A stretch of DNA of 64,000 nt from Antiquaquibacter soli (lineage in GTDB: Bacteria > Actinomycetota > Actinomycetes > Actinomycetales > Microbacteriaceae), in NCBI RefSeq assembly GCF_030580675.1, contig NZ_JAUQUB010000001.1:1674001-1738000 (forward strand). Reading direction: 5' to 3'. The notes under the pieces are model-generated. The model did not search any database. It was given only the letters and a program-made list of their open reading frames with translations, and was not told the DNA's origin. Position 1 is the stretch's first letter, and each line of letters starts with the position of its first letter. Positions 1 through 64,000 of the stretch are shown piece by piece. A program made the position numbers and the translations under genes.

Positions 1-619
1 CGCCGAGGGCGAGACCGGCGAGCAGCTCGCCCCCGGCGCCGGGCAGTCGAGCCGCGACATCCCGGAACCCCGATCTGAGGTCGTTCGCCCACTCGAGCGT
101 CGGCGGCGGTGCCCGGGTGGGCCGCGCAGCCTCATCAGGGAAGACCACGAACGCACGATCGTCGCCCGCGTCGGTGGACTCGAGGGAGGCAGCGACCTCG
201 AGGGTCGTCCCGGGCTCGACGCGCGCCTCGGGGACCCCGCCGAAGACGACGACGGGCGAGTCGAGCGATCCGTCATCGAGTACCACGAGCCGCGCTCGCC
301 ACGATCGCGCCCCGGGCAGAACGGGCTTCTCGGCGACGAGCACGACGTCGACCGACCGACCGGACTCCGCGATGGACAGTGCCCACTGCGGTGACCGCGA
401 GGGCGACTGCAGGGCGATCGCCGTCGAGCAGAGGGCGGCGGCCGCCACGCTGAGCGCAAGGACGGCCAGCGGTCGGACCCGGAGCCCGACCACCGCGAGC
501 AGCCCGGCCACGGCCCACAGGCCGATCGACCACCCGGATGCCGCGCCCGGGAGGCCCACCAGCACGGCCGCGGCCGCCCAGCCCACAGCGGCGGGGATCG
601 CCAGGCGCAGGTCGACCAT
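1..619 (-). CDS. comEC: ComEC/Rec2 DNA-uptake channel, N-terminal part (runs off window)
   Basis: The reading frame opens at an ATG that shares one base with the comEA stop (TGATG overlap) and stays open to the window edge, giving about 206 residues. It begins MVDLRLAIPAAVGW and continues with two or three hydrophobic segments in the first ~70 residues. A soluble beta-rich stretch follows (the DUF4131-like/OB region). The last visible residues, GGELLAGLALG, match the start of the ComEC competence domain. ComEC is the inner-membrane channel through which single-stranded DNA enters the cell. Translational coupling to comEA supports the call. The C-terminal two thirds lie outside the window, so intactness cannot be judged. 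Confidence 0.85.
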   Translation of the reverse strand, partial: MVDLRLAIPAAVGWAAAAVLVGLPGAASGWSIGLWAVAGLLAVVGLRVRPLAVLALSVAAAALCSTAIALQSPSRSPQWALSIAESGRSVDVVLVAEKPVLPGARSWRARLVVLDDGSLDSPVVVFGGVPEARVEPGTTLEVAASLESTDAGDDRAFVVFPDEAARPTRAPPPTLEWANDLRSGFRDVAARLPGAGGELLAGLALG

Positions 620-1197
620 CACACGGTCACCAGGTCCCGCAGCCCCTCGAACGTCTTGTCGCCGATGCCCGAGACGTTCAGGAGGTCCTCGACCGCGGTG
701 AATCCGCCGTTCGCATCGCGCCACTGGATGATGCGGTCGGCGAGGGCGGGGCCGACCCGGGGTAGGGTCTCGAGGGCCGCGGCATCCGCCGTATTCAGGT
801 TGACACGGCCATCCGCCGCCGGTGCGCCGGGCACGGGGGCTTGACCCACGAGCGGGACGAGCAGTTGCTCGCCGTCGGCGACCGGCCGCGCGAGGTTCAC
901 CCCCGCCTGGTCGGCACCCTCAGCGAATCCCCCCGCCGCGGCGACGGCATCGACCACACGGTCGCCCTCGCGCAGCTCGTAGAGTCCGGGCGCGACGACC
1001 GCGCCGAGCACGTGGACGAGGATGCCCGCACTCGCGGCCTCCGTCGCCGAGGGTGTCGGCGGCGCGAGCTCTCCGCCCCCACCTCGCGGTGCGAGGGCGG
1101 ACACGAGCACGGCGCAGCCGAGCCCGACGAGGACGAGCACGACAACCGCTCCCGCGCGGGCCTGAATGCGGGCTCGGCGGGGCTCGGGGTCGTCCAT
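619..1197 (-). CDS. comEA: ComEA-type competence DNA receptor
   Basis: The product has 192 residues. A basic N-terminus precedes one transmembrane helix (about residues 14-36), so the protein is membrane anchored with the rest outside. An SLBB domain follows (about 58-118, ILVHVLGAVVAPGLYELREG). After a short Pro/Ala linker comes a helix-hairpin-helix DNA-binding domain (about 130-192) carrying VNLNTADAAALETLPRVG and the second hairpin LLNVSGIGDKTFEGLR. This is the standard ComEA architecture for binding incoming double-stranded DNA. It lies 62 bp downstream of leuS on the same strand and overlaps comEC by one base, so the two are likely co-translated. Confidence 0.93.
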   Translation of the reverse strand: MDDPEPRRARIQARAGAVVVLVLVGLGCAVLVSALAPRGGGGELAPPTPSATEAASAGILVHVLGAVVAPGLYELREGDRVVDAVAAAGGFAEGADQAGVNLARPVADGEQLLVPLVGQAPVPGAPAADGRVNLNTADAAALETLPRVGPALADRIIQWRDANGGFTAVEDLLNVSGIGDKTFEGLRDLVTV

Positions 1198-1259
1198 CCC
1201 GTCGACGCTAGGCGCGCCGCGTCATCCCCTCCGCGAAGGCAGGAGCGACGGTGGACGCG

Positions 1260-3806
1260 TCAGCCGCGCGTGGCGATGTTGACGAGTCGCGGCTCGCGCA
1301 CGATGACGTTCACGATCTCGCGGTCGCCGATCGCGCGCTGCACCCCCGCCGAGGCGCGCGCGAGCTCCTCGAGCTCGGCCGCGGTCACCTTGGGGCTCAC
1401 CTCGGCCTTGTCGCGCACCTTGCCATCGACCTGGAAGACCGCGGTCACCGACTCCTCGATGAGCAGCGTCGGGTCGGCCTTGCGCCAGCCCGCGAGGGCG
1501 ACCGTCGGCTCGTAGCCCAGGATCTCCCACATCTCCTCGGCGGTGTGGGGGGCGAACATCGACAGAGCGATCGTGATGACCTCGACAGCCTCGCGCACGG
1601 CGCCGTCAGCGGGCCCGGCACCGGTGTCGATCGCCTTGCGGGTCGCGTTGACGAGCTCCATGATGCGCGCCACGACGACGTTGAACTTGAGCGATTCGGC
1701 GAGGCCCGGCACGTCGGCGAGGAAGCGGTGGGTGATGCGGCGGAGGGCGGCATCCCCCGACTTCCACTCGACCTCGGGGGCGCTCGTGACGTCCTTCGCA
1801 AGACGGAACGCGCGCGCGAGGAACTTCGCCGAGGCCGCCGGGGAGACGTCCTCCCAGTTGATGTGGTCCTCGGGCGGGCCGGCGAAGGCGAGGGTCAGGC
1901 GCAGGGCATCCGCCCCGTGCTTGTCGACCTCGGCCGTGAACGTCGTGCCCTTGGGGCTGCGCTTGGACATCTTCTTGCCCTCGCTCAGCACCATGCCCTG
2001 GTTGAGGAGGGCGCTGAACGGCTCCGTGAAGCTCACGTAGCCGAGGTCGAAGAGCACCTTCGTGATGAAGCGCGCGTAGAGCAGGTGCAGGATCGCGTGC
2101 TCGACACCGCCGACGTACTGGTCGACGGGGGCCCACTTCTCGGCTTCGGCGAGGTCGAACGCCTTCGAGTCGTCGTTCGGCGACAGGAAGCGCAGGAAGT
2201 ACCAGGAGCTGTCGACGAACGTGTCCATCGTGTCGGCGTCGCGGCGCGCCGGGCTGCCGTCGCGCGGGTCGGCGACAGTCACCCACTCTGTCGCGGCGCT
2301 CAGCGGCGACTCGCCGCGCGGCTGCAGGTCGAGACCCTCCGTCGGCGGGAGCACGACCGGCAGCTGGTCCTCCGGGACGGGCACGAGTTCGCCGTCGGCG
2401 CCGTGGATGATCGGGATGGGCGTGCCCCAGAAGCGCTGGCGGCTGATGAGCCAGTCGCGCAGGCGGAACGTGCGGGCCGCGCGGCCGGTGCCCGCCGCCT
2501 CGAGGATCTCGATGACTCGCTTGATGGCGTTCTGCTTGCTCAGTCCGTCCAGGGGGCCGGAGTTGATCATCCGGCCCTCGCCCGCGAGCGCCTCGCCGGT
2601 GACCGCCGGGTCGAGCACCGGGATCGGCTCGTTGAGCATCTCCTCAGTGATGACGGGAATCGCCCCGGTCACCGGCGCGAGCGTGTCGACGACCTGCCGG
2701 ACGGGCAGACCGAACCTGAGGGCGAAATCGAGGTCGCGCTGGTCGTGGGCGGGCACGGCCATGACGGCGCCGTGCCCGTAGTCCGCGAGAACGTAGTCGG
2801 CGGTCCAGATCGGGATGCGCTCGCCGTTCACGGGGTTGATCGCGAAGCGCTCGAGCGGGATGCCCGTCTTCTCGCGAGTGGCGTCCTGCCGCTCGATCTC
2901 GGTGTTCTTCTGCGCCTGCGCGAGGTACTCCGCGAAGGCCGCCTGCACCTCGGGGGTCGAGCCGGCCGCGAGTTCCGCGGCGAGGTCGGAGTCGGGGGCG
3001 ACGACCATGAAGGTCGCACCGAAGAGGGTGTCCGGACGGGTCGTGAACACCGTCACGGGCTCGTCACGACCCTCGACGACGAAGTCGACGTCGGCACCGA
3101 TCGAGCGGCCGATCCAGTTGCGCTGCATCGCGAGCACCTTGGGGGGCCACGAGCCCTCGAGCTGGTTGAGGTCGTCGAGCAGCCGGTCCGCGTAGTCGGT
3201 GATCTTGAAATACCACTGCGTGAGCTTCTTCTTGACCACCATCGCGCCGGAGCGCTCGGACGTGCCATCCGGCAGCACCTGCTCGTTGGCGAGCACCGTC
3301 TGGTCCACCGGGTCCCAGTTGACCCAGCTCTCCTTGCGGTAGGCGAGGCCCTTCTCGTAGAGCTTGAGGAAGAGCCACTGGTTCCACTTGTAGTACTCGG
3401 GGTCGCTCGTGTGGAGCACGCGGCTCCAGTCGAACGAGACGCCGTAGCGCTCGAAGTTGCCGCGCTGCTCGGCGATGTTGTCGTACGTCCACGTCACGGG
3501 GTTCGCGCCGCGCTGGATGGCCGCGTTCTCGGCGGGGAGCCCGAAGGAGTCCCACCCGATCGGGTGCAGCACGTTGAAGCCGCGCAGCCGCCAGTAGCGC
3601 GCCACGATGTCGCCGAACGCGAACGCCTCGGCGTGGCCCATGTGCAGCTCGCCCGAAGGGTACGGGAACATGTCGAGGATGTACTTGCGCGGCCGCTTGT
3701 CGGCCGGATCATCCGTCGCCCACGGCTTGAGCTCGTCCCACACGGCACGCCACTTCTGCTCGATGGCGGCGATGTCGTACTCGGGTGCGTCGTCGTGCTC
3801 GGTCAC
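1260..3806 (-). CDS. leuS: Leucyl-tRNA synthetase
   Basis: Class I aminoacyl-tRNA synthetase that charges tRNA-Leu. The HIGH-type motif reads HMGH (about residue 55, in [15 protein letters not shown]), and the signature KMSKR is near residue 612. The editing (CP1) domain lies between them, with the threonine-rich [12 protein letters not shown] segment. The C-terminal anticodon-binding domain ends at the stop. I chose the GTG start ([10 protein letters not shown], 848 aa) because it matches typical family N-termini. An in-frame TTG seven codons upstream (3827) would give 855 aa. It is 36-57 bp downstream of pabB on the same strand. Confidence 0.97.
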
Positions 3807-3863
3807 GGAGAATCCAATTCGTTGCAAGGGGAAGTACTAAGGGTACCGAAAGTCGTGGGCGGC

Positions 3864-5183
3864 TCAGGGCTGGGCGCCCAGCACGGCGAGGAGGGCCGCC
3901 GCCTTCAGCTTCGCCTCGGCGAGCTCCTCCTCGGGCACGGAGAGCGCCGTGATGCCGCCGCCGGTGCCGATCGTGCAGCCCGACTCGTCGACGACGATGG
4001 AGCGGATGACCATCGCGAGGTCCACCGCGCCATCGAAGCCGACATAGCCGAACGCGCCGGAGTAGATGCCCCGGGGCCGATCTTCGAGCTTGTCGAGGAT
4101 GAGGGTCGCCGAGCGCTTCGGCGCCCCCGTCATCGATCCCGCGGGGAAGCACGCCTCGATCGCGTCGATTCCGGTGAGTCCGTCGGCGAGCTCGCCCGAC
4201 ACCGTGCTCACGAGCTGATGCACTTGCGCATAGCTCTCGACGGTCAGGAGGCTCGTGACGCCGACCGTGCCGACCTTCGAGACGCGCCCGATGTCGTTGC
4301 GCATGAGGTCCACGATCATGACGTTCTCGGCGCGCTCCTTGTCGCTCGCCTCGAGCTCGTGGCGCAGCTCGTCGTCGACCGCACTCGACTCGCCGCGCGG
4401 CCGAGTGCCCTTGATCGGCTTGGTCGTAACGACCCCGTCCGGCGACACCGCGAGGAACTGCTCGGGGGATGCACTGAGCAGCGCTACTCCCCCGGCGACG
4501 AGCAGCGCGCCGTGGTGCGTCGGACTGGATGCCCGGAGTCGTCGATAGGTGGAGAACGGGTCCGGGCGCGCGTCGACGCGAGCCTCCGTGGTGAGGCACA
4601 ACTGGTAAGCGTCGCCCTTGCGGATCGCGGACTGGCAGTCGCGGATCAGCTGGAGGTAGGTGGCGTCGGCGTAGGCCCAGGTGACGTCGGCGGGGACCGC
4701 GTCGAAAGCCTCAGCGGGCGGCGCCGGGGGAACAGCCGCATCGAGAGCCTCCACGACCGCGGCCGCGTACTCCCCCGCGTCACCCAGGCTCAGGGCACTG
4801 ACGGAGCGGGTCGCGTGGTCGAAGACGAGGCACTGCTCGGCGAGCATCCAGGCCGCATCCGGATAACGCGACCGGCGCGTGCGCGGCGTTCCCATCGTCT
4901 CGCTGCGCAGCTCGTACCCGAGCCAGCCGACCCACCCGAGCCGGAAGCCCTCGGGTGCCGCCGTCGTGTCGACATCGTGGGCCTGATCGCGAAGCCAGTC
5001 GAGCACCGGGCCCTCGAAATCGGTCGTGAGAGCCGACGCGACACCGAGGTAGCTGCGGCCGGTGGTCGCGTTCGGGCCGCTGTCGAGCCAGAACGCGGCA
5101 TCCCTGCCCTCGCACAGCGCCGCCCACGCGTCCGCGGGATCGATCCACCGGTCGAATGACGCGGTGTCGACACGCTGGCGCAT
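3864..5183 (-). CDS. pabB: Aminodeoxychorismate synthase component I
   Basis: The 439-residue chorismate-binding enzyme belongs to the PabB/TrpE family. The sequence PIKGTRPRG carries the lysine characteristic of PabB rather than TrpE. Downstream it has the conserved ERAENVMIVDLMRNDIGR and CFPAGSMTGAPK blocks and a C-terminal IGTGGGIT motif. It makes 4-amino-4-deoxychorismate for folate synthesis, using ammonia from a PabA partner that is not in this window. It is divergently transcribed from a class IV aminotransferase (PabC-like), with only 11 bp between the two start codons. Both p-aminobenzoate steps therefore probably share one control region. Confidence 0.92.
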   Translation of the reverse strand: MRQRVDTASFDRWIDPADAWAALCEGRDAAFWLDSGPNATTGRSYLGVASALTTDFEGPVLDWLRDQAHDVDTTAAPEGFRLGWVGWLGYELRSETMGTPRTRRSRYPDAAWMLAEQCLVFDHATRSVSALSLGDAGEYAAAVVEALDAAVPPAPPAEAFDAVPADVTWAYADATYLQLIRDCQSAIRKGDAYQLCLTTEARVDARPDPFSTYRRLRASSPTHHGALLVAGGVALLSASPEQFLAVSPDGVVTTKPIKGTRPRGESSAVDDELRHELEASDKERAENVMIVDLMRNDIGRVSKVGTVGVTSLLTVESYAQVHQLVSTVSGELADGLTGIDAIEACFPAGSMTGAPKRSATLILDKLEDRPRGIYSGAFGYVGFDGAVDLAMVIRSIVVDESGCTIGTGGGITALSVPEEELAEAKLKAAALLAVLGAQP

Positions 5184-5194
5184 ACCCTAAGCCT

Positions 5195-5971
5195 ATGAGC
5201 GTGCAGTCCATCTACCGGTGGCACGAGGGCGTGCTCGACCCCCTCGAGTACTGCGACATGACCCTCACCGTCGTCGAGGCCGCCGACTCGTGGCTCGTGA
5301 GTGACGGACTCGTGCTGGGCATCGACCTGCACCGCTCCCGGTTCGCCGCGGCCGTGCCCGTCGAGCTCGAGCACGAGTTCGAGCAGTTCTGGGATGCCGC
5401 GCTCGGGCTGATCCCTCGCGAGGGCGACTGGTTCCCGCGAGTCGAGCTCCACTCGAGGGGCGGCGCGCGCCAGTTCGTGTTCCGCCTGAGAACTGCGCCC
5501 GAGCGATCGCGCACCGCCGTGCTTGCGACGTGGGGCGGCGACGACCCTCGCACGGTGCCGACCGTCAAGGGCCCCGACCTCGAGCGATTGCAGGGCGTGC
5601 GTACGGCGGCGCAGGGCCGGGGGGCGACCGAAGCAGTCATCCTCTCCCCCGACGGCTACGTGGTCGAGGGGGCGTACAGCGCCCTGCTGTGGTGGCGCGG
5701 GAACATCCTGTGCGGCCCCCCGGCCGAGTTCGCCCGGGTCGACAGCGTCACCGCGAGGAGCGTCCTGACGCTCGCCGCGGCCCTGGGCATCGAGACGTTC
5801 GACGAGGCGGTGACCCCGGCCGAGCTCGACGGCACGGAGCTGTGGGTGCTCTCGGCGCTGCACGGCATCCGGATCGCGACATCCTGGGTCGACGGCCCCG
5901 CCCTCGCTGAACTTCCCGGACGGCTGGAATCGTGGAGATCCCGGATGTCAGCGCTCAGGCGACCGCTCTAG
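5195..5971 (+). CDS. pabC: Class IV aminotransferase, PabC-like aminodeoxychorismate lyase
   Basis: The 258-residue product has the fold-type IV PLP enzyme layout. A lysine in PTVKGPDLERL sits where the PLP Schiff-base lysine is expected, followed by GATEAVILSPDGYVVEGA (the conserved acidic segment before the cofactor-binding loop) and a C-terminal TELWVLSALHGIR region. The start is the ATG at 5195, because a longer in-frame start would run into pabB. The expected reaction cleaves aminodeoxychorismate to p-aminobenzoate and pyruvate. Divergence from pabB supports that role over a branched-chain or D-amino-acid transaminase. The match is more divergent than for pabB, hence moderate confidence in the exact substrate. 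Confidence 0.75.
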   Translation: MSVQSIYRWHEGVLDPLEYCDMTLTVVEAADSWLVSDGLVLGIDLHRSRFAAAVPVELEHEFEQFWDAALGLIPREGDWFPRVELHSRGGARQFVFRLRTAPERSRTAVLATWGGDDPRTVPTVKGPDLERLQGVRTAAQGRGATEAVILSPDGYVVEGAYSALLWWRGNILCGPPAEFARVDSVTARSVLTLAAALGIETFDEAVTPAELDGTELWVLSALHGIRIATSWVDGPALAELPGRLESWRSRMSALRRPL

Positions 5972-5980
5972 GCTGACGGC

Positions 5981-6715
5981 ATGCTCGACCTCTCGGCCGT
6001 CATCGCCGCCGCTCCCGCCGACGGGTTCTCGTCGTGGCTCAACGGGGCACTGCTCTGGCTGCTCGACCTCGTGCAGTCGGTCGACCCCCTGCTCCGGACG
6101 GTGCTCGCGGGTGTCGGCATCCTTCTCGAGACGAGCATCCTCATCGGGCTCGTCGTGCCCGGTGACACGATCGTGATCGTCGCGTCGACCGCGGTCGACG
6201 GGTGGATCGAGTACTTCGCCCTCGTGCTCGCGGTCATCGCGGGCGCGCTCACGGGGGAGAGCATCGGCTTCGCGCTCGGCCGGTTCTTCGGCCCCAAGAT
6301 CCGTGCGTCGCGACTCGGCCGGCGCATCGGCGAGCAGAACTGGCGACGAGCCGAGAACTACCTCGACCGGCGCGGGGGCATCGCCGTCTTCATCTCGAGG
6401 TTCCTCCCCGTGCTGCACTCGGTGATCCCCCTCACCGTGGGGATGAGCACGATGAGCTACCGCAAGTTCATGGCCTGGACCGTCCCGGCGTGCGTGATCT
6501 GGACGTTCGCGTACGTCTCGGTCGGGGCGTTCGCGGCCGGCAGCTTCCGCGACCTTCTCGACCAGCTGCACTACGCGGGCTACATCTTCGTCGCCATCAT
6601 CGCCGTGTTCCTGCTAGGCGTCTTCGTCGTCAAGAAGCTCCTCGAGCGTTCGGAGAAGCGCCACATGGCAACACCCGGCGACGGGGACGCGAACACGATG
6701 GAGCCGGCCGAGTGA
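5981..6715 (+). CDS. DedA family membrane protein
   Basis: The 244-residue integral membrane protein of the DedA/SNARE-associated family has the family blocks GVGILLETSILIGLVVPGD (about 44-62), the loop GRFFGPKI, and the arginine-containing SRFLPVLHSVIPLTVGMSTM segment (about 140-160). A C-terminal transmembrane helix and a charged tail (KKLLERSEKRH) end the protein. DedA proteins are linked to proton-motive-force-dependent lipid (undecaprenyl phosphate) recycling. It starts 9 bp after the pabC-like gene, so it may be co-transcribed, although a functional link is not obvious. Confidence 0.88.
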   Translation: MLDLSAVIAAAPADGFSSWLNGALLWLLDLVQSVDPLLRTVLAGVGILLETSILIGLVVPGDTIVIVASTAVDGWIEYFALVLAVIAGALTGESIGFALGRFFGPKIRASRLGRRIGEQNWRRAENYLDRRGGIAVFISRFLPVLHSVIPLTVGMSTMSYRKFMAWTVPACVIWTFAYVSVGAFAAGSFRDLLDQLHYAGYIFVAIIAVFLLGVFVVKKLLERSEKRHMATPGDGDANTMEPAE

Positions 6716-6732
6716 TGTTCTCGACCGGCTCC
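6700..6732. terminator. Stem-loop between convergent DedA and OpuC-type genes
   Basis: Perfect 8-bp arms GGAGCCGG (6700-6707) and CCGGCTCC (6725-6732) enclose an inner CGAG/CTCG pair. The hairpin overlaps the DedA stop codon and lies before the end of the opposing gene, as expected for a shared terminator. No T-run follows on either side, so it may act as a processing barrier instead. Confidence 0.5.
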
Positions 6733-6746
6733 AGGGTGGTTCGGGA

Positions 6747-7655
6747 CTAGATCAGCCCGTTGTCCGTCAGCCACTGCGTGGCGATCTCTGCGGAGGAGAG
6801 CTGGTCTACCGTCGACTGCACGTTGAGGGCGACGAGGCCCTCCGGCGTGAGCTTGGCGGACACCGCGTTGATGACGTCGGCGATTTCATCGGCGACGTCG
6901 GCGTTGACCAGCGGCACGACGTTCGACGCGAGGAAGAGCCCCTCCGGGTCAGCGAGCGTGACGAGGCCCTCGGTCTGGATGCGGGGGTCGGCCGAGTACA
7001 CGTTGGCGATGTTCACCGTGCCGGCGAGGAGGTCCTCGACGGTGGTGTCACCGGTCGCGGTGAAGGCGACGGTCACGCCGTACTTCTCGAGCAGACCCGC
7101 GGGGCCGTAGGGGCGCTCCTCCAGCTCCGGCGGGCCACCGAGCGTGAGCGGCACGGAGACGCCGGCGAGGTCAGCGAGTGAGCTCAGGCCGTTCTCCTCC
7201 GCGAAGGCGGCGGTGACGTTGTAGGAGTCCTGGTCGGTGGCCGACGACTGGTCGAGCACGACGAGGCCCTCCGGGAGGGCGTCCTGAAGCTCGGCGTAGA
7301 CGTCCTCGGACGTCGTCGCCGTGGTGTCGGGGCTGTAGTACTGCAGAAGGTTGCCGGTGTACTCCGGGAACAGGTCGACCTCGCCCGACTCGAGGGACGG
7401 CAGGTACGCGTCACGCTGGCCGATCTGGAACTGGCGCTCCACATCGAAGCCCGCGTTCTCGAGGGCCTGAGCGTAGATCTCCGCGATGATCTCGTTGGAG
7501 TAGTACGCCTGCGAGCCGACGACGATGGTGTCCGACGGGGTATCCGTGCTGCCCGAGTCCAGCGGGTCCCCGGTAGCGCACCCTGACAGGGCCAATGCCG
7601 CCCCGACCACGACTGCGCCCAGAGCGAGCCGGCCCTTGTTCCGTGCTGTGAACAT
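6747..7655 (-). CDS. Osmoprotectant-type ABC transporter substrate-binding lipoprotein
   Basis: The 302-residue protein begins MFTARNKGRLALG with a lipobox LSGC at about residues 23-26, so it is a lipoprotein anchored outside the membrane. The mature part has the OpuAC/ProX-like fold features TIVVGSQAYYSNEIIAEIYA and the GEVDLFPEYTGNLLQYY block typical of quaternary-amine binding proteins. It is the last gene of a four-gene operon. Its ATG lies 2 bp past the stop of the preceding permease gene, and a strong AGGAAGAGG ribosome binding site sits inside that gene's end. The ligand (glycine betaine, choline, carnitine or similar) cannot be fixed from sequence. Confidence 0.9.
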   Translation of the reverse strand: MFTARNKGRLALGAVVVGAALALSGCATGDPLDSGSTDTPSDTIVVGSQAYYSNEIIAEIYAQALENAGFDVERQFQIGQRDAYLPSLESGEVDLFPEYTGNLLQYYSPDTTATTSEDVYAELQDALPEGLVVLDQSSATDQDSYNVTAAFAEENGLSSLADLAGVSVPLTLGGPPELEERPYGPAGLLEKYGVTVAFTATGDTTVEDLLAGTVNIANVYSADPRIQTEGLVTLADPEGLFLASNVVPLVNADVADEIADVINAVSAKLTPEGLVALNVQSTVDQLSSAEIATQWLTDNGLI

Positions 7656-7657
7656 TT

Positions 7658-8401
7658 CTATCCTCTTCCTTCTTCGATGGGGGTTCCCATCACCGCCCGA
7701 CGCCGGGATGACGTCGGACGGAGGTCTGCGACGCGTCCCGCGGTGACTCCACGCGGGACGACGAGGTGCTGGATGACCGCGAACACGCCGTCGATGGCGA
7801 GCGCCAGGACGACGATGAGCAGTGCGGCTCCGAGCATGCGCGTGAAGTCGCGCAGCTCGAGACCGGCGATGATGGGCAGGCCCAGGGCACCGAGGCCGAT
7901 GTAGCCGGCGATCGTCACCGTCGCGACGACCTGGAGCGCGGCGGACCGAAGCCCGCCGATGAGCAAGGGCAGGCCGAGGGGCACCTCGACCTTCCAGAGG
8001 ATCTGCCACTCGGTCATCCCGACGGCGCGCGCGGCGTCGATCACGCGGCGATCGATCTGCTCCAGTCCCGCATAGGCGCCGGCGAGGATCGACGGGATCG
8101 CGAGGATCACGAAAGCGATGGTCGCGGCGAGCGGCTTCTGGGTGACGCCGATGAGCAGGACGAGCAGGAGCATGAGGCCGAAGGACGGCAGCGCCCGCGC
8201 GGCGCCGGAGATTCCGACGGCGATCTCGCGGCCGCGCCCCGTGTGGCCGATGAGGTAGCCCACCGGGATCGCGATGACGGCCGCGATCGCGACCGAGACG
8301 AGGGTGTACGCGAGATGCTGGCCGATCAGGAGCGGAAGCGGCGACGAACCGGTGAGCCGGTCCGGCGAGAAGATCCAGAGGATGGCGTCCCAGAAGAGCA
8401 T
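7658..8401 (-). CDS. Osmoprotectant-type ABC transporter permease (second)
   Basis: The 247-residue binding-protein-dependent permease starts MLFWDAILWIF. It has five or six membrane segments and the EAA-loop IDAARAVGMTEWQILWKVEVPLGLP, which contacts the ATPase. This is the OpuC/YehW type of permease. The ATG overlaps the stop of the upstream permease by one base (TGATG), implying translational coupling. The last ~25 residues are basic and poorly conserved. Confidence 0.9.
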   Translation of the reverse strand: MLFWDAILWIFSPDRLTGSSPLPLLIGQHLAYTLVSVAIAAVIAIPVGYLIGHTGRGREIAVGISGAARALPSFGLMLLLVLLIGVTQKPLAATIAFVILAIPSILAGAYAGLEQIDRRVIDAARAVGMTEWQILWKVEVPLGLPLLIGGLRSAALQVVATVTIAGYIGLGALGLPIIAGLELRDFTRMLGAALLIVVLALAIDGVFAVIQHLVVPRGVTAGRVADLRPTSSRRRAVMGTPIEEGRG

Positions 8402-9045
8402 CAGGCCGACACCCCCATCCGCGACCACGGCATGAGCACCCGGCCGAGCAGGGCGAGCAGGTAGTCGATGACGAGCGCGATGACGACGACGAGCACGACT
8501 CCCGCGAGGATCTCCGGGATGATCCGGCGCTCGAAGCCGTTCGTGAAGAGGTAGCCGAGGCTCTGCACCCCGATGAGGATGCCCACCGTGACGAGGCTGA
8601 TCGTGCTCACCGCGGCGACCCGGACTCCCGCGAGGATGACCGGTCCGGCGAGCGGGAAATCGACCGTCCAGAAGCGGCGGGCGGAGCCGAAGCCGACTGC
8701 GGTCGCCGACTGGCGGATGGCGGGGTCGACCGAGCCGAGAGCGTCGGAGACGGATCGGGCCATGATCGCGACCGCGTAGATCGTGAGCGCGACGCTCAGA
8801 TTGAGCGGGCTCAGCAGACTGATCCCGAGAAAGACGGGCAGGACGACGAGCAAGGCGAGCGACGGGATCGTGTACAGCAGTCCCGTGATGGTGAGGATGA
8901 GGCCGCGTGTCAGCCGGAACCGGTAGGCGAGGTAGCCGAGCGGCACAGCGATCACGAAGCCCACGAGGATGGGCGGTATCGCGAGCACCACGTGCTGGAC
9001 CGACAGCTCCCACAGGAGCCCCAGGTTGTTCAGCACCCAGGTCAC
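8401..9045 (-). CDS. Osmoprotectant-type ABC transporter permease (first)
   Basis: The 214-residue permease has about six hydrophobic helices. Its EAA-like loop, SATAVGFGSARRFWTVDFPLAGP, is the ATPase-docking segment of OpuC-class permeases. The GTG start overlaps the stop of the ATPase gene (GTGA), and its stop overlaps the next permease, so all three are coupled. Two non-identical permeases imply a heterodimeric channel, as in OpuCB/OpuCD. Confidence 0.9.
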   Translation of the reverse strand: MTWVLNNLGLLWELSVQHVVLAIPPILVGFVIAVPLGYLAYRFRLTRGLILTITGLLYTIPSLALLVVLPVFLGISLLSPLNLSVALTIYAVAIMARSVSDALGSVDPAIRQSATAVGFGSARRFWTVDFPLAGPVILAGVRVAAVSTISLVTVGILIGVQSLGYLFTNGFERRIIPEILAGVVLVVVIALVIDYLLALLGRVLMPWSRMGVSA

Positions 9046-9863
9046 GGCGCCTCCCCCGCGAGCACCCCCGCGGCGCGACCCTCGCTGTCGACGAGGATCG
9101 AACCGTGCGCGGTCTTCTTGATGGTGAGGGCGCGCTTGCCGTGCTTGATACCGATGAAGTCGGCCACGAAGTCGCTCGCGGGGTTCTCGACGATCTCCGT
9201 CGGGCTGCCGACCTGCGCGATCTTCGCCCCCTTCTCGAGGATGACGACCTGGTCGCCGAGCAGGAATGCCTCGTCGATGTCGTGGGTGACGAACACGACC
9301 GTCTTGTCGAGGTCGCGCTGCAGGCGGATCGTCTCCTGCTGCAGGTCGGCGCGCACGATCGGGTCGACCGCGCCGAAGGGCTCGTCCATGAGCAGGATGT
9401 TCGGATTCGCTGCGAGCCCACGCGCGACCCCGACGCGCTGCTGCTGACCGCCGGAGAGCTGACTCGGGTAGCGATTCGCGAGGTCCCGGTTGAGGCCGAC
9501 GGTGTCGAGCAGCTCGAGCGCCTGGGCGCGAGCCGTCTTCCGCGGGACGCCGGTGAGGATCGGCACGGTCGCGACGTTGTCGATGACCTTGAAGTGCGGC
9601 AGCAGACCGGAGTTCTGCATGACGTAGCCGATGCTGCGCCGGAGCTGAACAGGATCGCGGGAAAGGATGCTCTCCCCGTCGATCTCGATCTCGCCGGAGC
9701 TCGGCTCGACCATGCGGTTGATCATCCGCAGCAGCGTCGTCTTGCCGCTCCCCGAGGACCCGACGAGCACAGTCGTCTTGCGGGCGGGGATGACGAGGCT
9801 GAAGTCGTCAACGGCGTGAGTTCCGTCGGGGAACACCTTCGACACCGAACGGAACTCGATCAT
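9042..9863 (-). CDS. Osmoprotectant-type ABC transporter ATPase
   Basis: The 273-residue ATPase is the first gene of the operon. Walker A is GSSGSGKTT (about 35-43), the Q-loop region reads IGYVMQNSGLLPHFKV, the signature is LSGGQQQR, and Walker B is NILLMDEP followed by an HD switch (THDIDEAF). The wording of these blocks is that of the OpuCA/ProV glycine-betaine class. A short C-terminal extension resembles a single partial CBS-like segment, where many OpuCA proteins carry two full CBS domains. Ionic-strength sensing may therefore be reduced or absent (inference). Confidence 0.92.
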   Translation of the reverse strand: MIEFRSVSKVFPDGTHAVDDFSLVIPARKTTVLVGSSGSGKTTLLRMINRMVEPSSGEIEIDGESILSRDPVQLRRSIGYVMQNSGLLPHFKVIDNVATVPILTGVPRKTARAQALELLDTVGLNRDLANRYPSQLSGGQQQRVGVARGLAANPNILLMDEPFGAVDPIVRADLQQETIRLQRDLDKTVVFVTHDIDEAFLLGDQVVILEKGAKIAQVGSPTEIVENPASDFVADFIGIKHGKRALTIKKTAHGSILVDSEGRAAGVLAGEAP

Positions 9864-9927
9864 GTTTAGCGGCTCATTCCTCGTGCGTGGGCACGGATCG
9901 ACACTTGCCAGTGCATCCAGCTAAACA
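9863..9927. promoter_or_regulatory. Putative operator of the osmoprotectant operon
   Basis: The 8-bp elements TGTTTAGC (9863-9870) and GCTAAACA (9920-9927) form a perfect inverted repeat separated by 49 bp, with one arm abutting the ATPase start codon. Between them lies CACTTGCCAGTG, a smaller imperfect dyad. The upstream neighbour is a TetR-family gene, so these may be regulator sites. No clear -35/-10 pair was identified. Confidence 0.4.
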
Positions 9928-9974
9928 CTATTCGCGGCCGCGGACATTCCGGATTGCCGCGGGCGGGGACGACC

Positions 9975-10631
9975 TCAGCCGAGGTCGACCTCGCCGAGGT
10001 GAGGCGCGAGCATGCCGTACGTGACCTCGAAGCCGATGCGGAGGAACTGCTCCTCCCCCTGGGGATCGAAGGCGAAGGCGCGCGTCGCGAGCGCGTCGGA
10101 GACCTCCACCGCCGACTCGAAGAGCACGCGCAGCTGCGGGCTGTCCTCGAAACCGAAGCGCTCGATGAGCCCGTCCAGCATGCGCCCGGCCACGATCGAC
10201 TTGAACGTGCGCTCGGTGGGAGTCGGGCGCAGGTCGATCACGTCCCCGACGCGGAGCCCGCGGAAACCGGGCTCCGTGCGGAACGCGCCGACGAGGATGC
10301 CCATCGCCGCGCTGAGCGCCGCGACCCAGTTCTCGTGCTCGGGGCGGCGGACCTCGTCGCCCACGCGCGTGAGCACCCGCTCGAGGTTGCGGGCTCCCAG
10401 CGCCTGCAGAAGAGCGATGCGGTCCGGGAAGTACCGGTAGACGGTGCCGATCGAGGCGCCCGCGCGCTCGGCGACCATGGCGGTCGTCAGTCGCTCGAAG
10501 CCGATCTCGTCGACGACGGCGGCGGCGGCGTCGAGAAGGGTGCCGAGTCGCGCCGTGCTCCGGGCCTGCACGGGCTCGTTGCGGAGGGGGATTCGGGTCT
10601 CGACCTGGTCGATGGTGTCGTGTGCGGTCAC
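9975..10631 (-). CDS. TetR-family transcriptional regulator
   Basis: The 218-residue regulator has an N-terminal helix-turn-helix (about residues 48-75, with TAMVAERAGASIGTVYRYFPDR) and a divergent ligand-binding half. I prefer the second GTG (10631) because an AGGAG ribosome binding site lies 5 bases before it; the first in-frame GTG is at 10637. It is upstream of, and on the same strand as, the osmoprotectant transporter operon, 112 bp away, with a perfect inverted repeat in the gap. Control of that operon is a reasonable guess. The inducer is unknown. Confidence 0.85.
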   Translation of the reverse strand: MTAHDTIDQVETRIPLRNEPVQARSTARLGTLLDAAAAVVDEIGFERLTTAMVAERAGASIGTVYRYFPDRIALLQALGARNLERVLTRVGDEVRRPEHENWVAALSAAMGILVGAFRTEPGFRGLRVGDVIDLRPTPTERTFKSIVAGRMLDGLIERFGFEDSPQLRVLFESAVEVSDALATRAFAFDPQGEEQFLRIGFEVTYGMLAPHLGEVDLG

Positions 10632-10729
10632 GGCCACTCCTAACTCTAGGTTCGCTCAATGGTAGACCCGTGAGCGGTTCTCGGACAGTAGGGCGCGGCA
10701 GTGACGGAGGTAGTTGAGAGAATTCTCAT

Positions 10730-11452
10730 ATGTGCGGTCGATTCGTCGTAGCCGGGGCCACCGGCGACCTGGTGAGCCTGTTCGATGTGGACCTCCCCGC
10801 GGAGTCGCTCCCGGGCCCGAGCTGGAACATCGCGCCCACCGATCCGGTAGCGATCATCCTCGACGCGGTCCCCAAGGGGCCCGATGCGGGCTCCGAGCCG
10901 ATCCGGCGCATGGAGTCGGCGAAATGGGGGCTCGTGCCGGCGTGGTCGAAGGACCCGAAGAGCGGCCCGAGCGCGATCAATGCGCGCATCGAATCGGTCA
11001 TCGAGAAGCCGACCTTCAAGACGGCCGTGCAGAAGCGTCGCGCGCTCGTGCCCGCGACGGGCTACTACGAGTGGCGCACGGCCGACGGGGTCAAGACGCC
11101 GTACTTCATCAGTTTGGGCGAAGGCCAAGTGATGGCCTTCGCGGGCCTCTACGAGTGGTGGCGCAACCCGGCTGCCGCCGAGGACGCGCCCGACAAGTGG
11201 CTCCTCACGACCTCGATCCTCACCCAGGCCGCCACGGGCGAGCTCGCGAGCATCCACGACCGGATGCCCGTCTTCCTGTCCCCGGATGTCGCCGAGGACT
11301 GGCTTGACCCGCACGAGCCCGCGAGCGCGGAGCTGCTGGGAGCGGTGAGCCTCGGCGGCATCGAGCTCGCCGACGACGCAGAGTTCTACGCGGTCTCCCC
11401 GGCCGTCGGGAATGTGCGCAACAACGGCCCCGAGCTCATCGAGCCGGCCTAG
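10730..11452 (+). CDS. SRAP (HMCES/YedK) abasic-site processing protein
   Basis: The 240-residue protein starts MCGRF, so the catalytic Cys2 becomes N-terminal after methionine removal. It has the full family set: NIAPT (about 35-39), AKWGLVPAW, INARIES, GYYEW with the conserved glutamate, and IHDRMPVFL with the catalytic histidine. The family crosslinks covalently to abasic sites in single-stranded DNA and shields them from error-prone processing. It is divergent from the TetR gene. Two genes downstream there is an AlkZ-like protein, also of a DNA-lesion family. Confidence 0.93.
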   Translation: MCGRFVVAGATGDLVSLFDVDLPAESLPGPSWNIAPTDPVAIILDAVPKGPDAGSEPIRRMESAKWGLVPAWSKDPKSGPSAINARIESVIEKPTFKTAVQKRRALVPATGYYEWRTADGVKTPYFISLGEGQVMAFAGLYEWWRNPAAAEDAPDKWLLTTSILTQAATGELASIHDRMPVFLSPDVAEDWLDPHEPASAELLGAVSLGGIELADDAEFYAVSPAVGNVRNNGPELIEPA

Positions 11453-11478
11453 TCGGCGGACTCTGCAAGACTGGAACC

Positions 11479-12513
11479 ATGGCCCGCACCCAGGATTCGC
11501 CCGAGGGCGAGCCGATCCTCCTCCACTGGGCGGCGAGGGTCGAGGACCGGGTGCACGCGTGGCGCGAGCGGCTCGGCCGCCGACGCGGACTCATCACCAC
11601 GGTCATCCCCTACACCGGCTATGCGGCTCCGGGCTGGGCGCGCGTGCTCTGCCGGGTGGTGCTCGCCCGCGGAGCCGCCGCACCCACTCGCGTCGAGAAG
11701 GTCCGGGGGTGGAGGAGCTTCTTCAGCATCCCGGTCGACGACGAGGTCGTGGTGAGCATCGAGGGCGAGGAGTTCCGTGTGCGCCCCGACCGCGCGGGGA
11801 TCGTCGACGAGGTCGTCGACGTGCACCTCGAACCGGGCTGGCACACGATCAGCCTGCACACGGAGGGCACCGAACCCGTGACCGCCGGGATCTTCGTCGT
11901 CGACCCCCAGTCGGAGTTCGGCATCATCTCCGACGTCGACGACACCGTCATGGTCACCGCCCTCCCGCGGCCGTTCCTGGCCGCGTGGAACACTTTCGTA
12001 CTCGACGAGCACGCGAGAACACCGGTCGCCGGGATGTCCGTGCTGTACGACCGGCTCTCCCGAGCGAACCCCGGCGCCCCCGTCATCTACCTGTCGACCG
12101 GAGCCTGGAACGTCGCCCCGACGCTCAGCCGTTTCATGGGCCGCAACCTCTACCCGCGCGGGCCGCTCCTGCTGACCGACTGGGGACCGACCCACGACCG
12201 CTGGTTCCGCAGCGGACGCGAGCACAAGAAGTCGAGCCTCGAGCGGATCGCGCGCGAGTTCCCCGGAATGCGGTGGCTGCTCATCGGGGATGACGGCCAG
12301 CACGACGAGGAGATCTACCGCGAGTTCGCGGCCGCCCACCCCGAGAACGTCGCGGCCGTCGCGATCCGGCAGCTGTCCCCCGGTGAAGCGGTGCTCGCGG
12401 GAGGCCGCAGCCGACCCGGCGAGCCGGAGGAGGCGGGAGCCCCGTGGTTCTACGCGCCCGATGGCGCGGGCCTGGACGAGCAATTCCGTGCAGCGGGCCT
12501 CCTTCGGGGCTGA
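11479..12513 (+). CDS. App1-type phosphatidate phosphatase domain protein (DUF2183)
   Basis: The 344-residue protein has a C-terminal DUF2183/App1 catalytic domain. The DxDxT-type nucleophile motif reads ISDVDDTVM (about 156), followed by VIYLSTGAWN and the later GDDGQHDEEIY block that supplies metal-binding acidic residues. The N-terminal ~150 residues form a beta-rich region typical of bacterial App1-like proteins. Yeast App1 removes phosphate from phosphatidic acid; the bacterial substrate is unproven. No signal peptide is visible. It starts 26 bp after the SRAP gene, and its TGA lies 1 base before the next gene's GTG, suggesting an operon. Confidence 0.85.
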   Translation: MARTQDSPEGEPILLHWAARVEDRVHAWRERLGRRRGLITTVIPYTGYAAPGWARVLCRVVLARGAAAPTRVEKVRGWRSFFSIPVDDEVVVSIEGEEFRVRPDRAGIVDEVVDVHLEPGWHTISLHTEGTEPVTAGIFVVDPQSEFGIISDVDDTVMVTALPRPFLAAWNTFVLDEHARTPVAGMSVLYDRLSRANPGAPVIYLSTGAWNVAPTLSRFMGRNLYPRGPLLLTDWGPTHDRWFRSGREHKKSSLERIAREFPGMRWLLIGDDGQHDEEIYREFAAAHPENVAAVAIRQLSPGEAVLAGGRSRPGEPEEAGAPWFYAPDGAGLDEQFRAAGLLRG

Positions 12514-12514
12514 C

Positions 12515-13585
12515 GTGGACCTGCGGACGCGGCGGGAGCTCACCGCCCTGAGGCTGACCGCCCAGCGGGTCGCCAGCCCGACGACCGCCACCATTGCCGA
12601 GACCGTGCGGTACCTCTTCGCCGTCCAGGCGCAGGACCTCCCGGGCGCGCGCTGGTCGGTCGGACTCAGATCGCGGGGTGCGACCGACGCCGACGTGGGC
12701 GCCGCCCTCGCCTCCGGCGCCGTCGTGCGGTCCTGGCCGATGCGGGGAACGCTGCACCTCGTCGCCCCCGAGGACCTCGGCTGGATGCTGCGGCTCACCC
12801 GTCCTCGCCAGGCGACGTTCGCCGCCACCCGCCGCCGCGCTCTCGGCATCACGGACGACGACATGGCCACCGCCCGGAGGACCGCCGTGGCCGCCCTGGA
12901 GGGCGGCCGGGTCGAGCGCCGCGACGTGCTGCTGGGCCGATTCGAGGGGGCGGGCATCCCGACCACCGGCCAGCGGGGCTACCACCTGCTCTGGAATCTC
13001 GCCCAGGACGGCGTCCTCGTGTTCGGACCGCCGGATGGGGCGCACCCGACGTTCGCGCTCGTCGAGGAGTGGATCCGGGCTCCGCGCGATTTCGAGGGGG
13101 ACGAGGCCCTCGGTGAGTTCGCCGCGCGCTACGTCGCGAGCCGCGGCCCGGCGACGGATCGGGACTTCGCGTGGTGGTCGTCGCTCACCCTCGGCCAAGC
13201 CCGGCGGGCTCTGGAGATCGCCCAGGCCCGGTCGATCGAGCGGGGCGGCGAGCGGTACTACCTCGCGGAGGGCCTCGAACCGGCGGCTCGGGGCATCCAG
13301 CTCCTCCCCGGCTTCGACGAGTTCCTGCTCGGCTACCAGGACCGATCCGCACCGCTGTCTGCCGAGTTCGCCCCGCGGATCGTGCCCGGCGGCAACGGGA
13401 TCTTCCAGCCGACCATCGTCGTCGGCGGCCTCGTCGCCGGCACCTGGCGGCGATCGACGAGCGCTCGGGCGGCGACGGTCGAGATCGAGCCGTTCGGCGA
13501 GCTCTCGTCGACGACGCGAGCCGGTCTCGGCCGCGCCGCGCGGCACCTGGGACGGTTCCTCGGGGTGCCCGCGATCATTCGATGA
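12515..13585 (+). CDS. AlkZ/YcaQ-like winged-helix DNA-binding protein (HTH_42)
   Basis: The 356-residue protein starts at a GTG one base after the App1 stop. It belongs to the HTH_42 superfamily that includes AlkZ and YcaQ, which unhook DNA crosslinks or remove bulky alkylated bases. The QAQD segment (about residues 35-38) matches the position of the catalytic QxQ/QxD motif. It is followed by SWPMRGTLHLVAPEDLGWM, a hallmark of the superfamily, and by the C-terminal LLPGFDEFLLGYQDR and RIVPGGNGIFQPTIVVGG blocks. The exact lesion is not predictable. The end overlaps the convergent GH3 gene by 11 bp. Confidence 0.85.
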   Translation: MDLRTRRELTALRLTAQRVASPTTATIAETVRYLFAVQAQDLPGARWSVGLRSRGATDADVGAALASGAVVRSWPMRGTLHLVAPEDLGWMLRLTRPRQATFAATRRRALGITDDDMATARRTAVAALEGGRVERRDVLLGRFEGAGIPTTGQRGYHLLWNLAQDGVLVFGPPDGAHPTFALVEEWIRAPRDFEGDEALGEFAARYVASRGPATDRDFAWWSSLTLGQARRALEIAQARSIERGGERYYLAEGLEPAARGIQLLPGFDEFLLGYQDRSAPLSAEFAPRIVPGGNGIFQPTIVVGGLVAGTWRRSTSARAATVEIEPFGELSSTTRAGLGRAARHLGRFLGVPAIIR

Positions 13586-14774
13586 TCGACTGGCACTCCT
13601 CGAAGCAGTGCACGAAGCGACCCGTCTGGCCCGAGAGGGTGCGCCGCAGCTCGAGCAGGCGTCGGGCGGCGTCGTCGATGAGCGCCTCGTCGATGCGCCC
13701 GTCGTCGACGGCCGCGTGGATCGCCGCGACGATCCCCGCCACGTCGACGGGGTGGACGAAGAGGAGCATGGTGGTGCCGGCAGCGACGGCGCGCACCGCG
13801 TTCGAGCCGGGGTCGGCGAGGTCGGCGCGACCCGAGTCGGACAGCATCCCGAGGTCGTCGGTGATGATGACCCCGTCGAAGCCGAGCTCGTCGCGGAGGA
13901 TCCCCACCCATGTCGCCGAGAGGCTTGCGGGCTGCGGATCGATGGCGTCGAACTGCAAGTGACCCATCATGACGAGCTCCGCGCCCGCGTCGATGCCCGC
14001 TCGGAACGGCTCCTCCTGGGTGGACCGCCACTCGTCGAGACCCATGGAGGTCGTCGGGATGCCGGAGTGCGAATCCCCCGGCGCCGCGCCGTGGCCCGGG
14101 AAGTGCTTGAGCGTCGAGAGCACCGTCCCGTGCTCCCCTTCGACGGCGGCGGCGACTCGCGGCGCGGCCTCCGCCGCCGTCGCGCCCATCGAGCGATCGA
14201 AGATGAAGGATGCCGGGTCGCCGGTCACATCGGCGACGATGCCGAAGTTGACGCTCACCCCGAGCCGTGCGAGCATCGCCGACCGCGTCGCGAACGCGTC
14301 ACGCGCCGCGGACGGGTCGAGGGAGCGCAGATCGATCGCCGACGGTGCGGTGTCGGTCGGCACGCGGCGCACCACCCCGCCCTCCTGGTCGATCGCGAGG
14401 AGCAGCGGCAGCCCGTCCTCCACGATGAGGGCCGGGGTGAGGGTGGCGAGCGCCTCGGGCGGGTCCGGCACATTACTGCCCATGAGGATGAGGCCGCCGA
14501 CGCCTTCCGCCGCGGCGATCGCCCCGAGCGCTGGGGCATCGAGCCCGGGCAGGTGGAGCATGAGCATCGAGCGGATCTTCTCGTCGAGGGTCATGGTGCT
14601 GAGGCGGTCCGCTGCGTACTGGACGACGGGATCGACGGGGGGCGGGCTCTCACGGACGGTGGGTGCCGGAGCGGGTTCCGGGGCGGCGGGAGCCGTGCAT
14701 CCCGAGAGCAGCACGCCGACGAGGGCCGCGGCGCCGAACGCGGCTCGCGACCGTCGGGCGCCGCCCTTGGCCAT
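13575..14774 (-). CDS. Glycoside hydrolase family 3 lipoprotein (NagZ-like)
   Basis: The 399-residue protein has a lipobox LLSGC near residue 24, so it is an extracellular membrane-anchored lipoprotein. The GH3 core includes LLLAIDQEGGVVRR, the NagZ-type TLKHFPGHGAAPGDSH loop with the catalytic Asp/His dyad, and GFDGVIITDDLGM carrying the nucleophile Asp. These are hallmarks of beta-N-acetylhexosaminidases. The role is probably trimming N-acetylglucosamine from muropeptides or other glycans outside the membrane. The start is the ATG at 14774, because the longer frame lacks a signal sequence. Confidence 0.9.
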   Translation of the reverse strand: MAKGGARRSRAAFGAAALVGVLLSGCTAPAAPEPAPAPTVRESPPPVDPVVQYAADRLSTMTLDEKIRSMLMLHLPGLDAPALGAIAAAEGVGGLILMGSNVPDPPEALATLTPALIVEDGLPLLLAIDQEGGVVRRVPTDTAPSAIDLRSLDPSAARDAFATRSAMLARLGVSVNFGIVADVTGDPASFIFDRSMGATAAEAAPRVAAAVEGEHGTVLSTLKHFPGHGAAPGDSHSGIPTTSMGLDEWRSTQEEPFRAGIDAGAELVMMGHLQFDAIDPQPASLSATWVGILRDELGFDGVIITDDLGMLSDSGRADLADPGSNAVRAVAAGTTMLLFVHPVDVAGIVAAIHAAVDDGRIDEALIDDAARRLLELRRTLSGQTGRFVHCFEECQSIIE

Positions 14775-14790
14775 GGCCCGATGGTAGTCG

Positions 14791-15261
14791 CTAGACGCCG
14801 AGCCAGCCGAGCGAGGCGAAGTCCTCGGGGCTGAGGCCGAGCTCCTCCGTCGAGGAGGCGACGACACGGCGCAGGTGGGGGTAGCTGCTTCCCTCGCGCA
14901 CGACGAGGTCGATCCCGGGGGGAGTCGCGATGGACTTGGAGAACCGGATGACGAGGAGGGTGCGCTGCTCGTCGGCGCCGCTCACGTGCCACCGGCTCCG
15001 GGCGAAGGAGAGAAGCCCCTTGCCCCGCCAGACGAACTCGCCCCGGCGCAGCACGTCTTTGCCGAGGATCTGCTTCTCCTCGCCCTCGGTGGTCACGTAG
15101 GCGACCTCGTCGGAGAGGGTGAGCGGGGATTCGGACAGCAGTCCGTAGCGGAACTGCGGCTGCAGCCGCTCCCCCGACAGCCACATCGGGAAGTTGGTCG
15201 CCGCGATGCGCCAGGTCCCCGGGAGGATCTCGGCCAGTTCGGTCTCGGTCAGCTCGTGCAC
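14791..15261 (-). CDS. Conserved hypothetical protein, calycin/lipocalin-like
   Basis: The ~156-residue soluble protein has an N-terminal GTWRIAATNFPMWLSG, followed by alternating hydrophobic and charged stretches suggesting an antiparallel beta-barrel of the calycin type. Examples are FVWRGKGLLSFARSRWHVSG and LLVIRFSKSIATPPGIDLVV. It lacks the GxWxGxG motif of nitrobindin-type heme proteins, so heme binding is not supported. The start is ambiguous between GTG 15261 and an in-frame GTG at 15270. It lies 16 bp upstream of the GH3 gene on the same strand. I do not recognise a defined function. Confidence 0.7.
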   Translation of the reverse strand: MHELTETELAEILPGTWRIAATNFPMWLSGERLQPQFRYGLLSESPLTLSDEVAYVTTEGEEKQILGKDVLRRGEFVWRGKGLLSFARSRWHVSGADEQRTLLVIRFSKSIATPPGIDLVVREGSSYPHLRRVVASSTEELGLSPEDFASLGWLGV

Positions 15262-15338
15262 TGATCCCACGATAGCCGCATGAGGAGAACTCGCTGTTAC
15301 GCTTCCGGGAAGCGACGTGTGAGTGCAGGGGGTCCGCA

Positions 15339-18317
15339 GTGCATCCAGCCCGGCTCGCGGCCCGGGGCATGGCTGCGCAGGCTCCCCTCCTCGCGGCCAT
15401 CGGGGCGATCGTGCTCGTCGTGACAGGGCTCCTGGCGGGCATCCCGCGCTTTCTCGAAGCGGCATCGACGGCGAGCGCTCGAGCCGCCCTCGAGTCGGCG
15501 GATGCCACGGACGCGGCCGCGCGCGCGCAAGTGCGGCTGTCCTCGGATGCCGCGGCGCAGTCGGCCGCGATGGACTCCGTCCTCGACCCCCTGCTCGAGG
15601 GCGTCGACGCGGAGGTGCTGCGGTCGGTGCAGTCCGACGCCGTGACGGTCGCACTCCCGGACGGCCGGGAGGCGGGCATCCGATTCCTCGCCGACCCGCT
15701 CGCCGCAGCGCGCATCGATGTCGCGGAGGGCGCCTGGCCGAGCGACGGGACGGCGCTCCCGGAAGCGCTCGCCGCCGAGCTCGGCCTCACCGTGGGCGAC
15801 GTGCTCGCCGTCGGCGACCACGAGCTGACGGTCTCGGCGCTGTGGGAGCCCATCGATCCCGGGGCGCCCGCGTGGTTCGGCACCGACACAGAGGCCGCGC
15901 TCTTGTCGGAGGCGGACCTCGTCGCGCTCGACGTGAATCCCTTCGCGGTGTGGACGCTTCTCCCGGAACTCGACTCGCTGGATGCCGCCCGGGTCGGCGG
16001 ACTCGGCGTGGCTGCTCGATCGTGGGAGGCGGCGATCCGCGCCGACTCCGAGCTCGCTCGCGGCGGGGTCCTCTACGCCGGCGGACTTGCGGATACTGTC
16101 ACCACGATCGAGCGGGCGATCGCCTCTGCTCGCGGCGTGTCCCCGCTACCGCTCGTCGTCGTGGGAGTCGTCGGCGCTATCGCGCTCGCGCAACTGACCC
16201 GGCTGCTGACGGCAGTGCGATCGGCCGAGACGCTGCTGCTTCGAGCGCGAGGGCGCTCGCCGCGGTCCGCCGCGCTCGCGGCTGCACTCGAGAGCGCCGT
16301 CATCGGCATCCCGGCCGCTGCGCTGGGCGCACTGCTCGCGGTGCTCCTTGTGCCGGGGCCCTCAGCGCTGGGGAGCGCCCTCACCGCGATCGGCGTCGTC
16401 GCCGCCGCGGTCCTCATCGCGACGGGGTTGTCGGCGGCGGCCGCCCGCTCTGCTCGAGCTCCCGGTCGCGCCGCCCTCGGAGGATACGTCGCTGCCGTGG
16501 TCCTCGCCGCGGTCGCGGCGGGTCTGGGCCTGTGGCGGCTGCGCCTTCTCGGGTCGCCGGTGATCGCGACCCCTGACGGTGGTACCGCCGTCGACGGCCT
16601 CGCCGTGCTCGCGGCCCCGCTCGGAGTGCTCGCCCTCTCGCTCGTCGCCGCCGCCGCGCTGCCGCTCGCGTTCTCCGCTGGCGAGCGGCTCGCCGCCCGT
16701 TCGCCGAGGCTCGCTCCGACGCTCATCGCCCGCCAGCTCGCGCGGCGCCCCGGCGAGTTCGCCGTACCGGTCGTGCTGACCGCCCTCGCCGTCGCCTCCG
16801 CCGTTCTCGCCTCCTCGTACTCGGCGAGCTGGGCGGACCTCACCGAACGCGCCGGAGAACTGCGCAACGGCGCCGCACTGCGCGTGCAGCTCGCCGGCGC
16901 CAGCACCGTCGGCGGTGCGGCGACCATCGCGAGCTCGCCGCGCTTCGCCCTCGACGACGCCTCGGCCGCTCCCGTCCTCGTCGCGCCGACCGAGTCCGGC
17001 GAGGACGAGGTGACCCTCATCGCCCTCGCCGGGAGCGACCTCGACGTCGTCTCGCCGCTCGGCGGAGAGCTCGACCGGGCTGCGCTCGCGGCCGCGATCG
17101 CCACGCCGAGCGCAGGGGCGGAGCTGGATGCCACCGCGACCCGCTTGTCGGTGCGGGCGAGCGTCTCGACGACACCCCTCGATCCCGGAGCACCTCTCGC
17201 CCCGCGACAGGGCGAGCTGTCGCTCACGGCCTGGGTGTCGGATGCGCAGGGTGCACTCGCGCGGCTCGCTCTCGATGACGACGGGTCGGGTGTCCTGTCG
17301 ACGGCGCTCCCGGAGGGGGTTGCCCCGTGGACGGTCGTCGCGATCGACGCGGCCGTGGCCACCGGCCCCATCCCCGCTCGGTACGCGGCCTCCGTCGAGT
17401 TCGACGACGCGGAGACCCCGGCGGACTGGGTCGTGCAGTCCGAGGCGGGCACGCCGGCCGACCCGGGAGCGGGTCTCGGCTTCGTGCTGACGGCAACGGA
17501 GCCGTCAGCACCGCTCACGGTGCGACTCATGGCCCCGGCCGGGGACTCCCCCCGCCTCGCCGTCTCGGCGGCGTTCGCCCACCGACTCGGCCTGGACGAG
17601 GGCAGCCCTGTGCGCTTGCGGTTCGCCGGGAGCGGGCTCGCCGTCGAGGGGGTCGTGTCGAGCATCGTCGCTCAACTGCCCGGTACGACGGAGGCCCTCA
17701 CCGCCCTCGTCGACCTGCGGGCACTGACCGACTCGGTTCTGCGGGTCACCTCGAGCGTGCCAAGACCCGACCAGATCTGGATCGACGCCGACGACCCGGT
17801 GGCCGCCGCCGCGGCGCTCCAGCCCGTCCTCCCGAGCGGCGCGGTGCTCACGACGGTCGAGTCGGGATCGGGTCAGGAGCTCCAGCGACCCGTGGTCGCG
17901 GCTCTGTGGATCGGGGCGGCCGGATCGCTCCTGCTCGCTGCGGCCGCCGCAATCGCGGTCTCGGTGGCTCTTCTGCGATCCCGGCGCGGTGAGACCGTCG
18001 CGCTCCGGGCGATAGGGATGCGCGACCGCGACTCCTCGACCGCGCGCGGCGTCGAGCTCGTCCTCGTGCTCGTCCTCGGCGCTCTCGCGGGCACCGCCGC
18101 GGGCCTTGTCGTCGCGCAGCTGACCGTCGGGGAGCTCGCGAGATCCGCGGTGCTGGATGCCCCGCGATCTCTCCCCGCCCCGGTGCTCCTCGACGTCCCG
18201 GCGCTCTCCGTCGCCGTCGCCGTCGTCGCGGTCCTCACCGCGGCCACCGCCGCCGTGACGAGCTCGGCAGTTCTCGCGATGGCGAGACGGTCGACCGGCC
18301 GGGAGGTGGACGCGTGA
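15339..18317 (+). CDS. Large FtsX-type ABC transporter permease (first)
   Basis: The 992-residue membrane protein has the duplicated FtsX/MacB layout. There is an N-terminal helix (about 14-33), then a large extracellular domain, a first four-helix block around residues 260-440 and a second extracellular domain. The C-terminal FtsX block (about 850-985) carries VALLRSRRGETVALRAIGM, the ATPase-facing loop. A CAGGGGGT ribosome binding site precedes the GTG start. Such permeases usually export lipids, lipoproteins or peptides, or act as mechanotransmitters, rather than import solutes. The stop overlaps the next permease (GTGA). It is the first of a four-gene operon, and the substrate is unknown. 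Confidence 0.85.
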   Translation: MHPARLAARGMAAQAPLLAAIGAIVLVVTGLLAGIPRFLEAASTASARAALESADATDAAARAQVRLSSDAAAQSAAMDSVLDPLLEGVDAEVLRSVQSDAVTVALPDGREAGIRFLADPLAAARIDVAEGAWPSDGTALPEALAAELGLTVGDVLAVGDHELTVSALWEPIDPGAPAWFGTDTEAALLSEADLVALDVNPFAVWTLLPELDSLDAARVGGLGVAARSWEAAIRADSELARGGVLYAGGLADTVTTIERAIASARGVSPLPLVVVGVVGAIALAQLTRLLTAVRSAETLLLRARGRSPRSAALAAALESAVIGIPAAALGALLAVLLVPGPSALGSALTAIGVVAAAVLIATGLSAAAARSARAPGRAALGGYVAAVVLAAVAAGLGLWRLRLLGSPVIATPDGGTAVDGLAVLAAPLGVLALSLVAAAALPLAFSAGERLAARSPRLAPTLIARQLARRPGEFAVPVVLTALAVASAVLASSYSASWADLTERAGELRNGAALRVQLAGASTVGGAATIASSPRFALDDASAAPVLVAPTESGEDEVTLIALAGSDLDVVSPLGGELDRAALAAAIATPSAGAELDATATRLSVRASVSTTPLDPGAPLAPRQGELSLTAWVSDAQGALARLALDDDGSGVLSTALPEGVAPWTVVAIDAAVATGPIPARYAASVEFDDAETPADWVVQSEAGTPADPGAGLGFVLTATEPSAPLTVRLMAPAGDSPRLAVSAAFAHRLGLDEGSPVRLRFAGSGLAVEGVVSSIVAQLPGTTEALTALVDLRALTDSVLRVTSSVPRPDQIWIDADDPVAAAAALQPVLPSGAVLTTVESGSGQELQRPVVAALWIGAAGSLLLAAAAAIAVSVALLRSRRGETVALRAIGMRDRDSSTARGVELVLVLVLGALAGTAAGLVVAQLTVGELARSAVLDAPRSLPAPVLLDVPALSVAVAVVAVLTAATAAVTSSAVLAMARRSTGREVDA

Positions 18318-20983
18318 CCGCGCCGTCGCGCGCGCGGCTCGGTCCCGCGCGCCTCGTCGTGCGCCAGGTGGCAGCGGCGCCCGCGGCCACGCTCGCCGTC
18401 GCGGCGATCGTGCTCGTGTCATCCCTCGCGGCGGCGCTCGCGCCCCGAGCGCTCGACCGCGTGTTCACCGACGAGCTGCGCTACGGCGTCAGCAGCGTCG
18501 CCGCCACGCAGCGCGACCTCATCGGTACGACGATCGGCGCCCCGCCGACCGGGTTCGAAGCGCAGCTCGACGCCCTCCGAGCAGACATGGGCGACGTGCT
18601 GCGCGCGAGCGCCGGCGCAGCGGGATTCGTCTCGAGGACTCCCGCCCTCGGAGCGATCGCGGACGCCCCGCTTCCGGACGCGCCGATCACCCTCCTCTCG
18701 GTCGCGATCGACCCAGCCGTCGCCGACCGCATCACCGTCGTCGAGGGCGCGGCGCCCGAGCCCGTGACGCCCCTCGAGTCCGGGGGTTTCGAACCGATCT
18801 CGTTCGTGCTGTCGACGGAGTCGGCCGACGCGATGCGCTGGTCGGTCGGCGAGGTGCGGACCGTGCGCGCGACGGGAGGAGCGTCGCAGCAGTTCGTGCT
18901 CTCGGGCATCGTCGAGGCGGTGGATCCCGACAGCGACTACTGGTCGGTGACCACCTCCGTCCTGCAGCCGGAGCTCTTCGACGATGGCAACAGCACACCG
19001 ACGGTGACCGCGACCGGCTTCGTGAACCCGAGCGCGACCGCGGCGGCGTGGGCGGTCATGGGGTCCCTCTCGACGACGGCCTGGTTCTCGCTCGACCCGG
19101 CCGGCCTGAGCTTCACCCAGTCGACCGCCCTCCTCCAGGATCTGCGGCAGTTCACGAGCTCCACCCACGACATCGCCGGGGACGGCCAGGAGGGCGAGCT
19201 CTCGTTCCTGAGCTTCTCGACCGGCCTCCTGCCCGCGCTCGAGCGGGCCGAGGGCCGGGCCGCGTCGACGGTCGCGGTGCTCTCGATGGCGATCGCCGGC
19301 CCGCTCGGCGTGGTGCTCGCGGTGATCGCCCTCGGATCGCGCGCGATCCTCGAGCGCCGCAGATCCGGGATCACCCTCGCGTCGGCCCGGGGTGCCTCCC
19401 CCGCTCAACTGCGTGGAGCGCTCGCCCTCGAGGGACTCCTTGCCGGTGTTCCGGCGGCGGCCCTCGGGATGCTCGGCGCCGCCCTGCTCCTGCCTGCGCC
19501 CGTCGGGGTCGAGGCGACGGTCGTACCCGTCGCGCTCGCGCTCGCCCCTGCCGTCCTCCTCGCCGCCCGTGCCCCGGCTCGGGGTCTGCGGATCGAGCGT
19601 GCCGACCTCGAGCCGGGTCGCGGCAGCCGAGCCCGGCTCCTCGGGGAGGCCGTGGTCGTCGGACTCGCCGTCGCCGCGGTGATCGTCGTCCTCCAGCGTG
19701 GCGTGGCATCCGGCGGTCCGGCGCTCGACCCGTTGATCGCCGCCACTCCCCTGCTGCTCGCCCTCGCCGTGTGCGTCGTGGTGCTCCGGGTCGCCCCGTA
19801 CCCGCTGCAGGCCCTCGCGGGCGCGCTGCGGACACGCGCGGGGCTCACCGGTTTCCTCGGAGCGACGCGCGCCGTTCGAGACCCGGCCGCGTCGGTCGCG
19901 CCGGTGCTCGCCCTCGTCGTGGGGGTCTCGGTCGCCGTGTTCTCCGGAGTGCTTGTCTCGACGATCGACTCGGGCGTCTCGAGCGCCGCCCGCGGCGTCG
20001 TCGGGGCCGACCTTCAGGTGCGCGGACCCGTGTTCGACGAGACCCGGCTCGAGGCGATCGCGAGCCTCCCCGGCGTCGCGGCGATCTCGGGCGTCGACGA
20101 CGCCGGGCCGGCCGTCCTCGCGTTCGGCGGCGATCGCCGCACCGTCACCGTCCTCGTCACCGACCTCGCGGGTCTCCGAGAGCTCCGCGGCGAGTCGGCG
20201 GTGCCCGCGGGAGCGGAGAACGGCTCCGCCGAGCCGGTTCCCGCGATCGTGTCCGCCGACCTCGCCCTCGAGATCGGCGATCAGCAGCCGAGCCTCGAGG
20301 GAGACGCGCTCGAGGTGGTGGCCGTGGGGTCGCCGGACGACGGCGTGGGCATCCCGACGAACTGGGTGATGATCGACGCCTCGGCGTCGCTCTCCGTTAT
20401 GGGGGTGGAGTTCCGGCCGCGAACGGTGCTCATCGGCCTCGACCCGGGAGCGGACTCGGCGGACGTCGCGAGCGCGGTGTCCGAGCAGAGCGGCCCCGGG
20501 GTGCTGTCGAGCGATCCAGCGTCCGTCGCCGAGGCGCTCCGAGCATCCCCCGCCGTCTCGGGTCTCGGATCAGCTCTCGTCACGGCCCTGATTCTCGCGG
20601 CGGTCCTCGCGGCGATCGCCGTCGTCATGACGGCCGTCGTCGGCGCGCGATCGAGAACGCGGATGCTCGCTCTCCTCGCCACGCTCGGCCTGCCGCCCCG
20701 CGGCTCCCGCGCGCTCGTGGCGTGGGAGCTCGCCCCCGTCGGACTCGGCGCGGTTATCGCAGGGACCGCGCTCGGACTAGCGCTGCCCTGGATCGTGCTC
20801 GGGGGCGTCGACCTGCGCCCTTTTACCGGCGGATCGCGACAGCCGACGATCGTGATCGACCCGGGCCTCGTGCTGCTCCTCGTGGGCGGCTTCGCAGCCC
20901 TCGCTGCCGTCGCCGTGCTCGTCGCGGCGTCAGTCGGGCGCCGGACGAGCACCGCGGCGGCGCTCAGGATGGGAGACGAATGA
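18314..20983 (+). CDS. Large FtsX-type ABC transporter permease (second)
   Basis: The 889-residue protein has the same overall plan as its upstream neighbour: an N-terminal helix, a large extracellular segment (about 50-300), a central group of transmembrane helices, a second extracellular segment and a C-terminal FtsX block containing VGARSRTRMLALLATLGLP. The loop SRAILERRRSGITLASARGASPAQLRGAL is a typical ATPase coupling segment. It overlaps the first permease at its start and the ATPase at its stop (ATGA). Two different permeases with two different ATPases could form one heteromeric exporter or two cognate pairs. Confidence 0.85.
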   Translation: MTAPSRARLGPARLVVRQVAAAPAATLAVAAIVLVSSLAAALAPRALDRVFTDELRYGVSSVAATQRDLIGTTIGAPPTGFEAQLDALRADMGDVLRASAGAAGFVSRTPALGAIADAPLPDAPITLLSVAIDPAVADRITVVEGAAPEPVTPLESGGFEPISFVLSTESADAMRWSVGEVRTVRATGGASQQFVLSGIVEAVDPDSDYWSVTTSVLQPELFDDGNSTPTVTATGFVNPSATAAAWAVMGSLSTTAWFSLDPAGLSFTQSTALLQDLRQFTSSTHDIAGDGQEGELSFLSFSTGLLPALERAEGRAASTVAVLSMAIAGPLGVVLAVIALGSRAILERRRSGITLASARGASPAQLRGALALEGLLAGVPAAALGMLGAALLLPAPVGVEATVVPVALALAPAVLLAARAPARGLRIERADLEPGRGSRARLLGEAVVVGLAVAAVIVVLQRGVASGGPALDPLIAATPLLLALAVCVVVLRVAPYPLQALAGALRTRAGLTGFLGATRAVRDPAASVAPVLALVVGVSVAVFSGVLVSTIDSGVSSAARGVVGADLQVRGPVFDETRLEAIASLPGVAAISGVDDAGPAVLAFGGDRRTVTVLVTDLAGLRELRGESAVPAGAENGSAEPVPAIVSADLALEIGDQQPSLEGDALEVVAVGSPDDGVGIPTNWVMIDASASLSVMGVEFRPRTVLIGLDPGADSADVASAVSEQSGPGVLSSDPASVAEALRASPAVSGLGSALVTALILAAVLAAIAVVMTAVVGARSRTRMLALLATLGLPPRGSRALVAWELAPVGLGAVIAGTALGLALPWIVLGGVDLRPFTGGSRQPTIVIDPGLVLLLVGGFAALAAVAVLVAASVGRRTSTAAALRMGDE

Positions 20984-21882
20984 CCACCGAACCGGACATC
21001 CTCTGCACCGACCTCGTGCGGATCTTCACCGCGAAGGGAGTCGAGGTGCAGGCGCTGCAGGGGCTCACGCTGCGCGTCGACCCGGGCGATCTCGTCGCCG
21101 TTGTCGGCGCCTCGGGCTCGGGCAAGTCGACCCTCCTCTCGATCCTCTCGGGCCTCGACACCCCGACGGCCGGCTCCGCGAGGGTCGCGGGCACCGATCT
21201 GCTCGCTATGACCGGACGGGAGCGGGTCGACTACCAGCGCCATACCGTCGGCTTCGTGTGGCAGCAGACGGCCCGCAATCTCCTGCCGTACCTGACTGCC
21301 GTGGAGAATATCTACGCCGCCATGATCGTGGCGAGGACGCGCTCTCGGGATGCCCGTGCCGCCGAGCTCCTCGACCTGCTCGGCATCGCCGACATCGCCG
21401 ACCGCCGCCCCGGCCAGCTCTCCGGCGGCCAGCAGCAGCGCGTCGCGATCGCCGTCGCCATCGCCAACTCGCCGCGGGTGCTCCTCGCCGACGAGCCCAC
21501 GGGCGAGCTCGACGAGGCGACGAGCGCCGACGTGCTCGGCGCCATCGAGCACGTCAATCGGGAGCTCGGGGTGACGACTCTCATCGTCACCCACGACCCG
21601 AGCGTGTCGCGCCATGTGCGCCGCACGGTGCAGATCCGCGACGGCCGCACCTCCACCGAGGTGCTGCGGCGCGTGTCTGTCGACGAGTCGGGCCGGGAGC
21701 AGCACCACGCGGAAGAGTTCGCCGTGCTCGACCGGGTGGGCCGGCTGCAGCTCCCGCAGGACTTCATGGCGAGCCTGAGCCTGCGCGACCGCGTGCGGCT
21801 GTCGCTGGAGGACGATCACATCGGCGTCTACCCCGATGCACCCCCGGTCCGGCCTTCCGACCCGGAGGAGGACGAGCGATGA
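20980..21882 (+). CDS. ABC transporter ATPase, MacB/LolD type (with C-terminal extension)
   Basis: The 300-residue ATPase has Walker A GASGSGKST (about 38-46), Q-loop FVWQQTARNLLPYL, signature LSGGQQQR, Walker B VLLADEPTGELD and the switch histidine in VTHDPS. The DEPTGELD wording is that of the MacB/LolD exporter class. About 70 residues follow the normal end of the nucleotide-binding domain (from about 230). This tail contains SLSLRDRVRLSLEDDHIGVYPD, is unlike the usual family end and has no recognised domain. The ATG overlaps the preceding stop, and its own stop overlaps the next gene. Confidence 0.92.
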   Translation: MTTEPDILCTDLVRIFTAKGVEVQALQGLTLRVDPGDLVAVVGASGSGKSTLLSILSGLDTPTAGSARVAGTDLLAMTGRERVDYQRHTVGFVWQQTARNLLPYLTAVENIYAAMIVARTRSRDARAAELLDLLGIADIADRRPGQLSGGQQQRVAIAVAIANSPRVLLADEPTGELDEATSADVLGAIEHVNRELGVTTLIVTHDPSVSRHVRRTVQIRDGRTSTEVLRRVSVDESGREQHHAEEFAVLDRVGRLQLPQDFMASLSLRDRVRLSLEDDHIGVYPDAPPVRPSDPEEDER

Positions 21883-22589
21883 CGACCCTGCGCGCGGAGA
21901 ATCTGTCGCGGACGTTCCGGAGCGAGGCCGGCGACGTGCACGCGCTCACGGATGTCTCCCTCGAGGTCTCCTCGGGCCAGCTGCTCGTCGTCCGCGGGCC
22001 GTCGGGCTCGGGCAAGACGACCCTCCTCACCCTCCTCGGCGGACTCGACCGGCCCACGTCCGGCTCCGTTCAGCTCGACGGGACCGACTTCGCATCGCTC
22101 TCGGAGGACGCGCTCGCGGACGTCCGCTCCCAGCGGCTCGGCTACGTCTTCCAGGGGTTCGGGCTGATCCCCGTGCTGTCCGCGGCCGAGAACGTCGAGG
22201 TGCCGTTGCGCATCCTGCGCGTACCGCCAGTGGAGCGCGACGCCCGGGTCGCCGAAATGCTCGACCGCGTGGGCCTCGGCGGGCACGCCGAGCAGCGTCC
22301 CTACGAGCTCTCCGGCGGGCAGCAGCAGCGGGTCGGACTCGCACGGGCCCTCGTGGCGCGACCGGGCATCCTGCTCGCCGACGAGCCGACCGGGCAGCTC
22401 GACAGCGCGACGGCCGCAGCGATGATGGACCTCATGGTGCGGCTCGTGCACGACGACGGGATCGCGGCCGTCGTGTCGACGCACGATCCGGCTCTCGCTC
22501 AGCGGGCCGACGCGGTTCTGGAGCTGCACGACGGCTCGGCGGTCGCCGACGGTCGACACCACGGCCGCCACGTCGCGCCCGAGCTCTAG
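21879..22589 (+). CDS. ABC transporter ATPase, MacB/LolD type
   Basis: The 236-residue ATPase has Walker A GPSGSGKTT (about 37-45), Q-loop YVFQGFGLIPVLSAAENV, signature LSGGQQQR, Walker B ILLADEPTGQLD and the switch STHDPALA. Its length is normal for a LolD/MacB nucleotide-binding subunit, in contrast to its longer upstream paralogue. It is the last gene of the four-gene export operon. Its TAG overlaps the end of the convergent sugar permease by three bases, leaving no room for a separate terminator. Confidence 0.92.
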   Translation: MTTLRAENLSRTFRSEAGDVHALTDVSLEVSSGQLLVVRGPSGSGKTTLLTLLGGLDRPTSGSVQLDGTDFASLSEDALADVRSQRLGYVFQGFGLIPVLSAAENVEVPLRILRVPPVERDARVAEMLDRVGLGGHAEQRPYELSGGQQQRVGLARALVARPGILLADEPTGQLDSATAAAMMDLMVRLVHDDGIAAVVSTHDPALAQRADAVLELHDGSAVADGRHHGRHVAPEL

Positions 22590-23491
22590 CCCTTCACCGC
22601 CCCGCCGAGCCCGGCGCTACGCAGAAAGACCCGCTGGAACACGAGGAACAGCACGATCGGGATGATCGTCGAGATCGCGAGCGCGGCGAGGAACACGTCG
22701 AGCTCGACCTGGGACTGGATGGCAGGCAGCCGAACCGACAGAGGCTGCACCCGCGGGTCGGGCAGCACGAGCGAGGGCCACAGGTAGTCCTTGAGCGCGG
22801 CGATGATCGCGAACACCGACACGACGCCGAGGATCGGCCGCGACATCGGCAGCACGATCGACCAGAACAGTCGAAACGGCCCCGCGCCGTCGGTGCGCGC
22901 CGCCTCGAACACCTCGCGCGGGAGGCTGTCGAAGAAGCGCTTCACGAGGAGGATGGTGAAGGCGTTCGCGGCCGCCGGCAACCAGACGGCGAAGTAGTTG
23001 TTCAGCAGGGAACCGCCCGTGACGGGGCGGACCACGGTGAGATAGAGCGGCACGAGCAGGACGACGGACGGGATGAACAGAGTCGCGAGCACGGCGCCGT
23101 TGAGCACCTTCCAGTACCGGGGCTTGAGCACTGAGAGCGTGTAGCCGCCGGTCGTCGCCACGAGCAGGGTCATGAACCACGACCCCACCGCGATCACGAT
23201 CGTATTGAGGAAGTACTGGTCGATCTGCACGTCGATCCACGCCTGGGAGAGGTTGGCCCAGTCGATGCCGTTCGGGAACAACGCGAGCGGCTGCTGGATG
23301 GTGTCCTGAGTGGGGGTGACGGCAGCCTTTGCGAGCCAGAGGATCGGTCCGAGCCCCGCGACGACGAGGCCGACGGCGAGGACGACGTGCACCGCGGTCA
23401 TCCCGATCCGCACGCCGCCGCGGCGGCGGTCGAAGGCCGAGAGGATGCCGCGATCCGCTTCCAGTTCGGGGGCGGGGGTTCGGCGGCTCAT
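22586..23491 (-). CDS. Carbohydrate ABC transporter permease (MalG-like)
   Basis: The 301-residue permease has six predicted helices and the CUT1-family EAA loop EVFEAARTDGAGPFRLFWSIVLPMSRP (about 195-220). It resembles MalG/AraQ-type proteins. The ATG overlaps the stop of the first permease by one or more bases, indicating coupling. It is the last gene of the alpha-glucoside uptake operon, which also encodes a binding protein and a cytoplasmic alpha-glucosidase. No ATPase gene is present, so the system presumably uses a shared MsiK-type ATPase encoded elsewhere (established for many actinobacterial sugar importers). Confidence 0.92.
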   Translation of the reverse strand: MSRRTPAPELEADRGILSAFDRRRGGVRIGMTAVHVVLAVGLVVAGLGPILWLAKAAVTPTQDTIQQPLALFPNGIDWANLSQAWIDVQIDQYFLNTIVIAVGSWFMTLLVATTGGYTLSVLKPRYWKVLNGAVLATLFIPSVVLLVPLYLTVVRPVTGGSLLNNYFAVWLPAAANAFTILLVKRFFDSLPREVFEAARTDGAGPFRLFWSIVLPMSRPILGVVSVFAIIAALKDYLWPSLVLPDPRVQPLSVRLPAIQSQVELDVFLAALAISTIIPIVLFLVFQRVFLRSAGLGGAVKG

Positions 23492-24396
23492 GAGGCGCTC
23501 CACTTGTCGGTGAGCTTGAAGTAGACGAACGACAGCAGCGCGAGCACGATGGCGAGGAGCACGCTCAGCGCCGTCGCCTCGCCGTAGTTGCCGCCCAGGC
23601 TGTTCTGGAACGCGTAGCGATAGATGAGCAGGAGCACGGTCACTGTCGCGTTGTTCGGTCCTCCCCCGGTGAAGAGGAACGGCTCGAGGAAGACCTGCGC
23701 GGTCGCGAGCACCTGAAGGATCAGCATGATGAAGATGACCCCGCGAAGCTGCGGCAGGGTGACGTGCCAGATCTTGTGCCAGATCGAGGCGCCGTCGACC
23801 TCCGCGGCGTCGTAGAGCTCCGGCGGCACGCTCAGCAGCGCGGCCAGGTAGATGATGATGCTTCCGCCTGCCGCGGCCCAGGTCGCCTCCAGCACGAGCG
23901 AGGGCATCGCCGTGGCCTGAGCCTGCAGCCACGGCTGCGGCGGGATGCCCGCCCACCCCAGGACCGAGTTGAACACCCCGGTGGGGCTCGCGTCGTAGAA
24001 GAACTTCCACAGCAGGACCGCGACGACCGGCGGGATGATCACGGGCAGGTACGCGAGCGCGCTGTACACGCCCTTGCCGCGGCGCACCTCGCTCATCAGG
24101 ACCGCGAGCAGGATCGGCAGCGGGAACCCGAAGACGAGCGCCAGGGCGGCGAAGTAGAGAGTGTTGACGACGGCTGTGCCCAGGAGGGGGTCGGAGAGCA
24201 CTCGGACGAAGTTGTCCAGCCCCACCCACTCGGACGTGATGAGATTCGTCTTCTGCAGGCTCATCACGAACGACTGCACGATCGGCGACCAGCTGAACAC
24301 GGCGAAGACGAGCACCATGGGCAGGGCGAAGACGAGGGTGGACAGGCCGCCGCCCCGGAGCCAGGTGGCCGGGGTGCGCTTGGGGGTGCGGGTCAT
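23488..24396 (-). CDS. Carbohydrate ABC transporter permease (MalF-like)
   Basis: The 302-residue CUT1-family permease has six helices. The EAA loop ELYDAAEVDGASIWHKIWHVTLPQLRG is near residues 200-225. A clear GGAGGAATTC ribosome binding site precedes the ATG. It lies between the binding protein and the second permease. A strong stem-loop in the gap upstream probably reduces permease mRNA relative to binding-protein mRNA, the usual ratio for such importers. Confidence 0.92.
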   Translation of the reverse strand: MTRTPKRTPATWLRGGGLSTLVFALPMVLVFAVFSWSPIVQSFVMSLQKTNLITSEWVGLDNFVRVLSDPLLGTAVVNTLYFAALALVFGFPLPILLAVLMSEVRRGKGVYSALAYLPVIIPPVVAVLLWKFFYDASPTGVFNSVLGWAGIPPQPWLQAQATAMPSLVLEATWAAAGGSIIIYLAALLSVPPELYDAAEVDGASIWHKIWHVTLPQLRGVIFIMLILQVLATAQVFLEPFLFTGGGPNNATVTVLLLIYRYAFQNSLGGNYGEATALSVLLAIVLALLSFVYFKLTDKWSAS

Positions 24397-24413
24397 GAAT
24401 TCCTCCGAGGGAT

Positions 24414-24451
24414 GCCGGGTGGCGGCGCGAGGGGCCGCGTCGCCACCCGGC
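24414..24451 (-). promoter_or_regulatory. Intercistronic stem-loop between binding protein and permease genes
   Basis: Perfect 11-bp arms GCCGGGTGGCG (24414-24424) and CGCCACCCGGC (24441-24451) are extended inward by a second CGCG/CGCG pair. The element lies just downstream of the binding-protein stop. No T-run follows, which fits an mRNA 3'-end stabiliser or partial terminator that keeps the binding-protein message in excess over the permeases. Confidence 0.6.
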
Positions 24452-24460
24452 TGTCGTGCG

Positions 24461-25816
24461 CTACTCGTCGAGCAGGGCCTGGGCGTCGGCGTCCGCCTTC
24501 GTGAGGAGGGCGTCAATGTCGGCGTTCTGGTCGGTGAGCACTGCCTGCACGACCGTGTCGAGGAGCGCGTAGATCTCCTGCGTCTTGCCCTTCGGCTCAC
24601 CCACGGGGGTCTGCTCGAAGATGCCGTCGAAGAAGCCGGTCATCTGGTCGAGCGGCACGTTGATGAGGTCGGCGATCCACTCGCGCGACTCGAGGTAGGT
24701 CTCCTGGTCGAGCACGGGGAGCACGGGGGTGCCCACGGCCTGTCCGCTGTCGACGAGGGTCTGGGCATCCAGCACCGCCGCGTCCTTGTTGAGGAGCTTC
24801 TGCATGTAGTACCAGTCGATCCACTTCACGGCCGCGGCCTTCTCGGCCTCGGAGACCGTGGGGCTCACGACGGCGATGTCGCCGCCGCCCAGGACCCCCG
24901 CGTCGTCGCCCTCGAGCGGGATGACCGTGAGCCCGTAGACCGCGGGGTCGAGCGAGAAGTCCCGCACGAGTGCCGTGTAGACGTCCGAGCCCGAGGTGTA
25001 CATGCCGATGTTGCCGGCGGCGAACTCCTGGTTGATCGTGCCCCAGTCGAGCAGGAAGTTGCTGCCCATCGAGTTGTCCTCCCACCGCAGGTCGTGGAGG
25101 AACTCCAGGGCGGCGACGGTACCGGGGTTGTTGATCGTCGAGGTGTAGCTGCCGGTCGTACCCTCCTGGGTACGTCCGCCGTGCGCGATCGTCGCGGCGG
25201 TCAGCTGCCAGCCGCCCGTGTTGTTCATCGACATCTGCGCGAAGCCCGCCTTGCCGGTCGCCTCCGAGATCGCCTTCGCGGCCTCGCGCACCTCGTCCCA
25301 CGTGGTCGGCGGGGCGTCGGGGTCGAGGCCCGCCTGCTCGAAGAGGTCGCGGTTGTAGTGCAGGCCCATGGCGTAGGCCTGGCGGGGGAAGCCGAAGATG
25401 TTGCCGTCGGCGTCCTGCACCTGCTCGAGGATGATCGGGTTGAACTTGTCCGCGTAGCCGAGCTCCTCGACCTCCGCGGTGACGTCCATGAGCTGGCCGT
25501 TCTCGAGCAGCGTCTTCGAGTCGGTGAACGGAACCGTGAACACGTCGGGGAGGCTGCCGCCCGCGAGCTGGACCGCGAACGTCGGCCCCTCCCACTCGTA
25601 CTCGACCCCGATGATGTCGATGTCGGGGTTGGCCTTCTCGAACTGCTCCTCCTGCGCGGCGAACGCCTCGTAGGCCGCGGCGTCGGCGCCGGGCGGGAAA
25701 GTGGCGACGCGCAGCTCGGTCTTGCCGCTGCTGCTGCCCGCCGAGCAGGCGGCGAGGGAGGCGACGAGCCCCACTGCGGCGAGGGAGGCCGCGAGGGCCT
25801 TCGATCGTGACTTCAT
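24461..25816 (-). CDS. Extracellular sugar-binding lipoprotein (CUT1 family)
   Basis: The 451-residue protein begins MKSRSKALAASLAAVG with a lipobox LAAC at about 21-24. The mature part is a family 1 solute-binding protein, with GGSLPDVFTVPFTDSKTLLENG near residue 90, AMGLHYNRDLFEQAGLDP (about 150) and WYYMQKLLNK in the C-terminal lobe. It captures a sugar for the two downstream permeases. Because the operon begins with an intracellular alpha-glucosidase, a maltose-, isomaltose- or trehalose-like disaccharide or oligosaccharide is the likely ligand (inference). Confidence 0.92.
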   Translation of the reverse strand: MKSRSKALAASLAAVGLVASLAACSAGSSSGKTELRVATFPPGADAAAYEAFAAQEEQFEKANPDIDIIGVEYEWEGPTFAVQLAGGSLPDVFTVPFTDSKTLLENGQLMDVTAEVEELGYADKFNPIILEQVQDADGNIFGFPRQAYAMGLHYNRDLFEQAGLDPDAPPTTWDEVREAAKAISEATGKAGFAQMSMNNTGGWQLTAATIAHGGRTQEGTTGSYTSTINNPGTVAALEFLHDLRWEDNSMGSNFLLDWGTINQEFAAGNIGMYTSGSDVYTALVRDFSLDPAVYGLTVIPLEGDDAGVLGGGDIAVVSPTVSEAEKAAAVKWIDWYYMQKLLNKDAAVLDAQTLVDSGQAVGTPVLPVLDQETYLESREWIADLINVPLDQMTGFFDGIFEQTPVGEPKGKTQEIYALLDTVVQAVLTDQNADIDALLTKADADAQALLDE

Positions 25817-25875
25817 TGTCTTGCCTTTCTGGTGTGTGTGACGCGGGGTGGTGCGGGTCTCGGGACGGTGCCGGC

Positions 25876-27549
25876 TCAGGGAGCCAGCCACGCCGCGGAG
25901 TCCGGGGGCAGCTCTCCGTCTCCGGCGAGCTGGGCGCTGCCGAGCAGGAGGGTTCCCCGCCCGGACAGATCGAGGGGCCGGTCGGAGAGGTTCGCGATGC
26001 ACACGAAGCCGCTCCCCCGGCGGAAGGCGAGCACGCCCGGCTCGGAGTCGAGCCAGTCGAAGCCGCCGGTCGAGAGGTCGGCGGTGCGCCGACGGATGCC
26101 GAGAGCCGCCCGGTACAGGGACAGCATCGAGTCCGGGTCGGCTTCCTGCTGCTCCACCGTGTACTTCGCCCAGTCGGCCGGTTGCGGCAGCCACGGGTCG
26201 CTCGAGCCGGTCGGCGAGAAGCCGAACGGGGCCGCGGTGCCCGACCAGGGCAGGGGAACGCGGCATCCGTCGCGGCCCGGGTCGATTCCCCCGGATCTGA
26301 AGTGCATCGGGTCCTGCCGGGCACCCTCGGGAAGGTCCTCGACCTCGGGGAGCCCGAGCTCATCGCCCTGGTAGAGGTAGAGCGAGCCGGGCAGCGCCGC
26401 CGTGAGGAGCGCGGCCGCCCTCGCCCGGCGGGTGCCGAGCGCGAGGTCGGTCTGCACGCCGAAGCGCTTGCTCGCGAACGAGAACGACGAGTCGACCCGG
26501 CCGTAGCGGGTGACCGGGCGAGTGACGTCGTGGTTGGAGAGCACCCACGTCGAGGGCGCGCCGACGGGGGCGTGCGCGGCGAGCATCTCGTCGATCGACT
26601 GGCGCAGTTGATCGGCGTCCCAGGGCCGGGCCATGAAGTCGAAGTTGAAGGCGGTGTGCATCTCGTCGGGTCGCAGGTAGTTCGCGAACCGCTGCGGGTC
26701 GGGCATCCATACCTCTCCGACGAGCACGCGGGTGCCCGGGTAGGAGTCGGCGACCGCGCGCCACGAGCGGTAGATGTCGTGCACCTCGTCCCGGTCGGTG
26801 TTGGGATGCTCCCCCGGCCCGGGATTCTCGGGAACCTCCGGCAGGGCGGGATCCTTCACGAGAAGGGCGGCGGAGTCGATGCGGACTCCCGCGACGCCCC
26901 GGTCGAACCAGAACCGCAGCACGTCCTCGTGCTCGCGCCGCACGTCGAGGTGGTTCCAGTTGAGGTCGGGCTGCTCGGGGGTGAACAGGTGCAGGTACCA
27001 CTCGCCGTCGGCGGTGCGGGTCCACGTCTCACCCTGGAAGTTGGAGATCCAGTCGGTCGGCCGCCGCTCGCCGGCCTCGCCCCTCCCCGGCCGAAACCAG
27101 AAACGCTCGCGCTCGGGTGATCCCGGTCCGGCAGCGAGGGCGGCGCGGAACCACTCGTGCTCGCTCGAGACGTGATTCGGGACGATGTCCACGATGGTGC
27201 GGATGCCCAGCTCGAGGGCCTCCGCGATGAGCGCCTCCGCGTCCCGGAGCTGCCCGAACGCCGGGTGGATGGCGCGGTAGTCGCTCACGTCGTAGCCGCC
27301 GTCGGCGAGCGGGCTCGCGTACCACGGGGTGAACCAGAGCGCGTCGACGCCGAGGTCGCGGAGGTAGCCGAGTCGCGACCGTACGCCGGCGAGGTCACCG
27401 GTGCCATCGCCGTCGCCGTCGGCGAAGCTGCGCACGTACACCTGGTAGATGACGGCGGTGCGCCACCAGTCCGGGTCGGTGGTCGGCGGCGAGACGACGG
27501 GCGCCACGGGAGGCTCGGTCGCGGTCTCGGCGAGGACGGGTGCGTCCAC
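25876..27549 (-). CDS. Alpha-glucosidase, GH13 (oligo-1,6-glucosidase type)
   Basis: The 557-residue cytoplasmic GH13 enzyme carries DWWRTAVIYQVYVRSFAD near the start, then the conserved blocks DIVPNH, GVRIDSAALL (nucleophile Asp225), VGEVW (acid/base Glu279) and SNHD (Asp341). These are the three catalytic carboxylates. The metal-loop-like DGDGDGTGDLAG near residue 45 is usual for the oligo-1,6-/alpha-glucosidase subfamily. There is no signal peptide. It heads the operon, followed by binding protein and permeases, and is preceded by the lacI-type gene. It hydrolyses imported alpha-glucosides to glucose. The GTG start has only a weak ribosome binding site. Confidence 0.93.
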   Translation of the reverse strand: MDAPVLAETATEPPVAPVVSPPTTDPDWWRTAVIYQVYVRSFADGDGDGTGDLAGVRSRLGYLRDLGVDALWFTPWYASPLADGGYDVSDYRAIHPAFGQLRDAEALIAEALELGIRTIVDIVPNHVSSEHEWFRAALAAGPGSPERERFWFRPGRGEAGERRPTDWISNFQGETWTRTADGEWYLHLFTPEQPDLNWNHLDVRREHEDVLRFWFDRGVAGVRIDSAALLVKDPALPEVPENPGPGEHPNTDRDEVHDIYRSWRAVADSYPGTRVLVGEVWMPDPQRFANYLRPDEMHTAFNFDFMARPWDADQLRQSIDEMLAAHAPVGAPSTWVLSNHDVTRPVTRYGRVDSSFSFASKRFGVQTDLALGTRRARAAALLTAALPGSLYLYQGDELGLPEVEDLPEGARQDPMHFRSGGIDPGRDGCRVPLPWSGTAAPFGFSPTGSSDPWLPQPADWAKYTVEQQEADPDSMLSLYRAALGIRRRTADLSTGGFDWLDSEPGVLAFRRGSGFVCIANLSDRPLDLSGRGTLLLGSAQLAGDGELPPDSAAWLAP

Positions 27550-27602
27550 GGGGGCTCATCTCTGTGTCAACGCCAGTGTTGGCAGTGCGGTCGAGATGAA
27601 AA

Positions 27603-27655
27603 GTAGCTTTTGCTACAAGAAGATGCAAGAACTAAACAAAATGCAAGAAATTGCG
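27603..27655. promoter_or_regulatory. LacI-type operator cluster upstream of alpha-glucosidase
   Basis: The gap between the lacI-type gene and the alpha-glucosidase gene holds TGCAAGAAATTGCG (27642-27655), a near-palindrome with 5-4-5 spacing. A half-site TGCAAGAAC lies at about 27624, and a perfect GTAGC-TTTT-GCTAC dyad at 27603-27616. The first shares half-site and spacing with the site in front of the lacI-type gene itself. The sequence here is visibly AT-richer than its surroundings, as expected for a promoter. Confidence 0.6.
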
Positions 27656-28660
27656 TCAGCTTGCAGGGCCGGTGGATCCCCGAACCACCAGCTCCGGCTC
27701 GAACAGATACTCATCGGACGCCGTACCCGTACCCGCGATCTGGCTCACGAGGAGCTCGATCACCATTCGCCCCATCGGCTCGATGGGCTGGCGCACCGTC
27801 GTGAGTGGCGGGTCTGTCGCGTTCATGAGCGCCGAGTCGTCGAAGCCGATCACCGACACGTCGTCCGGCACACTCAGTCCCGCGCGGCGCACTGCCCGGA
27901 TCGCCCCGAGCGCTATCGGGTCCGACATGCAGATGATTCCGGTCACACCCGACTGGAGCAGCCGAGAGGTGGCCGCCTGCCCAGCCTCGAGAGAGTAGTG
28001 GGAGTGCACGACGCGGTCGTCCGGGAGGGGCATCCCCGCCCGCTCAGCAGCGCGCCTGGCGGCCGCGAGCTTGCGCTGCGAGGGGACGTGGTCCGGCGGT
28101 CCGAGCACGAGCCCGATGCGGTCGTGTCCCAGTTGGCGCAAGTGGTTCCAGGCCTGCTCGGTCGCCACGGCGTCGTCTGTCGACACGGTCGCGAACTCCA
28201 GCTCAGGCACCGGGGCGTTGACGAACACCGTCGGCAGTCCGAGCTCGGCGAGGCGCACGTAGTGGTCGTGGGGAGCGTTCTGCTGGGTGTATTGACCGCC
28301 GACGAACACGACGCCCGAGACCTGCTGGGTGAGGAGCAGATCCACGTAGTCGGACTCGGAGATGCCGCCCGCGGTCTGGGTGCACAGCACCGGTGTGTAC
28401 CCGTTCTGGGCGAGCGCGGCGGCGAGCACCTCGCCAAACGCTGGGAAGATAGGGTTCTGGAGTTCGGGAAGGAACAGGCCGACGAGTCGGGCGCGCTCGC
28501 CGCGGAGCTTCGTCGGCCGCTCGTATCCCAGGACATCGAGGGCCGTGAGCACCGTCTGCCTCGTGGCCTCGGACACGCCGGGCTTGTTGTTGAGAACCCG
28601 GCTGACCGTGGCCTCGCTGACCCCTACCTTTCGCGCCACTTCGGCGAGTCGCTTCGACAT
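27656..28660 (-). CDS. LacI-family transcriptional regulator
   Basis: The 334-residue regulator has an N-terminal LacI helix-turn-helix (AEVARKVGVSEATVSRVLNNKPGVSE, about 6-31), the hinge helix, and a periplasmic-binding-protein-like effector domain (from LVGLFLPELQNPIFP, about 59). It ends with the usual LVVRGSTG. It lies just upstream of, and co-directional with, the alpha-glucoside operon, and is divergent from a UbiA gene. Operator-like repeats of the TGCAA-N4-TTGCA form lie on both sides of the gene, suggesting control of the operon and of itself. Confidence 0.93.
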   Translation of the reverse strand: MSKRLAEVARKVGVSEATVSRVLNNKPGVSEATRQTVLTALDVLGYERPTKLRGERARLVGLFLPELQNPIFPAFGEVLAAALAQNGYTPVLCTQTAGGISESDYVDLLLTQQVSGVVFVGGQYTQQNAPHDHYVRLAELGLPTVFVNAPVPELEFATVSTDDAVATEQAWNHLRQLGHDRIGLVLGPPDHVPSQRKLAAARRAAERAGMPLPDDRVVHSHYSLEAGQAATSRLLQSGVTGIICMSDPIALGAIRAVRRAGLSVPDDVSVIGFDDSALMNATDPPLTTVRQPIEPMGRMVIELLVSQIAGTGTASDEYLFEPELVVRGSTGPAS

Positions 28661-28693
28661 GGCACCACGCTAACGCAAGAACTTCGCAATCCA

Positions 28694-28707
28694 TGCAAAT
28701 TCTTGCA
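28694..28707. promoter_or_regulatory. LacI-type operator between lacI-type and UbiA genes
   Basis: TGCAA-ATTC-TTGCA is a perfect 5-4-5 palindrome. It lies 34 bp before the regulator start and 25 bp before the UbiA start. Related half-sites (CGCAAGAAC, TTCGCAA) lie just to its left. The match with the sites upstream of the alpha-glucosidase gene indicates autoregulation. Whether UbiA transcription is affected is open. Confidence 0.65.
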
Positions 28708-28731
28708 AAACCGGGCCGCTACGATAGCCGG

Positions 28732-29550
28732 ATGCTCGCCCTCGCGCGCTCGACGCACCCCGCTCCGACCCTCGGAGTGACCCTCATCGCCGCCGTTCTC
28801 GGCGTGGCGAGCGGACTCGAGCCGTGGCGGGTCGCCGTCCTCGCGGCCGTCATCCTGTTCAACCAGCTCTCCGTGGGGCTCTCCAACGACTGGCTCGACG
28901 CCCCGCGCGACCGTCGCGTGGGCCGCACGGACAAGCCGATCGCGACGGGCGAAGTGCCCGAACGGGTGGCGCGGGCATGGGCGTTCGGCACGGCAGCCGC
29001 GTCGATTCTCACCTCCCTCGCTCTCGGGTGGCCGGCCGCCGTCGCGAACCTGGTCTTCCTCGGCGCGGGCTGGGCGTACAACCTGGGACTCAAGTCGACC
29101 CCCGTCTCCGTGCTCCCCTATGCCCTCGGCTTCGGCGCGCTCCCCTTCGTCGTCACCCTCTCCCGCCCTGACCCCGCCGCGGCGACGTGGTGGGCCGCCG
29201 CCGCGGGGGCACTCCTCGGCGTCGCCGCGCACTTCGCCAACGTGATCCCCGACCTCGAGGACGACCGCGCGACCGGCGTGCGGGGCCTGCCGCACCGGAT
29301 CGGCGCGCAGGCGAGCGGCGGTGTCGTCGCCGTGGCGCTGGCCGCGGCATCCCTGCTGCTGGTGCTCGGACCCGGCGATCCCGACCCACTGCGCCTCGCG
29401 GGACTCGGGCTGAGCCTGGCAATCGCCGTAGCGTGTGCCGCGCTCGTCGTTCGGCGATCCTCGAGCCGAGCGGCGTTCCTCCTCACCATCGCCGCGGCCC
29501 TCGTCGCCGTGCTGCTACTGCTCGGCTCCGGGACCCGCGTCCTCGCGTGA
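28732..29550 (+). CDS. UbiA-family prenyltransferase
   Basis: The 272-residue multi-helix membrane protein carries the two aspartate-rich motifs of UbiA enzymes: NDWLDAPRD (about 56-64, NDxxD type) and NVIPDLEDDRATG (about 165, DxxxD type). These bind Mg-prenyl-diphosphate. The family prenylates aromatic or other acceptors (menaquinone, heme, decaprenyl-phosphoribose and others). The acceptor here is not clear, and no quinone genes are adjacent. The start is the ATG at 28732; the LacI-type operator sits just upstream. Its end overlaps the convergent MFS gene by 36 bp. Confidence 0.85.
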   Translation: MLALARSTHPAPTLGVTLIAAVLGVASGLEPWRVAVLAAVILFNQLSVGLSNDWLDAPRDRRVGRTDKPIATGEVPERVARAWAFGTAAASILTSLALGWPAAVANLVFLGAGWAYNLGLKSTPVSVLPYALGFGALPFVVTLSRPDPAAATWWAAAAGALLGVAAHFANVIPDLEDDRATGVRGLPHRIGAQASGGVVAVALAAASLLLVLGPGDPDPLRLAGLGLSLAIAVACAALVVRRSSSRAAFLLTIAAALVAVLLLLGSGTRVLA

Positions 29551-30912
29551 CCCGCGGGCCGGATTGCGGATGCCGATGAGGCTCACGAGGCCGCCGACGA
29601 CGAACAGTGCCGCCGTCACGATCAGAACCCGGTGGAACGACTCCACGTCGAGGGTTGTCGCGATGATGATGCCGAGCAGCGCGATCGCCACGAGCCCCGC
29701 GACGCGGGCCACGGCATTGTTGACCGCCGAACCGATCCCGGACTGCTCGGCGGGAACGGCTCCCAGAATCGCGGCAGTGAGCGGTGCGACGGTCATGGAA
29801 ATACCGACCGAGAACACGAGCACCCCCGGAAGCACTTGTGTCCAGTAATCGACCTCGGCGCCCATGCTCAGGAATAGCAGATGCCCGACGCCGGCGAGGA
29901 GCGGGCCGACGGTCATGAAGAAGCGCGGGCCGAAGCGGGCGCTGAGCCCGCCGAACACTCGTGACAGGAGGACGTTGGCGATCGACACGGGCAAGAAGGC
30001 CAAGGCGGCGAGCGTGGGTGGGAAGCCCGCGACCTGCTGCAGGTAGATGACGACAATGAAGCCGCTCACCGAGAGCGCGGCGTACACGAAGGCCGTGGCG
30101 ATGTTGCCCGCGGAGAAGTTGCGCTCGCGGAACAGGCTGAGCGGCAGCATCGGCGATGCAGCGCGAGACTGCCACCACAGGAATGCCGCGAAGCTCACCA
30201 CGCCCACGATGAAGGGGACCAGGATGACGGGACTCCCCCACCCGAAGTTCTGCTGCTCGATGAGAGCGAAGACCGGTCCTCCGAGTCCCACCACCCCGAG
30301 GATCGCGCCCAGTACGTCGACGCGGGCGCCGGGGCGGCGCTCGTCGCGATGCCCGAGTGCGGCGAGCAGTACGAGCGTCACCGTGATCGGGATGACGTTG
30401 ATCGCGAAGACCCACCTCCAGCTCAAGAACTGCACGAAGAGACCCCCGAGGAACGGGCCGGCGAGAAACGCCGCGCTCGTCCAGGCCGTCCACGAGCCGA
30501 TCGCCCGGGCCTGCGCGCCCCCACGGAACGTCGAGGTAATGATGGCGAGCGAGCTCGGCACGAGGAGCGCGCCGGCGACCCCCTGCAGAGCGCGGAGCAC
30601 GATGACGAGCTCCGCGCTCGGCGCGACGGCGATGAGCACGGAGGCCACTCCGAATCCGATGAGCCCGGCCCGCAGGATCACGATGCGGCCGAACAGGTCG
30701 GACAGCGAGCCGGCGAGAAGGATGAGTGAGCCGAGCGTGATGAGGTAGGCGTCGACGACCCACTGCTGGGTGCTGAGTCCGCCGCCGAGCTCCTCCCCGA
30801 GCGCTGGGAGGGCGACGTTGATCACCGATCCGTCGAGGAAGGCCACGAACGAGGCGAGGACGGCGATGACGAGGACGAGTCGCTCCGAGCGGGTCATCCT
30901 GCCATTCAACAC
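29515..30912 (-). CDS. MFS drug-efflux-type transporter (EmrB/QacA, 14 TM)
   Basis: The 465-residue major-facilitator protein of the 14-helix DHA2 class has motif D1 near residue 26 (FLDGSVINVALP), motif A (GSLSDLFGRI), and motif C in the fifth helix (WTAWTSAAFLAGPFLGGLF). The family exports hydrophobic drugs and some metabolites by proton antiport. The GTG at 30912 is taken as the start (a GAGGTCGGCGG leader precedes it), with an ATG five codons later as alternative. The downstream end overlaps the UbiA gene by 36 bp. The substrate cannot be assigned. Confidence 0.88.
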   Translation of the reverse strand: MLNGRMTRSERLVLVIAVLASFVAFLDGSVINVALPALGEELGGGLSTQQWVVDAYLITLGSLILLAGSLSDLFGRIVILRAGLIGFGVASVLIAVAPSAELVIVLRALQGVAGALLVPSSLAIITSTFRGGAQARAIGSWTAWTSAAFLAGPFLGGLFVQFLSWRWVFAINVIPITVTLVLLAALGHRDERRPGARVDVLGAILGVVGLGGPVFALIEQQNFGWGSPVILVPFIVGVVSFAAFLWWQSRAASPMLPLSLFRERNFSAGNIATAFVYAALSVSGFIVVIYLQQVAGFPPTLAALAFLPVSIANVLLSRVFGGLSARFGPRFFMTVGPLLAGVGHLLFLSMGAEVDYWTQVLPGVLVFSVGISMTVAPLTAAILGAVPAEQSGIGSAVNNAVARVAGLVAIALLGIIIATTLDVESFHRVLIVTAALFVVGGLVSLIGIRNPARGSREDAGPGAEQ

Positions 30913-30925
30913 CCGCCCGCCGACC

Positions 30926-31570
30926 TCATTCGAGGGCGGTCTCGATCGCGCGCAGCACGCGCTCGTCGCTGAGGATGCGGAAGTGCCCCGTCGTCGGTAT
31001 TTCGATGTTCACGGCGCCCTCGAGGGCGCTGCCGCCCGGGATGTGCGGATCGAAGGCGGGGTAGATCGAGACGATTCGGGCGTTGGATGCGACATCCGCT
31101 GCGAGCTCGAGGAGCGCATCGTTCGAAGGACGGAACTCCCTCAGCGCCCGGCCCGGGAGATAGTTGGCATAGACCGAGCCGGAGAACGGCGTCGCGATCG
31201 CGATGAGCCGCTCGACGCGGGGGTGCGCGAGCAGCCGCTTCCCCACGAGGCCGCCCTTGCTGTGCGCAACCACGACGACGTGCTCGAGGCCGTGCGCGTC
31301 GAGGTAGTCGCCGGCGATCGCCGCGACATCCGCGACGCTCGCCCGGTTGTAGCCGATCTCGCGCGCGACGTGCACCGGGTGCCCTGCCCGGTTGAGCCGC
31401 CGACCGACGCCGCGGAGGAAGTACCACGGCTCCCACACTCCCGCGATGAGCAGCACGGGCGCGCTGTCCCCGTTCGAGAAGGAGTCGGGCACGCGGCGGA
31501 TGAACAGCGCGCGCCACTGGTGCCACGCGACGTACCAGTAGTCCAGGGACCAGAGCCAGTAGCGCGTCAC
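30926..31570 (-). CDS. Alpha/beta hydrolase, esterase/lipase-like
   Basis: The 214-residue protein starts at a GTG that overlaps the stop of the next upstream hydrolase (GTGA). It has the nucleophile-elbow sequence VVVAHSKGGLVGKRLL (serine in HSKGG), an oxyanion-region PVLLIAGVWEPW, and a C-terminal TTGHFRIL histidine. It resembles triacylglycerol-lipase/PGAP1-like esterases that act on acyl chains. No signal peptide is seen. It is paired with a second hydrolase gene, so the two may act on one compound. Confidence 0.82.
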   Translation of the reverse strand: MTRYWLWSLDYWYVAWHQWRALFIRRVPDSFSNGDSAPVLLIAGVWEPWYFLRGVGRRLNRAGHPVHVAREIGYNRASVADVAAIAGDYLDAHGLEHVVVVAHSKGGLVGKRLLAHPRVERLIAIATPFSGSVYANYLPGRALREFRPSNDALLELAADVASNARIVSIYPAFDPHIPGGSALEGAVNIEIPTTGHFRILSDERVLRAIETALE

Positions 31571-32394
31571 GACCGCTCCGCGAGCTGCGCGTGCTCGGCG
31601 ATGAGCTCCGCGACGCGCACCGGATCGGTGTGCATGACGACGTGCGGGCCCACGACCGTCTCGAACCGCGCGTCGGGCAGGAGTGCCGTGACGCGCGCGC
31701 ACCACTCGTCCGAGACGATCGGATCGGCGTCGCCGCGCATCACGAGGGTGCGCGCGGCCACCTGCGGGAGCCTCTCCTCGATGCGGTCTGCGAGCAGGTG
31801 CCTCATCTGCGCGAGGGCGAACGGCAGCCCGCAGCGCACCCAGTACTCCCAGATGTTGAGCAGGACGACCGTGGGGGGCTCGCGGGTCCCATCGACGACG
31901 AGCCGCCCGACCGCGCTCCAGAAGGTGCGGCGCTGCGGCTCGAGAGTGGGCGCCATGAGCACGATGCGGTCGGAGACCTCGGGATGGTCGACCGCGAGCT
32001 GCGAGACCACCTGCGAGCCCCACGAGTGACCGACGAGCACGGGGTTGCGCATGCCGGCTTCGGATAGGAATGCGCCGAGTACCGCCGCGTGGTCGGCGAT
32101 CGAGACATCCCGTCGCGGATCGGGTGCCGCGCCGTGGCCCGGGAGGTCGACGAGGTAGACCTGGCCGAGCTGTGACAGCCGCGCGGCCGCGGGCGTGAAG
32201 TAGCGGGAGGAGACGGCGACGCCGTGGACCAGGACGAAGTCCGGGCCGGGGACCGGCGGGCCGGGGAAGCGCTGCACGACGATCGTGAGGTCGTCGAACC
32301 GGCGGCGGCTCGTGAAGTACGTCGCGCCGTCGACTCGGCGGATGCGGTAGCTCGACTCGGGACGCGCGAGCATCCTTCTTCGCACCCGGGGCAT
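31567..32394 (-). CDS. Alpha/beta hydrolase
   Basis: The 275-residue alpha/beta-fold hydrolase has an HG oxyanion motif (LVHGVAVSSRYF), nucleophile elbow VGHSWGSQVV, acid RGDADPIV and catalytic histidine in VVGPHVVMH. Its pattern is that of small-molecule esterases, lactonases and C-C hydrolases, and the substrate is not predictable. Its stop overlaps the start of the following hydrolase. It is divergent from the alditol oxidase gene with 23 bp between the starts. Confidence 0.85.
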   Translation of the reverse strand: MPRVRRRMLARPESSYRIRRVDGATYFTSRRRFDDLTIVVQRFPGPPVPGPDFVLVHGVAVSSRYFTPAAARLSQLGQVYLVDLPGHGAAPDPRRDVSIADHAAVLGAFLSEAGMRNPVLVGHSWGSQVVSQLAVDHPEVSDRIVLMAPTLEPQRRTFWSAVGRLVVDGTREPPTVVLLNIWEYWVRCGLPFALAQMRHLLADRIEERLPQVAARTLVMRGDADPIVSDEWCARVTALLPDARFETVVGPHVVMHTDPVRVAELIAEHAQLAERS

Positions 32395-32417
32395 CGCCCA
32401 AGTCTAGGCTGGGGCTC

Positions 32418-33650
32418 ATGACCGTCGGCTTCAACTGGTCGGGCCACCACGAGTTCCGGGCCCGTACCGTCCACCGTCCGCGATCGCTCGAGGAGCTGCA
32501 GGAGGTGGTGGCCCGGGCCCCGCGCATCCGGGCACTGGGCAGCCGCCACAGCTTCTCGGACATCGCCGACTCGGCCGAGCTCGTGAGCCTCGAGGCGATG
32601 CCTGCGGCGATCCGCATCGACGGGGAGAGCGAGACGGTCTCGCTCTCCGGCGGGGTGCGCTACGGCGACCTCGGCCCCGTGCTCCAGTCCGCGGGCTGGG
32701 CGCTGCGCAACCTCGCGTCGCTCCCGCACATCTCCGTGGCGGGATCGATCGCGACCGGCACCCACGGCTCCGGCGATCGCAACGGCACCCTCAGCCGCGC
32801 CGTGTCGAGCATCGAGTACGTGCTGGCCGACGGAAGCCTGCGGACGATCTCGCCCGTCGACGACGACTTCGACGGCGCCGTCGTCGCGCTCGGAGCCCTC
32901 GGAGTCGTCCACCGCATCACCCTGGATGTCGAGCCGACCTTCGACGTGCGCCAGGACGTGTACGAGGGGCTCACCTGGTCGAGCCTCCTCGACAACCTCG
33001 AGGGCGTGTTCTCGCGCGCCTACAGCGTGAGCGTATTCACGAACTGGTCGGGCGACGACGTGGGCCGCGTGTGGCTCAAGTCCGTCATCGGGGAGCGCCG
33101 ACCGCCGCAGTCGCTGTACGGCGCCTCGCCCGTGCTCGCGCCGCGTCATCCTCTCGCCGACATGCCGACCGAGAACACCACCCAGCAGGGCGGCGTGCCG
33201 GGTCCGTGGATCGAGCGACTGCCCCACTTCCGGCTCGAGTTCACCCCGTCCAACGGCGACGAGCTGCAGTCGGAGTACCTCGTGCCCCGCCGCTACGCCG
33301 CCGAGGCGCTCGTCGCGGTGCGCTCGCTCGCCGATCGCATCGCCCCGCACCTGCACGTCACCGAGCTGCGGACGATGGCGGCCGACTCGCTGTGGTTGAG
33401 CGGTGCCTTCGAGACGGATGCCCTCGGCATCCATTTCACATGGAAGAAGCAGCCCGAGCACGTGCTGCCCCTGCTCCCCGTCATCGAGGAGGCGCTCGCC
33501 CCCTTCGACGCCCGCCCGCACTGGGGAAAGCTGTTCCACGACGTGAGGCGCGAGCTGTACCCGCGCCTCAGCGACTTCGTGGACCTGGCGGGCCGGATGG
33601 ACCCGTCAGCCAAGTTCAGGAACGAGTTCCTGGACCGGTTCCTGTTCTAG
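32418..33650 (+). CDS. FAD-dependent alditol oxidase (AldO-like)
   Basis: The 410-residue flavoprotein of the VAO/PCMH family has a D-arabinono-1,4-lactone-oxidase-type C-terminal domain. GSRHSFSD near residue 44 contains the histidine that binds FAD covalently in Streptomyces AldO. The PISVAGSIATGTHGSG-like segment is around residues 106-121, and HWGKLFH lies near the C-terminus. Such enzymes oxidise xylitol, sorbitol or related polyols with oxygen, producing hydrogen peroxide. No signal peptide is visible. It is divergent from two hydrolases and convergent with a surface-protein gene. Confidence 0.88.
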   Translation: MTVGFNWSGHHEFRARTVHRPRSLEELQEVVARAPRIRALGSRHSFSDIADSAELVSLEAMPAAIRIDGESETVSLSGGVRYGDLGPVLQSAGWALRNLASLPHISVAGSIATGTHGSGDRNGTLSRAVSSIEYVLADGSLRTISPVDDDFDGAVVALGALGVVHRITLDVEPTFDVRQDVYEGLTWSSLLDNLEGVFSRAYSVSVFTNWSGDDVGRVWLKSVIGERRPPQSLYGASPVLAPRHPLADMPTENTTQQGGVPGPWIERLPHFRLEFTPSNGDELQSEYLVPRRYAAEALVAVRSLADRIAPHLHVTELRTMAADSLWLSGAFETDALGIHFTWKKQPEHVLPLLPVIEEALAPFDARPHWGKLFHDVRRELYPRLSDFVDLAGRMDPSAKFRNEFLDRFLF

Positions 33651-34597
33651 GCGGTGCGGCGCCGCATCACGAGCACCGCGCCGCCGAGCACGAGGAGCGC
33701 GAGGGCACCAGCCGCGATCGGTGCGACCTCCGAGCCGGTCGCCGCGAGAGCGACGGGAGTGCCGGGGACGATCAGCAGCGACTCGATGTACACCGGCTCG
33801 CCCGCCACCGTCGTCAGGTCGGAGTAGACCGTCGCGTCGATCGCCGACAGGGAAAGGCTCCACAGGCTCGAGTCATAGCCGTCCGGGTAGTCGAAGTCGA
33901 CCTCGAGCCACAGGGTTCCCGCTTCGTCGAACTGCAGCGAGTACGTGTAGTAGTTGTTGTCCTCCTCGTTGGGGAAGACAATCGGACCGAGGTCGACGAC
34001 GGAGCCGTCGGTGACGTCGACCTGGTAGAGCTCGTTGGAGTCATCGACGGCGTAGAACCCGCCGGTCACGCTGTCCCACGCGAACGCGTAGGTGTCGTCG
34101 ACAGTCTCGCCGACATACGTCACGATGGCCGTCTCCAGGTCGATCGAGAACAGCCTGCCGTCGCTCAGCGCGAAGGCAGACCCGTCACCGCCGATCGCCA
34201 TGGCCTGCACCTGCGGGAACTCCGGGAACTCGTTGTTGGGGAAATAGAACTCGGCGATCGTGCCCGAGAACCCCGTCGTGACGTCGATCGTCGCGAGAGC
34301 GCTATAGCCCATGTTCGTCTGGATGTAGTACGAGACACCCGTCGCGGGATTGTAGGCGGCTTGGTACGAGCATCCGTAGTTCTCGCTGTCGCTCGTCGTT
34401 CCAGCGCCGATCTCCGTCATGACCGCGCTGGGGGCGTCGACGCCGTAGAGCTGCCAAGCAGGGACGTCGTCGCACGCCAGGGCGTAGAGCGAGTCACCAG
34501 GGTCGATCGCGTTGCCTGCTGCGGATGCGGGTGCCGCGGCGATCAGGGAGAGCCCGACGATCGACGCTCCGGCGAGCAGGGCGGGGATGCGCTTCAT
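33647..34597 (-). CDS. Secreted cell-wall protein with LAATG sorting signal (copy B)
   Basis: The 316-residue protein has a signal peptide (MKRIPALLAGASIVG, cleavage near ASA-AGN, about residue 26). A beta-rich region with repeated SIDLETA/QVDVTDG units resembles a beta-propeller. The end is LAATG (about 282), then a hydrophobic helix and an MRRRTA tail. LAxTG is the class E sortase signal of actinobacteria, so the protein is probably linked to peptidoglycan. It is 18 bp downstream of a clear paralogue. No enzyme motif was recognised, and no sortase is encoded in the window. Confidence 0.8.
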   Translation of the reverse strand: MKRIPALLAGASIVGLSLIAAAPASAAGNAIDPGDSLYALACDDVPAWQLYGVDAPSAVMTEIGAGTTSDSENYGCSYQAAYNPATGVSYYIQTNMGYSALATIDVTTGFSGTIAEFYFPNNEFPEFPQVQAMAIGGDGSAFALSDGRLFSIDLETAIVTYVGETVDDTYAFAWDSVTGGFYAVDDSNELYQVDVTDGSVVDLGPIVFPNEEDNNYYTYSLQFDEAGTLWLEVDFDYPDGYDSSLWSLSLSAIDATVYSDLTTVAGEPVYIESLLIVPGTPVALAATGSEVAPIAAGALALLVLGGAVLVMRRRTA

Positions 34598-34615
34598 GTG
34601 TCTTGTCCTTGACGG

Positions 34616-35584
34616 TTAGGCGGTACGTCGACGAACGGCACCGACAGCGATCGCTCCGAGAAGCAGGAGCGCTGCTCCACCTGCGGCGATCGGAGCACTG
34701 TCGACTCCGGTCGCCGCGAGTGCGGGAGCCGGAGTGCCCGGAATGATCAGCAGCGACTCGGTGTAGAACGGGTCGTCCGTGAAGACGCCCGAGTACACCG
34801 GGGCGGTGAAGGTGTCGAACGTCAGGCTCCAGAGCGTCGCCTGGAAGATGCTGTTGCCCGACTGATCCACCTCGACCCACAGCGTTCCGGCCTTGTCGAA
34901 CTGGAGCGAGTACACGCGCCAGGTGTAGCCGTCCTGCGGGAAGACGATCTCCCCCAGGTCGACGGTGGATCCGTCGGTCACGTCGATCTGGTAGACCTCG
35001 TTGAGGTAGGTGATGCCGTAGAAACCACCGGTCTTCGAATCCCACGCGAACGAGTACATGTCGGGCTCGGTTTCGCCGACCGGCGTGACGAACGCGGTCT
35101 CGAGGTTGAGCTCCCACAGGGAGCCGTCCGCGAGCGCGTAAGCAGCGCCGTCGCCCCCGATGGCGATCGAGTCGACGTCGATGTACTCGGGGAACTCGCC
35201 GTTGTTGTAGTAGAAGCCGCCGATCTGCGTGCTCTCGCCGGTAACGACATCGACGGACGCGAGCGCCTCGTCGTAGCCGAGGTCGTCGACGTCGTCAAAC
35301 CACTGCAGGTAGTAGGACTTGCCTGTCGCGGGGTTGTATGCCGCCTGGCCCGCGCACGAGTCGAGGTCCGCGTCGTAGCCATCACCGTCGCCGATCGGAG
35401 TCGAGAACGCGGTGGTGGAGTCGACGCCGAACAACTGCCAGTCGTTGTAGACGTTGTCGCAGTTGAGGGCGTAGAGCGAGTCACCGGGGTCGATAGCGTT
35501 GCCGGCGGCGGATGCCGGGGCCGCAGAGGCGAGAACGAGGAGACCCGCGGCGGACGCGGCGGTCAGGACGGCGAGCGACTTCAT
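34616..35584 (-). CDS. Secreted cell-wall protein with LAATG sorting signal (copy A)
   Basis: The 322-residue paralogue of the next gene has a signal peptide MKSLAVLTAASAAG, then GNAIDPGDSLYALNCD, then a repeat region with TIDVTTG-like strands. It ends LAATGVDSAPIAAGG, a hydrophobic helix and AVRRRTA. Shared blocks include AIDPGDSLYAL, AFAWDSKTGGFYG and YSLQFDKAGTLWVEVD. The two arose by tandem duplication and have since diverged. A GGGAG ribosome binding site and a TATAGT -10 element lie upstream. Its function is unknown; a surface-exposed structural or binding role is plausible. Confidence 0.8.
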   Translation of the reverse strand: MKSLAVLTAASAAGLLVLASAAPASAAGNAIDPGDSLYALNCDNVYNDWQLFGVDSTTAFSTPIGDGDGYDADLDSCAGQAAYNPATGKSYYLQWFDDVDDLGYDEALASVDVVTGESTQIGGFYYNNGEFPEYIDVDSIAIGGDGAAYALADGSLWELNLETAFVTPVGETEPDMYSFAWDSKTGGFYGITYLNEVYQIDVTDGSTVDLGEIVFPQDGYTWRVYSLQFDKAGTLWVEVDQSGNSIFQATLWSLTFDTFTAPVYSGVFTDDPFYTESLLIIPGTPAPALAATGVDSAPIAAGGAALLLLGAIAVGAVRRRTA

Positions 35585-35627
35585 GGAACTCCCAGGTTGC
35601 GGTGCTAGGGGTGCGACAGTTTCGCCC

Positions 35628-35633
35628 ACTATA
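35628..35633 (-). promoter_or_regulatory. Probable -10 element of the LAATG surface-protein operon
   Basis: TATAGT (read on the minus strand) lies 44 bp before the start codon of the first LAATG gene, in the only AT-rich stretch of the gap. No strong -35 hexamer is seen at 17 bp. Confidence 0.4.
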
Positions 35634-35657
35634 CCGGACGCTGAAGTCTTTTCGCGA

Positions 35658-38150
35658 TTAGAGCATCCCCACGTGCGTCACGCGAACCGCCGCTGTCCCC
35701 CTCTCGGCGGACTCCGCGAGATCGATCTCGGCGCTGATGCCCCAGTCGTGGTCGCCCTGCGGGTCGTCGAAGGTCTGGCGGACCTCCCAGCGGTCGGGAT
35801 GCTCGACGATCCGCAGGAGCGCCGGGCCGCGGGCATCCGGTCCTGTCGGAACCGCCCCGTGCGCGTCGAAGTAGGGGTCCATCGCGTCGGCCCACGCGTC
35901 GGCGTCGAACCCCGATGCGGCATCGAGCTCGCCCAGCGCCTCCCAGTCCTCGAGGGCCGCGAGCTGCACGCGCCGGAAGAGCTCGTTGCGCACAAGCACC
36001 CGGAACGCTCGCGGGTTCGAGAGCACCGACGCCGGCTCCGGCGGCAGCACGGGCGCGCCCGGCTCCGCCGACGGATTCACGAGCGCCTCCCACTCGTCGA
36101 TGAGACTCGAATCGACCTGGCGGACGAGCTCCCCGAGCCACTCGATGAGGTCGCGGAGTTCGTCGGTCTTGTCATCATCGGGGATCGTCTGGCGCGCGGC
36201 GCGGTAGGCGTCCGAGAGATAGCGCAGCACGAGGCCCTCGCTGCGGGCGAGCCCGTAGTAGCCGATGTAGTCCGCGAACGTCATCGCTCGCTCGAACAGG
36301 TCGCGCACGACGGACTTGGGACTCAGGGCGAAGTCGCCGATCCACGGCTGGCTGGCGCTGTACGTCTCGAACGCGGCATCCAGCAGCTCCTCGAGCGGCT
36401 TCGGCCACGTGACGGCCTCGAGCAGCTCCATGCGCTCCTCGTACTCGATGCCCTCGGCCTTCATCGCGGCGACCGCCTCGCCGCGCGCCTGGAACTGCTG
36501 CTGGGACAGCACCGGCCGCGGGTCGTCGAGGGTGGCCTCGAGCACGGAGATCATGTCGAGCGCGTAGGTCGGCGACTGAGGGTCGAGGAGTTCGAACACG
36601 GCGAGCGCGAACGGCGAAAGCGGTTGGTTGAGGGCGAAGTTGGGCTGCAGATCCACGGTGAGCGCGATGCGGCCGTCAGCATCCTGGGTCACGACGCCCG
36701 CGGTGCGCAGGGTGCGGTAGATCGCGAGGGCGCGGCGCGCGAGAGCGAGCTTGCCGTTCCACGACTCGTGGCTGGAGAAGATGAGATCGCGCATGTCGGA
36801 GAACGCGTCGCCGCCGCGAGCGATCACGTTGAGAATCATCGAGTGGCTGACCTGCATGTGCGACGTGAGGGTCTCGGGTGCCGCCGCGATCATCCGCTCG
36901 AAGCTCGTCTCGCTCCACGACACGAAGCCCTCCGGGGGCTTCTTGCGCACGATCTTGCGGATCTTCTTGATGTCGTCGCCCGCCTTGGCGACGAGCTTCG
37001 CGTTCTCCGCCTCGTGCTCCGGCGCCTGCGCGACGACGGTTCCGGCGGTGTCGTAACCTGCGCGTCCCGCCCGGCCCGCGATCTGGTGGAATTCGCGCGC
37101 GGTGAGCTGGCGCATCCGGGTGCCGTCGAACTTCGTCAGCGCGGTGAGTAGCACGGTGCGGATCGGTACGTTGATTCCGACGCCGAGCGTGTCGGTGCCG
37201 CAGATGACCCGCAGCAGCCCGCGCTGGGCGAGCTGCTCGACGAGGCGCCGGTACTTGGGGAGCATGCCTGCGTGGTGCACGCCGATGCCGCTGCGGATGA
37301 GCCGGCTGAGGGTCTGGCCGAACGTCGTCGTGAACCGAAACGATCCGATCGCGTCGGCGATCTCGTCGCGCTGCTCGCGGCTGATGACCTTGATGCTCGT
37401 CATAGCCTGGGCCCGCTCGAGCGCGGCCGCCTGGGAGAAGTGCACGATGTAGACGGGCGACTGGCCGGTGTGGAGCAGTTCTTCGACGGTCTCGTGCACC
37501 GGGGTGAGCGCGTAACTGTAGTGCAGCGGCACGGGCCGCTCGACGCCCGTGATCTGGCTGGTGGGCCTCCCGGTGCGCGCCGTGAGGTCCTCCGCGATGG
37601 CGGACATGTCGCCGAGCGTCGCCGACATGAGCAGGAACTGGGCCCGCGGGAGCGTGAGCAGCGGCACCTGCCACGCCCAGCCCCGGTCGGGGTCCGCGTA
37701 GTAGTGGAACTCGTCCATCACGACCTGCCCGATCGCGGCGTCGGCCCCGTGGCGGAGGGCGAGGTTGGCGAGGATCTCCGCCGTGCAGCACACGATCGGG
37801 GCATCCGCGTTCACCGAGGAGTCGCCCGTGACCATCCCGACGTTCTCCGCACCGAAGATCTCGACGAGCGCGAAGAACTTCTCGCTCACGAGCGCCTTGA
37901 TGGGCGCGGTGTAGTAGGTGCGCTGTCCCTGGCCGAGCGCGACGAAGTGCGCCGCGACGGCGACGAGCGACTTGCCCGTGCCAGTGGGCGTGCTCAGGAT
38001 GACGTTCGCTCCCGCCGCGAGGTCGAGAAGCGCCTCCTCCTGCGCCGGATACAGCTCGAGTCCACGGGACTCGCTGACCCAGTCGATGAAGGCCGGCCAC
38101 GCGGCATCCGGGTCCCACGGTCGCGGGAGCGCGTCGAGGAGCGAGGCCAT
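35658..38150 (-). CDS. Ski2-like DEAD/DEAH RNA helicase (DUF3516 type)
   Basis: The 830-residue superfamily 2 helicase has motif I STPTGTGKS (about 53-61), motif II DEFH (VVMDEFHYY), motif III MSATLGD and motif VI HQIAGRAGRAGYDT. Its region after about residue 400 has KKIRKIVRKKPPEGFVSW and a long all-helical part typical of DUF3516-containing actinobacterial helicases related to Ski2/Mtr4. It probably remodels structured RNA. The ATG overlaps the stop of the nucleoside hydrolase gene by one base. Confidence 0.9.
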   Translation of the reverse strand: MASLLDALPRPWDPDAAWPAFIDWVSESRGLELYPAQEEALLDLAAGANVILSTPTGTGKSLVAVAAHFVALGQGQRTYYTAPIKALVSEKFFALVEIFGAENVGMVTGDSSVNADAPIVCCTAEILANLALRHGADAAIGQVVMDEFHYYADPDRGWAWQVPLLTLPRAQFLLMSATLGDMSAIAEDLTARTGRPTSQITGVERPVPLHYSYALTPVHETVEELLHTGQSPVYIVHFSQAAALERAQAMTSIKVISREQRDEIADAIGSFRFTTTFGQTLSRLIRSGIGVHHAGMLPKYRRLVEQLAQRGLLRVICGTDTLGVGINVPIRTVLLTALTKFDGTRMRQLTAREFHQIAGRAGRAGYDTAGTVVAQAPEHEAENAKLVAKAGDDIKKIRKIVRKKPPEGFVSWSETSFERMIAAAPETLTSHMQVSHSMILNVIARGGDAFSDMRDLIFSSHESWNGKLALARRALAIYRTLRTAGVVTQDADGRIALTVDLQPNFALNQPLSPFALAVFELLDPQSPTYALDMISVLEATLDDPRPVLSQQQFQARGEAVAAMKAEGIEYEERMELLEAVTWPKPLEELLDAAFETYSASQPWIGDFALSPKSVVRDLFERAMTFADYIGYYGLARSEGLVLRYLSDAYRAARQTIPDDDKTDELRDLIEWLGELVRQVDSSLIDEWEALVNPSAEPGAPVLPPEPASVLSNPRAFRVLVRNELFRRVQLAALEDWEALGELDAASGFDADAWADAMDPYFDAHGAVPTGPDARGPALLRIVEHPDRWEVRQTFDDPQGDHDWGISAEIDLAESAERGTAAVRVTHVGML

Positions 38151-39082
38151 CAGGTGGAGTGCGCCGCGGCCACCCGCGCGTAGACGGACTCGACGTAGGC
38201 CCAGAAGCCCGGCACGTCGAGCCGCGTCGGAACCGTCGCGTTGGGAAGGGCCGGATCGAAATCGACGACCGTCATCCCCGTCGTGAACTCGCCTTGCGTC
38301 TCGATGTCGACGCGCGCGGGCCGGGACTCGAAGAGGTCGGGGCGCGCGACGTAGGCGACGGCGCAGACGTCGTGCACTGCTTGGCCGTCCCAATCGGGAA
38401 CGTTCGGGTTGAAGTAGAACGTCGAGAGCGGCACGATCAGCTCGTCGGCGAGGGCGCCGAGCGCCGTGAACCGCTCGATGACGCCCTTGTTCGCCTGCGC
38501 CTGCAACGTGAGGTCGAGGCCGACCATCGTGACATCCCAGTCGGCGTCGAACACGATTCGCGCGGCCTCCGGGTCCGCCCAGATGTTGAACTCCGCCGCC
38601 GGGGTCGCGTTGCCGCGGGAGTAGGAGCCTCCCATGATCGTGAACGAGGCGACCCAGCGGGCGAGGGCGGGCTCGCGCTCGACCGCGAGCGCGATGTTGG
38701 TGAGCGGGCCCGTCGCGACGAGATGGATGGTGCCGGGGCGGGCCCGCACCGTCTCGATGATGAAGTCGACCGCGTGGCCGTCATGCGCCGGCAGCGTCGC
38801 GGGCGGCAGGATGACGCTGCCCAGGCCCCCGGCGCCGTGCACGTGGGCGGCGTCGCGGGCCGCCCGAGTGAGCGGCTGCGCCGCCCCGGCCACCACGGGG
38901 ACCGCGGGGAAGCCGAGGTACTCGCGCAGCTCGAGCGCATTCTTCGTGACGGTCGCGAGGTCGACGTTGCCCCCGACGGTCGTGACTCCCACGAGGTCGA
39001 GGTTCGGGTCGCCGTGCGCGAGCAGGATGGCGAGTGCGTCGTCGAGACCGGGGTCGCAGTCGAGCAGGAGCTGTCGGGCCAT
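38150..39082 (-). CDS. Nucleoside hydrolase (IunH family)
   Basis: The 310-residue protein has the N-terminal DCDPGLDDALAILLA motif that chelates Ca2+ in nucleoside hydrolases, GNVDLATVTKNA (about 38), an IMGGSY block, EFNIWADPEAA and a C-terminal HDVCAVAYV segment with the catalytic histidine. It hydrolyses ribonucleosides to base and ribose; base specificity is not clear. It is coupled to the downstream helicase gene by a one-base overlap, an arrangement suggesting shared nucleic-acid turnover. It is divergent from an SDR gene. Confidence 0.92.
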   Translation of the reverse strand: MARQLLLDCDPGLDDALAILLAHGDPNLDLVGVTTVGGNVDLATVTKNALELREYLGFPAVPVVAGAAQPLTRAARDAAHVHGAGGLGSVILPPATLPAHDGHAVDFIIETVRARPGTIHLVATGPLTNIALAVEREPALARWVASFTIMGGSYSRGNATPAAEFNIWADPEAARIVFDADWDVTMVGLDLTLQAQANKGVIERFTALGALADELIVPLSTFYFNPNVPDWDGQAVHDVCAVAYVARPDLFESRPARVDIETQGEFTTGMTVVDFDPALPNATVPTRLDVPGFWAYVESVYARVAAAHST

Positions 39083-39103
39083 GGCTCAAAGCTACAATCT
39101 TCT

Positions 39104-40585
39104 GTGACCTCCGAGCCCACCGACCCCGCCGCGACCAACGGCCCCGGCATCGATCCCGTCGATCTCGAGACGACGCTGCGCGTGCTCGAATCGATGGCGG
39201 GCCTCGACGAGGAGCACCCGGACTTCGTCGCGGTGCGCCGCGCCACGGCTCGCATGTTCAAAGCCGTGAAGAAGGAGCGGCGGCTCGCCCTCCGCGCCGC
39301 GGTAGCCGAAGCGGACAGGGCCGTGGTCGCCGCGACCGCGACCGGGGCACCCGATCGGATCGACGACGAGACGCGAGGCATCCCGATCTCCACCCGCACG
39401 ACATCCCCGACCGCCGGCACGCTCATCAAGTCGCGCGCGTGCTACATCTGCAAGCAGCACTACACGCTCGTCGACGCGTTCTACCACCAGCTCTGCCCCG
39501 ACTGCGCCGCCCTCAACCACGCGAAGCGGGATGCCCGCACCGACCTCACCGGCAAGCGCGCCCTGCTCACCGGCGGTCGCGCCAAGATCGGCATGTACAT
39601 CGCCCTGCGCCTGCTGCGGGATGGCGCGCACACGACCATCACGACCCGCTTTCCCCGCGACGCCGTGCGCCGCTTCACCTCGCTGCCGGACTCCGAGGAA
39701 TGGATCGACCGGCTCCGCATCGTCGGCATCGACCTTCGCGACCCCGCCCAGGTGATCGGGCTCGCCGACTCCGTCGCCGAGCAGGGCCCCCTCGACATCA
39801 TCATCAACAACGCGACCCAGACGGTGCGCCGCTCCCCCGGCGCCTACCAACCCCTCGTCGACGCGGAGCTCGCGCCGCTCCCCGACGGACCGCTGCCGGA
39901 GATCGAGACGTTCGGGCACACCAACGACGCCCACCCGCTCGCGCTCCAGCGGTCCGTGAGCTCGCACCCGATCCTCGCTGCGGCGGCCGCGCGAGCGGAG
40001 GAGCTCACCGAGCAGGCGATGGCTGCGGGGTCGAGCTCGCTCGAACGGCTCGCCGCCGGCACCGCGATCGATGCCGGCGGCCTCATCCCCGATGTCGACG
40101 ACGTCAACTCGTGGACGCAGCGTGTCGACGAGGTCGATCCGCTCGAGCTGCTCGAAGTGCAGCTCGCCAACTCCACGGCTCCGTTCATCCTCATCTCCAA
40201 GCTCCGTCCCGCGATGGCCGCCTCCCCCGCGCGGCGCAAGTACGTGGTCAACGTGAGCGCCATGGAGGGGGTGTTCAATCGCGGGTACAAGGGGCCGGGG
40301 CATCCGCACACGAACATGGCGAAGGCCGCTGTGAACATGCTCACCCGCACGAGCGCGCGCGAGATGTTCGAGACCGACCGCATCCTCATGACGAGCGTCG
40401 ACACCGGCTGGATCACCGATGAGCGACCGCACCCGACGAAGGTGCGCCTCGCCGAGGAGGGCTTCCACGCCCCGCTCGACCTCGTCGACGGCGCCGCCCG
40501 CGTGTACGACCCGGTCGTGCGCGGCGAGGCGGGCGAGGACCTCTTCGGGGTCTTCCTCAAGGACTACCGGCCGGGGCAGTGGTGA
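39104..40585 (+). CDS. SDR-family protein with N-terminal extension and zinc-ribbon-like motif
   Basis: The 493-residue protein starts at a GTG. The first ~105 residues are mostly helical. A four-cysteine motif follows, C113-x2-C116-x14-C131-x2-C134, resembling a zinc ribbon. The SDR domain starts near residue 150 with GKRALLTGGRAKIGMY, a variant glycine-rich loop. It keeps NNATQ and a serine in VNVSAMEG. The usual YxxxK reads TNMAK, so the catalytic tyrosine is not in place. The protein may be a noncanonical reductase or an NAD(P)-binding regulatory protein. Its stop overlaps the next small gene. Confidence 0.8.
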   Translation: MTSEPTDPAATNGPGIDPVDLETTLRVLESMAGLDEEHPDFVAVRRATARMFKAVKKERRLALRAAVAEADRAVVAATATGAPDRIDDETRGIPISTRTTSPTAGTLIKSRACYICKQHYTLVDAFYHQLCPDCAALNHAKRDARTDLTGKRALLTGGRAKIGMYIALRLLRDGAHTTITTRFPRDAVRRFTSLPDSEEWIDRLRIVGIDLRDPAQVIGLADSVAEQGPLDIIINNATQTVRRSPGAYQPLVDAELAPLPDGPLPEIETFGHTNDAHPLALQRSVSSHPILAAAAARAEELTEQAMAAGSSSLERLAAGTAIDAGGLIPDVDDVNSWTQRVDEVDPLELLEVQLANSTAPFILISKLRPAMAASPARRKYVVNVSAMEGVFNRGYKGPGHPHTNMAKAAVNMLTRTSAREMFETDRILMTSVDTGWITDERPHPTKVRLAEEGFHAPLDLVDGAARVYDPVVRGEAGEDLFGVFLKDYRPGQW

Positions 40586-40800
40586 GCTGGTCGCCGTTCC
40601 CGTTCCCGTCGGGCACCCGCGTCTCGATCCGGCGGCTCCTGCCGGACGGCATGGCGACGGATGCCGTCGGCTGGGTGCACCTCTCCGACGACACCCACGT
40701 GGTCGTCGCCACGAAGCGCGGCCTCGAGACGATCGAGCTCGCGGCTATCATCGCCGCGAAGGAAGTGCCACCCCCGCCTCCCCCGCGGGAGCGTCAGTAG
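40582..40800 (+). CDS. Small protein resembling the SH3-like domain of Rv0428c-type acetyltransferases
   Basis: The 72-residue protein starts at the GTG that overlaps the SDR stop (GTGA). The sequence RVSIRRLLPDGMATDAVGWV and THVVVATKRGLETIELAAI, then AAKEVPPPPPPR, resembles the N-terminal SH3-like module of mycobacterial Rv0428c-type GNAT proteins as I recall that family. Here it stands alone, with no acetyltransferase domain. The proline run near the C-terminus is also found in those modules. Coupling to the SDR gene suggests a joint role. An alternative start is the GTG at 40579. Confidence 0.65.
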   Translation: MSWSPFPFPSGTRVSIRRLLPDGMATDAVGWVHLSDDTHVVVATKRGLETIELAAIIAAKEVPPPPPPRERQ

Positions 40801-40809
40801 GCTGAGGGG

Positions 40810-41370
40810 ATGTCGCGGGCCGGAGTCGATGAGCGGATCTCCTTCGCCGCGCTCGACCTGCTGCGCAGCCGCGGTCCCTCCGCCGTGAGCGTGGAGTCGG
40901 TCGCGGCTCACTCCGGGGTCGCGAAGACGACCATCTACCGGCGGTTCGAGAACCGCGACGAGCTTCTCGCCGCCGCGGTCGTGTCGGCCACCCGCCCGAT
41001 CGACCTGCCCGAGGGCCTGAGCGCCGAGGACACGGTGCGCTGGGCGCTCCGGCACGCGCGCGACATGATCGAGAACGTCGTCGGTCGGGGTGCGCTCGCG
41101 GCGGTCATGGCCGACGGCGACCCGGTCTTCCGCGACGTGCTGCTGGGGATGATCCGCGCCTCGATCGGACCGTTGCGCCACGACCTGCGCGCCGAGGTCG
41201 CCGACGGCGAGCTTCGGGCGGACCTCGACATCGAACTCGTGCTGTCCGTGCTCATGGGCGCGGTCATCGCGGAGATGATCCGCGGGCGCCCCACCGATGA
41301 CGAGTGGGTCGAATCGGTGCTCGGGCTGCTCTGGCCCGGGCTGTCCGGCCCGGGCCGCAGGGCTCGCTAG
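40810..41370 (+). CDS. TetR-family regulator (candidate regulator of the ether-lipid cluster)
   Basis: The 186-residue TetR protein has a helix-turn-helix with VESVAAHSGVAKTTIYRRFENRDELL (about 27-52). The C-terminal domain is not similar to a known ligand class that I recognise. It ends tail to tail with the AGPS gene, overlapping by 4 bp. As the only regulator gene beside the AGPS, acyltransferase and reductase genes, it is the best candidate to bind the 29-bp palindrome at 44562-44590. That link is inferred from position only. It may respond to an acyl-CoA or other lipid. Confidence 0.87.
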   Translation: MSRAGVDERISFAALDLLRSRGPSAVSVESVAAHSGVAKTTIYRRFENRDELLAAAVVSATRPIDLPEGLSAEDTVRWALRHARDMIENVVGRGALAAVMADGDPVFRDVLLGMIRASIGPLRHDLRAEVADGELRADLDIELVLSVLMGAVIAEMIRGRPTDDEWVESVLGLLWPGLSGPGRRAR

Positions 41371-43043
41371 TAGCCCGCGTCGATGATCTTGCCGGGGTTG
41401 AAGTTCGACCCCGGGTCCGCTCCGTCGAAGAGCGCCTGCATGACCGCGACGCCCTCGGGCGAGATGTCCTCGGCGAGCCACGGCGAGTGCTCGCGACCGA
41501 CCCCGTGGTGGTGCGAGATCGTGGCATCCGTGTCGACGAACGCCTGCTGGATGGCGTTCTTGACGATGTTGTACTCCCCGAGCGGGTCGTTCTTGAAGAC
41601 GAACGCGAAGGTGAAGTACAGGCACGCGCCCGAGTGGTACGAGTGCGAGAGGTGCGACATGATCCACCCCTTCACCCCGATCTCGTCGTAGGCCTTCTGC
41701 GCGGCCGCGTAGACGTTCTTGTGCACGTCGATCAGCCGCGACCACGGTGCCGCCGTCTCGGAGACATCGCCGGCCGCACCCATGTCGAGCAGGAAGTCGC
41801 GCAGATAGGGCGTGTCGAACTTCTTCTGGTCGTAGAGGATGCCCGGCCCCTCACCGACCCCCATGCCGCCGTGCTTCTTCACGATCGCATCGGTGAGCTT
41901 CTTCTGGCGCTTCGCGTGCGCCGTGCCGCCCTCGTAGCCGATGAAGGAGATGCAGATGTCGTCGAGATTCCAGCCCTTGCGCTTCATGAGAGCCGGGAGC
42001 ACGGTCTCGGCGGTGAACTTCGAGAAACCGTGCCGCTCCTTGCTCGTCGCGAGGGTGAAGCCGGTCTCGCGTGCGTCGGAGATTCGCGTGATCGACGGCG
42101 TCGCATCCGACTCGGAGATCTCGCGCATCGCCTCGATGCCGGCGGCCCAGTTCGGGAAGAAGTAGGCGTAGATGTTGCGCTTCTCAGGGACGCGGTGCAC
42201 TTGCACGGTGACCTCGGTGATGACGCCGAGCCGCCCCTCGCTCCCGAGGATCATCTCGCGAACGCTCGGACCGCTCGACGTGGAGGGCAAGGGCCGCAGC
42301 ACGAGGGTGCCGCCGGGGCGCACCATCCGGAGGCCGCGGCAGATGTCGGCGATGTCGCCGTACTTGTCCGACTGCATTCCCGAGGACCGGGTTGCGACCC
42401 AGCCGCCGACCGTCGAGTGGGTGAAGCTGTCCGGGAAGTGACCGATGGTCCAGCCCTTCGCGTTGAGCTGAGCCTCGAGGTCCGGACCCTGGGCACCGGC
42501 CTGGATGCGCGCGAGCCCCGACTCGGCGTCGATGGCGACGACCTCGCGGAGCCGACCGAGGTCGAGGGAGATGACGACGCGCTTCTCCCCGCGGTGCGGC
42601 TCGAGGCTGCCGCCGATGTTGCTGCCGCCCCCGAACGGGATGATCACGGCGTCGGCGGCGACCGCGGCATCCACGATCGCCTGCACCTGCGCCTCATCCG
42701 CCGGGTAGACGACGACGTCGGGGCTGCGCTGGATCTGGTTCCCGCGGATGCGCACGAGGTCGCGGAGGCTCTTGCCGTAGGTGTGGATGACGCGCAGCAT
42801 GTCGTCGGTCGAGACGTGCTCGGCGCCGACGATCGCGGCGAGCTGCTTGACGAAGGCGGCCGTCGCCTTGGACTTGCCGACCTTGAGGTCGGCGAACGAC
42901 GGCTCTCCCGCGCGAGTCGCGGTGAGGAGGTCGAGGCCGACCGCCTGCAGGACGAACGGTGCGAAGCCCGGCTTGTCCTCGTGGTGGAAGCCCACGCCTT
43001 CGTTTCCCCAGCCCCACCACTTCATGTGCTTGACGGCGGTCAT
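41367..43043 (-). CDS. agpS: Alkyldihydroxyacetonephosphate synthase (AGPS) homologue
   Basis: The 558-residue FAD enzyme aligns along its length with eukaryotic AGPS. The start MKWWGWGNEG corresponds to the MKWNGWG of AGPS. PFGGGSN (136-142) is the PCMH FAD loop, DSFTHSTVGGWVATRSSGM is at 205-223, and MILGSEGRLGVITEVTV follows. YHSGACLYFTFAF and ISHHHGVG (H511-H513) match the AGPS active-site loop with its essential histidines. The family exchanges the acyl chain of acyl-DHAP for a fatty alcohol, forming the ether bond. It is third in a coupled operon behind an SDR and an acyltransferase. Related FAD-linked lactate/glycolate oxidases lack these AGPS-specific blocks. Confidence 0.86.
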   Translation of the reverse strand: MTAVKHMKWWGWGNEGVGFHHEDKPGFAPFVLQAVGLDLLTATRAGEPSFADLKVGKSKATAAFVKQLAAIVGAEHVSTDDMLRVIHTYGKSLRDLVRIRGNQIQRSPDVVVYPADEAQVQAIVDAAVAADAVIIPFGGGSNIGGSLEPHRGEKRVVISLDLGRLREVVAIDAESGLARIQAGAQGPDLEAQLNAKGWTIGHFPDSFTHSTVGGWVATRSSGMQSDKYGDIADICRGLRMVRPGGTLVLRPLPSTSSGPSVREMILGSEGRLGVITEVTVQVHRVPEKRNIYAYFFPNWAAGIEAMREISESDATPSITRISDARETGFTLATSKERHGFSKFTAETVLPALMKRKGWNLDDICISFIGYEGGTAHAKRQKKLTDAIVKKHGGMGVGEGPGILYDQKKFDTPYLRDFLLDMGAAGDVSETAAPWSRLIDVHKNVYAAAQKAYDEIGVKGWIMSHLSHSYHSGACLYFTFAFVFKNDPLGEYNIVKNAIQQAFVDTDATISHHHGVGREHSPWLAEDISPEGVAVMQALFDGADPGSNFNPGKIIDAGY

Positions 43044-43729
43044 CAGCGTCCCTTCTCTGCGTGCTCGCGCGACGGCATCGGCTGCACGGTCTCGTGGAGG
43101 CGTCGCACTTCCGCAGCGAGGCGGACCGAGAACTCCTCGGTCGATTCGCCTGTGGTCGGGGTGATCGGGGCGCCGAACACGACTGTAACGGGCAACCGGC
43201 CCCTCTTGGGCCAGTTCACGCCGCGCGGCATCGCCGTGCTCGCCCCGACGAGCGCGACCGGGATGCACGGGGTGCCGGTCGCGAGCGACAGCGCTGCGGC
43301 GCCGGGCTTGAACCGACCCATCTCGCCGTGCTTGGATCGGCCCCCCTCGGGGAAGATCAGCAGCGGCACCCCGCGCTCCAGGAGCGACCGGGATGACCCG
43401 GTCCGCTTGCCCTCGGAGTTCCGTTCGATCGCGAACGCGTTGAAGAAGAGCGTCGTCAGCCACTTCCGCCAGGCGACATCGAAGAAGTAGTCCGCCGCGG
43501 CGCCCGCCGCGAGGTATCGGGACAGTCGGCGGGGCAACCACCCGAAGATGAGCGGGGCATCCAGGTGGCTCGAGTGGTTCGCGACGAGGATGAAGGGGGC
43601 ATCGACCGAGTCGAGCCGATCGAGTCCTCGCGTCGAGACGCGCACGAGCGACCAGACGAGGGGTTTGAGGAGGCCCCGCTGCGCGACGAAGCGAACGGCG
43701 GCCACGGGCTTCGACCTGAAGCGGTCCAC
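43043..43729 (-). CDS. PlsC-type lysophospholipid/DHAP acyltransferase
   Basis: The 228-residue acyltransferase carries motif I NHSSHLD (H52-x4-D57) and motif III FPEGGRSKHG (126-132). These are the active-site and phosphate-binding motifs of the PlsC/GNPAT superfamily. The GTG start overlaps the SDR stop by one base, and its stop overlaps the AGPS start (TGATG), so all three are translationally coupled. Next to AGPS it could acylate either DHAP (GNPAT role) or alkyl-glycerol-3-phosphate (AGPAT role). Sequence alone cannot decide. Confidence 0.87.
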   Translation of the reverse strand: MDRFRSKPVAAVRFVAQRGLLKPLVWSLVRVSTRGLDRLDSVDAPFILVANHSSHLDAPLIFGWLPRRLSRYLAAGAAADYFFDVAWRKWLTTLFFNAFAIERNSEGKRTGSSRSLLERGVPLLIFPEGGRSKHGEMGRFKPGAAALSLATGTPCIPVALVGASTAMPRGVNWPKRGRLPVTVVFGAPITPTTGESTEEFSVRLAAEVRRLHETVQPMPSREHAEKGR

Positions 43730-44553
43730 TAGTCGTCCTTCCGATCCACGACGGGATGTTCGGAGCCGACCGACTGCGGGCCTGGTGCCCGTCGCCTCGC
43801 CGTCAGGCGGCGGGAGATCCACCGCACCGTGAACCGGGGCAGGTGCCGGGCAAACCACCCGAGCACCCGGTACCGAACCGTCGGTATGGAGATCACGCGA
43901 CCCCGGTCGACGTCGCGCAGCGCGAGCCGGACCACCACGTCGGGCTCCGTCCAGAGCCAGTCCGGGATGGAGCTCGTGCGCACTCCCGCCCGAGCGTGCC
44001 ACTCGGTCGAGACCCACCCGGGAAGCAGCGCCGTCACCGTCACCCCCGTGCCGTGGAGCTCGACCGCGAGACCCTGGGTGAACGCGGTGACCCAGGCCTT
44101 GATCGCGGCGTACGAGCCGGTGGCGAGGTACGTCTGCAGGCTCGAGACGTTGAGGATCGTGCCCGAGCCGCGGGGCACCATGGCGCGGGCGGCCGCGGAG
44201 GACAGCACGAGCACCGCCCGGCACATCACCTCGAAGGCATGGTCGTGCACCGCCGGATCCCCCTCGGTGAAGCCCTGGTGCACGCCGAAGCCGGCGTTGT
44301 TGATGACGACGTCGATGGGCCGATCGGGGTCCTCGATGCGCCGCGCGACGCGGTCGACGTCCGACCGGTCGCCGAGGTCGGCGCGCAACGTCTCGACATG
44401 GATGCCGCTCGCGGCATGCAATTCGGCCGCGACGGCGTCGAGGCGCTCCTCATCACGGGCGACGAGCACGAGGTCGAATCCCCGCGCGGCCAACTGCCGG
44501 GCGAACTGGGCGCCGATGCCCGAGGTGCCGCCGGTCACGAGAGCCGTTGCCAT
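43729..44553 (-). CDS. Short-chain dehydrogenase/reductase (candidate alkyl-DHAP reductase)
   Basis: The 274-residue classical SDR has TGGTSGIG (7-14), NNAG (about 85-88), serine in VSSLQ (about 137), and the catalytic Y148-x3-K152. A long basic C-terminal tail follows and may contact membranes (RWFARHLPRFTVRWISRRL-like segment). It is the first gene of the leftward operon. In the ether-lipid pathway the step after AGPS is NADPH reduction of alkyl-DHAP by an SDR (human DHRS7B), and this gene would fit that step. The role is inferred from context. Confidence 0.85.
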   Translation of the reverse strand: MATALVTGGTSGIGAQFARQLAARGFDLVLVARDEERLDAVAAELHAASGIHVETLRADLGDRSDVDRVARRIEDPDRPIDVVINNAGFGVHQGFTEGDPAVHDHAFEVMCRAVLVLSSAAARAMVPRGSGTILNVSSLQTYLATGSYAAIKAWVTAFTQGLAVELHGTGVTVTALLPGWVSTEWHARAGVRTSSIPDWLWTEPDVVVRLALRDVDRGRVISIPTVRYRVLGWFARHLPRFTVRWISRRLTARRRAPGPQSVGSEHPVVDRKDD

Positions 44554-44561
44554 GGTCGATA

Positions 44562-44590
44562 CCTTACGCTACGGGCCCCGTAGCGTAAGG
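44562..44590. promoter_or_regulatory. 29-bp perfect palindrome, shared operator of the divergent ether-lipid operons
   Basis: The 14-bp arms CCTTACGCTACGGG (44562-44575) and CCCGTAGCGTAAGG (44577-44590) flank a single central base. The element lies 8 bp in front of the SDR start and 45 bp in front of the rightward operon, in an 82-bp gap. Length and symmetry are typical of TetR-family operators, and a TetR gene sits at the end of the leftward operon. It does not look like a terminator, because both flanking genes read away from it. Confidence 0.8.
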
Positions 44591-44635
44591 CGGGTAGACT
44601 GCTCGCACAGCGACCAGGTCTCGGAGGTATGACGG

Positions 44636-45451
44636 ATGCCCGAACAGCCGGAGGCGTCCGTGGAGACGGCCGGGGGCGGGGCCTTCCCGGCGCCTCACTT
44701 CGACGTTCGCGACTTCGCGCGGACAGCCGCGGGAAGCCATCGTGAGAGGCTCGGGCTCGAGTCCTACCGCTCCGCCCGGCTCACCGACGACACGCTGCGC
44801 GCGCTGCGCTACCTGCAGATCATCGAGCGCGCGACGATGACCCACTTGCGCAGCGTGCTCGTCACCGCGACGCACAAGGATGCCCGCATCACCGCGTTCC
44901 TCGTCACGTGGGCGTACGAGAAGTACTGGATCGCCGACGCACTCGAGCAGATCATCCTCGCCCACCAGCCCGAGGGCGCGGAGGCGGACCGCTCCCCCTT
45001 CATCACGCCCGTCGAGCGCACCATCCGCGAGTCCATCGTCGCGAACATCATCGGCGTCCCGATGATCGCCGTCCACATGGCGCTCGGCACGGTCGACGAG
45101 TGGCTCACCCAGGCGGCCTACCGCCGGCTCGCCGACCTTGACGGCAACCCGCAGCTGGCCCAGACGATCGCCGAGTTCCTCGAGGTCAAGGAGCGGCAGC
45201 TCGACTTCTTCGAAGCTCAGGCCCGATTCCGGCTCACGGAGTCGCCGCGGGCCCGCTCGCTGACCCGAAAGCGGCTCGCTCGCACCCCGTGGCCCATCGG
45301 CGCGAAGGCCGAGCCGGATTCCGAGACCCGCTGGTTCCTCACCCACCTGTTCAGCGGCGCCCCCGAGGTCGTCGACGAGATCGACGCGCGCGTCGACACG
45401 CTGCCCGGCCAGTCCGGGCTGCGCCTCATCCGAAAGGCCGCCCGGCTGTGA
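44636..45451 (+). CDS. Desaturase-like diiron-fold protein lacking metal ligands (subunit A)
   Basis: The 271-residue helical protein is a paralogue of the product at 47798 (shared VHMALGTVDEWLTQAAYRRL versus VHMIWGAANEWSAVAAYNRL). When the two are aligned by eye, two of the six diiron ligand positions are kept (E64 and E155). The others are replaced: K96 and I99 where the partner has E77 and H80, and K185 and Q188 where it has E171 and H174. It should therefore not hold a diiron centre. A regulatory or structural partner of the active copy is likely. It is the first gene of the rightward operon, and its stop overlaps the reductase start. Confidence 0.8.
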   Translation: MPEQPEASVETAGGGAFPAPHFDVRDFARTAAGSHRERLGLESYRSARLTDDTLRALRYLQIIERATMTHLRSVLVTATHKDARITAFLVTWAYEKYWIADALEQIILAHQPEGAEADRSPFITPVERTIRESIVANIIGVPMIAVHMALGTVDEWLTQAAYRRLADLDGNPQLAQTIAEFLEVKERQLDFFEAQARFRLTESPRARSLTRKRLARTPWPIGAKAEPDSETRWFLTHLFSGAPEVVDEIDARVDTLPGQSGLRLIRKAARL

Positions 45452-47808
45452 CCCCAGCTCGCACGACCACCCGCTCGACTACCGCCCGCTCGGCGCCGTC
45501 CCGCTCGGCGAAGAAGACCGCGGACGCGCCCGTCCTGACGGACGAGCACGTGTTCCTCACCGGCGGGACCGGGTTCGTGGGGCAGGCGATCCTCGAGCGA
45601 CTGCTGTCGTCGCATCCGGGCACCCGCATTTCGGTGCTCGTGCGGGGCAAGGGCAGCCAATCCGCGCAGGCCCGCCTCGAGAACATGCTCCGCAAGCCGG
45701 TCTTCAAGGCCTGGATGGACCGGGTGGGAGAGGAGGAGGCCCGACGCCAGTTCGCCGAGCGGGTCTCCGTCGTCGACGGCAGCCTGAGCAACGTCGGCGC
45801 CCTGCCCGGCGATCTCGACGTCGTCATCCACTCCGCCTCGACGGTCTCCTTCGACCCTCCCATCGACGAGGCCTTCGACACGAACGTCGGCGGCGCGCAC
45901 GGCGTCTACGGCGCCCTCCTCGCGAGCGGCAGCGACCCGCACGTCGTCCACATCTCCACGGCCTACGTCGGGGGGATCCGCAAGGGGATCGTCCCCGAGG
46001 CGTCCCTCAGCCACGATGTCGACTGGCGCGCCGAGTCCGACGCCGCGAAGTCCGCCCGCGAGCGGGTCGAGCTCGAGTCGCGCCAGCCGGAGGCGCTCCG
46101 CCGACAGCTGCAGCGCGCGAAGGCCCGCCACGGCAAGACCGGCCCGCAAGCGGTCGCGCAGTTCGCCGAGGCCGCGCGCGCCGAGTGGGTGCGCGAGCGA
46201 CTCGTCGACTACGGCCGCACTCGTGCCGAGAGCCTCGGCTGGACCGACGTGTACACGCTCACGAAGGCGTTCGCCGAGCGCGCCGCCGAGGAGCTGTGGG
46301 CGGAGGCCGGACATCGGCTCTCGATCGTGCGCCCGTCGATCATCGAGAGCGCACTCCACCACCCGTTCCCGGGCTGGATCGACGGGTTCAAGGTCGCCGA
46401 CCCGCTCATCATCGCCTACGGCCGCGGTCAACTCCCGGACTTCCCCGGCCTGCCGGACTCGGTGCTCGACGTCATCCCCGTCGACTTCGTCGTCAACGCG
46501 ACGCTCGCCGTCGCCGCGCGGCCCGCCGTGCCGAAGGAGCCGCGGTACTTCCAGGTCGTGTCAGGCAAGAGCAACCCGCTCCCGTTCCACCGCATGTACG
46601 AGAACGTCAACACGTACTTCACCGCCAACCCGCTGCCCGACGAGAAGGGCGACATCCGCGTGCCGTCGTGGCGCTTCCCCGGAGGGCAGAAGGTCGAGAA
46701 GGCGCTCGTGAAGCGCGAGCGCCAGGCCGAGCGCGCGGAGCGCCTCATCGAGCGGATGCCCGCGACGCCCCGCACCCGCACGTGGCTGGACGGCGTCGTG
46801 AAGGGTCAGCACGGCCTCGCACAACTCCGCGCCTTCACGGAGCTCTACCGCGCCTACGTGCAGACGGAGATCATCTTCGACGACACCAACACCCGCGCGC
46901 TGCTCGCGACGCTTCCCGCGGACGTTCAGCGCGACGAGGGCTTCGACGTCACTGAGATCGACTGGGAGCACTACTTCCAGAACATCCACTTCCCCGCGGT
47001 GACGACCCTGACGCGCGCGTTCGGCAAGCGACCCGCCGCGAAGGCGAAGGTCACGCGGGCACTGCCCGAGCGCAGCGACGTGGTCGCGATCTTCGACCTC
47101 GAGGGCACCGTCCTCGAGTCGAACCTCGTCAAGCAGTACCTGCAGCTGTGGTCGGGAACCGTGCCGCGCAAGCGCGTCGCTCACGATCTCGCAGATTTCG
47201 CGTTCTCCCTGCGCAAGTACTGGCGGGCGGAGCGCCGCGACCGCGGCGAGTTCATCCGCACCTTCATGCGGCGCTACGAGGGTTTCAAGGTCGCGCAAAT
47301 CCAGCGCGACGTGCGCGGCTCGTTCGGCAAGGCGATGATGCGCCGGGCGCTGCCCGAGGCGCTCGCTCGAGTGCAGCAGCACCGGGACGCCGGCCACCGC
47401 ACGATCCTCGTCACCGGCACGATCGACCTCATGGTCGAGCCGTTCGTTCCGTACTTCGACGAGGTCGTGGCCGGCCGGATGCACGAGCGCGACGGCATCC
47501 TCACCGGCTTCCTCGCCGACCCGCCCCTCGTCGACGAGGCTCGGGCGGCGTGGCTGCGGCACTACGCCGCCCAGAACGGATTCGACCTCACGCAGTCGTA
47601 CGGGTACGGCGACAGCCACGCCGACCTGGTGTGGCTGCAGCTGCTCGGAAACCCGACGGCGGTGAACCCCGACATCCACCTCTACCGGCACGCGCGGGAG
47701 AAGCACTGGAACGTGGTTGACTGGAAACGCGGGGCAGCACCCGTCGCCCAGCCGCAGGACTCCGAAGCATCAGTGGCCCTCACCGAAGGAGCAGGCAATG
47801 GCGTTTGA
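45448..47808 (+). CDS. Fatty acyl-CoA/ACP reductase fused to a HAD phosphatase-like domain
   Basis: The 786-residue protein starts at a GTG overlapping the previous stop. The N-terminal half is an extended SDR of the FAR/male-sterility type. It has GGTGFVG at 39-45, STAYVGG, and the catalytic Y269-x3-K273 (VYTLTKAFAER), followed by a FAR_C-like segment (about 420-530). The C-terminal half (from about 540) is a HAD-IB domain with motif I FDLEGT (D550, E552 where D is usual), motif II VTGT and motif IV GYGDSHADL. The expected activity is reduction of acyl-thioester to fatty alcohol. The HAD domain may act on a phosphorylated lipid. Confidence 0.83.
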   Translation: MTPARTTTRSTTARSAPSRSAKKTADAPVLTDEHVFLTGGTGFVGQAILERLLSSHPGTRISVLVRGKGSQSAQARLENMLRKPVFKAWMDRVGEEEARRQFAERVSVVDGSLSNVGALPGDLDVVIHSASTVSFDPPIDEAFDTNVGGAHGVYGALLASGSDPHVVHISTAYVGGIRKGIVPEASLSHDVDWRAESDAAKSARERVELESRQPEALRRQLQRAKARHGKTGPQAVAQFAEAARAEWVRERLVDYGRTRAESLGWTDVYTLTKAFAERAAEELWAEAGHRLSIVRPSIIESALHHPFPGWIDGFKVADPLIIAYGRGQLPDFPGLPDSVLDVIPVDFVVNATLAVAARPAVPKEPRYFQVVSGKSNPLPFHRMYENVNTYFTANPLPDEKGDIRVPSWRFPGGQKVEKALVKRERQAERAERLIERMPATPRTRTWLDGVVKGQHGLAQLRAFTELYRAYVQTEIIFDDTNTRALLATLPADVQRDEGFDVTEIDWEHYFQNIHFPAVTTLTRAFGKRPAAKAKVTRALPERSDVVAIFDLEGTVLESNLVKQYLQLWSGTVPRKRVAHDLADFAFSLRKYWRAERRDRGEFIRTFMRRYEGFKVAQIQRDVRGSFGKAMMRRALPEALARVQQHRDAGHRTILVTGTIDLMVEPFVPYFDEVVAGRMHERDGILTGFLADPPLVDEARAAWLRHYAAQNGFDLTQSYGYGDSHADLVWLQLLGNPTAVNPDIHLYRHAREKHWNVVDWKRGAAPVAQPQDSEASVALTEGAGNGV

Positions 47809-48592
47809 TATCGACAAGTACACCGCGACGTCGGTGAGCGTGGCGTGGCAGGACCTCGACTTCGACGAGTTCGAGTCGAACCCGCTGCCCGAGTCGACGC
47901 TGCGCAGCCTGCGTTACATGTGCGACATCGAGTACCACACGGTCTGCTACCTCCGCGACCTTCTCGTCACGCCCTCCCACAAGGAGGCCGACGTGAGCGC
48001 CTTCATGACGATGTGGAACCGTGAGGAGTTCTGGCACGGCGAGGCTCTCGCCGCCGTCCTCGGCAAGCACGGCGTCGTCGTCGACTTCGACCAGCTGAAG
48101 GCCACCCGACTCAAGCTCGGCTGGAAGGACCGCCTCGACCCGATCAAGCAGTCGCTGCTGGGCAACATCGTGGGCAAGGACTTCATCGCCGTCCACATGA
48201 TCTGGGGCGCGGCCAACGAGTGGTCTGCCGTCGCGGCGTACAACCGCCTTGCCGACCTCGAGGGCCACCCCGTGCTCGCCGAGCTGCTGCGCCGCATCGC
48301 CAAGCAGGAGGCCCGGCACGTCGCGTTCTACGCGACCCAGGCTCGCGAGCGGCTCGCGAAGAGCAAGAAGGCCCAGGTGCTCGCGCGCTTCGCCCTCAAG
48401 AACGCGTGGGGCCCCGTCGGGTCCAGCGTCATGGAGCCCGAGGAGGTCACCCACGTGATGGGCCACCTCTTCGCCGGCGACGAGGGGCTGCGCGAGATCC
48501 GCAAGCTCGACGAGCACATCTCCCGGATGCCCGGCCTCGAGGGACTCACGATCGTGGAGACCTCGATGAAGAAGTACGGGGTCGCCGCCTAG
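47798..48592 (+). CDS. Desaturase-like diiron protein with complete ligand set (subunit B)
   Basis: The 264-residue protein starts at the ATG at 47798 (GAAGGAG just upstream), overlapping the reductase C-terminus by 11 bp. It shows the spacing of acyl-ACP desaturase diiron ligands: E45, E77-x2-H80 in EEFWHGEAL, E141 in NEW, and E171-x2-H174 in EARHVAF. The plant enzyme has the same Glu, ExxH, Glu, ExxH pattern. Oxygen-dependent modification of an acyl or alkyl chain is a likely role. Overall similarity to known desaturases is low, so the substrate is unproven. It is the last gene of the rightward operon. Confidence 0.8.
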   Translation: MAFDIDKYTATSVSVAWQDLDFDEFESNPLPESTLRSLRYMCDIEYHTVCYLRDLLVTPSHKEADVSAFMTMWNREEFWHGEALAAVLGKHGVVVDFDQLKATRLKLGWKDRLDPIKQSLLGNIVGKDFIAVHMIWGAANEWSAVAAYNRLADLEGHPVLAELLRRIAKQEARHVAFYATQARERLAKSKKAQVLARFALKNAWGPVGSSVMEPEEVTHVMGHLFAGDEGLREIRKLDEHISRMPGLEGLTIVETSMKKYGVAA

Positions 48593-49065
48593 CGGCGGAT
48601 CTCCACGAGCAGCACCCACGCGTTGAGCACGGTGCCGACGAAGCCGAGGACCATCCCGGCGACAACGAAGTAGAGCCCCGCGACCGACCCGGCGGCAAGC
48701 ACCGCTCCCCCGGCGAGGAAGGCGAGGGCCGGCACCACGAGGACGGCGCCCTTGAGGATGCCGGCGCGCGCGTCATCCCGCACGAGCCGCAGCGTCGACT
48801 CGAGGGCGAAGCCGAGGCAGACGAGGGCGAAGAGGATTGTCGCGGCTCCGAGCCACGCGAGCGGGATCGCCGGGATCAAGCCCAGCACCGACACGACGGT
48901 GGCGAGCACCAGCACCGAGATCGTCGCCCCCGCTCGGGAGGGCAACGACGGGAACCTCACGATGACGTCGATGTTGACGCTCATCGCGACGATGATGAGC
49001 CCGGCGAGAGCGGCCGACGCTCCCGCGACCGCGACGAACAGGTCACTCCACTCGGCGATCTCCAT
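48589..49065 (-). CDS. Hypothetical four-helix membrane protein
   Basis: The 158-residue protein has four clear hydrophobic helices (about 9-29, 46-66, 70-88 and 106-150) separated by short loops, and no soluble domain. There is no signal peptide beyond the first helix. The end overlaps the diiron gene by 4 bp and is convergent to it. I recognise no function. Confidence 0.75.
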   Translation of the reverse strand: MEIAEWSDLFVAVAGASAALAGLIIVAMSVNIDVIVRFPSLPSRAGATISVLVLATVVSVLGLIPAIPLAWLGAATILFALVCLGFALESTLRLVRDDARAGILKGAVLVVPALAFLAGGAVLAAGSVAGLYFVVAGMVLGFVGTVLNAWVLLVEIRR

Positions 49066-49097
49066 GCCGCCACCCTAGCGGCGGCGCGAAACCCGCG

Positions 49098-49373
49098 TCA
49101 GTCGAAGAGCTCGGAGAGCCAGTTGTCCTTCTTCTTGCGGTACGGCTGCGCATAGCCGTTGTGGCCCTGGCCGTAACCCTGCTCGCGGTACTGGGGAGCG
49201 GGCGGCTGGTAGGCGGGCGCTTGCGGGGCGGATGCCGCGGCTCCCGCGCGATCGATGATCTTGTCGAGCTCGCCGCGGTCGAGCCACACTCCCCGGCATT
49301 CGGGGCAGTAGTCGATCTCGATGCCGTTTCGCTCGCTCATGACCAGGGTTGCGGAGTCGGTGGGGCACTTCAT
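49098..49373 (-). CDS. Small zf-TFIIB-type zinc-finger protein
   Basis: The 91-residue protein has an N-terminal zinc finger: MKCPTDSATL supplies Cys3, and YCPECRGVWLDRGELDKII supplies a CxxC pair and the GELDK helix of the zf-TFIIB family. The C-terminal ~50 residues are rich in Pro, Gln, Tyr and Gly and probably disordered, ending KKKDNWLSELFD. Such proteins occur widely, but their role is unknown. It is divergent from the KhtT-like gene. Confidence 0.85.
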   Translation of the reverse strand: MKCPTDSATLVMSERNGIEIDYCPECRGVWLDRGELDKIIDRAGAAASAPQAPAYQPPAPQYREQGYGQGHNGYAQPYRKKKDNWLSELFD

Positions 49374-49410
49374 GCCCCCATCCTGTCGTGCGCGACTTGG
49401 AGGAAACTGG

Positions 49411-49923
49411 ATGGACTACCGTAAGACCGTGAGCGTACGAATCGAACGCGTCGACCTGCCCGGCATGGGTGTGCGCAACGACGTCATCACCGCCAACGGG
49501 CGCCGCATCAGCGTCGTGTCGCTGCGATCGGGCGAGCGCGAGGTGGCGCTCTTCGATGCCGACGACCCCGACGCGAGCACCGACTCCATCGCACTGACGG
49601 ACGATGAGGCCGCCGCTCTCGCGGAAGTCCTGGGCGCGAGCATCCAGCTCTCCCGGCTGTCGAGCCTGAGCGACCGCGCACTCGGCCTCTACACGGAGGA
49701 GTTCTCGCTGCCCGGCGGCTCGGGCTACATCGGGCGCCCGATGGGCGACATGAAGGCGCGCACGCTCACGAGCTCGTCGATCGTCGCGATCGTGCGCGGC
49801 AGCCAGGTGCTCTCCTCCCCCACTCCGGACGTGCTGCTCGAGCACGGTGACACGATCGTCGCCGTCGGAACACGCGCCGGGCTCGATGCCCTCGCCAAGC
49901 TCATCGACCGCGGGCCGGGTTAG
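49411..49923 (+). CDS. KhtT-like regulatory subunit (TrkA-C domain)
   Basis: The 170-residue protein starts at the ATG 49411, chosen because GGAGG lies 7 bases upstream. An N-terminal beta-alpha part (VSVRIERVDLPGMGVR) is followed by a TrkA-C (RCK_C) domain near residue 95-170 with GYIGRPMGDMKA and LLEHGDTIVAVGTRAGLDAL. The architecture matches KhtT, which binds ligand and controls the KhtU K+/H+ antiporter. The antiporter gene follows 6 bp later, so they form one transport unit. Confidence 0.88.
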   Translation: MDYRKTVSVRIERVDLPGMGVRNDVITANGRRISVVSLRSGEREVALFDADDPDASTDSIALTDDEAAALAEVLGASIQLSRLSSLSDRALGLYTEEFSLPGGSGYIGRPMGDMKARTLTSSSIVAIVRGSQVLSSPTPDVLLEHGDTIVAVGTRAGLDALAKLIDRGPG

Positions 49924-49929
49924 ACCGCC

Positions 49930-51129
49930 GTGCACGAGACGACACTCCTGTTGATCGAGGTCGGAGCCCTCCTCCTCGTCCTGAGCGTTCTGGGTCGTCT
50001 CGCGCTGCGCTTCGGCATCTCCCCGATCCCGCTCTACCTGCTCGCGGGCCTCGCCGTCGGTCACGGCGGTCTCGTGCCCCTCGATGCGAGCGAGGAGTTC
50101 TTCGAGATCGGCGCCCAGATCGGCGTCATCCTGCTCCTCGCGATGCTCGGCCTGGAGTACTCGCCGCGCGAGCTCATGGCGAGCCTGAAGCAGTCGCGCG
50201 TCGCGGGACTCCTCGACGGACTGCTCAACGCCGTGCCGGGTGCCCTGTTCGGACTCGTCATGGGGTGGGGATGGCTCGCAGCGGTCGCCCTGGCCGGAAT
50301 CACGTGGGTCTCGTCGTCGGGAGTGATCGCGAAGGTGCTGCGCGACCTCGGCCGACTCGGCAACCGGGAGATCCCCGTCGTCCTCTCGGTGCTCGTCATC
50401 GAGGACCTCGCGATGGCGTTCTACCTGCCGATCCTCTCCGCCCTCGTGATCGGCACCGGACTTCTGCAGGGCTCGCTCACGGTCGCTCTCGCGGTCGGGG
50501 TGGTGGCGGTCATCCTGTTCATCGCCGTGCGCTTCGGCAAGCAGCTGTCGCGGCTCTTCCCCGCGCACCTTCCCGAGCCCCTGCTACTCGGCGTCCTCGG
50601 GCTCACGATGCTCGTCGCCGGCCTCGCCGAGCAGGTGAGCGTGTCGGCCGCCGTGGGCGCGTTCCTCGTCGGGATCGCGATCTCGGGCCAGGTCGCGCAC
50701 AACGCGACGGTCATCCTCTCGCCGCTGCGCGACCTGTTCGCCACCGTCTTCTTCGTCTTCTTCGGCCTCTCGACGAGCCCGGCGGACATCGTGCCGGTGC
50801 TCGTGCCCGCGTTCGTCCTCGCGATCGTGACGATGGCCACGAAGACGCTGGCTGGCTACCTGGCGGCCCGGCGCGCAGGCATTGGCATCCCGGGCCGCTG
50901 GCGAGCGGGACTCTCCCTCACTCCGCGCGGGGAGTTCTCGATCGTCATCGCCGGACTCGCGGTCACCGCAGGCCTCGAACCCGCCCTCGCCCCGCTCGCG
51001 ACCGCCTACGTGCTCATCACCGTTATCGCGGGACCCCTGCTGGCCCGCATCCCCGACGCGCAGTGGTTCAAGGATGCCGTCCGCCGCCGTCGTCTCGCCG
51101 CCGAGGCCCGCGCCGCGGCGAGCTCGTGA
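49930..51129 (+). CDS. CPA2-family monovalent cation/proton antiporter (KhtU-like)
   Basis: The 399-residue protein has 11-13 helices and starts at a GTG. It shows the Kef/CPA2 pattern: GISPIPLYLLAGLAVGH early, an acidic LSVLVIEDLAMAFYLP helix (about 155-170), the loop AAVGAFLVGIAISGQVAHN, and LTPRGEFSIVIAGLAV near the C-terminus. It lacks the cytosolic RCK domain of KefC, because that function is in the separate KhtT-like protein just upstream. It probably expels K+ to adjust cytosolic pH or turgor. Its stop overlaps the peptidase start (GTGA). Confidence 0.88.
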   Translation: MHETTLLLIEVGALLLVLSVLGRLALRFGISPIPLYLLAGLAVGHGGLVPLDASEEFFEIGAQIGVILLLAMLGLEYSPRELMASLKQSRVAGLLDGLLNAVPGALFGLVMGWGWLAAVALAGITWVSSSGVIAKVLRDLGRLGNREIPVVLSVLVIEDLAMAFYLPILSALVIGTGLLQGSLTVALAVGVVAVILFIAVRFGKQLSRLFPAHLPEPLLLGVLGLTMLVAGLAEQVSVSAAVGAFLVGIAISGQVAHNATVILSPLRDLFATVFFVFFGLSTSPADIVPVLVPAFVLAIVTMATKTLAGYLAARRAGIGIPGRWRAGLSLTPRGEFSIVIAGLAVTAGLEPALAPLATAYVLITVIAGPLLARIPDAQWFKDAVRRRRLAAEARAAASS

Positions 51130-51764
51130 AGCTCTACCTCTCCTCCTACGGGCTCGGCAACGCGGGCCACGAGCTGGCCGCCCTCGCCGGGAGCCGCACG
51201 CGAACCGCGCTCGTGATGAACGCGCTCGACGGGTACGGTGACCGTCTCACGCGCCAGATCGCGGAGAACGTCGAGGCTCTCGCCGCGATCGGGCTGCACG
51301 CGAGTGAGGTCGACTTGCGCGACTACTTCGGTCGGGCAGGCGACCTCGAGCGCGATCTGGCCGAGTTCGGAGTCGTGTGGGCCGTTGGGGGAAACTCATT
51401 CGTCCTGCGGCGAGCCATGCGCGAGAGCGGATTCGACGGCGCGATCGCCGAGAGGGTCCGCGCAGGCGACCTCGTTTACGGCGGGTTCAGCGCGGGAGCT
51501 GTCGTGGCGACGTCCACCCTCCGCGGCATCGAGTCCGTCGATCCGCCGGACGACGTGCCGCCGGGGTACCCGCGGGAGGTCGTCTGGGAGGGGCTGGGAT
51601 TCGTCGAGACAGCCCTGGCTCCGCACTATCGATCGCCGCACCCGGAGTCTGCGGCCGTCGAGGCCATGGTCGCGGAATTCACTTCCCGAGGTGTTCCAGT
51701 GCTCGCCCTGCGCGACGGAGACGCGCTGCTCGTAGACGGGGCATCCTCCCGGGTCGTCGGATGA
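51126..51764 (+). CDS. Peptidase E-like protein (S51 family)
   Basis: The 212-residue cytoplasmic protein starts at a GTG overlapping the antiporter stop. It has the class I glutamine-amidotransferase-like fold of peptidase S51: WAVGGNSFVLRRAM (about 85), then GGFSAGAVV with the candidate nucleophile Ser122, and APHYRSPHPES with a histidine where the family has one. E. coli PepE is an aspartyl dipeptidase. Co-transcription with an antiporter is probably incidental. Confidence 0.83.
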   Translation: MKLYLSSYGLGNAGHELAALAGSRTRTALVMNALDGYGDRLTRQIAENVEALAAIGLHASEVDLRDYFGRAGDLERDLAEFGVVWAVGGNSFVLRRAMRESGFDGAIAERVRAGDLVYGGFSAGAVVATSTLRGIESVDPPDDVPPGYPREVVWEGLGFVETALAPHYRSPHPESAAVEAMVAEFTSRGVPVLALRDGDALLVDGASSRVVG

Positions 51765-51785
51765 GGCGCGGGGTACGCTAGGCCC

Positions 51786-52142
51786 ATGAGCCGGATCTTC
51801 GGGATGCCCGTCTCCTCGGTCTACCCCCTGTACGTCGCCAAACTCGAGCGCAAGGGCCGCACGCCGGAGGAGCTCGACGAGGTCACCCGCTGGCTCACGG
51901 GCTTCGACGACGCGCAACTACGGCACCACCTCGAGGCGGGTTCGACGTTCCGCGAGTTCTTCGACGCGGCCGAACTCAACCCCGCGGCGGATCTCATCAC
52001 CGGCGTGATCTGCGGGGTGCGCGTCGAGCAGATCGACGACCCGCTCATGCAGAAGATCCGCTACCTCGACAAGCTCGTCGACGAGCTCTACAGGGGCAAG
52101 CCGATGGAGAAGGTCTTGCGCACCCCGGCGGTTCCCGCATGA
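51786..52142 (+). CDS. DUF2200 family protein
   Basis: The 118-residue soluble protein matches DUF2200: VYPLYVAKLERKGRTPEELDEV near the start, then ITGVICGVRVEQIDDPLMQKIRYLDKLVDEL. The family function is unknown. It is 21 bp downstream of the peptidase, and its stop overlaps the next gene (ATGA). Confidence 0.88.
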   Translation: MSRIFGMPVSSVYPLYVAKLERKGRTPEELDEVTRWLTGFDDAQLRHHLEAGSTFREFFDAAELNPAADLITGVICGVRVEQIDDPLMQKIRYLDKLVDELYRGKPMEKVLRTPAVPA

Positions 52143-52576
52143 TCGACGGCACCCAGCCCACATCGACGGCGCGCACGGCCGTTCGGATGCTCCTCGGGGC
52201 GTCCCTCGTGTTCGCGGGCATCGCCCACCTCACGTTCGGCCGTCGCGGATTCCGGGCGCAAGTGCCCGCTTCCCTGCCCTTCGATGAGGACCTCGTGGTC
52301 GTCGGCTCGGGTGCTGCCGAGATCGGACTCGGTTCGGCGCTTCTCGCTGCCGGACGCCGGCGAGTGCCCGTCGGATGGCTCGCCGCCGCTTTCTTCATCG
52401 CCGTGTTCCCCGGCAACATCTCCCAGCTCATCCACCGCCGCGACGCTTTCGGGCTCGACACCGACGCGAAGCGCTGGGCGCGACTGCCCTTCCAGCCTGT
52501 CCTGGTGGCGGCGGCGTTGTGGTCGACCGGCGCGTGGCGGGATCGGGCGGCGCTCGCCCGTCAGGTGCGGCGGTAG
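52139..52576 (+). CDS. DoxX-like membrane protein
   Basis: The 145-residue protein has four hydrophobic helices. The pattern MLLGASLVFAGIAHLTFGRR and the third helix LAAAFFIAVFPGNISQLIHRRD resemble DoxX-family proteins. These have diverse roles, some in redox stress, and the substrate here is unknown. It overlaps the DUF2200 stop, and the next gene starts ~30 bp after its end. Confidence 0.75.
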   Translation: MIDGTQPTSTARTAVRMLLGASLVFAGIAHLTFGRRGFRAQVPASLPFDEDLVVVGSGAAEIGLGSALLAAGRRRVPVGWLAAAFFIAVFPGNISQLIHRRDAFGLDTDAKRWARLPFQPVLVAAALWSTGAWRDRAALARQVRR

Positions 52577-52605
52577 CGTCCGAGATGCTGGAGGAGAGCG
52601 CGCGC

Positions 52606-53964
52606 GTGGAGGGTGAAATCGAGATTGTCAGCGACGGAACCGGAATCGCGGTGATCGGCTCGGTGGACGACGTGGAGCGCTTCTTCCTCATGTCGGGCCT
52701 CGACCGTCTACCGTCGAGGCCGGTCGACTTCCACCGCGTCTGGTCGATCGCGACCGTGGGAGGAACGGTAGCCGAGGCTGCTGCAACCGCTGGTGCTTCC
52801 GCGGGCCGCTGGGTGAAGCTGACGGAAGAGTCCGCGCGCATGTTCCAGAAGTCCCAGATGATGACAGGCTCGACTGAGGGAGTCGTGCGGGCCATTGCTC
52901 TCAGAAACAAGAGCACGGCGAAGCACATCCTTGAGATCGTCACCAAACCAGGCACGGTTCTCACCAATCCGGCCGTCCTCGCCGGCGCCGCAGCGGTCAT
53001 GTCGCAGTACGCGATGCAGCACCAGATGGACGAGATCGCCGACTACCTCAAGACGATCAACGAGAAGGTCGACGACATCCTCCGCGGGCAGAAGAATGCG
53101 GTCCTCGCCGACATGATCGGCGTGGATCTGGTGATCGAGGAAGCCATGACGATCCGCGATCAGGTCGGCCGCGTGTCGGAAATCACGTGGTCGAAGGTGC
53201 AGGCAACCTCCCAGACGCTCGCCCGGACGCAGGCCTACGCGCTCCGGGAACTGGATGCGATCGCAGAGAAGCTGAGAAAAAAGGCCGACATGGGCGATAT
53301 CGCCCGAGTCACGCGGGAGCTGGAGCCTCAGGTTGCAGAATGGCTGGCCGTACTCGCGCGGACCGTCCAACTCCAAGAGGGCGTGTCAGTGCTTGAACTG
53401 GATCGCGTGCTGGACGCCTCGCCAGAGGAGCTCGAGGACCATCACGCTGGACTGCTCGCGGCCCGGCACAACCGCCTCCGCCACATCGAGCGGTGCACCG
53501 GAACTCTGCTTGCGCAGATGGACGAAACCGTTCGAAAGGCAAACGCTGCGGTGCTGCTCAACCCGTTCGATTCGCCTGCTGCGGTGAAGTCGAGCAACAA
53601 TGTGGTCGAGCGAGTCCACGGCCTGCGCGACCGACTCGGGATCGCGGCGGGTAGCGACGGCATCGCTGCTAAGCGCTGGAGCCAGGCCGCAGGTGAGATG
53701 GTGGAAAAGATCAAAGAGGGCACTGTTGGCGGCGCGGGGGTAGCCAAGCGTCTGGGTAGCCAAGCTCTGAACCGGGTGAGCGAGCCTTTCCGCCCCGTTG
53801 ATGCGAACGGTGACGGTATTGCCGACGAGGTCCCTGCCGTTATCGCGGCGCAGCACGCTGGCAGCGCCGTCAAAGCCGCCGTCTCCGGGCTCACGGGCAC
53901 CATCGGCAACACTCTGCGGCCCAAGAAGGCGTCGGATAACTCGGCAAACCCAGAAGCCAACTAG
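52606..53964 (+). CDS. Conserved hypothetical protein with long helical core and Ca-binding-like loop
   Basis: The 452-residue soluble protein starts at the GTG 52606, 7 bases after GGAGGAGAG; an in-frame ATG is at 52585. The first ~80 residues are a small alpha/beta part (IEIVSDGTGIAVIGSVDDVERFF). Most of the rest is helical with heptad-like stretches (KTINEKVDDILRGQKNAVLADM and AYALRELDAIAEKLRKKADM). Near the C-terminus lies DANGDGIADE (399-408), which resembles a calcium-binding EF-hand or dockerin loop. There are no transmembrane helices. Codon use is less G/C-biased than in its neighbours. I recognise no function, although similar actinobacterial proteins are familiar to me. Confidence 0.75.
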   Translation: MEGEIEIVSDGTGIAVIGSVDDVERFFLMSGLDRLPSRPVDFHRVWSIATVGGTVAEAAATAGASAGRWVKLTEESARMFQKSQMMTGSTEGVVRAIALRNKSTAKHILEIVTKPGTVLTNPAVLAGAAAVMSQYAMQHQMDEIADYLKTINEKVDDILRGQKNAVLADMIGVDLVIEEAMTIRDQVGRVSEITWSKVQATSQTLARTQAYALRELDAIAEKLRKKADMGDIARVTRELEPQVAEWLAVLARTVQLQEGVSVLELDRVLDASPEELEDHHAGLLAARHNRLRHIERCTGTLLAQMDETVRKANAAVLLNPFDSPAAVKSSNNVVERVHGLRDRLGIAAGSDGIAAKRWSQAAGEMVEKIKEGTVGGAGVAKRLGSQALNRVSEPFRPVDANGDGIADEVPAVIAAQHAGSAVKAAVSGLTGTIGNTLRPKKASDNSANPEAN

Positions 53965-53971
53965 CGCCCGC

Positions 53972-54286
53972 TCAGTCGAGCTCAAAGTCGGGATGGATGC
54001 TCCATCCCGCGACCCTCTCTAGGTCGGCGGCGAGCCGCAGCGCCTCCAGTCGTGCGTGATCGTCGCTCCGGGTCGAATAGACGTCCAGCGCGACCGGCGG
54101 AGGGTCACCGAACTTCGGGATCTCCACCTCCACCCACGCACCTCCGCCGAGTTGCACTCTCGGCCTCGACGAGCCGATGCCTTCAACCGACTCGTCTCGC
54201 GCGAGCGCGACCACCGCCAGAGCATCCACGCGGCTCAGTGCAACGGGAACGACGAGGGTGGCGGCGTAGAGATCCGGCTCGGTCAT
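53972..54286 (-). CDS. Small hypothetical protein
   Basis: The 104-residue soluble protein starts at the ATG 54286. It has alternating strands (LYAATLVVPVALSRV, WVEVEIPKFGDPPPVALDV) and a helical end ARLEALRLAADLERVAG. No domain is recognised. It is convergent with the preceding hypothetical gene, 7 bp apart. On its upstream side lies the duplicated terminator/tRNA-end segment. A longer frame into that repeat lacks a plausible start. Confidence 0.6.
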   Translation of the reverse strand: MTEPDLYAATLVVPVALSRVDALAVVALARDESVEGIGSSRPRVQLGGGAWVEVEIPKFGDPPPVALDVYSTRSDDHARLEALRLAADLERVAGWSIHPDFELD

Positions 54287-54315
54287 CCAACCATCCTGGC
54301 GGACGGAGCCTACAG

Positions 54316-54372
54316 AATGAAGAAAGCCGCCCGGAGGCGGCTTTCTGCATTTGTGGACCGGAGGGGATTCGA
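54316..54372. repeat. Direct repeat copy 1: terminator hairpin plus tRNA-Ala 3'-end remnant
   Basis: The 57 bases match 54491-54547 with two differences by eye. The segment contains the hairpin arms AATGAAGAAAGCCGCC and GGCGGCTTTCTGCATT (one mismatch), then a sequence corresponding to the tRNA-Ala acceptor 3' strand and part of the T arm. The rest of a tRNA is missing, and the T loop has an insertion, so this copy is a remnant, not a gene. The ~118 bp between the copies hold no gene that I can see. Confidence 0.75.
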
Positions 54373-54490
54373 CGCCCCACCGGTGCCGCCGCCACGTCGC
54401 GGTAACCGGACCGTGGCAGGTCACGACGGGGCGACGCGACGGACTGCGCCGGCGGGGACCCCGGTGGATCGGATCCTACTGGGGTGCACA

Positions 54491-54526
54491 AATGAAGAAA
54501 GCCGCCCGGAGGCGGCTTTCTTCATT
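54491..54526 (-). terminator. Terminator downstream of tRNA-Ala (within direct repeat copy 2)
   Basis: Perfect 16-bp arms AATGAAGAAAGCCGCC and GGCGGCTTTCTTCATT surround a CGGA loop, starting 3 bp after the tRNA 3' end. On the minus strand the stem ends in TTTCTTCATT, giving a T-rich tract. The element is repeated with one arm mismatch at 54316-54351, where it would serve the same strand before the next gene. Confidence 0.8.
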
Positions 54527-54528
54527 TG

Positions 54529-54601
54529 TGGACCCGAGGGGATTCGAACCCCTGACCCCCTGCATGCCATGCAGGTGCGCTACCAACTGCGCCACGGGCC
54601 C
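54529..54601 (-). tRNA. tRNA-Ala (anticodon GGC)
   Basis: The 73-nt gene folds into a standard cloverleaf. The acceptor is GGGCCCG pairing with CGGGTCC, the D arm contains GCGCAGTTGGTAGCGC, the anticodon stem is CCTGC/GCAGG with loop ATGGCAT (anticodon GGC), and the T arm is AGGGG-TTCGAAT-CCCCT. The discriminator is A and the CCA end is not encoded. A TATAGT -10-like box lies about 17 bp upstream (54619-54624). Confidence 0.95.
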
Positions 54602-54679
54602 GTGAAACGTGCTTGACCACTATACCCGAAGCCCGGGGGTGCGGATGACCACGGCCGGAGCATCCCGCAGACTGGAGGG

Positions 54680-55237
54680 GTGAGCGAACCGATCACCGTA
54701 TCCATCACCCGAATCGTCGACCCCGCGCAGGCCCGCCAGTTCGCGGCGTGGGCGAGATCGGGCGAGGACCTCATGAGCACCTACCCCGGCTACCTGGGGT
54801 CGGGCTGGATCCGCCCCGACCCGGCGAGCCCCGAGTGGCACATGCTGTTCCGGTTCGCGGATGCCGCGTCCCTCGCCACCTGGCAGGAGTCCGACGAGCG
54901 GCGCTGGTGGATGGCGTCCGCTCTCGGGATCGTCGAGCACACGCCTGAAGAGCGCCTCACCGGCATCGAGGGGTGGTTCGATCATCCCTCGTCGGTCGAG
55001 GTCATCGCGAGCACTCCCCCGGCGCCACCGCGCTGGAAGCAGATGATCTCGATCTTCGTCGTGTTCTTCCCGTTGAGCCTGTTCGCGAACTGGGCGCTCT
55101 CGCCGCTCACGTCGACGTGGCCGCTCGTCTTCCGCGTACTGCTCACGGTCGTGCTCATCACCCCGGTGATGACCTACCTGGCCATGCCGTTCGTCACCCG
55201 GGCACTGCGGCCCTGGCTGATGAAGAAGAAGGCCTAG
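54680..55237 (+). CDS. ABM-domain (antibiotic biosynthesis monooxygenase-like) membrane protein
   Basis: The 185-residue protein starts at a GTG. Residues about 4-95 form a dimeric ferredoxin-like ABM domain (TVSITRIVDPAQARQFAAW, then GYLGSGWIRPDP and EWHMLFRFADAASLATWQES). Two transmembrane helices follow (about 120-140 and 150-170), and the tail is LMKKKA. This soluble-plus-membrane layout is a known subgroup. Monooxygenase activity is unproven. It is convergent with rsfS by 4 bp. Confidence 0.85.
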   Translation: MSEPITVSITRIVDPAQARQFAAWARSGEDLMSTYPGYLGSGWIRPDPASPEWHMLFRFADAASLATWQESDERRWWMASALGIVEHTPEERLTGIEGWFDHPSSVEVIASTPPAPPRWKQMISIFVVFFPLSLFANWALSPLTSTWPLVFRVLLTVVLITPVMTYLAMPFVTRALRPWLMKKKA

Positions 55238-55611
55238 TCGGCGACCGGAACGGGCTCGAGGTCGAGCGGGATGACCGGGCAGTCCTTCCACAGGCGCTCG
55301 AGCGAGTAGTACATCCGGTCTTCCTCGTGGAAGATGTGGGCGACGAGATCGCCGAAGTCGAGGAGCACCCACCGGCCCTCGGCGCGCCCCTCGCGGCGCA
55401 GCGGCTTCGAGCCGGCCTCGATGAGCTTGTCCTCGATCTCGCTCGCGATCGACTGCACGTTGCGCTCGTTGCGACCCGTGACGAGAAGGAAGACGTCCGT
55501 CAGCGGAAGCGGACCCGACACGTCGAGAGCGACGAGATCCTCGCCCTGCTTGGAGTCGGCGGCTCGAGCGGCCACCGCCAGGAGATCGCGGGCGTGTTCG
55601 GATGCAGTCAC
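55234..55611 (-). CDS. rsfS: Ribosomal silencing factor RsfS
   Basis: The 125-residue protein of the RsfS/Iojap family carries DLVALDVSGPLPLTDVFLLVTG and the hallmark GRWVLLDFGDLVAHIFHEEDRMYYSLERLW. It binds ribosomal protein L14 and blocks subunit joining. The GTG start has an AAGGA ribosome binding site. It is the last protein gene of the nadD-(membrane protein)-rsfS operon, 23 bp after the upstream stop. Confidence 0.94.
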   Translation of the reverse strand: MTASEHARDLLAVAARAADSKQGEDLVALDVSGPLPLTDVFLLVTGRNERNVQSIASEIEDKLIEAGSKPLRREGRAEGRWVLLDFGDLVAHIFHEEDRMYYSLERLWKDCPVIPLDLEPVPVAD

Positions 55612-55634
55612 AGGGTCCTTCGGTTGCGGGTCAT

Positions 55635-57146
55635 CTAGAAGACGCCGACCGCCAGCGCGACCACGAGGAGTCCGACGACGACGACGGCCATCGATGCGGC
55701 CGCGATCAGCAGGGCGGTGAGGGCGCGATTGCCCTTCGGCTTCGGAGCGTGGCCGATGTTCGAACCCGACTGGGTGCTGACGGCCTTGATGGCGCTCACA
55801 GGAGCGGAGTCCGTCGAGACGAGCTCCGCGTCGTGCGACTCGAAGAGCCGGTCGATGCCCTCGTGCTCGAGTCGCGCCGAGGCGCCCGTGGCCGCGAGCG
55901 AGTGCGGGAGGTCGATCGAGCCGGTGAGCATGATCTCGCCGGTGCCGGTGAGCGGGCCGCGGATGTCGCCATCCGGGATGATCGGCAGCACGAGCGCGCT
56001 CGTCGTCGCCGACCCGCTGCCGACGGTGCGGCTGAGCGTGGTCTCGATGGGCTGCGACGGGTCGTCCTGCTGCAGCTGGGTCGACCAGTGGCCCTGCGGC
56101 GGCGTCCAAGGACTGGCCTCCTCCGCGACGGGCGCGGGAGCGGGGTCGGGAGCGGCGGGGACGACGGGCGGGATGCTCGGGGCGTCGTGCTGCCCGGCCA
56201 GCCAGTCGAACTCGTTCAGCGCGTTCGTGAGGCCCGTGTTCGGTTCCGGCTCGGGAGCCGACGTCGGCAGCGTCGAGATCGGCTGGGCCGACTCGGGGGC
56301 CACCGAGGGAGCCGGAGCGGATGCCGCGGGCGGCTCCGTCCCAGACGGAGCGCTCCCGGCGACGAGGTTCGCGAACGGCCACGCCTGCTCCTCGTCCGAG
56401 GGCGCTACCGGCTCAGGGCGCGGAGGTTCCTGCAGCTCCGGGACCGCCGCTGCAGCCTCGGCTGCCTGGAGGGCGCGCAACTCACGACGAGTGAGGGTGT
56501 GCTCGGGGGCGACCGACTCAGGGATTGCCGAGATCGGCGGCTCGATGTGCTCCACGGGCGCGACCGCCGCGGGAGCGATGGTCGGCGGGACGGCCGCGAT
56601 GGGTGCCTCGGGAACCGACGGAGCAACCGCGGCGGATGGGGTCACGCGCCCCTCGGTCTGATAGTCGAGGTCGGCAGCGGCGAGCGGCTCGATCGGCTCG
56701 GTCCACCCGGGGATCGCCGTGACGGGGGCATCCGGCGCGGCGGAACGACGCCCCTCCGGACTGAAGTCGCGCGGTCGGAAGGCGGGACGGTCGGCCACCG
56801 GCATCGCCTGGGTGGGCGGGAGAGCATCCTGACCCGGCTCGGGCGTGGTGCCGCGCGGGCGGAACGAGGGGCCGTCATAGGTGGGGATCGCCGGCTTCTG
56901 CTGGGTGACGTAGTCGAGGGGCTCGCCGGAGGGGGCCGCGGCGCGACGGCCGCCCGACTGCGGCGCCGAACCGGGTTGCGCCGGGGTCTGCTGGAGCTGA
57001 GCGGCGCGGCGGGCGGTGGTGTCCCACATCTCGCGAGGCGCCGACGGGTCCGAGTACACGCCGACGGCGGGCTCCGCGTTCTCCGCGCGCTCACTCTGCC
57101 GGGCTGCACGCCGCGACTGCGGCTGCTGGTCCTGGAAAGTGGTCAT
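55635..57146 (-). CDS. Pro/Ala-rich protein with C-terminal membrane anchor, between nadD and rsfS
   Basis: The 503-residue protein is mostly low-complexity Pro, Ala, Glu and Ser sequence and probably disordered, with a single hydrophobic helix at the extreme C-terminus (about 478-500, LLIAAASMAVVVVGLLVVAL). Only short ordered-looking pieces are seen: TRRELRALQAAEAAA (about 215-230) and LPIIPDGDIRGPLTGTGEIM (about 390). There is no signal peptide, so the bulk is cytoplasmic with a C-terminal tail anchor. It starts directly after the nadD stop. The function is not recognised; a divisome or envelope role is conceivable but unsupported. Confidence 0.8.
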   Translation of the reverse strand: MTTFQDQQPQSRRAARQSERAENAEPAVGVYSDPSAPREMWDTTARRAAQLQQTPAQPGSAPQSGGRRAAAPSGEPLDYVTQQKPAIPTYDGPSFRPRGTTPEPGQDALPPTQAMPVADRPAFRPRDFSPEGRRSAAPDAPVTAIPGWTEPIEPLAAADLDYQTEGRVTPSAAVAPSVPEAPIAAVPPTIAPAAVAPVEHIEPPISAIPESVAPEHTLTRRELRALQAAEAAAAVPELQEPPRPEPVAPSDEEQAWPFANLVAGSAPSGTEPPAASAPAPSVAPESAQPISTLPTSAPEPEPNTGLTNALNEFDWLAGQHDAPSIPPVVPAAPDPAPAPVAEEASPWTPPQGHWSTQLQQDDPSQPIETTLSRTVGSGSATTSALVLPIIPDGDIRGPLTGTGEIMLTGSIDLPHSLAATGASARLEHEGIDRLFESHDAELVSTDSAPVSAIKAVSTQSGSNIGHAPKPKGNRALTALLIAAASMAVVVVGLLVVALAVGVF

Positions 57147-57746
57147 CTAGCTACTCCGATACAAGTGGTGCTTGGCGATGTACTGGACGACTCCATCTGG
57201 GACCAAATACCAAACCGGAAAGCCCCGACTGACTCTGCTTCGACAATCTGTGGAGGATATCGCCAGTGCCGGCACTTCAAGCGAGCTTACGCCTTGCTCT
57301 GGCAATCCGCTAATGGTGAGCCGGTGCCCTGGCCGTGAAACAGCTATGAAATGCGCGAGCTCCCACACCTCGGCGACGTCTTTCCAGTCGAGGATCTGGG
57401 CGACGGCGTCGGCTCCAGTGATGAAGAAGAGGTCGGCATCAGGGCGGGCAGAACGGATGTCGCGCAGGGTGTCGACCGTGTACGTCGGGCCATCCCGCTC
57501 GATGTCGACGCGGCTCACGGTGAACCGCGGGTTAGCCGCCGTCGCGATGACGGTCATGAGGTAGCGGTGCTCGCTCTCGGTCACCTCGCCCTTCATCCAG
57601 GGCTGTCCCGTCGGGACGAAGATCACCTCGTCGAGGTCGAACTGCTGCTGCACCTCGCTCGCGGCCACGAGGTGGCCGTTGTGGATGGGGTCGAACGTGC
57701 CGCCCATGATTCCGATTCGGGCACGGCGCTGTGCAACCGACGTCAT
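57147..57746 (-). CDS. nadD: Nicotinate-nucleotide adenylyltransferase
   Basis: The 199-residue NAD-biosynthesis enzyme has the nucleotidyltransferase signature [12 protein letters not shown] (15-26), [11 protein letters not shown], and the C-terminal [10 protein letters not shown] (ISSTxxR motif). It converts nicotinate mononucleotide and ATP to deamido-NAD. The last ~65 codons are visibly less GC-rich than the first part and than neighbouring genes. The stop is directly followed by the ATG of the next gene. Confidence 0.95.
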
Positions 57747-57761
57747 CCGGGCTGGGATCCC

Positions 57762-57965
57762 TTAGTGGCCCGCGCCGTGCGCGTCGTGGCCGCCCTTGGC
57801 CGACTTGTTCGAGTGCCGGTTGGCGACGTCGCGGTAGCTCCAGGTCACGAAACCGAGGGCCGCGAACACGGCGACGGCGATGCCCGCGAACGCGAGCGGC
57901 GGCATGATCAGCGGCGCGAGCTCGTGAGCGTCGGTCTCGGTGAGCACGGTGACGAGAAGATTCAT
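57762..57965 (-). CDS. Small single-helix membrane protein
   Basis: The 67-residue protein has a hydrophobic helix (about 17-43, APLIMPPLAFAGIAVAVFAALGFVTW) and a His-rich C-terminus (GGHDAHGAGH). It lies between proA and nadD, a position I recall being occupied by a similar small protein in related genomes. The function is unknown; the histidines could bind metal. Confidence 0.75.
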   Translation of the reverse strand: MNLLVTVLTETDAHELAPLIMPPLAFAGIAVAVFAALGFVTWSYRDVANRHSNKSAKGGHDAHGAGH

Positions 57966-57975
57966 GGTGCCCATC

Positions 57976-59241
57976 CTATCCGCGCACCTGGCCGCTGCCG
58001 CGCACGATCCACTTCGTGCTCGTGAGCTCGGGCAGTCCCATCGGACCGCGGGCGTGGAGCTTCTGGGTGGAGATGCCGACCTCCGCGCCGAAACCGAACT
58101 CGCCGCCGTCGGTGAACCGGGTCGAGGCGTTGACCATGACGACCGCGGAGTCGACCTCGGCGAGGAACCGCTCCGCGCGGGCCATGTCGTTGGTGATGAT
58201 CGACTCGGTGTGCTTCGTCGAATAGTCGCGGATGTGCTCGAGCGCCTCGTCGAGGGAGTCGACGACGCGCACGGCGATGTCGAGCGACATGTACTCGGTG
58301 CCCCAGTCCTCCTCGGTGGCGGGGACGGAGTCGGGGAAGATCGCGCGCGCACGGGCATCCGCGTGCACCGTCACGCCCGAGGAGCGCAGCTTCGCGAGGA
58401 CGTCCGGCAGCAGCCGGTCAGCGGATGCGGCGCTCACGAGAAGCGTCTCGAGGGCGTTGCAGACGCTCGGGCGCTGCACCTTGGCGTTGTGGACGATGTC
58501 GACGGCCGTGGTGAGGTCGGCCGAGTCATCCAGATAGACGTGCACGACTCCCGCACCCGTCTCGATGACCGGCACCTTCGACTCGCGGACGACCGTGTCG
58601 ATGAGCTGCGCGCTGCCGCGAGGAACGAGCACGTCGACGTAGCCACGGGCCTGCATGAGTTCCGTCGCACCCTCGCGACCGAATTCGTCGATGGTCTGCA
58701 CCGACTCGATCGGCAGGCCCACCTCGGCGAGAGCCGACTGGATGACCTCGACCAGGACGCGGTTGGTGTTCTCGGCCGCCGAACCGCCACGGAGCACGAC
58801 TGCATTGCCGCTCTTCAGAGCGAGGGCGGCGATGTCGATGGTCACGTTGGGACGAGCCTCGTAGATCGCTCCGACGACACCGAACGGTACGCGGACCTGC
58901 GTGAGCTGCAGTCCGTTCTCGAGCCGGGAGCCACGGACGACGTCGCCGACCGGGTCGGGAAGCGCGACGATGTCCAGCACCGCCGAGGAGAGGCCCGCAA
59001 GGCGGCTCGGGTCGAGGCGGAGGCGGTCCTGGAGGGCCTCGCTCAGTCCGTTCTCGCGCCCATTCGCCAGGTCGAGCTCGTTCGCCGTCAGGACGCGGGC
59101 CTCGTGCTGGCCGATCGAGGCGGCGATCGCCCGAAGGGCGTCGTTCTTCTGCGCCGTCGTCGCGGTCGCGAGCACTCGAGCCGCATCCCGCGACGCGGAG
59201 AGCTTGTCGGTCAGGGAGACGAGAAGGGCGGAATCAGGCAT
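57976..59241 (-). CDS. proA: Glutamate-5-semialdehyde dehydrogenase (gamma-glutamyl phosphate reductase)
   Basis: The 421-residue proline-biosynthesis enzyme has GVVGAIYEARPNVTIDIAALALKSGNAVVLRGG (about 110-140) and the catalytic-cysteine segment RPSVCNALETLLV, and ends with GFGAEVGISTQKLHARGPMGL and TTKWIVRG-like strands. It reduces gamma-glutamyl phosphate with NADPH. It overlaps the proB stop by 8 bp, so the two steps are coupled. Confidence 0.95.
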   Translation of the reverse strand: MPDSALLVSLTDKLSASRDAARVLATATTAQKNDALRAIAASIGQHEARVLTANELDLANGRENGLSEALQDRLRLDPSRLAGLSSAVLDIVALPDPVGDVVRGSRLENGLQLTQVRVPFGVVGAIYEARPNVTIDIAALALKSGNAVVLRGGSAAENTNRVLVEVIQSALAEVGLPIESVQTIDEFGREGATELMQARGYVDVLVPRGSAQLIDTVVRESKVPVIETGAGVVHVYLDDSADLTTAVDIVHNAKVQRPSVCNALETLLVSAASADRLLPDVLAKLRSSGVTVHADARARAIFPDSVPATEEDWGTEYMSLDIAVRVVDSLDEALEHIRDYSTKHTESIITNDMARAERFLAEVDSAVVMVNASTRFTDGGEFGFGAEVGISTQKLHARGPMGLPELTSTKWIVRGSGQVRG

Positions 59242-60043
59242 GCGTCGAGTCTACGACCGGCGCAGCCTCGAACCACGTGCCGAGCTCGACGCCGGCAAGA
59301 GCATCCGCGACGCTTCCCGTCGCCGCCAGGAGCGTGGGGATGCCCGCTGCCGCCGCGAGCTTCGCAGCGGCGACCTTCGTGCCCGCTCCCCCGGTGCCGA
59401 CACCCGCGGCGCCGATATCGCCGAACGTGACGCCGGAGAGGTCGTCATCGAACGGGACGCGATCGATGCGGGTCGCCCCCGGCTCCCCCGGCGGTCGCGT
59501 GTAGAGGGCATCGATGTCGCTCAGCAGCACGAGCACGTCCGCGTGGACGAGCACGGACACGAGGGCCGCGAGCCGGTCGTTGTCGCCGAACCGGATCTCC
59601 TGCGTCGCGACCGTGTCGTTCTCGTTGACGATGGGCAGGATCCGCAGGCCGAGGAGGCGCTCCATGGCGCGCTGAGCGTTGCTGCGGTGGGTGGGGTTCT
59701 CCATGTCGCCCGCGGTGAGGAGAATCTGCCCGGCGACGATGTTGTAGCGGTCGAGGCTGTCCTGGTAGCGGAAGATGAGCACATTCTGCCCGACCGCGGC
59801 AGCGGCCTGCTGCGTCGCCAGATCGGTCGGCCTCGCATCGAGCTTGAGGTACGGGATGCCCGTGGCGATGGCACCCGACGACACGAGGATCACCTCCGAC
59901 CCGCGTCCGTGGGCGGCGGCGAGAGCATCCACGAGAAACGCGATCTGGCCGACGTTCTCGCCGCTCACCGACGACGAGCCCACCTTGACGACGATGCGCT
60001 TCGCCGTCGGGATGTCCGCGTGGGATGCCACGTCACTCGTCAT
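59234..60043 (-). CDS. proB: Glutamate 5-kinase lacking the PUA domain
   Basis: The 269-residue amino-acid kinase opens with [12 protein letters not shown] and has [34 protein letters not shown] (glutamate/Mg site) and [25 protein letters not shown]. coli ProB has about 367 residues with a C-terminal PUA domain; this one ends after the kinase domain. The start ATG 60043 lies inside the obg stop region (11-bp overlap). Confidence 0.93.
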
Positions 60044-61574
60044 CGTCGCGCTCCCGCCGCACAGCGAACCCCTCGTCGTCCGTCCACAGACCCGACTCGC
60101 GCTCTGCATCCAGCTCCGCTCGCGCGGCTGCCTTCGCGTCCATGCGCTCCTTGTAGCTCTGCCGGCGCTCGCGGTTGGTCTGCCGGTCGTTGTCGTCGAA
60201 GCGGCTGTCGGTGCCGCGCGGACTCGTGATGAGCTCGGCGGCCGACGAGAGGGTCGGCTCCCAGTCGAAGACGATGCCGTCGCCGGCGCCGATCATGACC
60301 GTGGAGCCGGGCACCGCGCCGACCTTGAACAGCTCGTCCTCGATGCCGATCTTGGCGAGCCGGTCCGCGAGGAACCCGACAGCCTCCTCGTTGGCGAAGT
60401 CGGTCTGCTGCACCCACCGCTCGGGCTTCGCGCCCAGGATGCGGTAGGTGTCCCCGTAGGTGCCGCCCTCGACCTTGATGACGAACTCGCGCTCGTCGAC
60501 GGCGCGCGGACGGATGAGGATGCGCGGCTTCACCGTCTCCGCGAGGGCGCGGGCCGCGCGGTCCGACTCGACGAGCTCGGCGAGGGCGAACGAGAGCTCG
60601 CGGAGGCCCGCGTGCGTCGCCGCGGACACCTCGAACACCCGGTAGCCGCGCGCCTCGAGGTCGGGGCGCACGAGGTCGGCGAGGTCCTTCGCCTCGGGCA
60701 CGTCGACCTTGTTCAGGGCGATGAGCTGCGGTCGCTCGAGCAGCGGGAGCTGACCCTCCGGGACGGGGTACGCGGCGAGCTCGCCGAGGATGATGTCAAG
60801 GTCGGAGAGCGGGTCGCGCCCGGGCTCGAGAGTCGCGCAGTCGAGCACGTGCAGGAGCGCCGAGCAGCGCTCGACGTGGCGGAGGAACTCGAGGCCCAGC
60901 CCCTTGCCCTCGCTCGCCCCCTCGATGAGGCCCGGGACATCCGCGATCGTGTAGCGCACGTCGCCCGACTCGACGACGCCGAGGTTGGGATGCAGCGTCG
61001 TGAACGGGTAGTCCGCGATCTTCGGCCGGGCAGCGCTCAAGGCGGCGATGAGGCTCGACTTGCCGGCCGAGGGGTACCCCACGAGCGCGACATCCGCGAC
61101 GGTCTTCAGCTCGAGCCGGACGTCGCCCTCGAAACCGGGCGTGCCGAGGAGCGCGAAACCGGGCGCCTTGCGCTTCGTGGTCGCGAGGGCGGCATTTCCG
61201 AGGCCGCCCTGTCCGCCGGGCGCGACGACGAAGCGCATGCCCGGGGCATCCATGTCGATCAGCTCGGTGCCGTCGGCATCCTTGACCACTGTGCCGACGG
61301 GGACGGCGAGCTCCAGGGTCTGGCCGGACGTGCCGGCGCGGTGGTCGCCCATGCCCGGCTGGCCGTGCTCGGACTTGCGATGCGGGGCGCGGTGGAAGCC
61401 GAGGAGCGTCGTGACCTGCGGGTCGCTCACGAGCACGATGTCGCCGCCGTCACCGCCGTTGCCGCCGTCCGGGCCCGCGAGCGGCTTGAACTTCTCGCGG
61501 CGCACCGAGACGCAGCCGTTGCCGCCGTGCCCGGCGCGCAGGTGAAGGGTCACCTGATCGACGAACGTCGTCAT
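60033..61574 (-). CDS. obg: Obg/CgtA family GTPase
   Basis: The 513-residue GTPase has the glycine-rich Obg fold ([31 protein letters not shown], 14-44), G1 [10 protein letters not shown]3 [15 protein letters not shown]4 NKVD and a C-terminal OCT domain ([24 protein letters not shown]). It ends in a charged low-complexity tail. It acts in ribosome assembly and stress response. It follows rplU-rpmA with 73 bp that contain a UUCG-loop hairpin. Confidence 0.95.
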
Positions 61575-61608
61575 GCGGACTGCTCCTTGGATGATGCTTA
61601 AACAGCGA

Positions 61609-61628
61609 GAGCGAGCCGAAGCTCGCTC
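61609..61628 (-). terminator. Stem-loop with UUCG tetraloop between rpmA and obg
   Basis: In the minus-strand transcript GAGCGAGC-TTCG-GCTCGCTC forms an 8-bp stem closed by a C(UUCG)G tetraloop, an exceptionally stable loop. It is followed by TCGCTGTTTAAG, which has only a short T-run, so partial termination or RNA processing between the ribosomal protein genes and obg is likely. Confidence 0.6.
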
Positions 61629-61647
61629 GTCGCCGGATGCTGGTGCG

Positions 61648-61899
61648 TTACTGGGTAACGATGTTGACGACCTTGCGGCCGCCCTTCGCGCCGAACTCGA
61701 CCGAGCCAGCGGCGAGGGCGAACAGCGTGTCGTCGCCGCCACGACCGACGTTGGCGCCGGGGTGGAAGTGGGTGCCGCGCTGGCGGACGAGGATCTCGCC
61801 GGCCGAGACGACCTGGCCGCCGAAGCGCTTGACGCCGAGGCGCTGCGCGTTCGAGTCGCGGCCGTTACGGGTGGAGCTTGCGCCCTTCTTGTGTGCCAT
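61648..61899 (-). CDS. rpmA: 50S ribosomal protein L27
   Basis: The 83-residue L27 begins [28 protein letters not shown], with the conserved N-terminal basic segment near the peptidyl-transferase centre, and continues [23 protein letters not shown]. It follows rplU by 14 bp, the universal rplU-rpmA order. Confidence 0.98.
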
Positions 61900-61913
61900 T
61901 AGTGCTCAGCCCC

Positions 61914-62222
61914 TTACGCGATGCTGGTGATCTTGATGCGGGTGAGCTCCTGGCGGTGGCCCTGGCGCTTCTTGTACCCGGTCTTGTTCTTGTACTTCTG
62001 GATGACGATCTTCGGGCCGCGCTCGTTGCCGATGACCTCAGCCTTGACCTTGATCTTCTCGAGCGCCTTGGCGTCGTGAGTGATCTTGTCGCCGTCGACG
62101 AACAGCACGGGAGCGAGCTCCACGGTGCCACCCTGCTCGGCCGCGAGGCGGTCGAGCACAACGATCGAGCCGACCTCGACCTTCTCCTGACGCCCTCCGG
62201 CGCGCACAACTGCGTAAACCAC
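61914..62222 (-). CDS. rplU: 50S ribosomal protein L21
   Basis: The 102-residue L21 starts at a GTG ([19 protein letters not shown]). It has the conserved [22 protein letters not shown]-terminal rRNA-binding segment followed by LTRIKITSI. It is the first gene of rplU-rpmA-obg-proB-proA, with a good promoter 70 bp upstream. Confidence 0.97.
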
Positions 62223-62293
62223 TGTGGTTTCCCTAACTATCGGAAGCTGTTGGTGTTCGATGGCGGGCTTGGCCCAGCAGACACCAAGAGTCA

Positions 62294-62323
62294 ACAATAC
62301 GCGATGAACGGCACCCCGGTCAA
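62294..62323 (-). promoter_or_regulatory. Promoter of the rplU-rpmA-obg operon
   Basis: On the minus strand TTGACC (62318-62323) and TATTGT (62294-62299) are separated by 18 bp, close to the housekeeping -35/-10 consensus. The leader between it and the rplU GTG is about 65 nt. Confidence 0.65.
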
Positions 62324-62360
62324 ACGAGGTCCGAGCCGACGACGCTCTTAGAATCGGCCC

Positions 62361-62627
62361 ATGACCGTGCTCATCGACCAGCCTATCTGGCCCGCACACG
62401 ACACCCTGTGGGCGCACATCGTGAGCGACGCGTCGTTGGAGGAGCTCCACGAGTTCGCGGCGAGGGCGGGCATCCCGAAGCGGGGCTTCGATCGAGACCA
62501 CTACGACGTTCCCGCACGGATGTGGGGAGAGCTCGTCGCCCTGGGGGCCCAGCCCGTCGGGGTGCGGGAGTTCGTCAAGCGGCTCGAGGCGAGCGGCCTG
62601 CGGGTCCCCCAGCGCGACCGGCACTAG
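62361..62627 (+). CDS. DUF4031 family protein
   Basis: The 88-residue soluble protein matches DUF4031: [21 protein letters not shown], then [24 protein letters not shown] and [13 protein letters not shown]. The family is widespread in actinobacteria and its function is undetermined. It is divergent from rplU and ends 24 bp before the convergent membrane-protein gene. Confidence 0.87.
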
Positions 62628-62651
62628 CGCGACCGACGCCGGACGTCGGAG

Positions 62652-64000
62652 TCACCACGCGAGGTCGAAGCCCTCGACGCTGCGCACCACGAGGCCGGAG
62701 TCGATGTCCACGATGACCGTCGTGATGGTCGTCGAGCGCGGATTCTCCGCGTAACCGTCGGAGACCGAGTCGGCGACCACGGGCACGACCTCGATCGCGA
62801 CGTACTGGCCATTCGGCGAGACTCGGAACTCCTCGATGCTGCCCGCCAGATTCGGCGTCTGGTACACGATGCGACCGCTCGAGCCGTCGTCGACGGCAAC
62901 GACCACGACGAAACGGCCGTCGGTCGTCTGCAGAGCAGCCTTCTCGATCACCGAGCCGTCGGCGAGGCGCTCGAACTGACCGACGAAAGGCTGACCGCCC
63001 TCGATGAGCGACGGCTCGTACGGCTCCTCAGCCCCATCGGCGAGCGAGACGAACACTCCCCCGAGCGTTCCGCGCGCCGCGAGAAGGGATCCGTCCCGCG
63101 AGACGCTCACGAGCTCGGTATAGCGGCCGAGCGGCACGGGCACGCTCCCCGGCGCGGAATCCACGACGAACACGGTCTCCTCGACGCCCTGGACGACGAG
63201 CGAGGTCGTGCCCGGCACGAATCGCCAGTCGGTGACGGGGAGCGGCGCTCCCCCGAGGTCGCCCACGGGCATGACATCCCGACCGCTCTCCAGGTCGATG
63301 AGGAGGACGCGGCGACCGCCGAGGACGTCCGCCGTATCGCGCACGGCGGGAGTGAACGTGAAGGCCACGACCGATCCGACATCGGACACCTCGAGGTCGC
63401 TCACGAGACCCTCGGCGGGCAACCGGAGCTGCTCGACGGCGCCGTCCGAGAGGCTCACCAGATCGAGGCGGCTCGACGTGTCCGATTCGAGCGAGGCGAC
63501 GACCAGCACTTGCCCGGTCGTCGCGAACGACTGGATGCTCTCCCCCGAGTACGCGACCTCGCGGTCGCTCCCCATCAGGCCCGTGCGCACGATCTCGTCG
63601 ACGGGGTCGCCGCGGTCGAGGTAGTACAGCTCGGGCGTGGGCGTCGTGAAGCGGTAGGTGATCGTCGCAGGTTGCGGGAGCGTCGTGCTGCGCACATCGG
63701 CGACGGTGACGGTGTACTCGGTCGCGTACCGCAGCGGCGCCTCGAACTGAATGGCGAGCACGTCGCCCGACGACGAGACGCTCGTGCCGACGGCGGGCTC
63801 GACGCTCACCTGATCGGCTCCGACGTCGGCGACGGGCTGGTTGAGGAACAGGCGCAGTTGCTGGTCGGGCTGCTCGATGGCCGCGCGGGCGTCGAGCTGG
63901 GCATCCGCGAGCTTCGGCCCCTGGAAGTAGGCGAGCGTGAGGAACACGGCGCACAGCGCGACGAGCACGCCGGTGACCCACGCGAACGCACGGGTGAAGT
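62652..64000 (-). CDS. Membrane-anchored protein with Ig-like and beta-propeller-like regions, 5' end outside window
   Basis: The frame stays open to the window edge (about 450 residues visible, start not seen). The first visible part includes a transmembrane helix (TGVLVALCAVFLTLAYF). A beta-sandwich Ig-like region follows (PLRYATEYTVTVADV, about 100 residues on). After that come repeated WD40-like strand blocks (VVASLESDTSSRLDLVSL, VLLIDLESGRDVMPVG, FVVDSAPGSVPVPLGR). It looks like an extracytoplasmic protein with a propeller domain. The substrate or partner is unknown. Confidence 0.75.
   Translation of the reverse strand, partial: FTRAFAWVTGVLVALCAVFLTLAYFQGPKLADAQLDARAAIEQPDQQLRLFLNQPVADVGADQVSVEPAVGTSVSSSGDVLAIQFEAPLRYATEYTVTVADVRSTTLPQPATITYRFTTPTPELYYLDRGDPVDEIVRTGLMGSDREVAYSGESIQSFATTGQVLVVASLESDTSSRLDLVSLSDGAVEQLRLPAEGLVSDLEVSDVGSVVAFTFTPAVRDTADVLGGRRVLLIDLESGRDVMPVGDLGGAPLPVTDWRFVPGTTSLVVQGVEETVFVVDSAPGSVPVPLGRYTELVSVSRDGSLLAARGTLGGVFVSLADGAEEPYEPSLIEGGQPFVGQFERLADGSVIEKAALQTTDGRFVVVVAVDDGSSGRIVYQTPNLAGSIEEFRVSPNGQYVAIEVVPVVADSVSDGYAENPRSTTITTVIVDIDSGLVVRSVEGFDLAW

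Follow-up and report, generated by a model that had tools for sequence, protein, structure and literature searches.

Ether lipids and plasmalogens are best known from animals and from bacteria that shun oxygen. The animal plasmalogen pathway is described as running through FAR1, GNPAT, AGPS, AGNPR/PexRAP and PEDS1, the last of which is a histidine-box membrane desaturase that acts on ethanolamine lipids (PMC9131029). The anaerobic PlsA/PlsR route is described as reducing the ester of the finished phospholipid, and a TetR-type regulator lies beside pls in facultative species (PMC9702350). Myxococcus xanthus is an obligate aerobe that makes both alkyl and vinyl ethers, using MXAN_1676-1674, elbA-E and CarF, the membrane protein that serves as its vinyl-ether desaturase (PMC9131029). 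The same review treats plasmalogens in myxobacteria as an exception for aerobic bacteria, yet dimethyl acetals (DMA) are reported at ~21-29% of peak area in four aerobic species of the actinobacterial genus Subtercola (PMC5945732).

The locus analysed here lies at positions 40810-48592 of a 64,000-nucleotide stretch of the Antiquaquibacter soli genome (the window). Two operons, SDR-PlsC-AGPS and DI1-FAR/HAD-DI2, diverge from either side of a palindrome, and a TetR gene lies at the AGPS end; the start codons of all seven genes were picked by homology and overlap.

40810-41370, plus strand: putative TetR-family repressor, 186 aa (PF00440, E 5e-12; PF16859, E 2e-10; TetR_N)
41367-43043, minus strand: AGPS, alkyl-DHAP synthase homologue, 558 aa (Pfam FAD_binding_4 and FAD-oxidase_C; phmmer; tree)
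43043-43729, minus strand: PlsC-type acyltransferase, 228 aa (PF01553, Acyltransferase, E 3.8e-18)
43729-44553, minus strand: SDR oxidoreductase, 274 aa (PF00106, adh_short, E 5e-42)
44562-44590, no strand: 29-bp palindrome, proposed TetR operator (core CGCTACG-N5-CGTAGCG)
44636-45451, plus strand: DI1, ligand-less acyl-ACP-desaturase-like paralogue, 271 aa (AlphaFold fold)
45448-47808, plus strand: FAR-HAD fusion of a fatty acyl reductase with a phosphatase-like HAD domain, 786 aa (PF07993, NAD_binding_4, E 7.5e-48; PF12710, HAD, E 6e-31)
47798-48592, plus strand: DI2, acyl-ACP-desaturase-like diiron protein, 264 aa (PF03405, E 5e-5; six diiron ligands)

Neighbouring genes overlap within both operons (SDR/PlsC and PlsC/AGPS by 1 nt each, DI1/FAR by 4 nt, FAR/DI2 by 11 nt), and the convergent TetR and AGPS genes overlap by 4 nt. 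A first-pass annotation of the same DNA had described this arrangement, with an AGPS-type FAD enzyme, a PlsC-type acyltransferase and an SDR in one coupled operon, a fatty-acyl reductase fused to HAD in the other, a 29-bp palindrome between them and TetR at the tail end, and each of these elements is present. The locus resembles that of M. xanthus in combining an AGPS homologue, a FAR domain, an acyltransferase and a HAD protein in operons; M. xanthus is described as also having NAD-dependent epimerase/dehydratase proteins, and its FAR is fused to acyltransferase or ACS/ACP/AT domains with HAD separate, whereas here FAR and HAD are fused (PMC9131029). As set against the animal pathway in the same review, it holds candidate counterparts for fatty alcohol formation, DHAP acylation, alkyl exchange and reduction, but the candidate desaturase is a Glu/His diiron protein, and the lipids listed for relatives are phosphatidylglycerol (PG), cardiolipin and glycolipids rather than ethanolamine lipids. 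With the PlsA/PlsR route it would share bacterial plasmalogens as products, and it shares a TetR-type regulator.

In phmmer searches the cluster AGPS matches the solved AGPS structures 2uuu (E 2.4e-114, 386 bits) and 4bby (E 3.9e-81, 277 bits), against E 2.6e-22 (83 bits) for D-LDH. A 32-row maximum-likelihood tree groups it with two structurally solved eukaryotic AGPS and with actinobacterial AGPS paralogues, and a 99/99 branch parts this side from GlcD/D-LDH, although the program flags long branches (the D-LDH fragment and the two eukaryotic AGPS), which make its precise sister group uncertain. The active-site residues of guinea-pig AGPS, which we take to be R419, R515, Y578 and H615-617, are all kept in 20/20 cluster proteins (R320, R415, Y476 and H511-513 in the window's protein); in four GlcD rows R515 and H615 are the sole ones missing, and the remaining columns do not discriminate. 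Judged by sequence, the cluster AGPS is nearer to proven alkyl-DHAP synthases than to GlcD/D-LDH flavoproteins. A place inside the glycolate/lactate oxidases, which the first-pass annotation had named as the outcome that would tell against its reading, is ruled out by the phmmer scores, the tree split and the active-site columns.

With its NAD_binding_4 domain and its similarity to the fatty acyl-CoA reductase 7eoz (E 5.4e-47, residues 30-518), the FAR-HAD protein belongs, as far as homology can place it, to the fatty acyl-CoA reductases (Male sterility family); its C-terminal Sterile domain is weak (31.9 bits against a cut-off of 35.4). The PlsC protein has an HX4D-type motif, NHSSHLD, and would act on DHAP or 1-alkyl-G3P. 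The SDR, whose top NCBIfam model (mycolate reductase) scores 156 bits, below the cut-off of 380, is a candidate acyl/alkyl-DHAP reductase. None of the seven proteins scores above the cut-off of any NCBIfam family.

The palindrome consists of two perfect 14-nt arms about one base, and its core has a single exact copy in the genome. The core is found with at most one mismatch in 24/25 TetR-bearing loci and exactly in 1/75 other loci; TetR presence thus tracks operator presence, and many relatives have neither. A chance palindrome is ruled out by the perfect arms, the uniqueness in the genome and the linkage to TetR, and we propose that it is the TetR operator.

Conservation across the family ties the genes together. 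Among 398 Microbacteriaceae genomes, 116 have both FAR and AGPS orthologues, one has FAR only (near a contig end), none has AGPS only and 281 have neither; FAR is linked equally tightly to AGPS and to the DI pair (116/117 each). The six-gene order is the same in 26 of 30 loci picked by DI match, with one locus per genus for 29 other Microbacteriaceae genera and one locus from another family (three more short, cut loci were left out of the count), and this identity argues against a chance locus. The order is also kept in 73/80 loci (the best 80 named loci of 161), a set which shares about 13 loci with the first and includes several in which the AGPS or FAR gene is split or truncated. The genomes compared are kin, and hence not independent. 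Gene order and co-occurrence together support a single pathway.

The lipid chemistry reported for relatives fits carriage of the cluster, with exceptions. DMA were identified by GC-MS in Subtercola boreus and S. frigoramans (PMC7472656), and all ten genomes of group g15, to which S. endophyticus belongs, have the DI pair, AGPS and FAR, a match at genus level in which DMA-positive species are not paired one by one with genomes. Agreia is given DMA at <=4% in the text of one paper whose table marks major DMA as ND (PMC5945732), and the cluster is present in A. bicolorata and A. pratensis (L077, L079) and in Frigoribacterium faeni (L099, L116), for which anteiso-15:0 aldehyde/DMA is reported (PMC12823222). 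The MIDI peak "14:0 2-OH" was identified by GC-MS as anteiso-15:0 DMA in a Kineococcus; its use as a DMA proxy beyond that genus is an extrapolation. One table gives this peak as 17.0% in F. faeni, 4.2% in Glaciihabitans tibetensis and a trace in Lacisediminihabitans profunda, and a trace is also given for Lysinibacter cavernae (PMC7033078). The cluster is present in G. tibetensis (L084), and the L. profunda genome has no DI, FAR or AGPS orthologue. Rhodoluna lacicola, with no DMA in the published GC-MS table and no DI, FAR or AGPS match in its genome (1,430,433 bp), is a weak control because that genome is streamlined. Three carriers are discordant: F. endophyticum (strain AS3.20, L102), a species for which the source reports neither 14:0 2-OH nor DMA (PMC12823222); S. 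endophyticus, in whose described profile summed feature 8 dominates, 2-OH-14:0 is not detected and DMA are not mentioned; and Salinibacterium metalliresistens, with a TetR-bearing cluster akin to the window's (L142), for which the main text gives three ordinary fatty acids totalling 94.1% and no DMA. DI-only Agromyces also counts as a discordant case.

The first-pass annotation had two diiron-fold proteins flanking FAR-HAD and adding an oxygen-dependent step; the flanking stands, but only one of the two can be a diiron enzyme. DI2 keeps the ligands E45, E77, H80, E141, E171 and H174 (an E..ExxH..E..ExxH set) in 30/30 proteins. DI1 keeps the six in 0/29, with E77 replaced by K/R, H80 by I/L/M/V and E171 by K/R/Q in 29/29, which rules it out as a second diiron enzyme. 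Toluene and phenol hydroxylases have metal-free beta subunits, with which DI1 would be comparable as a non-catalytic partner. In Pfam, DI2 has borderline matches to FA_desaturase_2 and Rubrerythrin, its PF03405 score of 22.7 bits lying exactly at the cut-off of 22.7, and DI1 has no match. The fold of DI2 is nearest to stearoyl-ACP desaturase (Z 17.6, rmsd 3.4, 230 aligned), and the best realigned PDB folds for the DI1 AlphaFold model (pLDDT 90) are plant stearoyl-ACP desaturases (Z 17.6); a Foldseek search of the PDB gave nothing at E <= 0.001 for either. Because other ferritin-like folds score no more than 2-3 Z units lower, and because the arrangement of a helical bundle is in itself enough for Z 13-14, fold alone cannot choose the reaction of DI2. 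By ligand set and fold, DI2 fits the acyl-ACP desaturase-type diiron proteins (FA_desaturase_2; plant stearoyl-ACP desaturase, M. tuberculosis DesA2), but it differs from them in its low identity (13-18%), in having a ligand-less paralogue as partner and in sitting among ether-lipid genes.

Eight genomes with the cluster, of which five belong to genera where DMA or the proxy peak has been reported, were searched for known vinyl-ether enzymes. The CarF/PEDS1 family (PF10520) matches 0/8 (and 2/100 Actinomycetota elsewhere), with no match to DI1 or DI2 at E <= 10; where M. xanthus has CarF, these genomes have the ferritin-fold pair. PF09989, which we take to be the domain of PlsA/PlsR, matches 0/8 and 4/14 controls. 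A search with BcrAD_BadFG (8/8) was uninformative because 10/14 controls match too. Both types of enzyme are therefore ruled out as vinyl-ether makers in these eight genomes, and DI2/DI1 is the best candidate for a hitherto unrecognised aerobic vinyl-ether desaturase.

In the proposed pathway, the FAR domain would convert an acyl thioester to a fatty alcohol, and DHAP would be acylated by PlsC or by an acyltransferase of housekeeping metabolism. AGPS would exchange the acyl chain for the alcohol to give 1-alkyl-DHAP, and the SDR would reduce this to 1-alkyl-G3P, which would feed the usual synthesis of PG, cardiolipin and glycolipids; a lipid phosphate would be dephosphorylated by the HAD domain. 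Partnered by the homologous but non-catalytic DI1, DI2 would use O2 to introduce the vinyl ether (1'-alkenyl) bond; the resulting plasmalogens would show up as DMA in fatty-acid analyses, and TetR bound at the single palindrome would repress both operons until a signal releases it. What the sequences show is gene content, homology, metal ligands, gene order, co-occurrence and the pairing of operator with TetR; each reaction and the repression are inferred, with the lipid chemistry taken from relatives of A. soli. That the core genes make ether lipids is very probable; the AGPS tree, the gene order, the co-occurrence and the DMA of aerobic carrier genera support the earlier suggestion of alkyl-ether glycerolipids in an aerobe, which needs widening, as the product likely includes vinyl-ether lipid as well. 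For DI2/DI1 as the vinyl-ether desaturase the chances are about even, and the full scheme, an aerobic DHAP-based pathway under one TetR repressor with DI2/DI1 making the vinyl ether, is favoured with reasonable rather than strong confidence.

The core genes might instead make saturated alkyl ethers, with DI2/DI1 desaturating or hydroxylating an ordinary acyl or alkyl chain and the DMA arising from another enzyme. The closeness of the DI2 fold to stearoyl-ACP desaturases would fit this, and the pair does not belong exclusively to ether-lipid synthesis, because nine genomes (groups g33, g65 and g87) have it with no FAR or AGPS orthologue; the modules are also separable, because locus L225 (genome G119) has FAR-HAD, SDR, PlsC and AGPS without DI1/DI2. 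It is nevertheless unlikely, given that DI1 and DI2 bracket FAR-HAD in 26/30 and 73/80 of the loci counted above and that the searched genomes, most from genera with DMA or the proxy peak, contain neither known vinyl-ether family. That the AGPS-like protein is some other FAD oxidoreductase, with no ether lipid made and the relatives' DMA of unrelated origin, is highly improbable: the discordant strains would accord with it, and AGPS homologues are annotated in actinobacteria that, to our knowledge, are not known for ether lipids, but the active-site columns are kept throughout, two of them without counterpart in GlcD, AGPS-FAR pairing is near-perfect and carriage matches DMA-reported genera. 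Least probable of all is a cyanobacteria-like alkane route in which FAR gives an aldehyde that DI2 deformylates while AGPS, PlsC and SDR serve otherwise, for although the aldehyde-deformylating diiron protein 6d9f has the same fold (Z 14.6) and the FAR and DI genes overlap within one operon, stearoyl-ACP desaturases score ~3 Z units higher, FAR goes with AGPS just as closely as with the DI pair, and L225 keeps FAR with AGPS but not DI.

In the proposed aerobic ether-lipid pathway, DI2/DI1 would represent a new, third solution for the plasmalogen vinyl ether, an acyl-ACP-desaturase-derived active subunit with a dead paralogue, working with AGPS/FAR in aerobic Actinomycetota; this is put forward tentatively, at somewhat less than even chances. 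A literature search, with subscription journals and supplements outside its scope, yielded no paper recognised as linking the cluster to ether lipids and none assigning genes to the DMA of Subtercola, and novelty is to that extent unproven. With specific genes, a candidate for a new type of desaturase and a regulator whose operator is defined, the cluster makes the question testable by deleting genes one at a time in strains that can be cultured. If DI2/DI1 is the vinyl-ether desaturase, it would account for the DMA found in Subtercola, Agreia and Frigoribacterium; plasmalogen aldehydes would then have been misread as "14:0 2-OH" in many descriptions of actinobacterial species. The locus is most likely a compact, widely conserved gene set for ether lipids, probably including plasmalogens, and it may contain a new kind of O2-using enzyme.

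The seven genes, the overlaps between them and the palindrome described in the first-pass annotation were all recovered and agree with that description.

40810-41370, + strand: TetR, converging on AGPS
41367-43043, - strand: AGPS, alkyl-DHAP synthase homologue
43043-43729, - strand: PlsC
43729-44553, - strand: SDR
44562-44590: palindrome, CCTTACGCTACGGG-C-CCCGTAGCGTAAGG
44636-45451, + strand: DI1, acyl-ACP-desaturase-like, ligand-less
45448-47808, + strand: FAR-HAD, fatty acyl reductase/HAD fusion
47798-48592, + strand: DI2, paralogue of DI1 with its ligands kept

Just upstream of TetR, at about 39100-40585, inspection by eye finds a long frame with a cysteine-rich zinc-ribbon-like stretch and an SDR-like domain. 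Elsewhere (15339-20983) two large FtsX-like permease frames and then an ABC ATPase frame, ordinary by eye, coincide with a region of strong AT skew (16-20 kb).

The six genes other than TetR are a real and conserved system. AGPS-PlsC-SDR is divergent from DI1-FAR/HAD-DI2 in 26 of 30 loci that were selected for a DI match, 29 of them from as many other genera of the family and one from another family; the exceptions have scattered parts (L052), DI1-DI2 only (L053, L074) or a single DI2-like gene (L076). In a second set, the best 80 of 161 DI1 relatives in named genomes (about 13 loci are common to both sets), 73 loci carry all six genes in the window's order, with AGPS or FAR split in L095, L110, L113 and L137 and cut in L104, L136 and L137 among the 80. 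Contig ends cut L127 and L144, FAR-HAD lies near DI1-DI2 in L111, and three Agromyces loci (L119, L123, L146) show DI1-DI2 only within the stretch read. The full gene set also occurs in Streptomyces and Actinacidiphila (L125, L134, L139, L156). Two loci, L048 (11501-13744; Subtercola group, g15) and L057 (4541-7276; g41), have an extra frame of 747-911 aa between FAR-HAD and DI2, whose sole Pfam domain is a C-terminal acyltransferase and which is a candidate second acyltransferase of the pathway. In L138 (4142-10910, from a metagenome genome) the genes SDR-AGPS-DI1-FAR/HAD-DI2 share a strand, and the AGPS-like protein is more distant and scores as the paralogues do; the same functions seem to have been brought together there independently.

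Since some loci hold DI1-DI2 only, and since in L225 (genome G119) FAR-HAD faces SDR-PlsC-AGPS with DI1 and DI2 absent, the system divides into an ether core and a DI1-DI2 module, each of which can occur apart from the other. Where the pair stands alone (L053, L074, L119, L123, L146), genes resembling MsrA/MsrB lie near it by eye in L074 and L123, with a flavin reductase also in L074, and the pair therefore has a second setting.

The distribution of the genes was followed through 398 Microbacteriaceae genomes, which are related, so that the presence and absence counts are not independent events. DI matches (E <= 1e-10) occur in 134 genomes and 32 of 85 genera, FAR-HAD (E <= 1e-60) in 117 genomes and 30 of 85 genera, and AGPS orthologues, defined as the block of matches at E <= 1e-130 (the next genome reaches only 5e-105), in 116. 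FAR and AGPS are both present in 116 genomes and both absent from 281; FAR occurs by itself once (G125, near a contig end) and AGPS never. When nine weak DI matches of genus g53 are dropped, leaving DI in 125 genomes, one genome has FAR without DI (G119) and nine have DI without FAR (G044, G076, G098, G120, G160, G229, G244, G331, G361), of which G160 carries a 39% AGPS paralogue. DI1 is present in 9 of 13 genomes of the window's genus, its own included. In the class, 37 of 345 genomes (14 of 127 genera) match the DI1 profile, 26 of them only once and with a score close to that of the window's DI2, which makes these matches probably DI2-like.

The identity of AGPS is supported by its best solved relatives, the alkyl-DHAP synthases of Dictyostelium (386 bits) and guinea-pig (277 bits), D-lactate dehydrogenase reaching only 83 bits. 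In a tree of 32 rows (20 cluster-type proteins, 5 paralogues from elsewhere in the family, 2 eukaryotic AGPS and 5 GlcD/D-LDH) the AGPS and GlcD sides are separated at 99/99, and the nearest eukaryotic AGPS is unsure because the branches are long. The columns that correspond to guinea-pig R419, R515, Y578, H615, H616 and H617 are identical in all 20 cluster proteins; R515 and H615 are missing from four GlcD rows, which have the remaining active-site columns in common with AGPS. FAR-HAD contains PF07993 and PF12710, and its nearest structure is a fatty acyl-CoA reductase. A second AGPS-like subfamily, 35-41% identical, occurs in Microbacteriaceae genomes without a FAR-HAD match (L220-L224 in G408, G082, G036, G232 and G083; also G160, G344 and G287), and the five proteins read (L220-L224) all keep the active-site columns.

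Regulation was assessed from the palindrome's core, CGCTACG-N5-CGTAGCG, in the 100 of 110 loci, window included, where SDR and DI1 diverge across a gap no longer than 400 bp (10 were dropped). With at most one mismatch the core lies in this gap in 24 of 25 TetR-bearing loci (22 exact; one locus is a second copy of the same contig), the exception being L057, where TetR is on the AGPS strand. Among the 75 loci without a detected TetR, 12 of them second copies of the same contig, the core is exact in a single case, L137, whose 6.6-kb contig breaks off within AGPS and so does not show the place where TetR would lie. Eight more of these loci match with one mismatch at other places in the locus. In the window's own genome the exact core occurs once, and the next-best sites, at three mismatches, are less numerous than those of a control pattern. 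This tracking of TetR across loci and the single exact genome copy make TetR look like a regulator dedicated to this locus and acting on both operons. Extra exact cores lie outside the gap at L066:15053 and L141:1323, the former inside the TetR reading-frame stretch, perhaps for autoregulation.

DI2 scores exactly at the Pfam cut-off for FA_desaturase_2, and its model (pLDDT 84) has no Foldseek match at E <= 0.001, the best being the delta-6 acyl-ACP desaturase 7t63 (2.2e-3); on realignment plant acyl-ACP desaturases fill the first eight places (Z 16.8-17.6), followed by DesA2 (15.6) and R2lox (15.1). For DI1 (pLDDT 90) Foldseek ranks R2lox first (E 0.03), and stearoyl-ACP desaturases lead after realignment (Z 17.6). 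The DI2 ligands E45, E77, H80, E141, E171 and H174 are kept in 30 of 30 proteins; none of 29 DI1 proteins has all six, E77 being K/R and H80 hydrophobic in every one.

Eight cluster genomes (the window's own, S. endophyticus, Agreia Leaf210, F. faeni AS3.2, Frondihabitans sucicola, G. tibetensis, G030 and G058) were searched for other vinyl-ether enzymes; five come from genera with a reported dimethyl acetal (DMA) or proxy peak, although not all are measured strains. PF10520 (CarF/PEDS1) is absent from all eight and from the accompanying controls, and matches 2 of 100 Actinomycetota in a separate search. PF09989, a domain of PlsA/PlsR, is absent from the eight and matches 4 of 14 controls. DI2/DI1 is therefore the best-placed candidate for the vinyl-ether maker; a desaturase from another family is also conceivable.

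Published lipid chemistry, as given in the portions of the papers available, can be set against the carriers. In four Subtercola species i-16:0, a-15:0, a-17:0 and lesser amounts of other DMA add up to about 21-29% of peak area; Agreia has iso-15:0 DMA at up to 4% in the text, yet ND in the table of major DMA; and Frondihabitans is said to be without DMA, with 14:0 2-OH a major acid (PMC5945732). In one Kineococcus the MIDI peak "14:0 2-OH" is anteiso-15:0 dimethyl acetal by GC-MS, taken there as a plasmalogen sign (PMC7472656), and only some strains of that genus have a 14:0 2-OH peak (PMC7601052). It is listed for S. boreus, S. vilae, S. frigoramans and S. lobariae and not for S. endophyticus (PMC9287328); with anteiso-15:0 aldehyde/DMA for F. 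faeni and F. adelgis and not for F. endophyticum or F. salinisoli (PMC12823222); and at 17.0 in F. faeni, 4.2 in G. tibetensis and trace in L. profunda and Lysinibacter cavernae (PMC7033078). Named carriers are Agreia bicolorata and A. pratensis (L077, L079), F. faeni (L099, L116), G. tibetensis (L084) and Frondihabitans (L095, L107, L109). All ten g15 genomes, S. endophyticus (G409) among them, have the DI pair, AGPS and FAR, a match at genus level in which the four DMA-positive species are not singled out. In L. profunda (G208) the genome searches found no DI, FAR or AGPS orthologue. Discordant carriers are F. endophyticum strain AS3.20 (L102), S. endophyticus and Salinibacterium metalliresistens, which has the cluster and TetR (L142) and whose three main acids total 94.1%; here TetR repression in standard media is a possible cause.

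The myxobacterial ether-lipid system resembles the cluster in some parts, but differs in gene fusion and desaturase, as far as the available part of its description goes (PMC9131029). Ether-lipid synthesis is by a wide margin the best reading of this conserved and probably TetR-regulated system, and the proposal that a diiron protein, paired with a dead partner, would carry out its vinyl-ether step is bold but testable.
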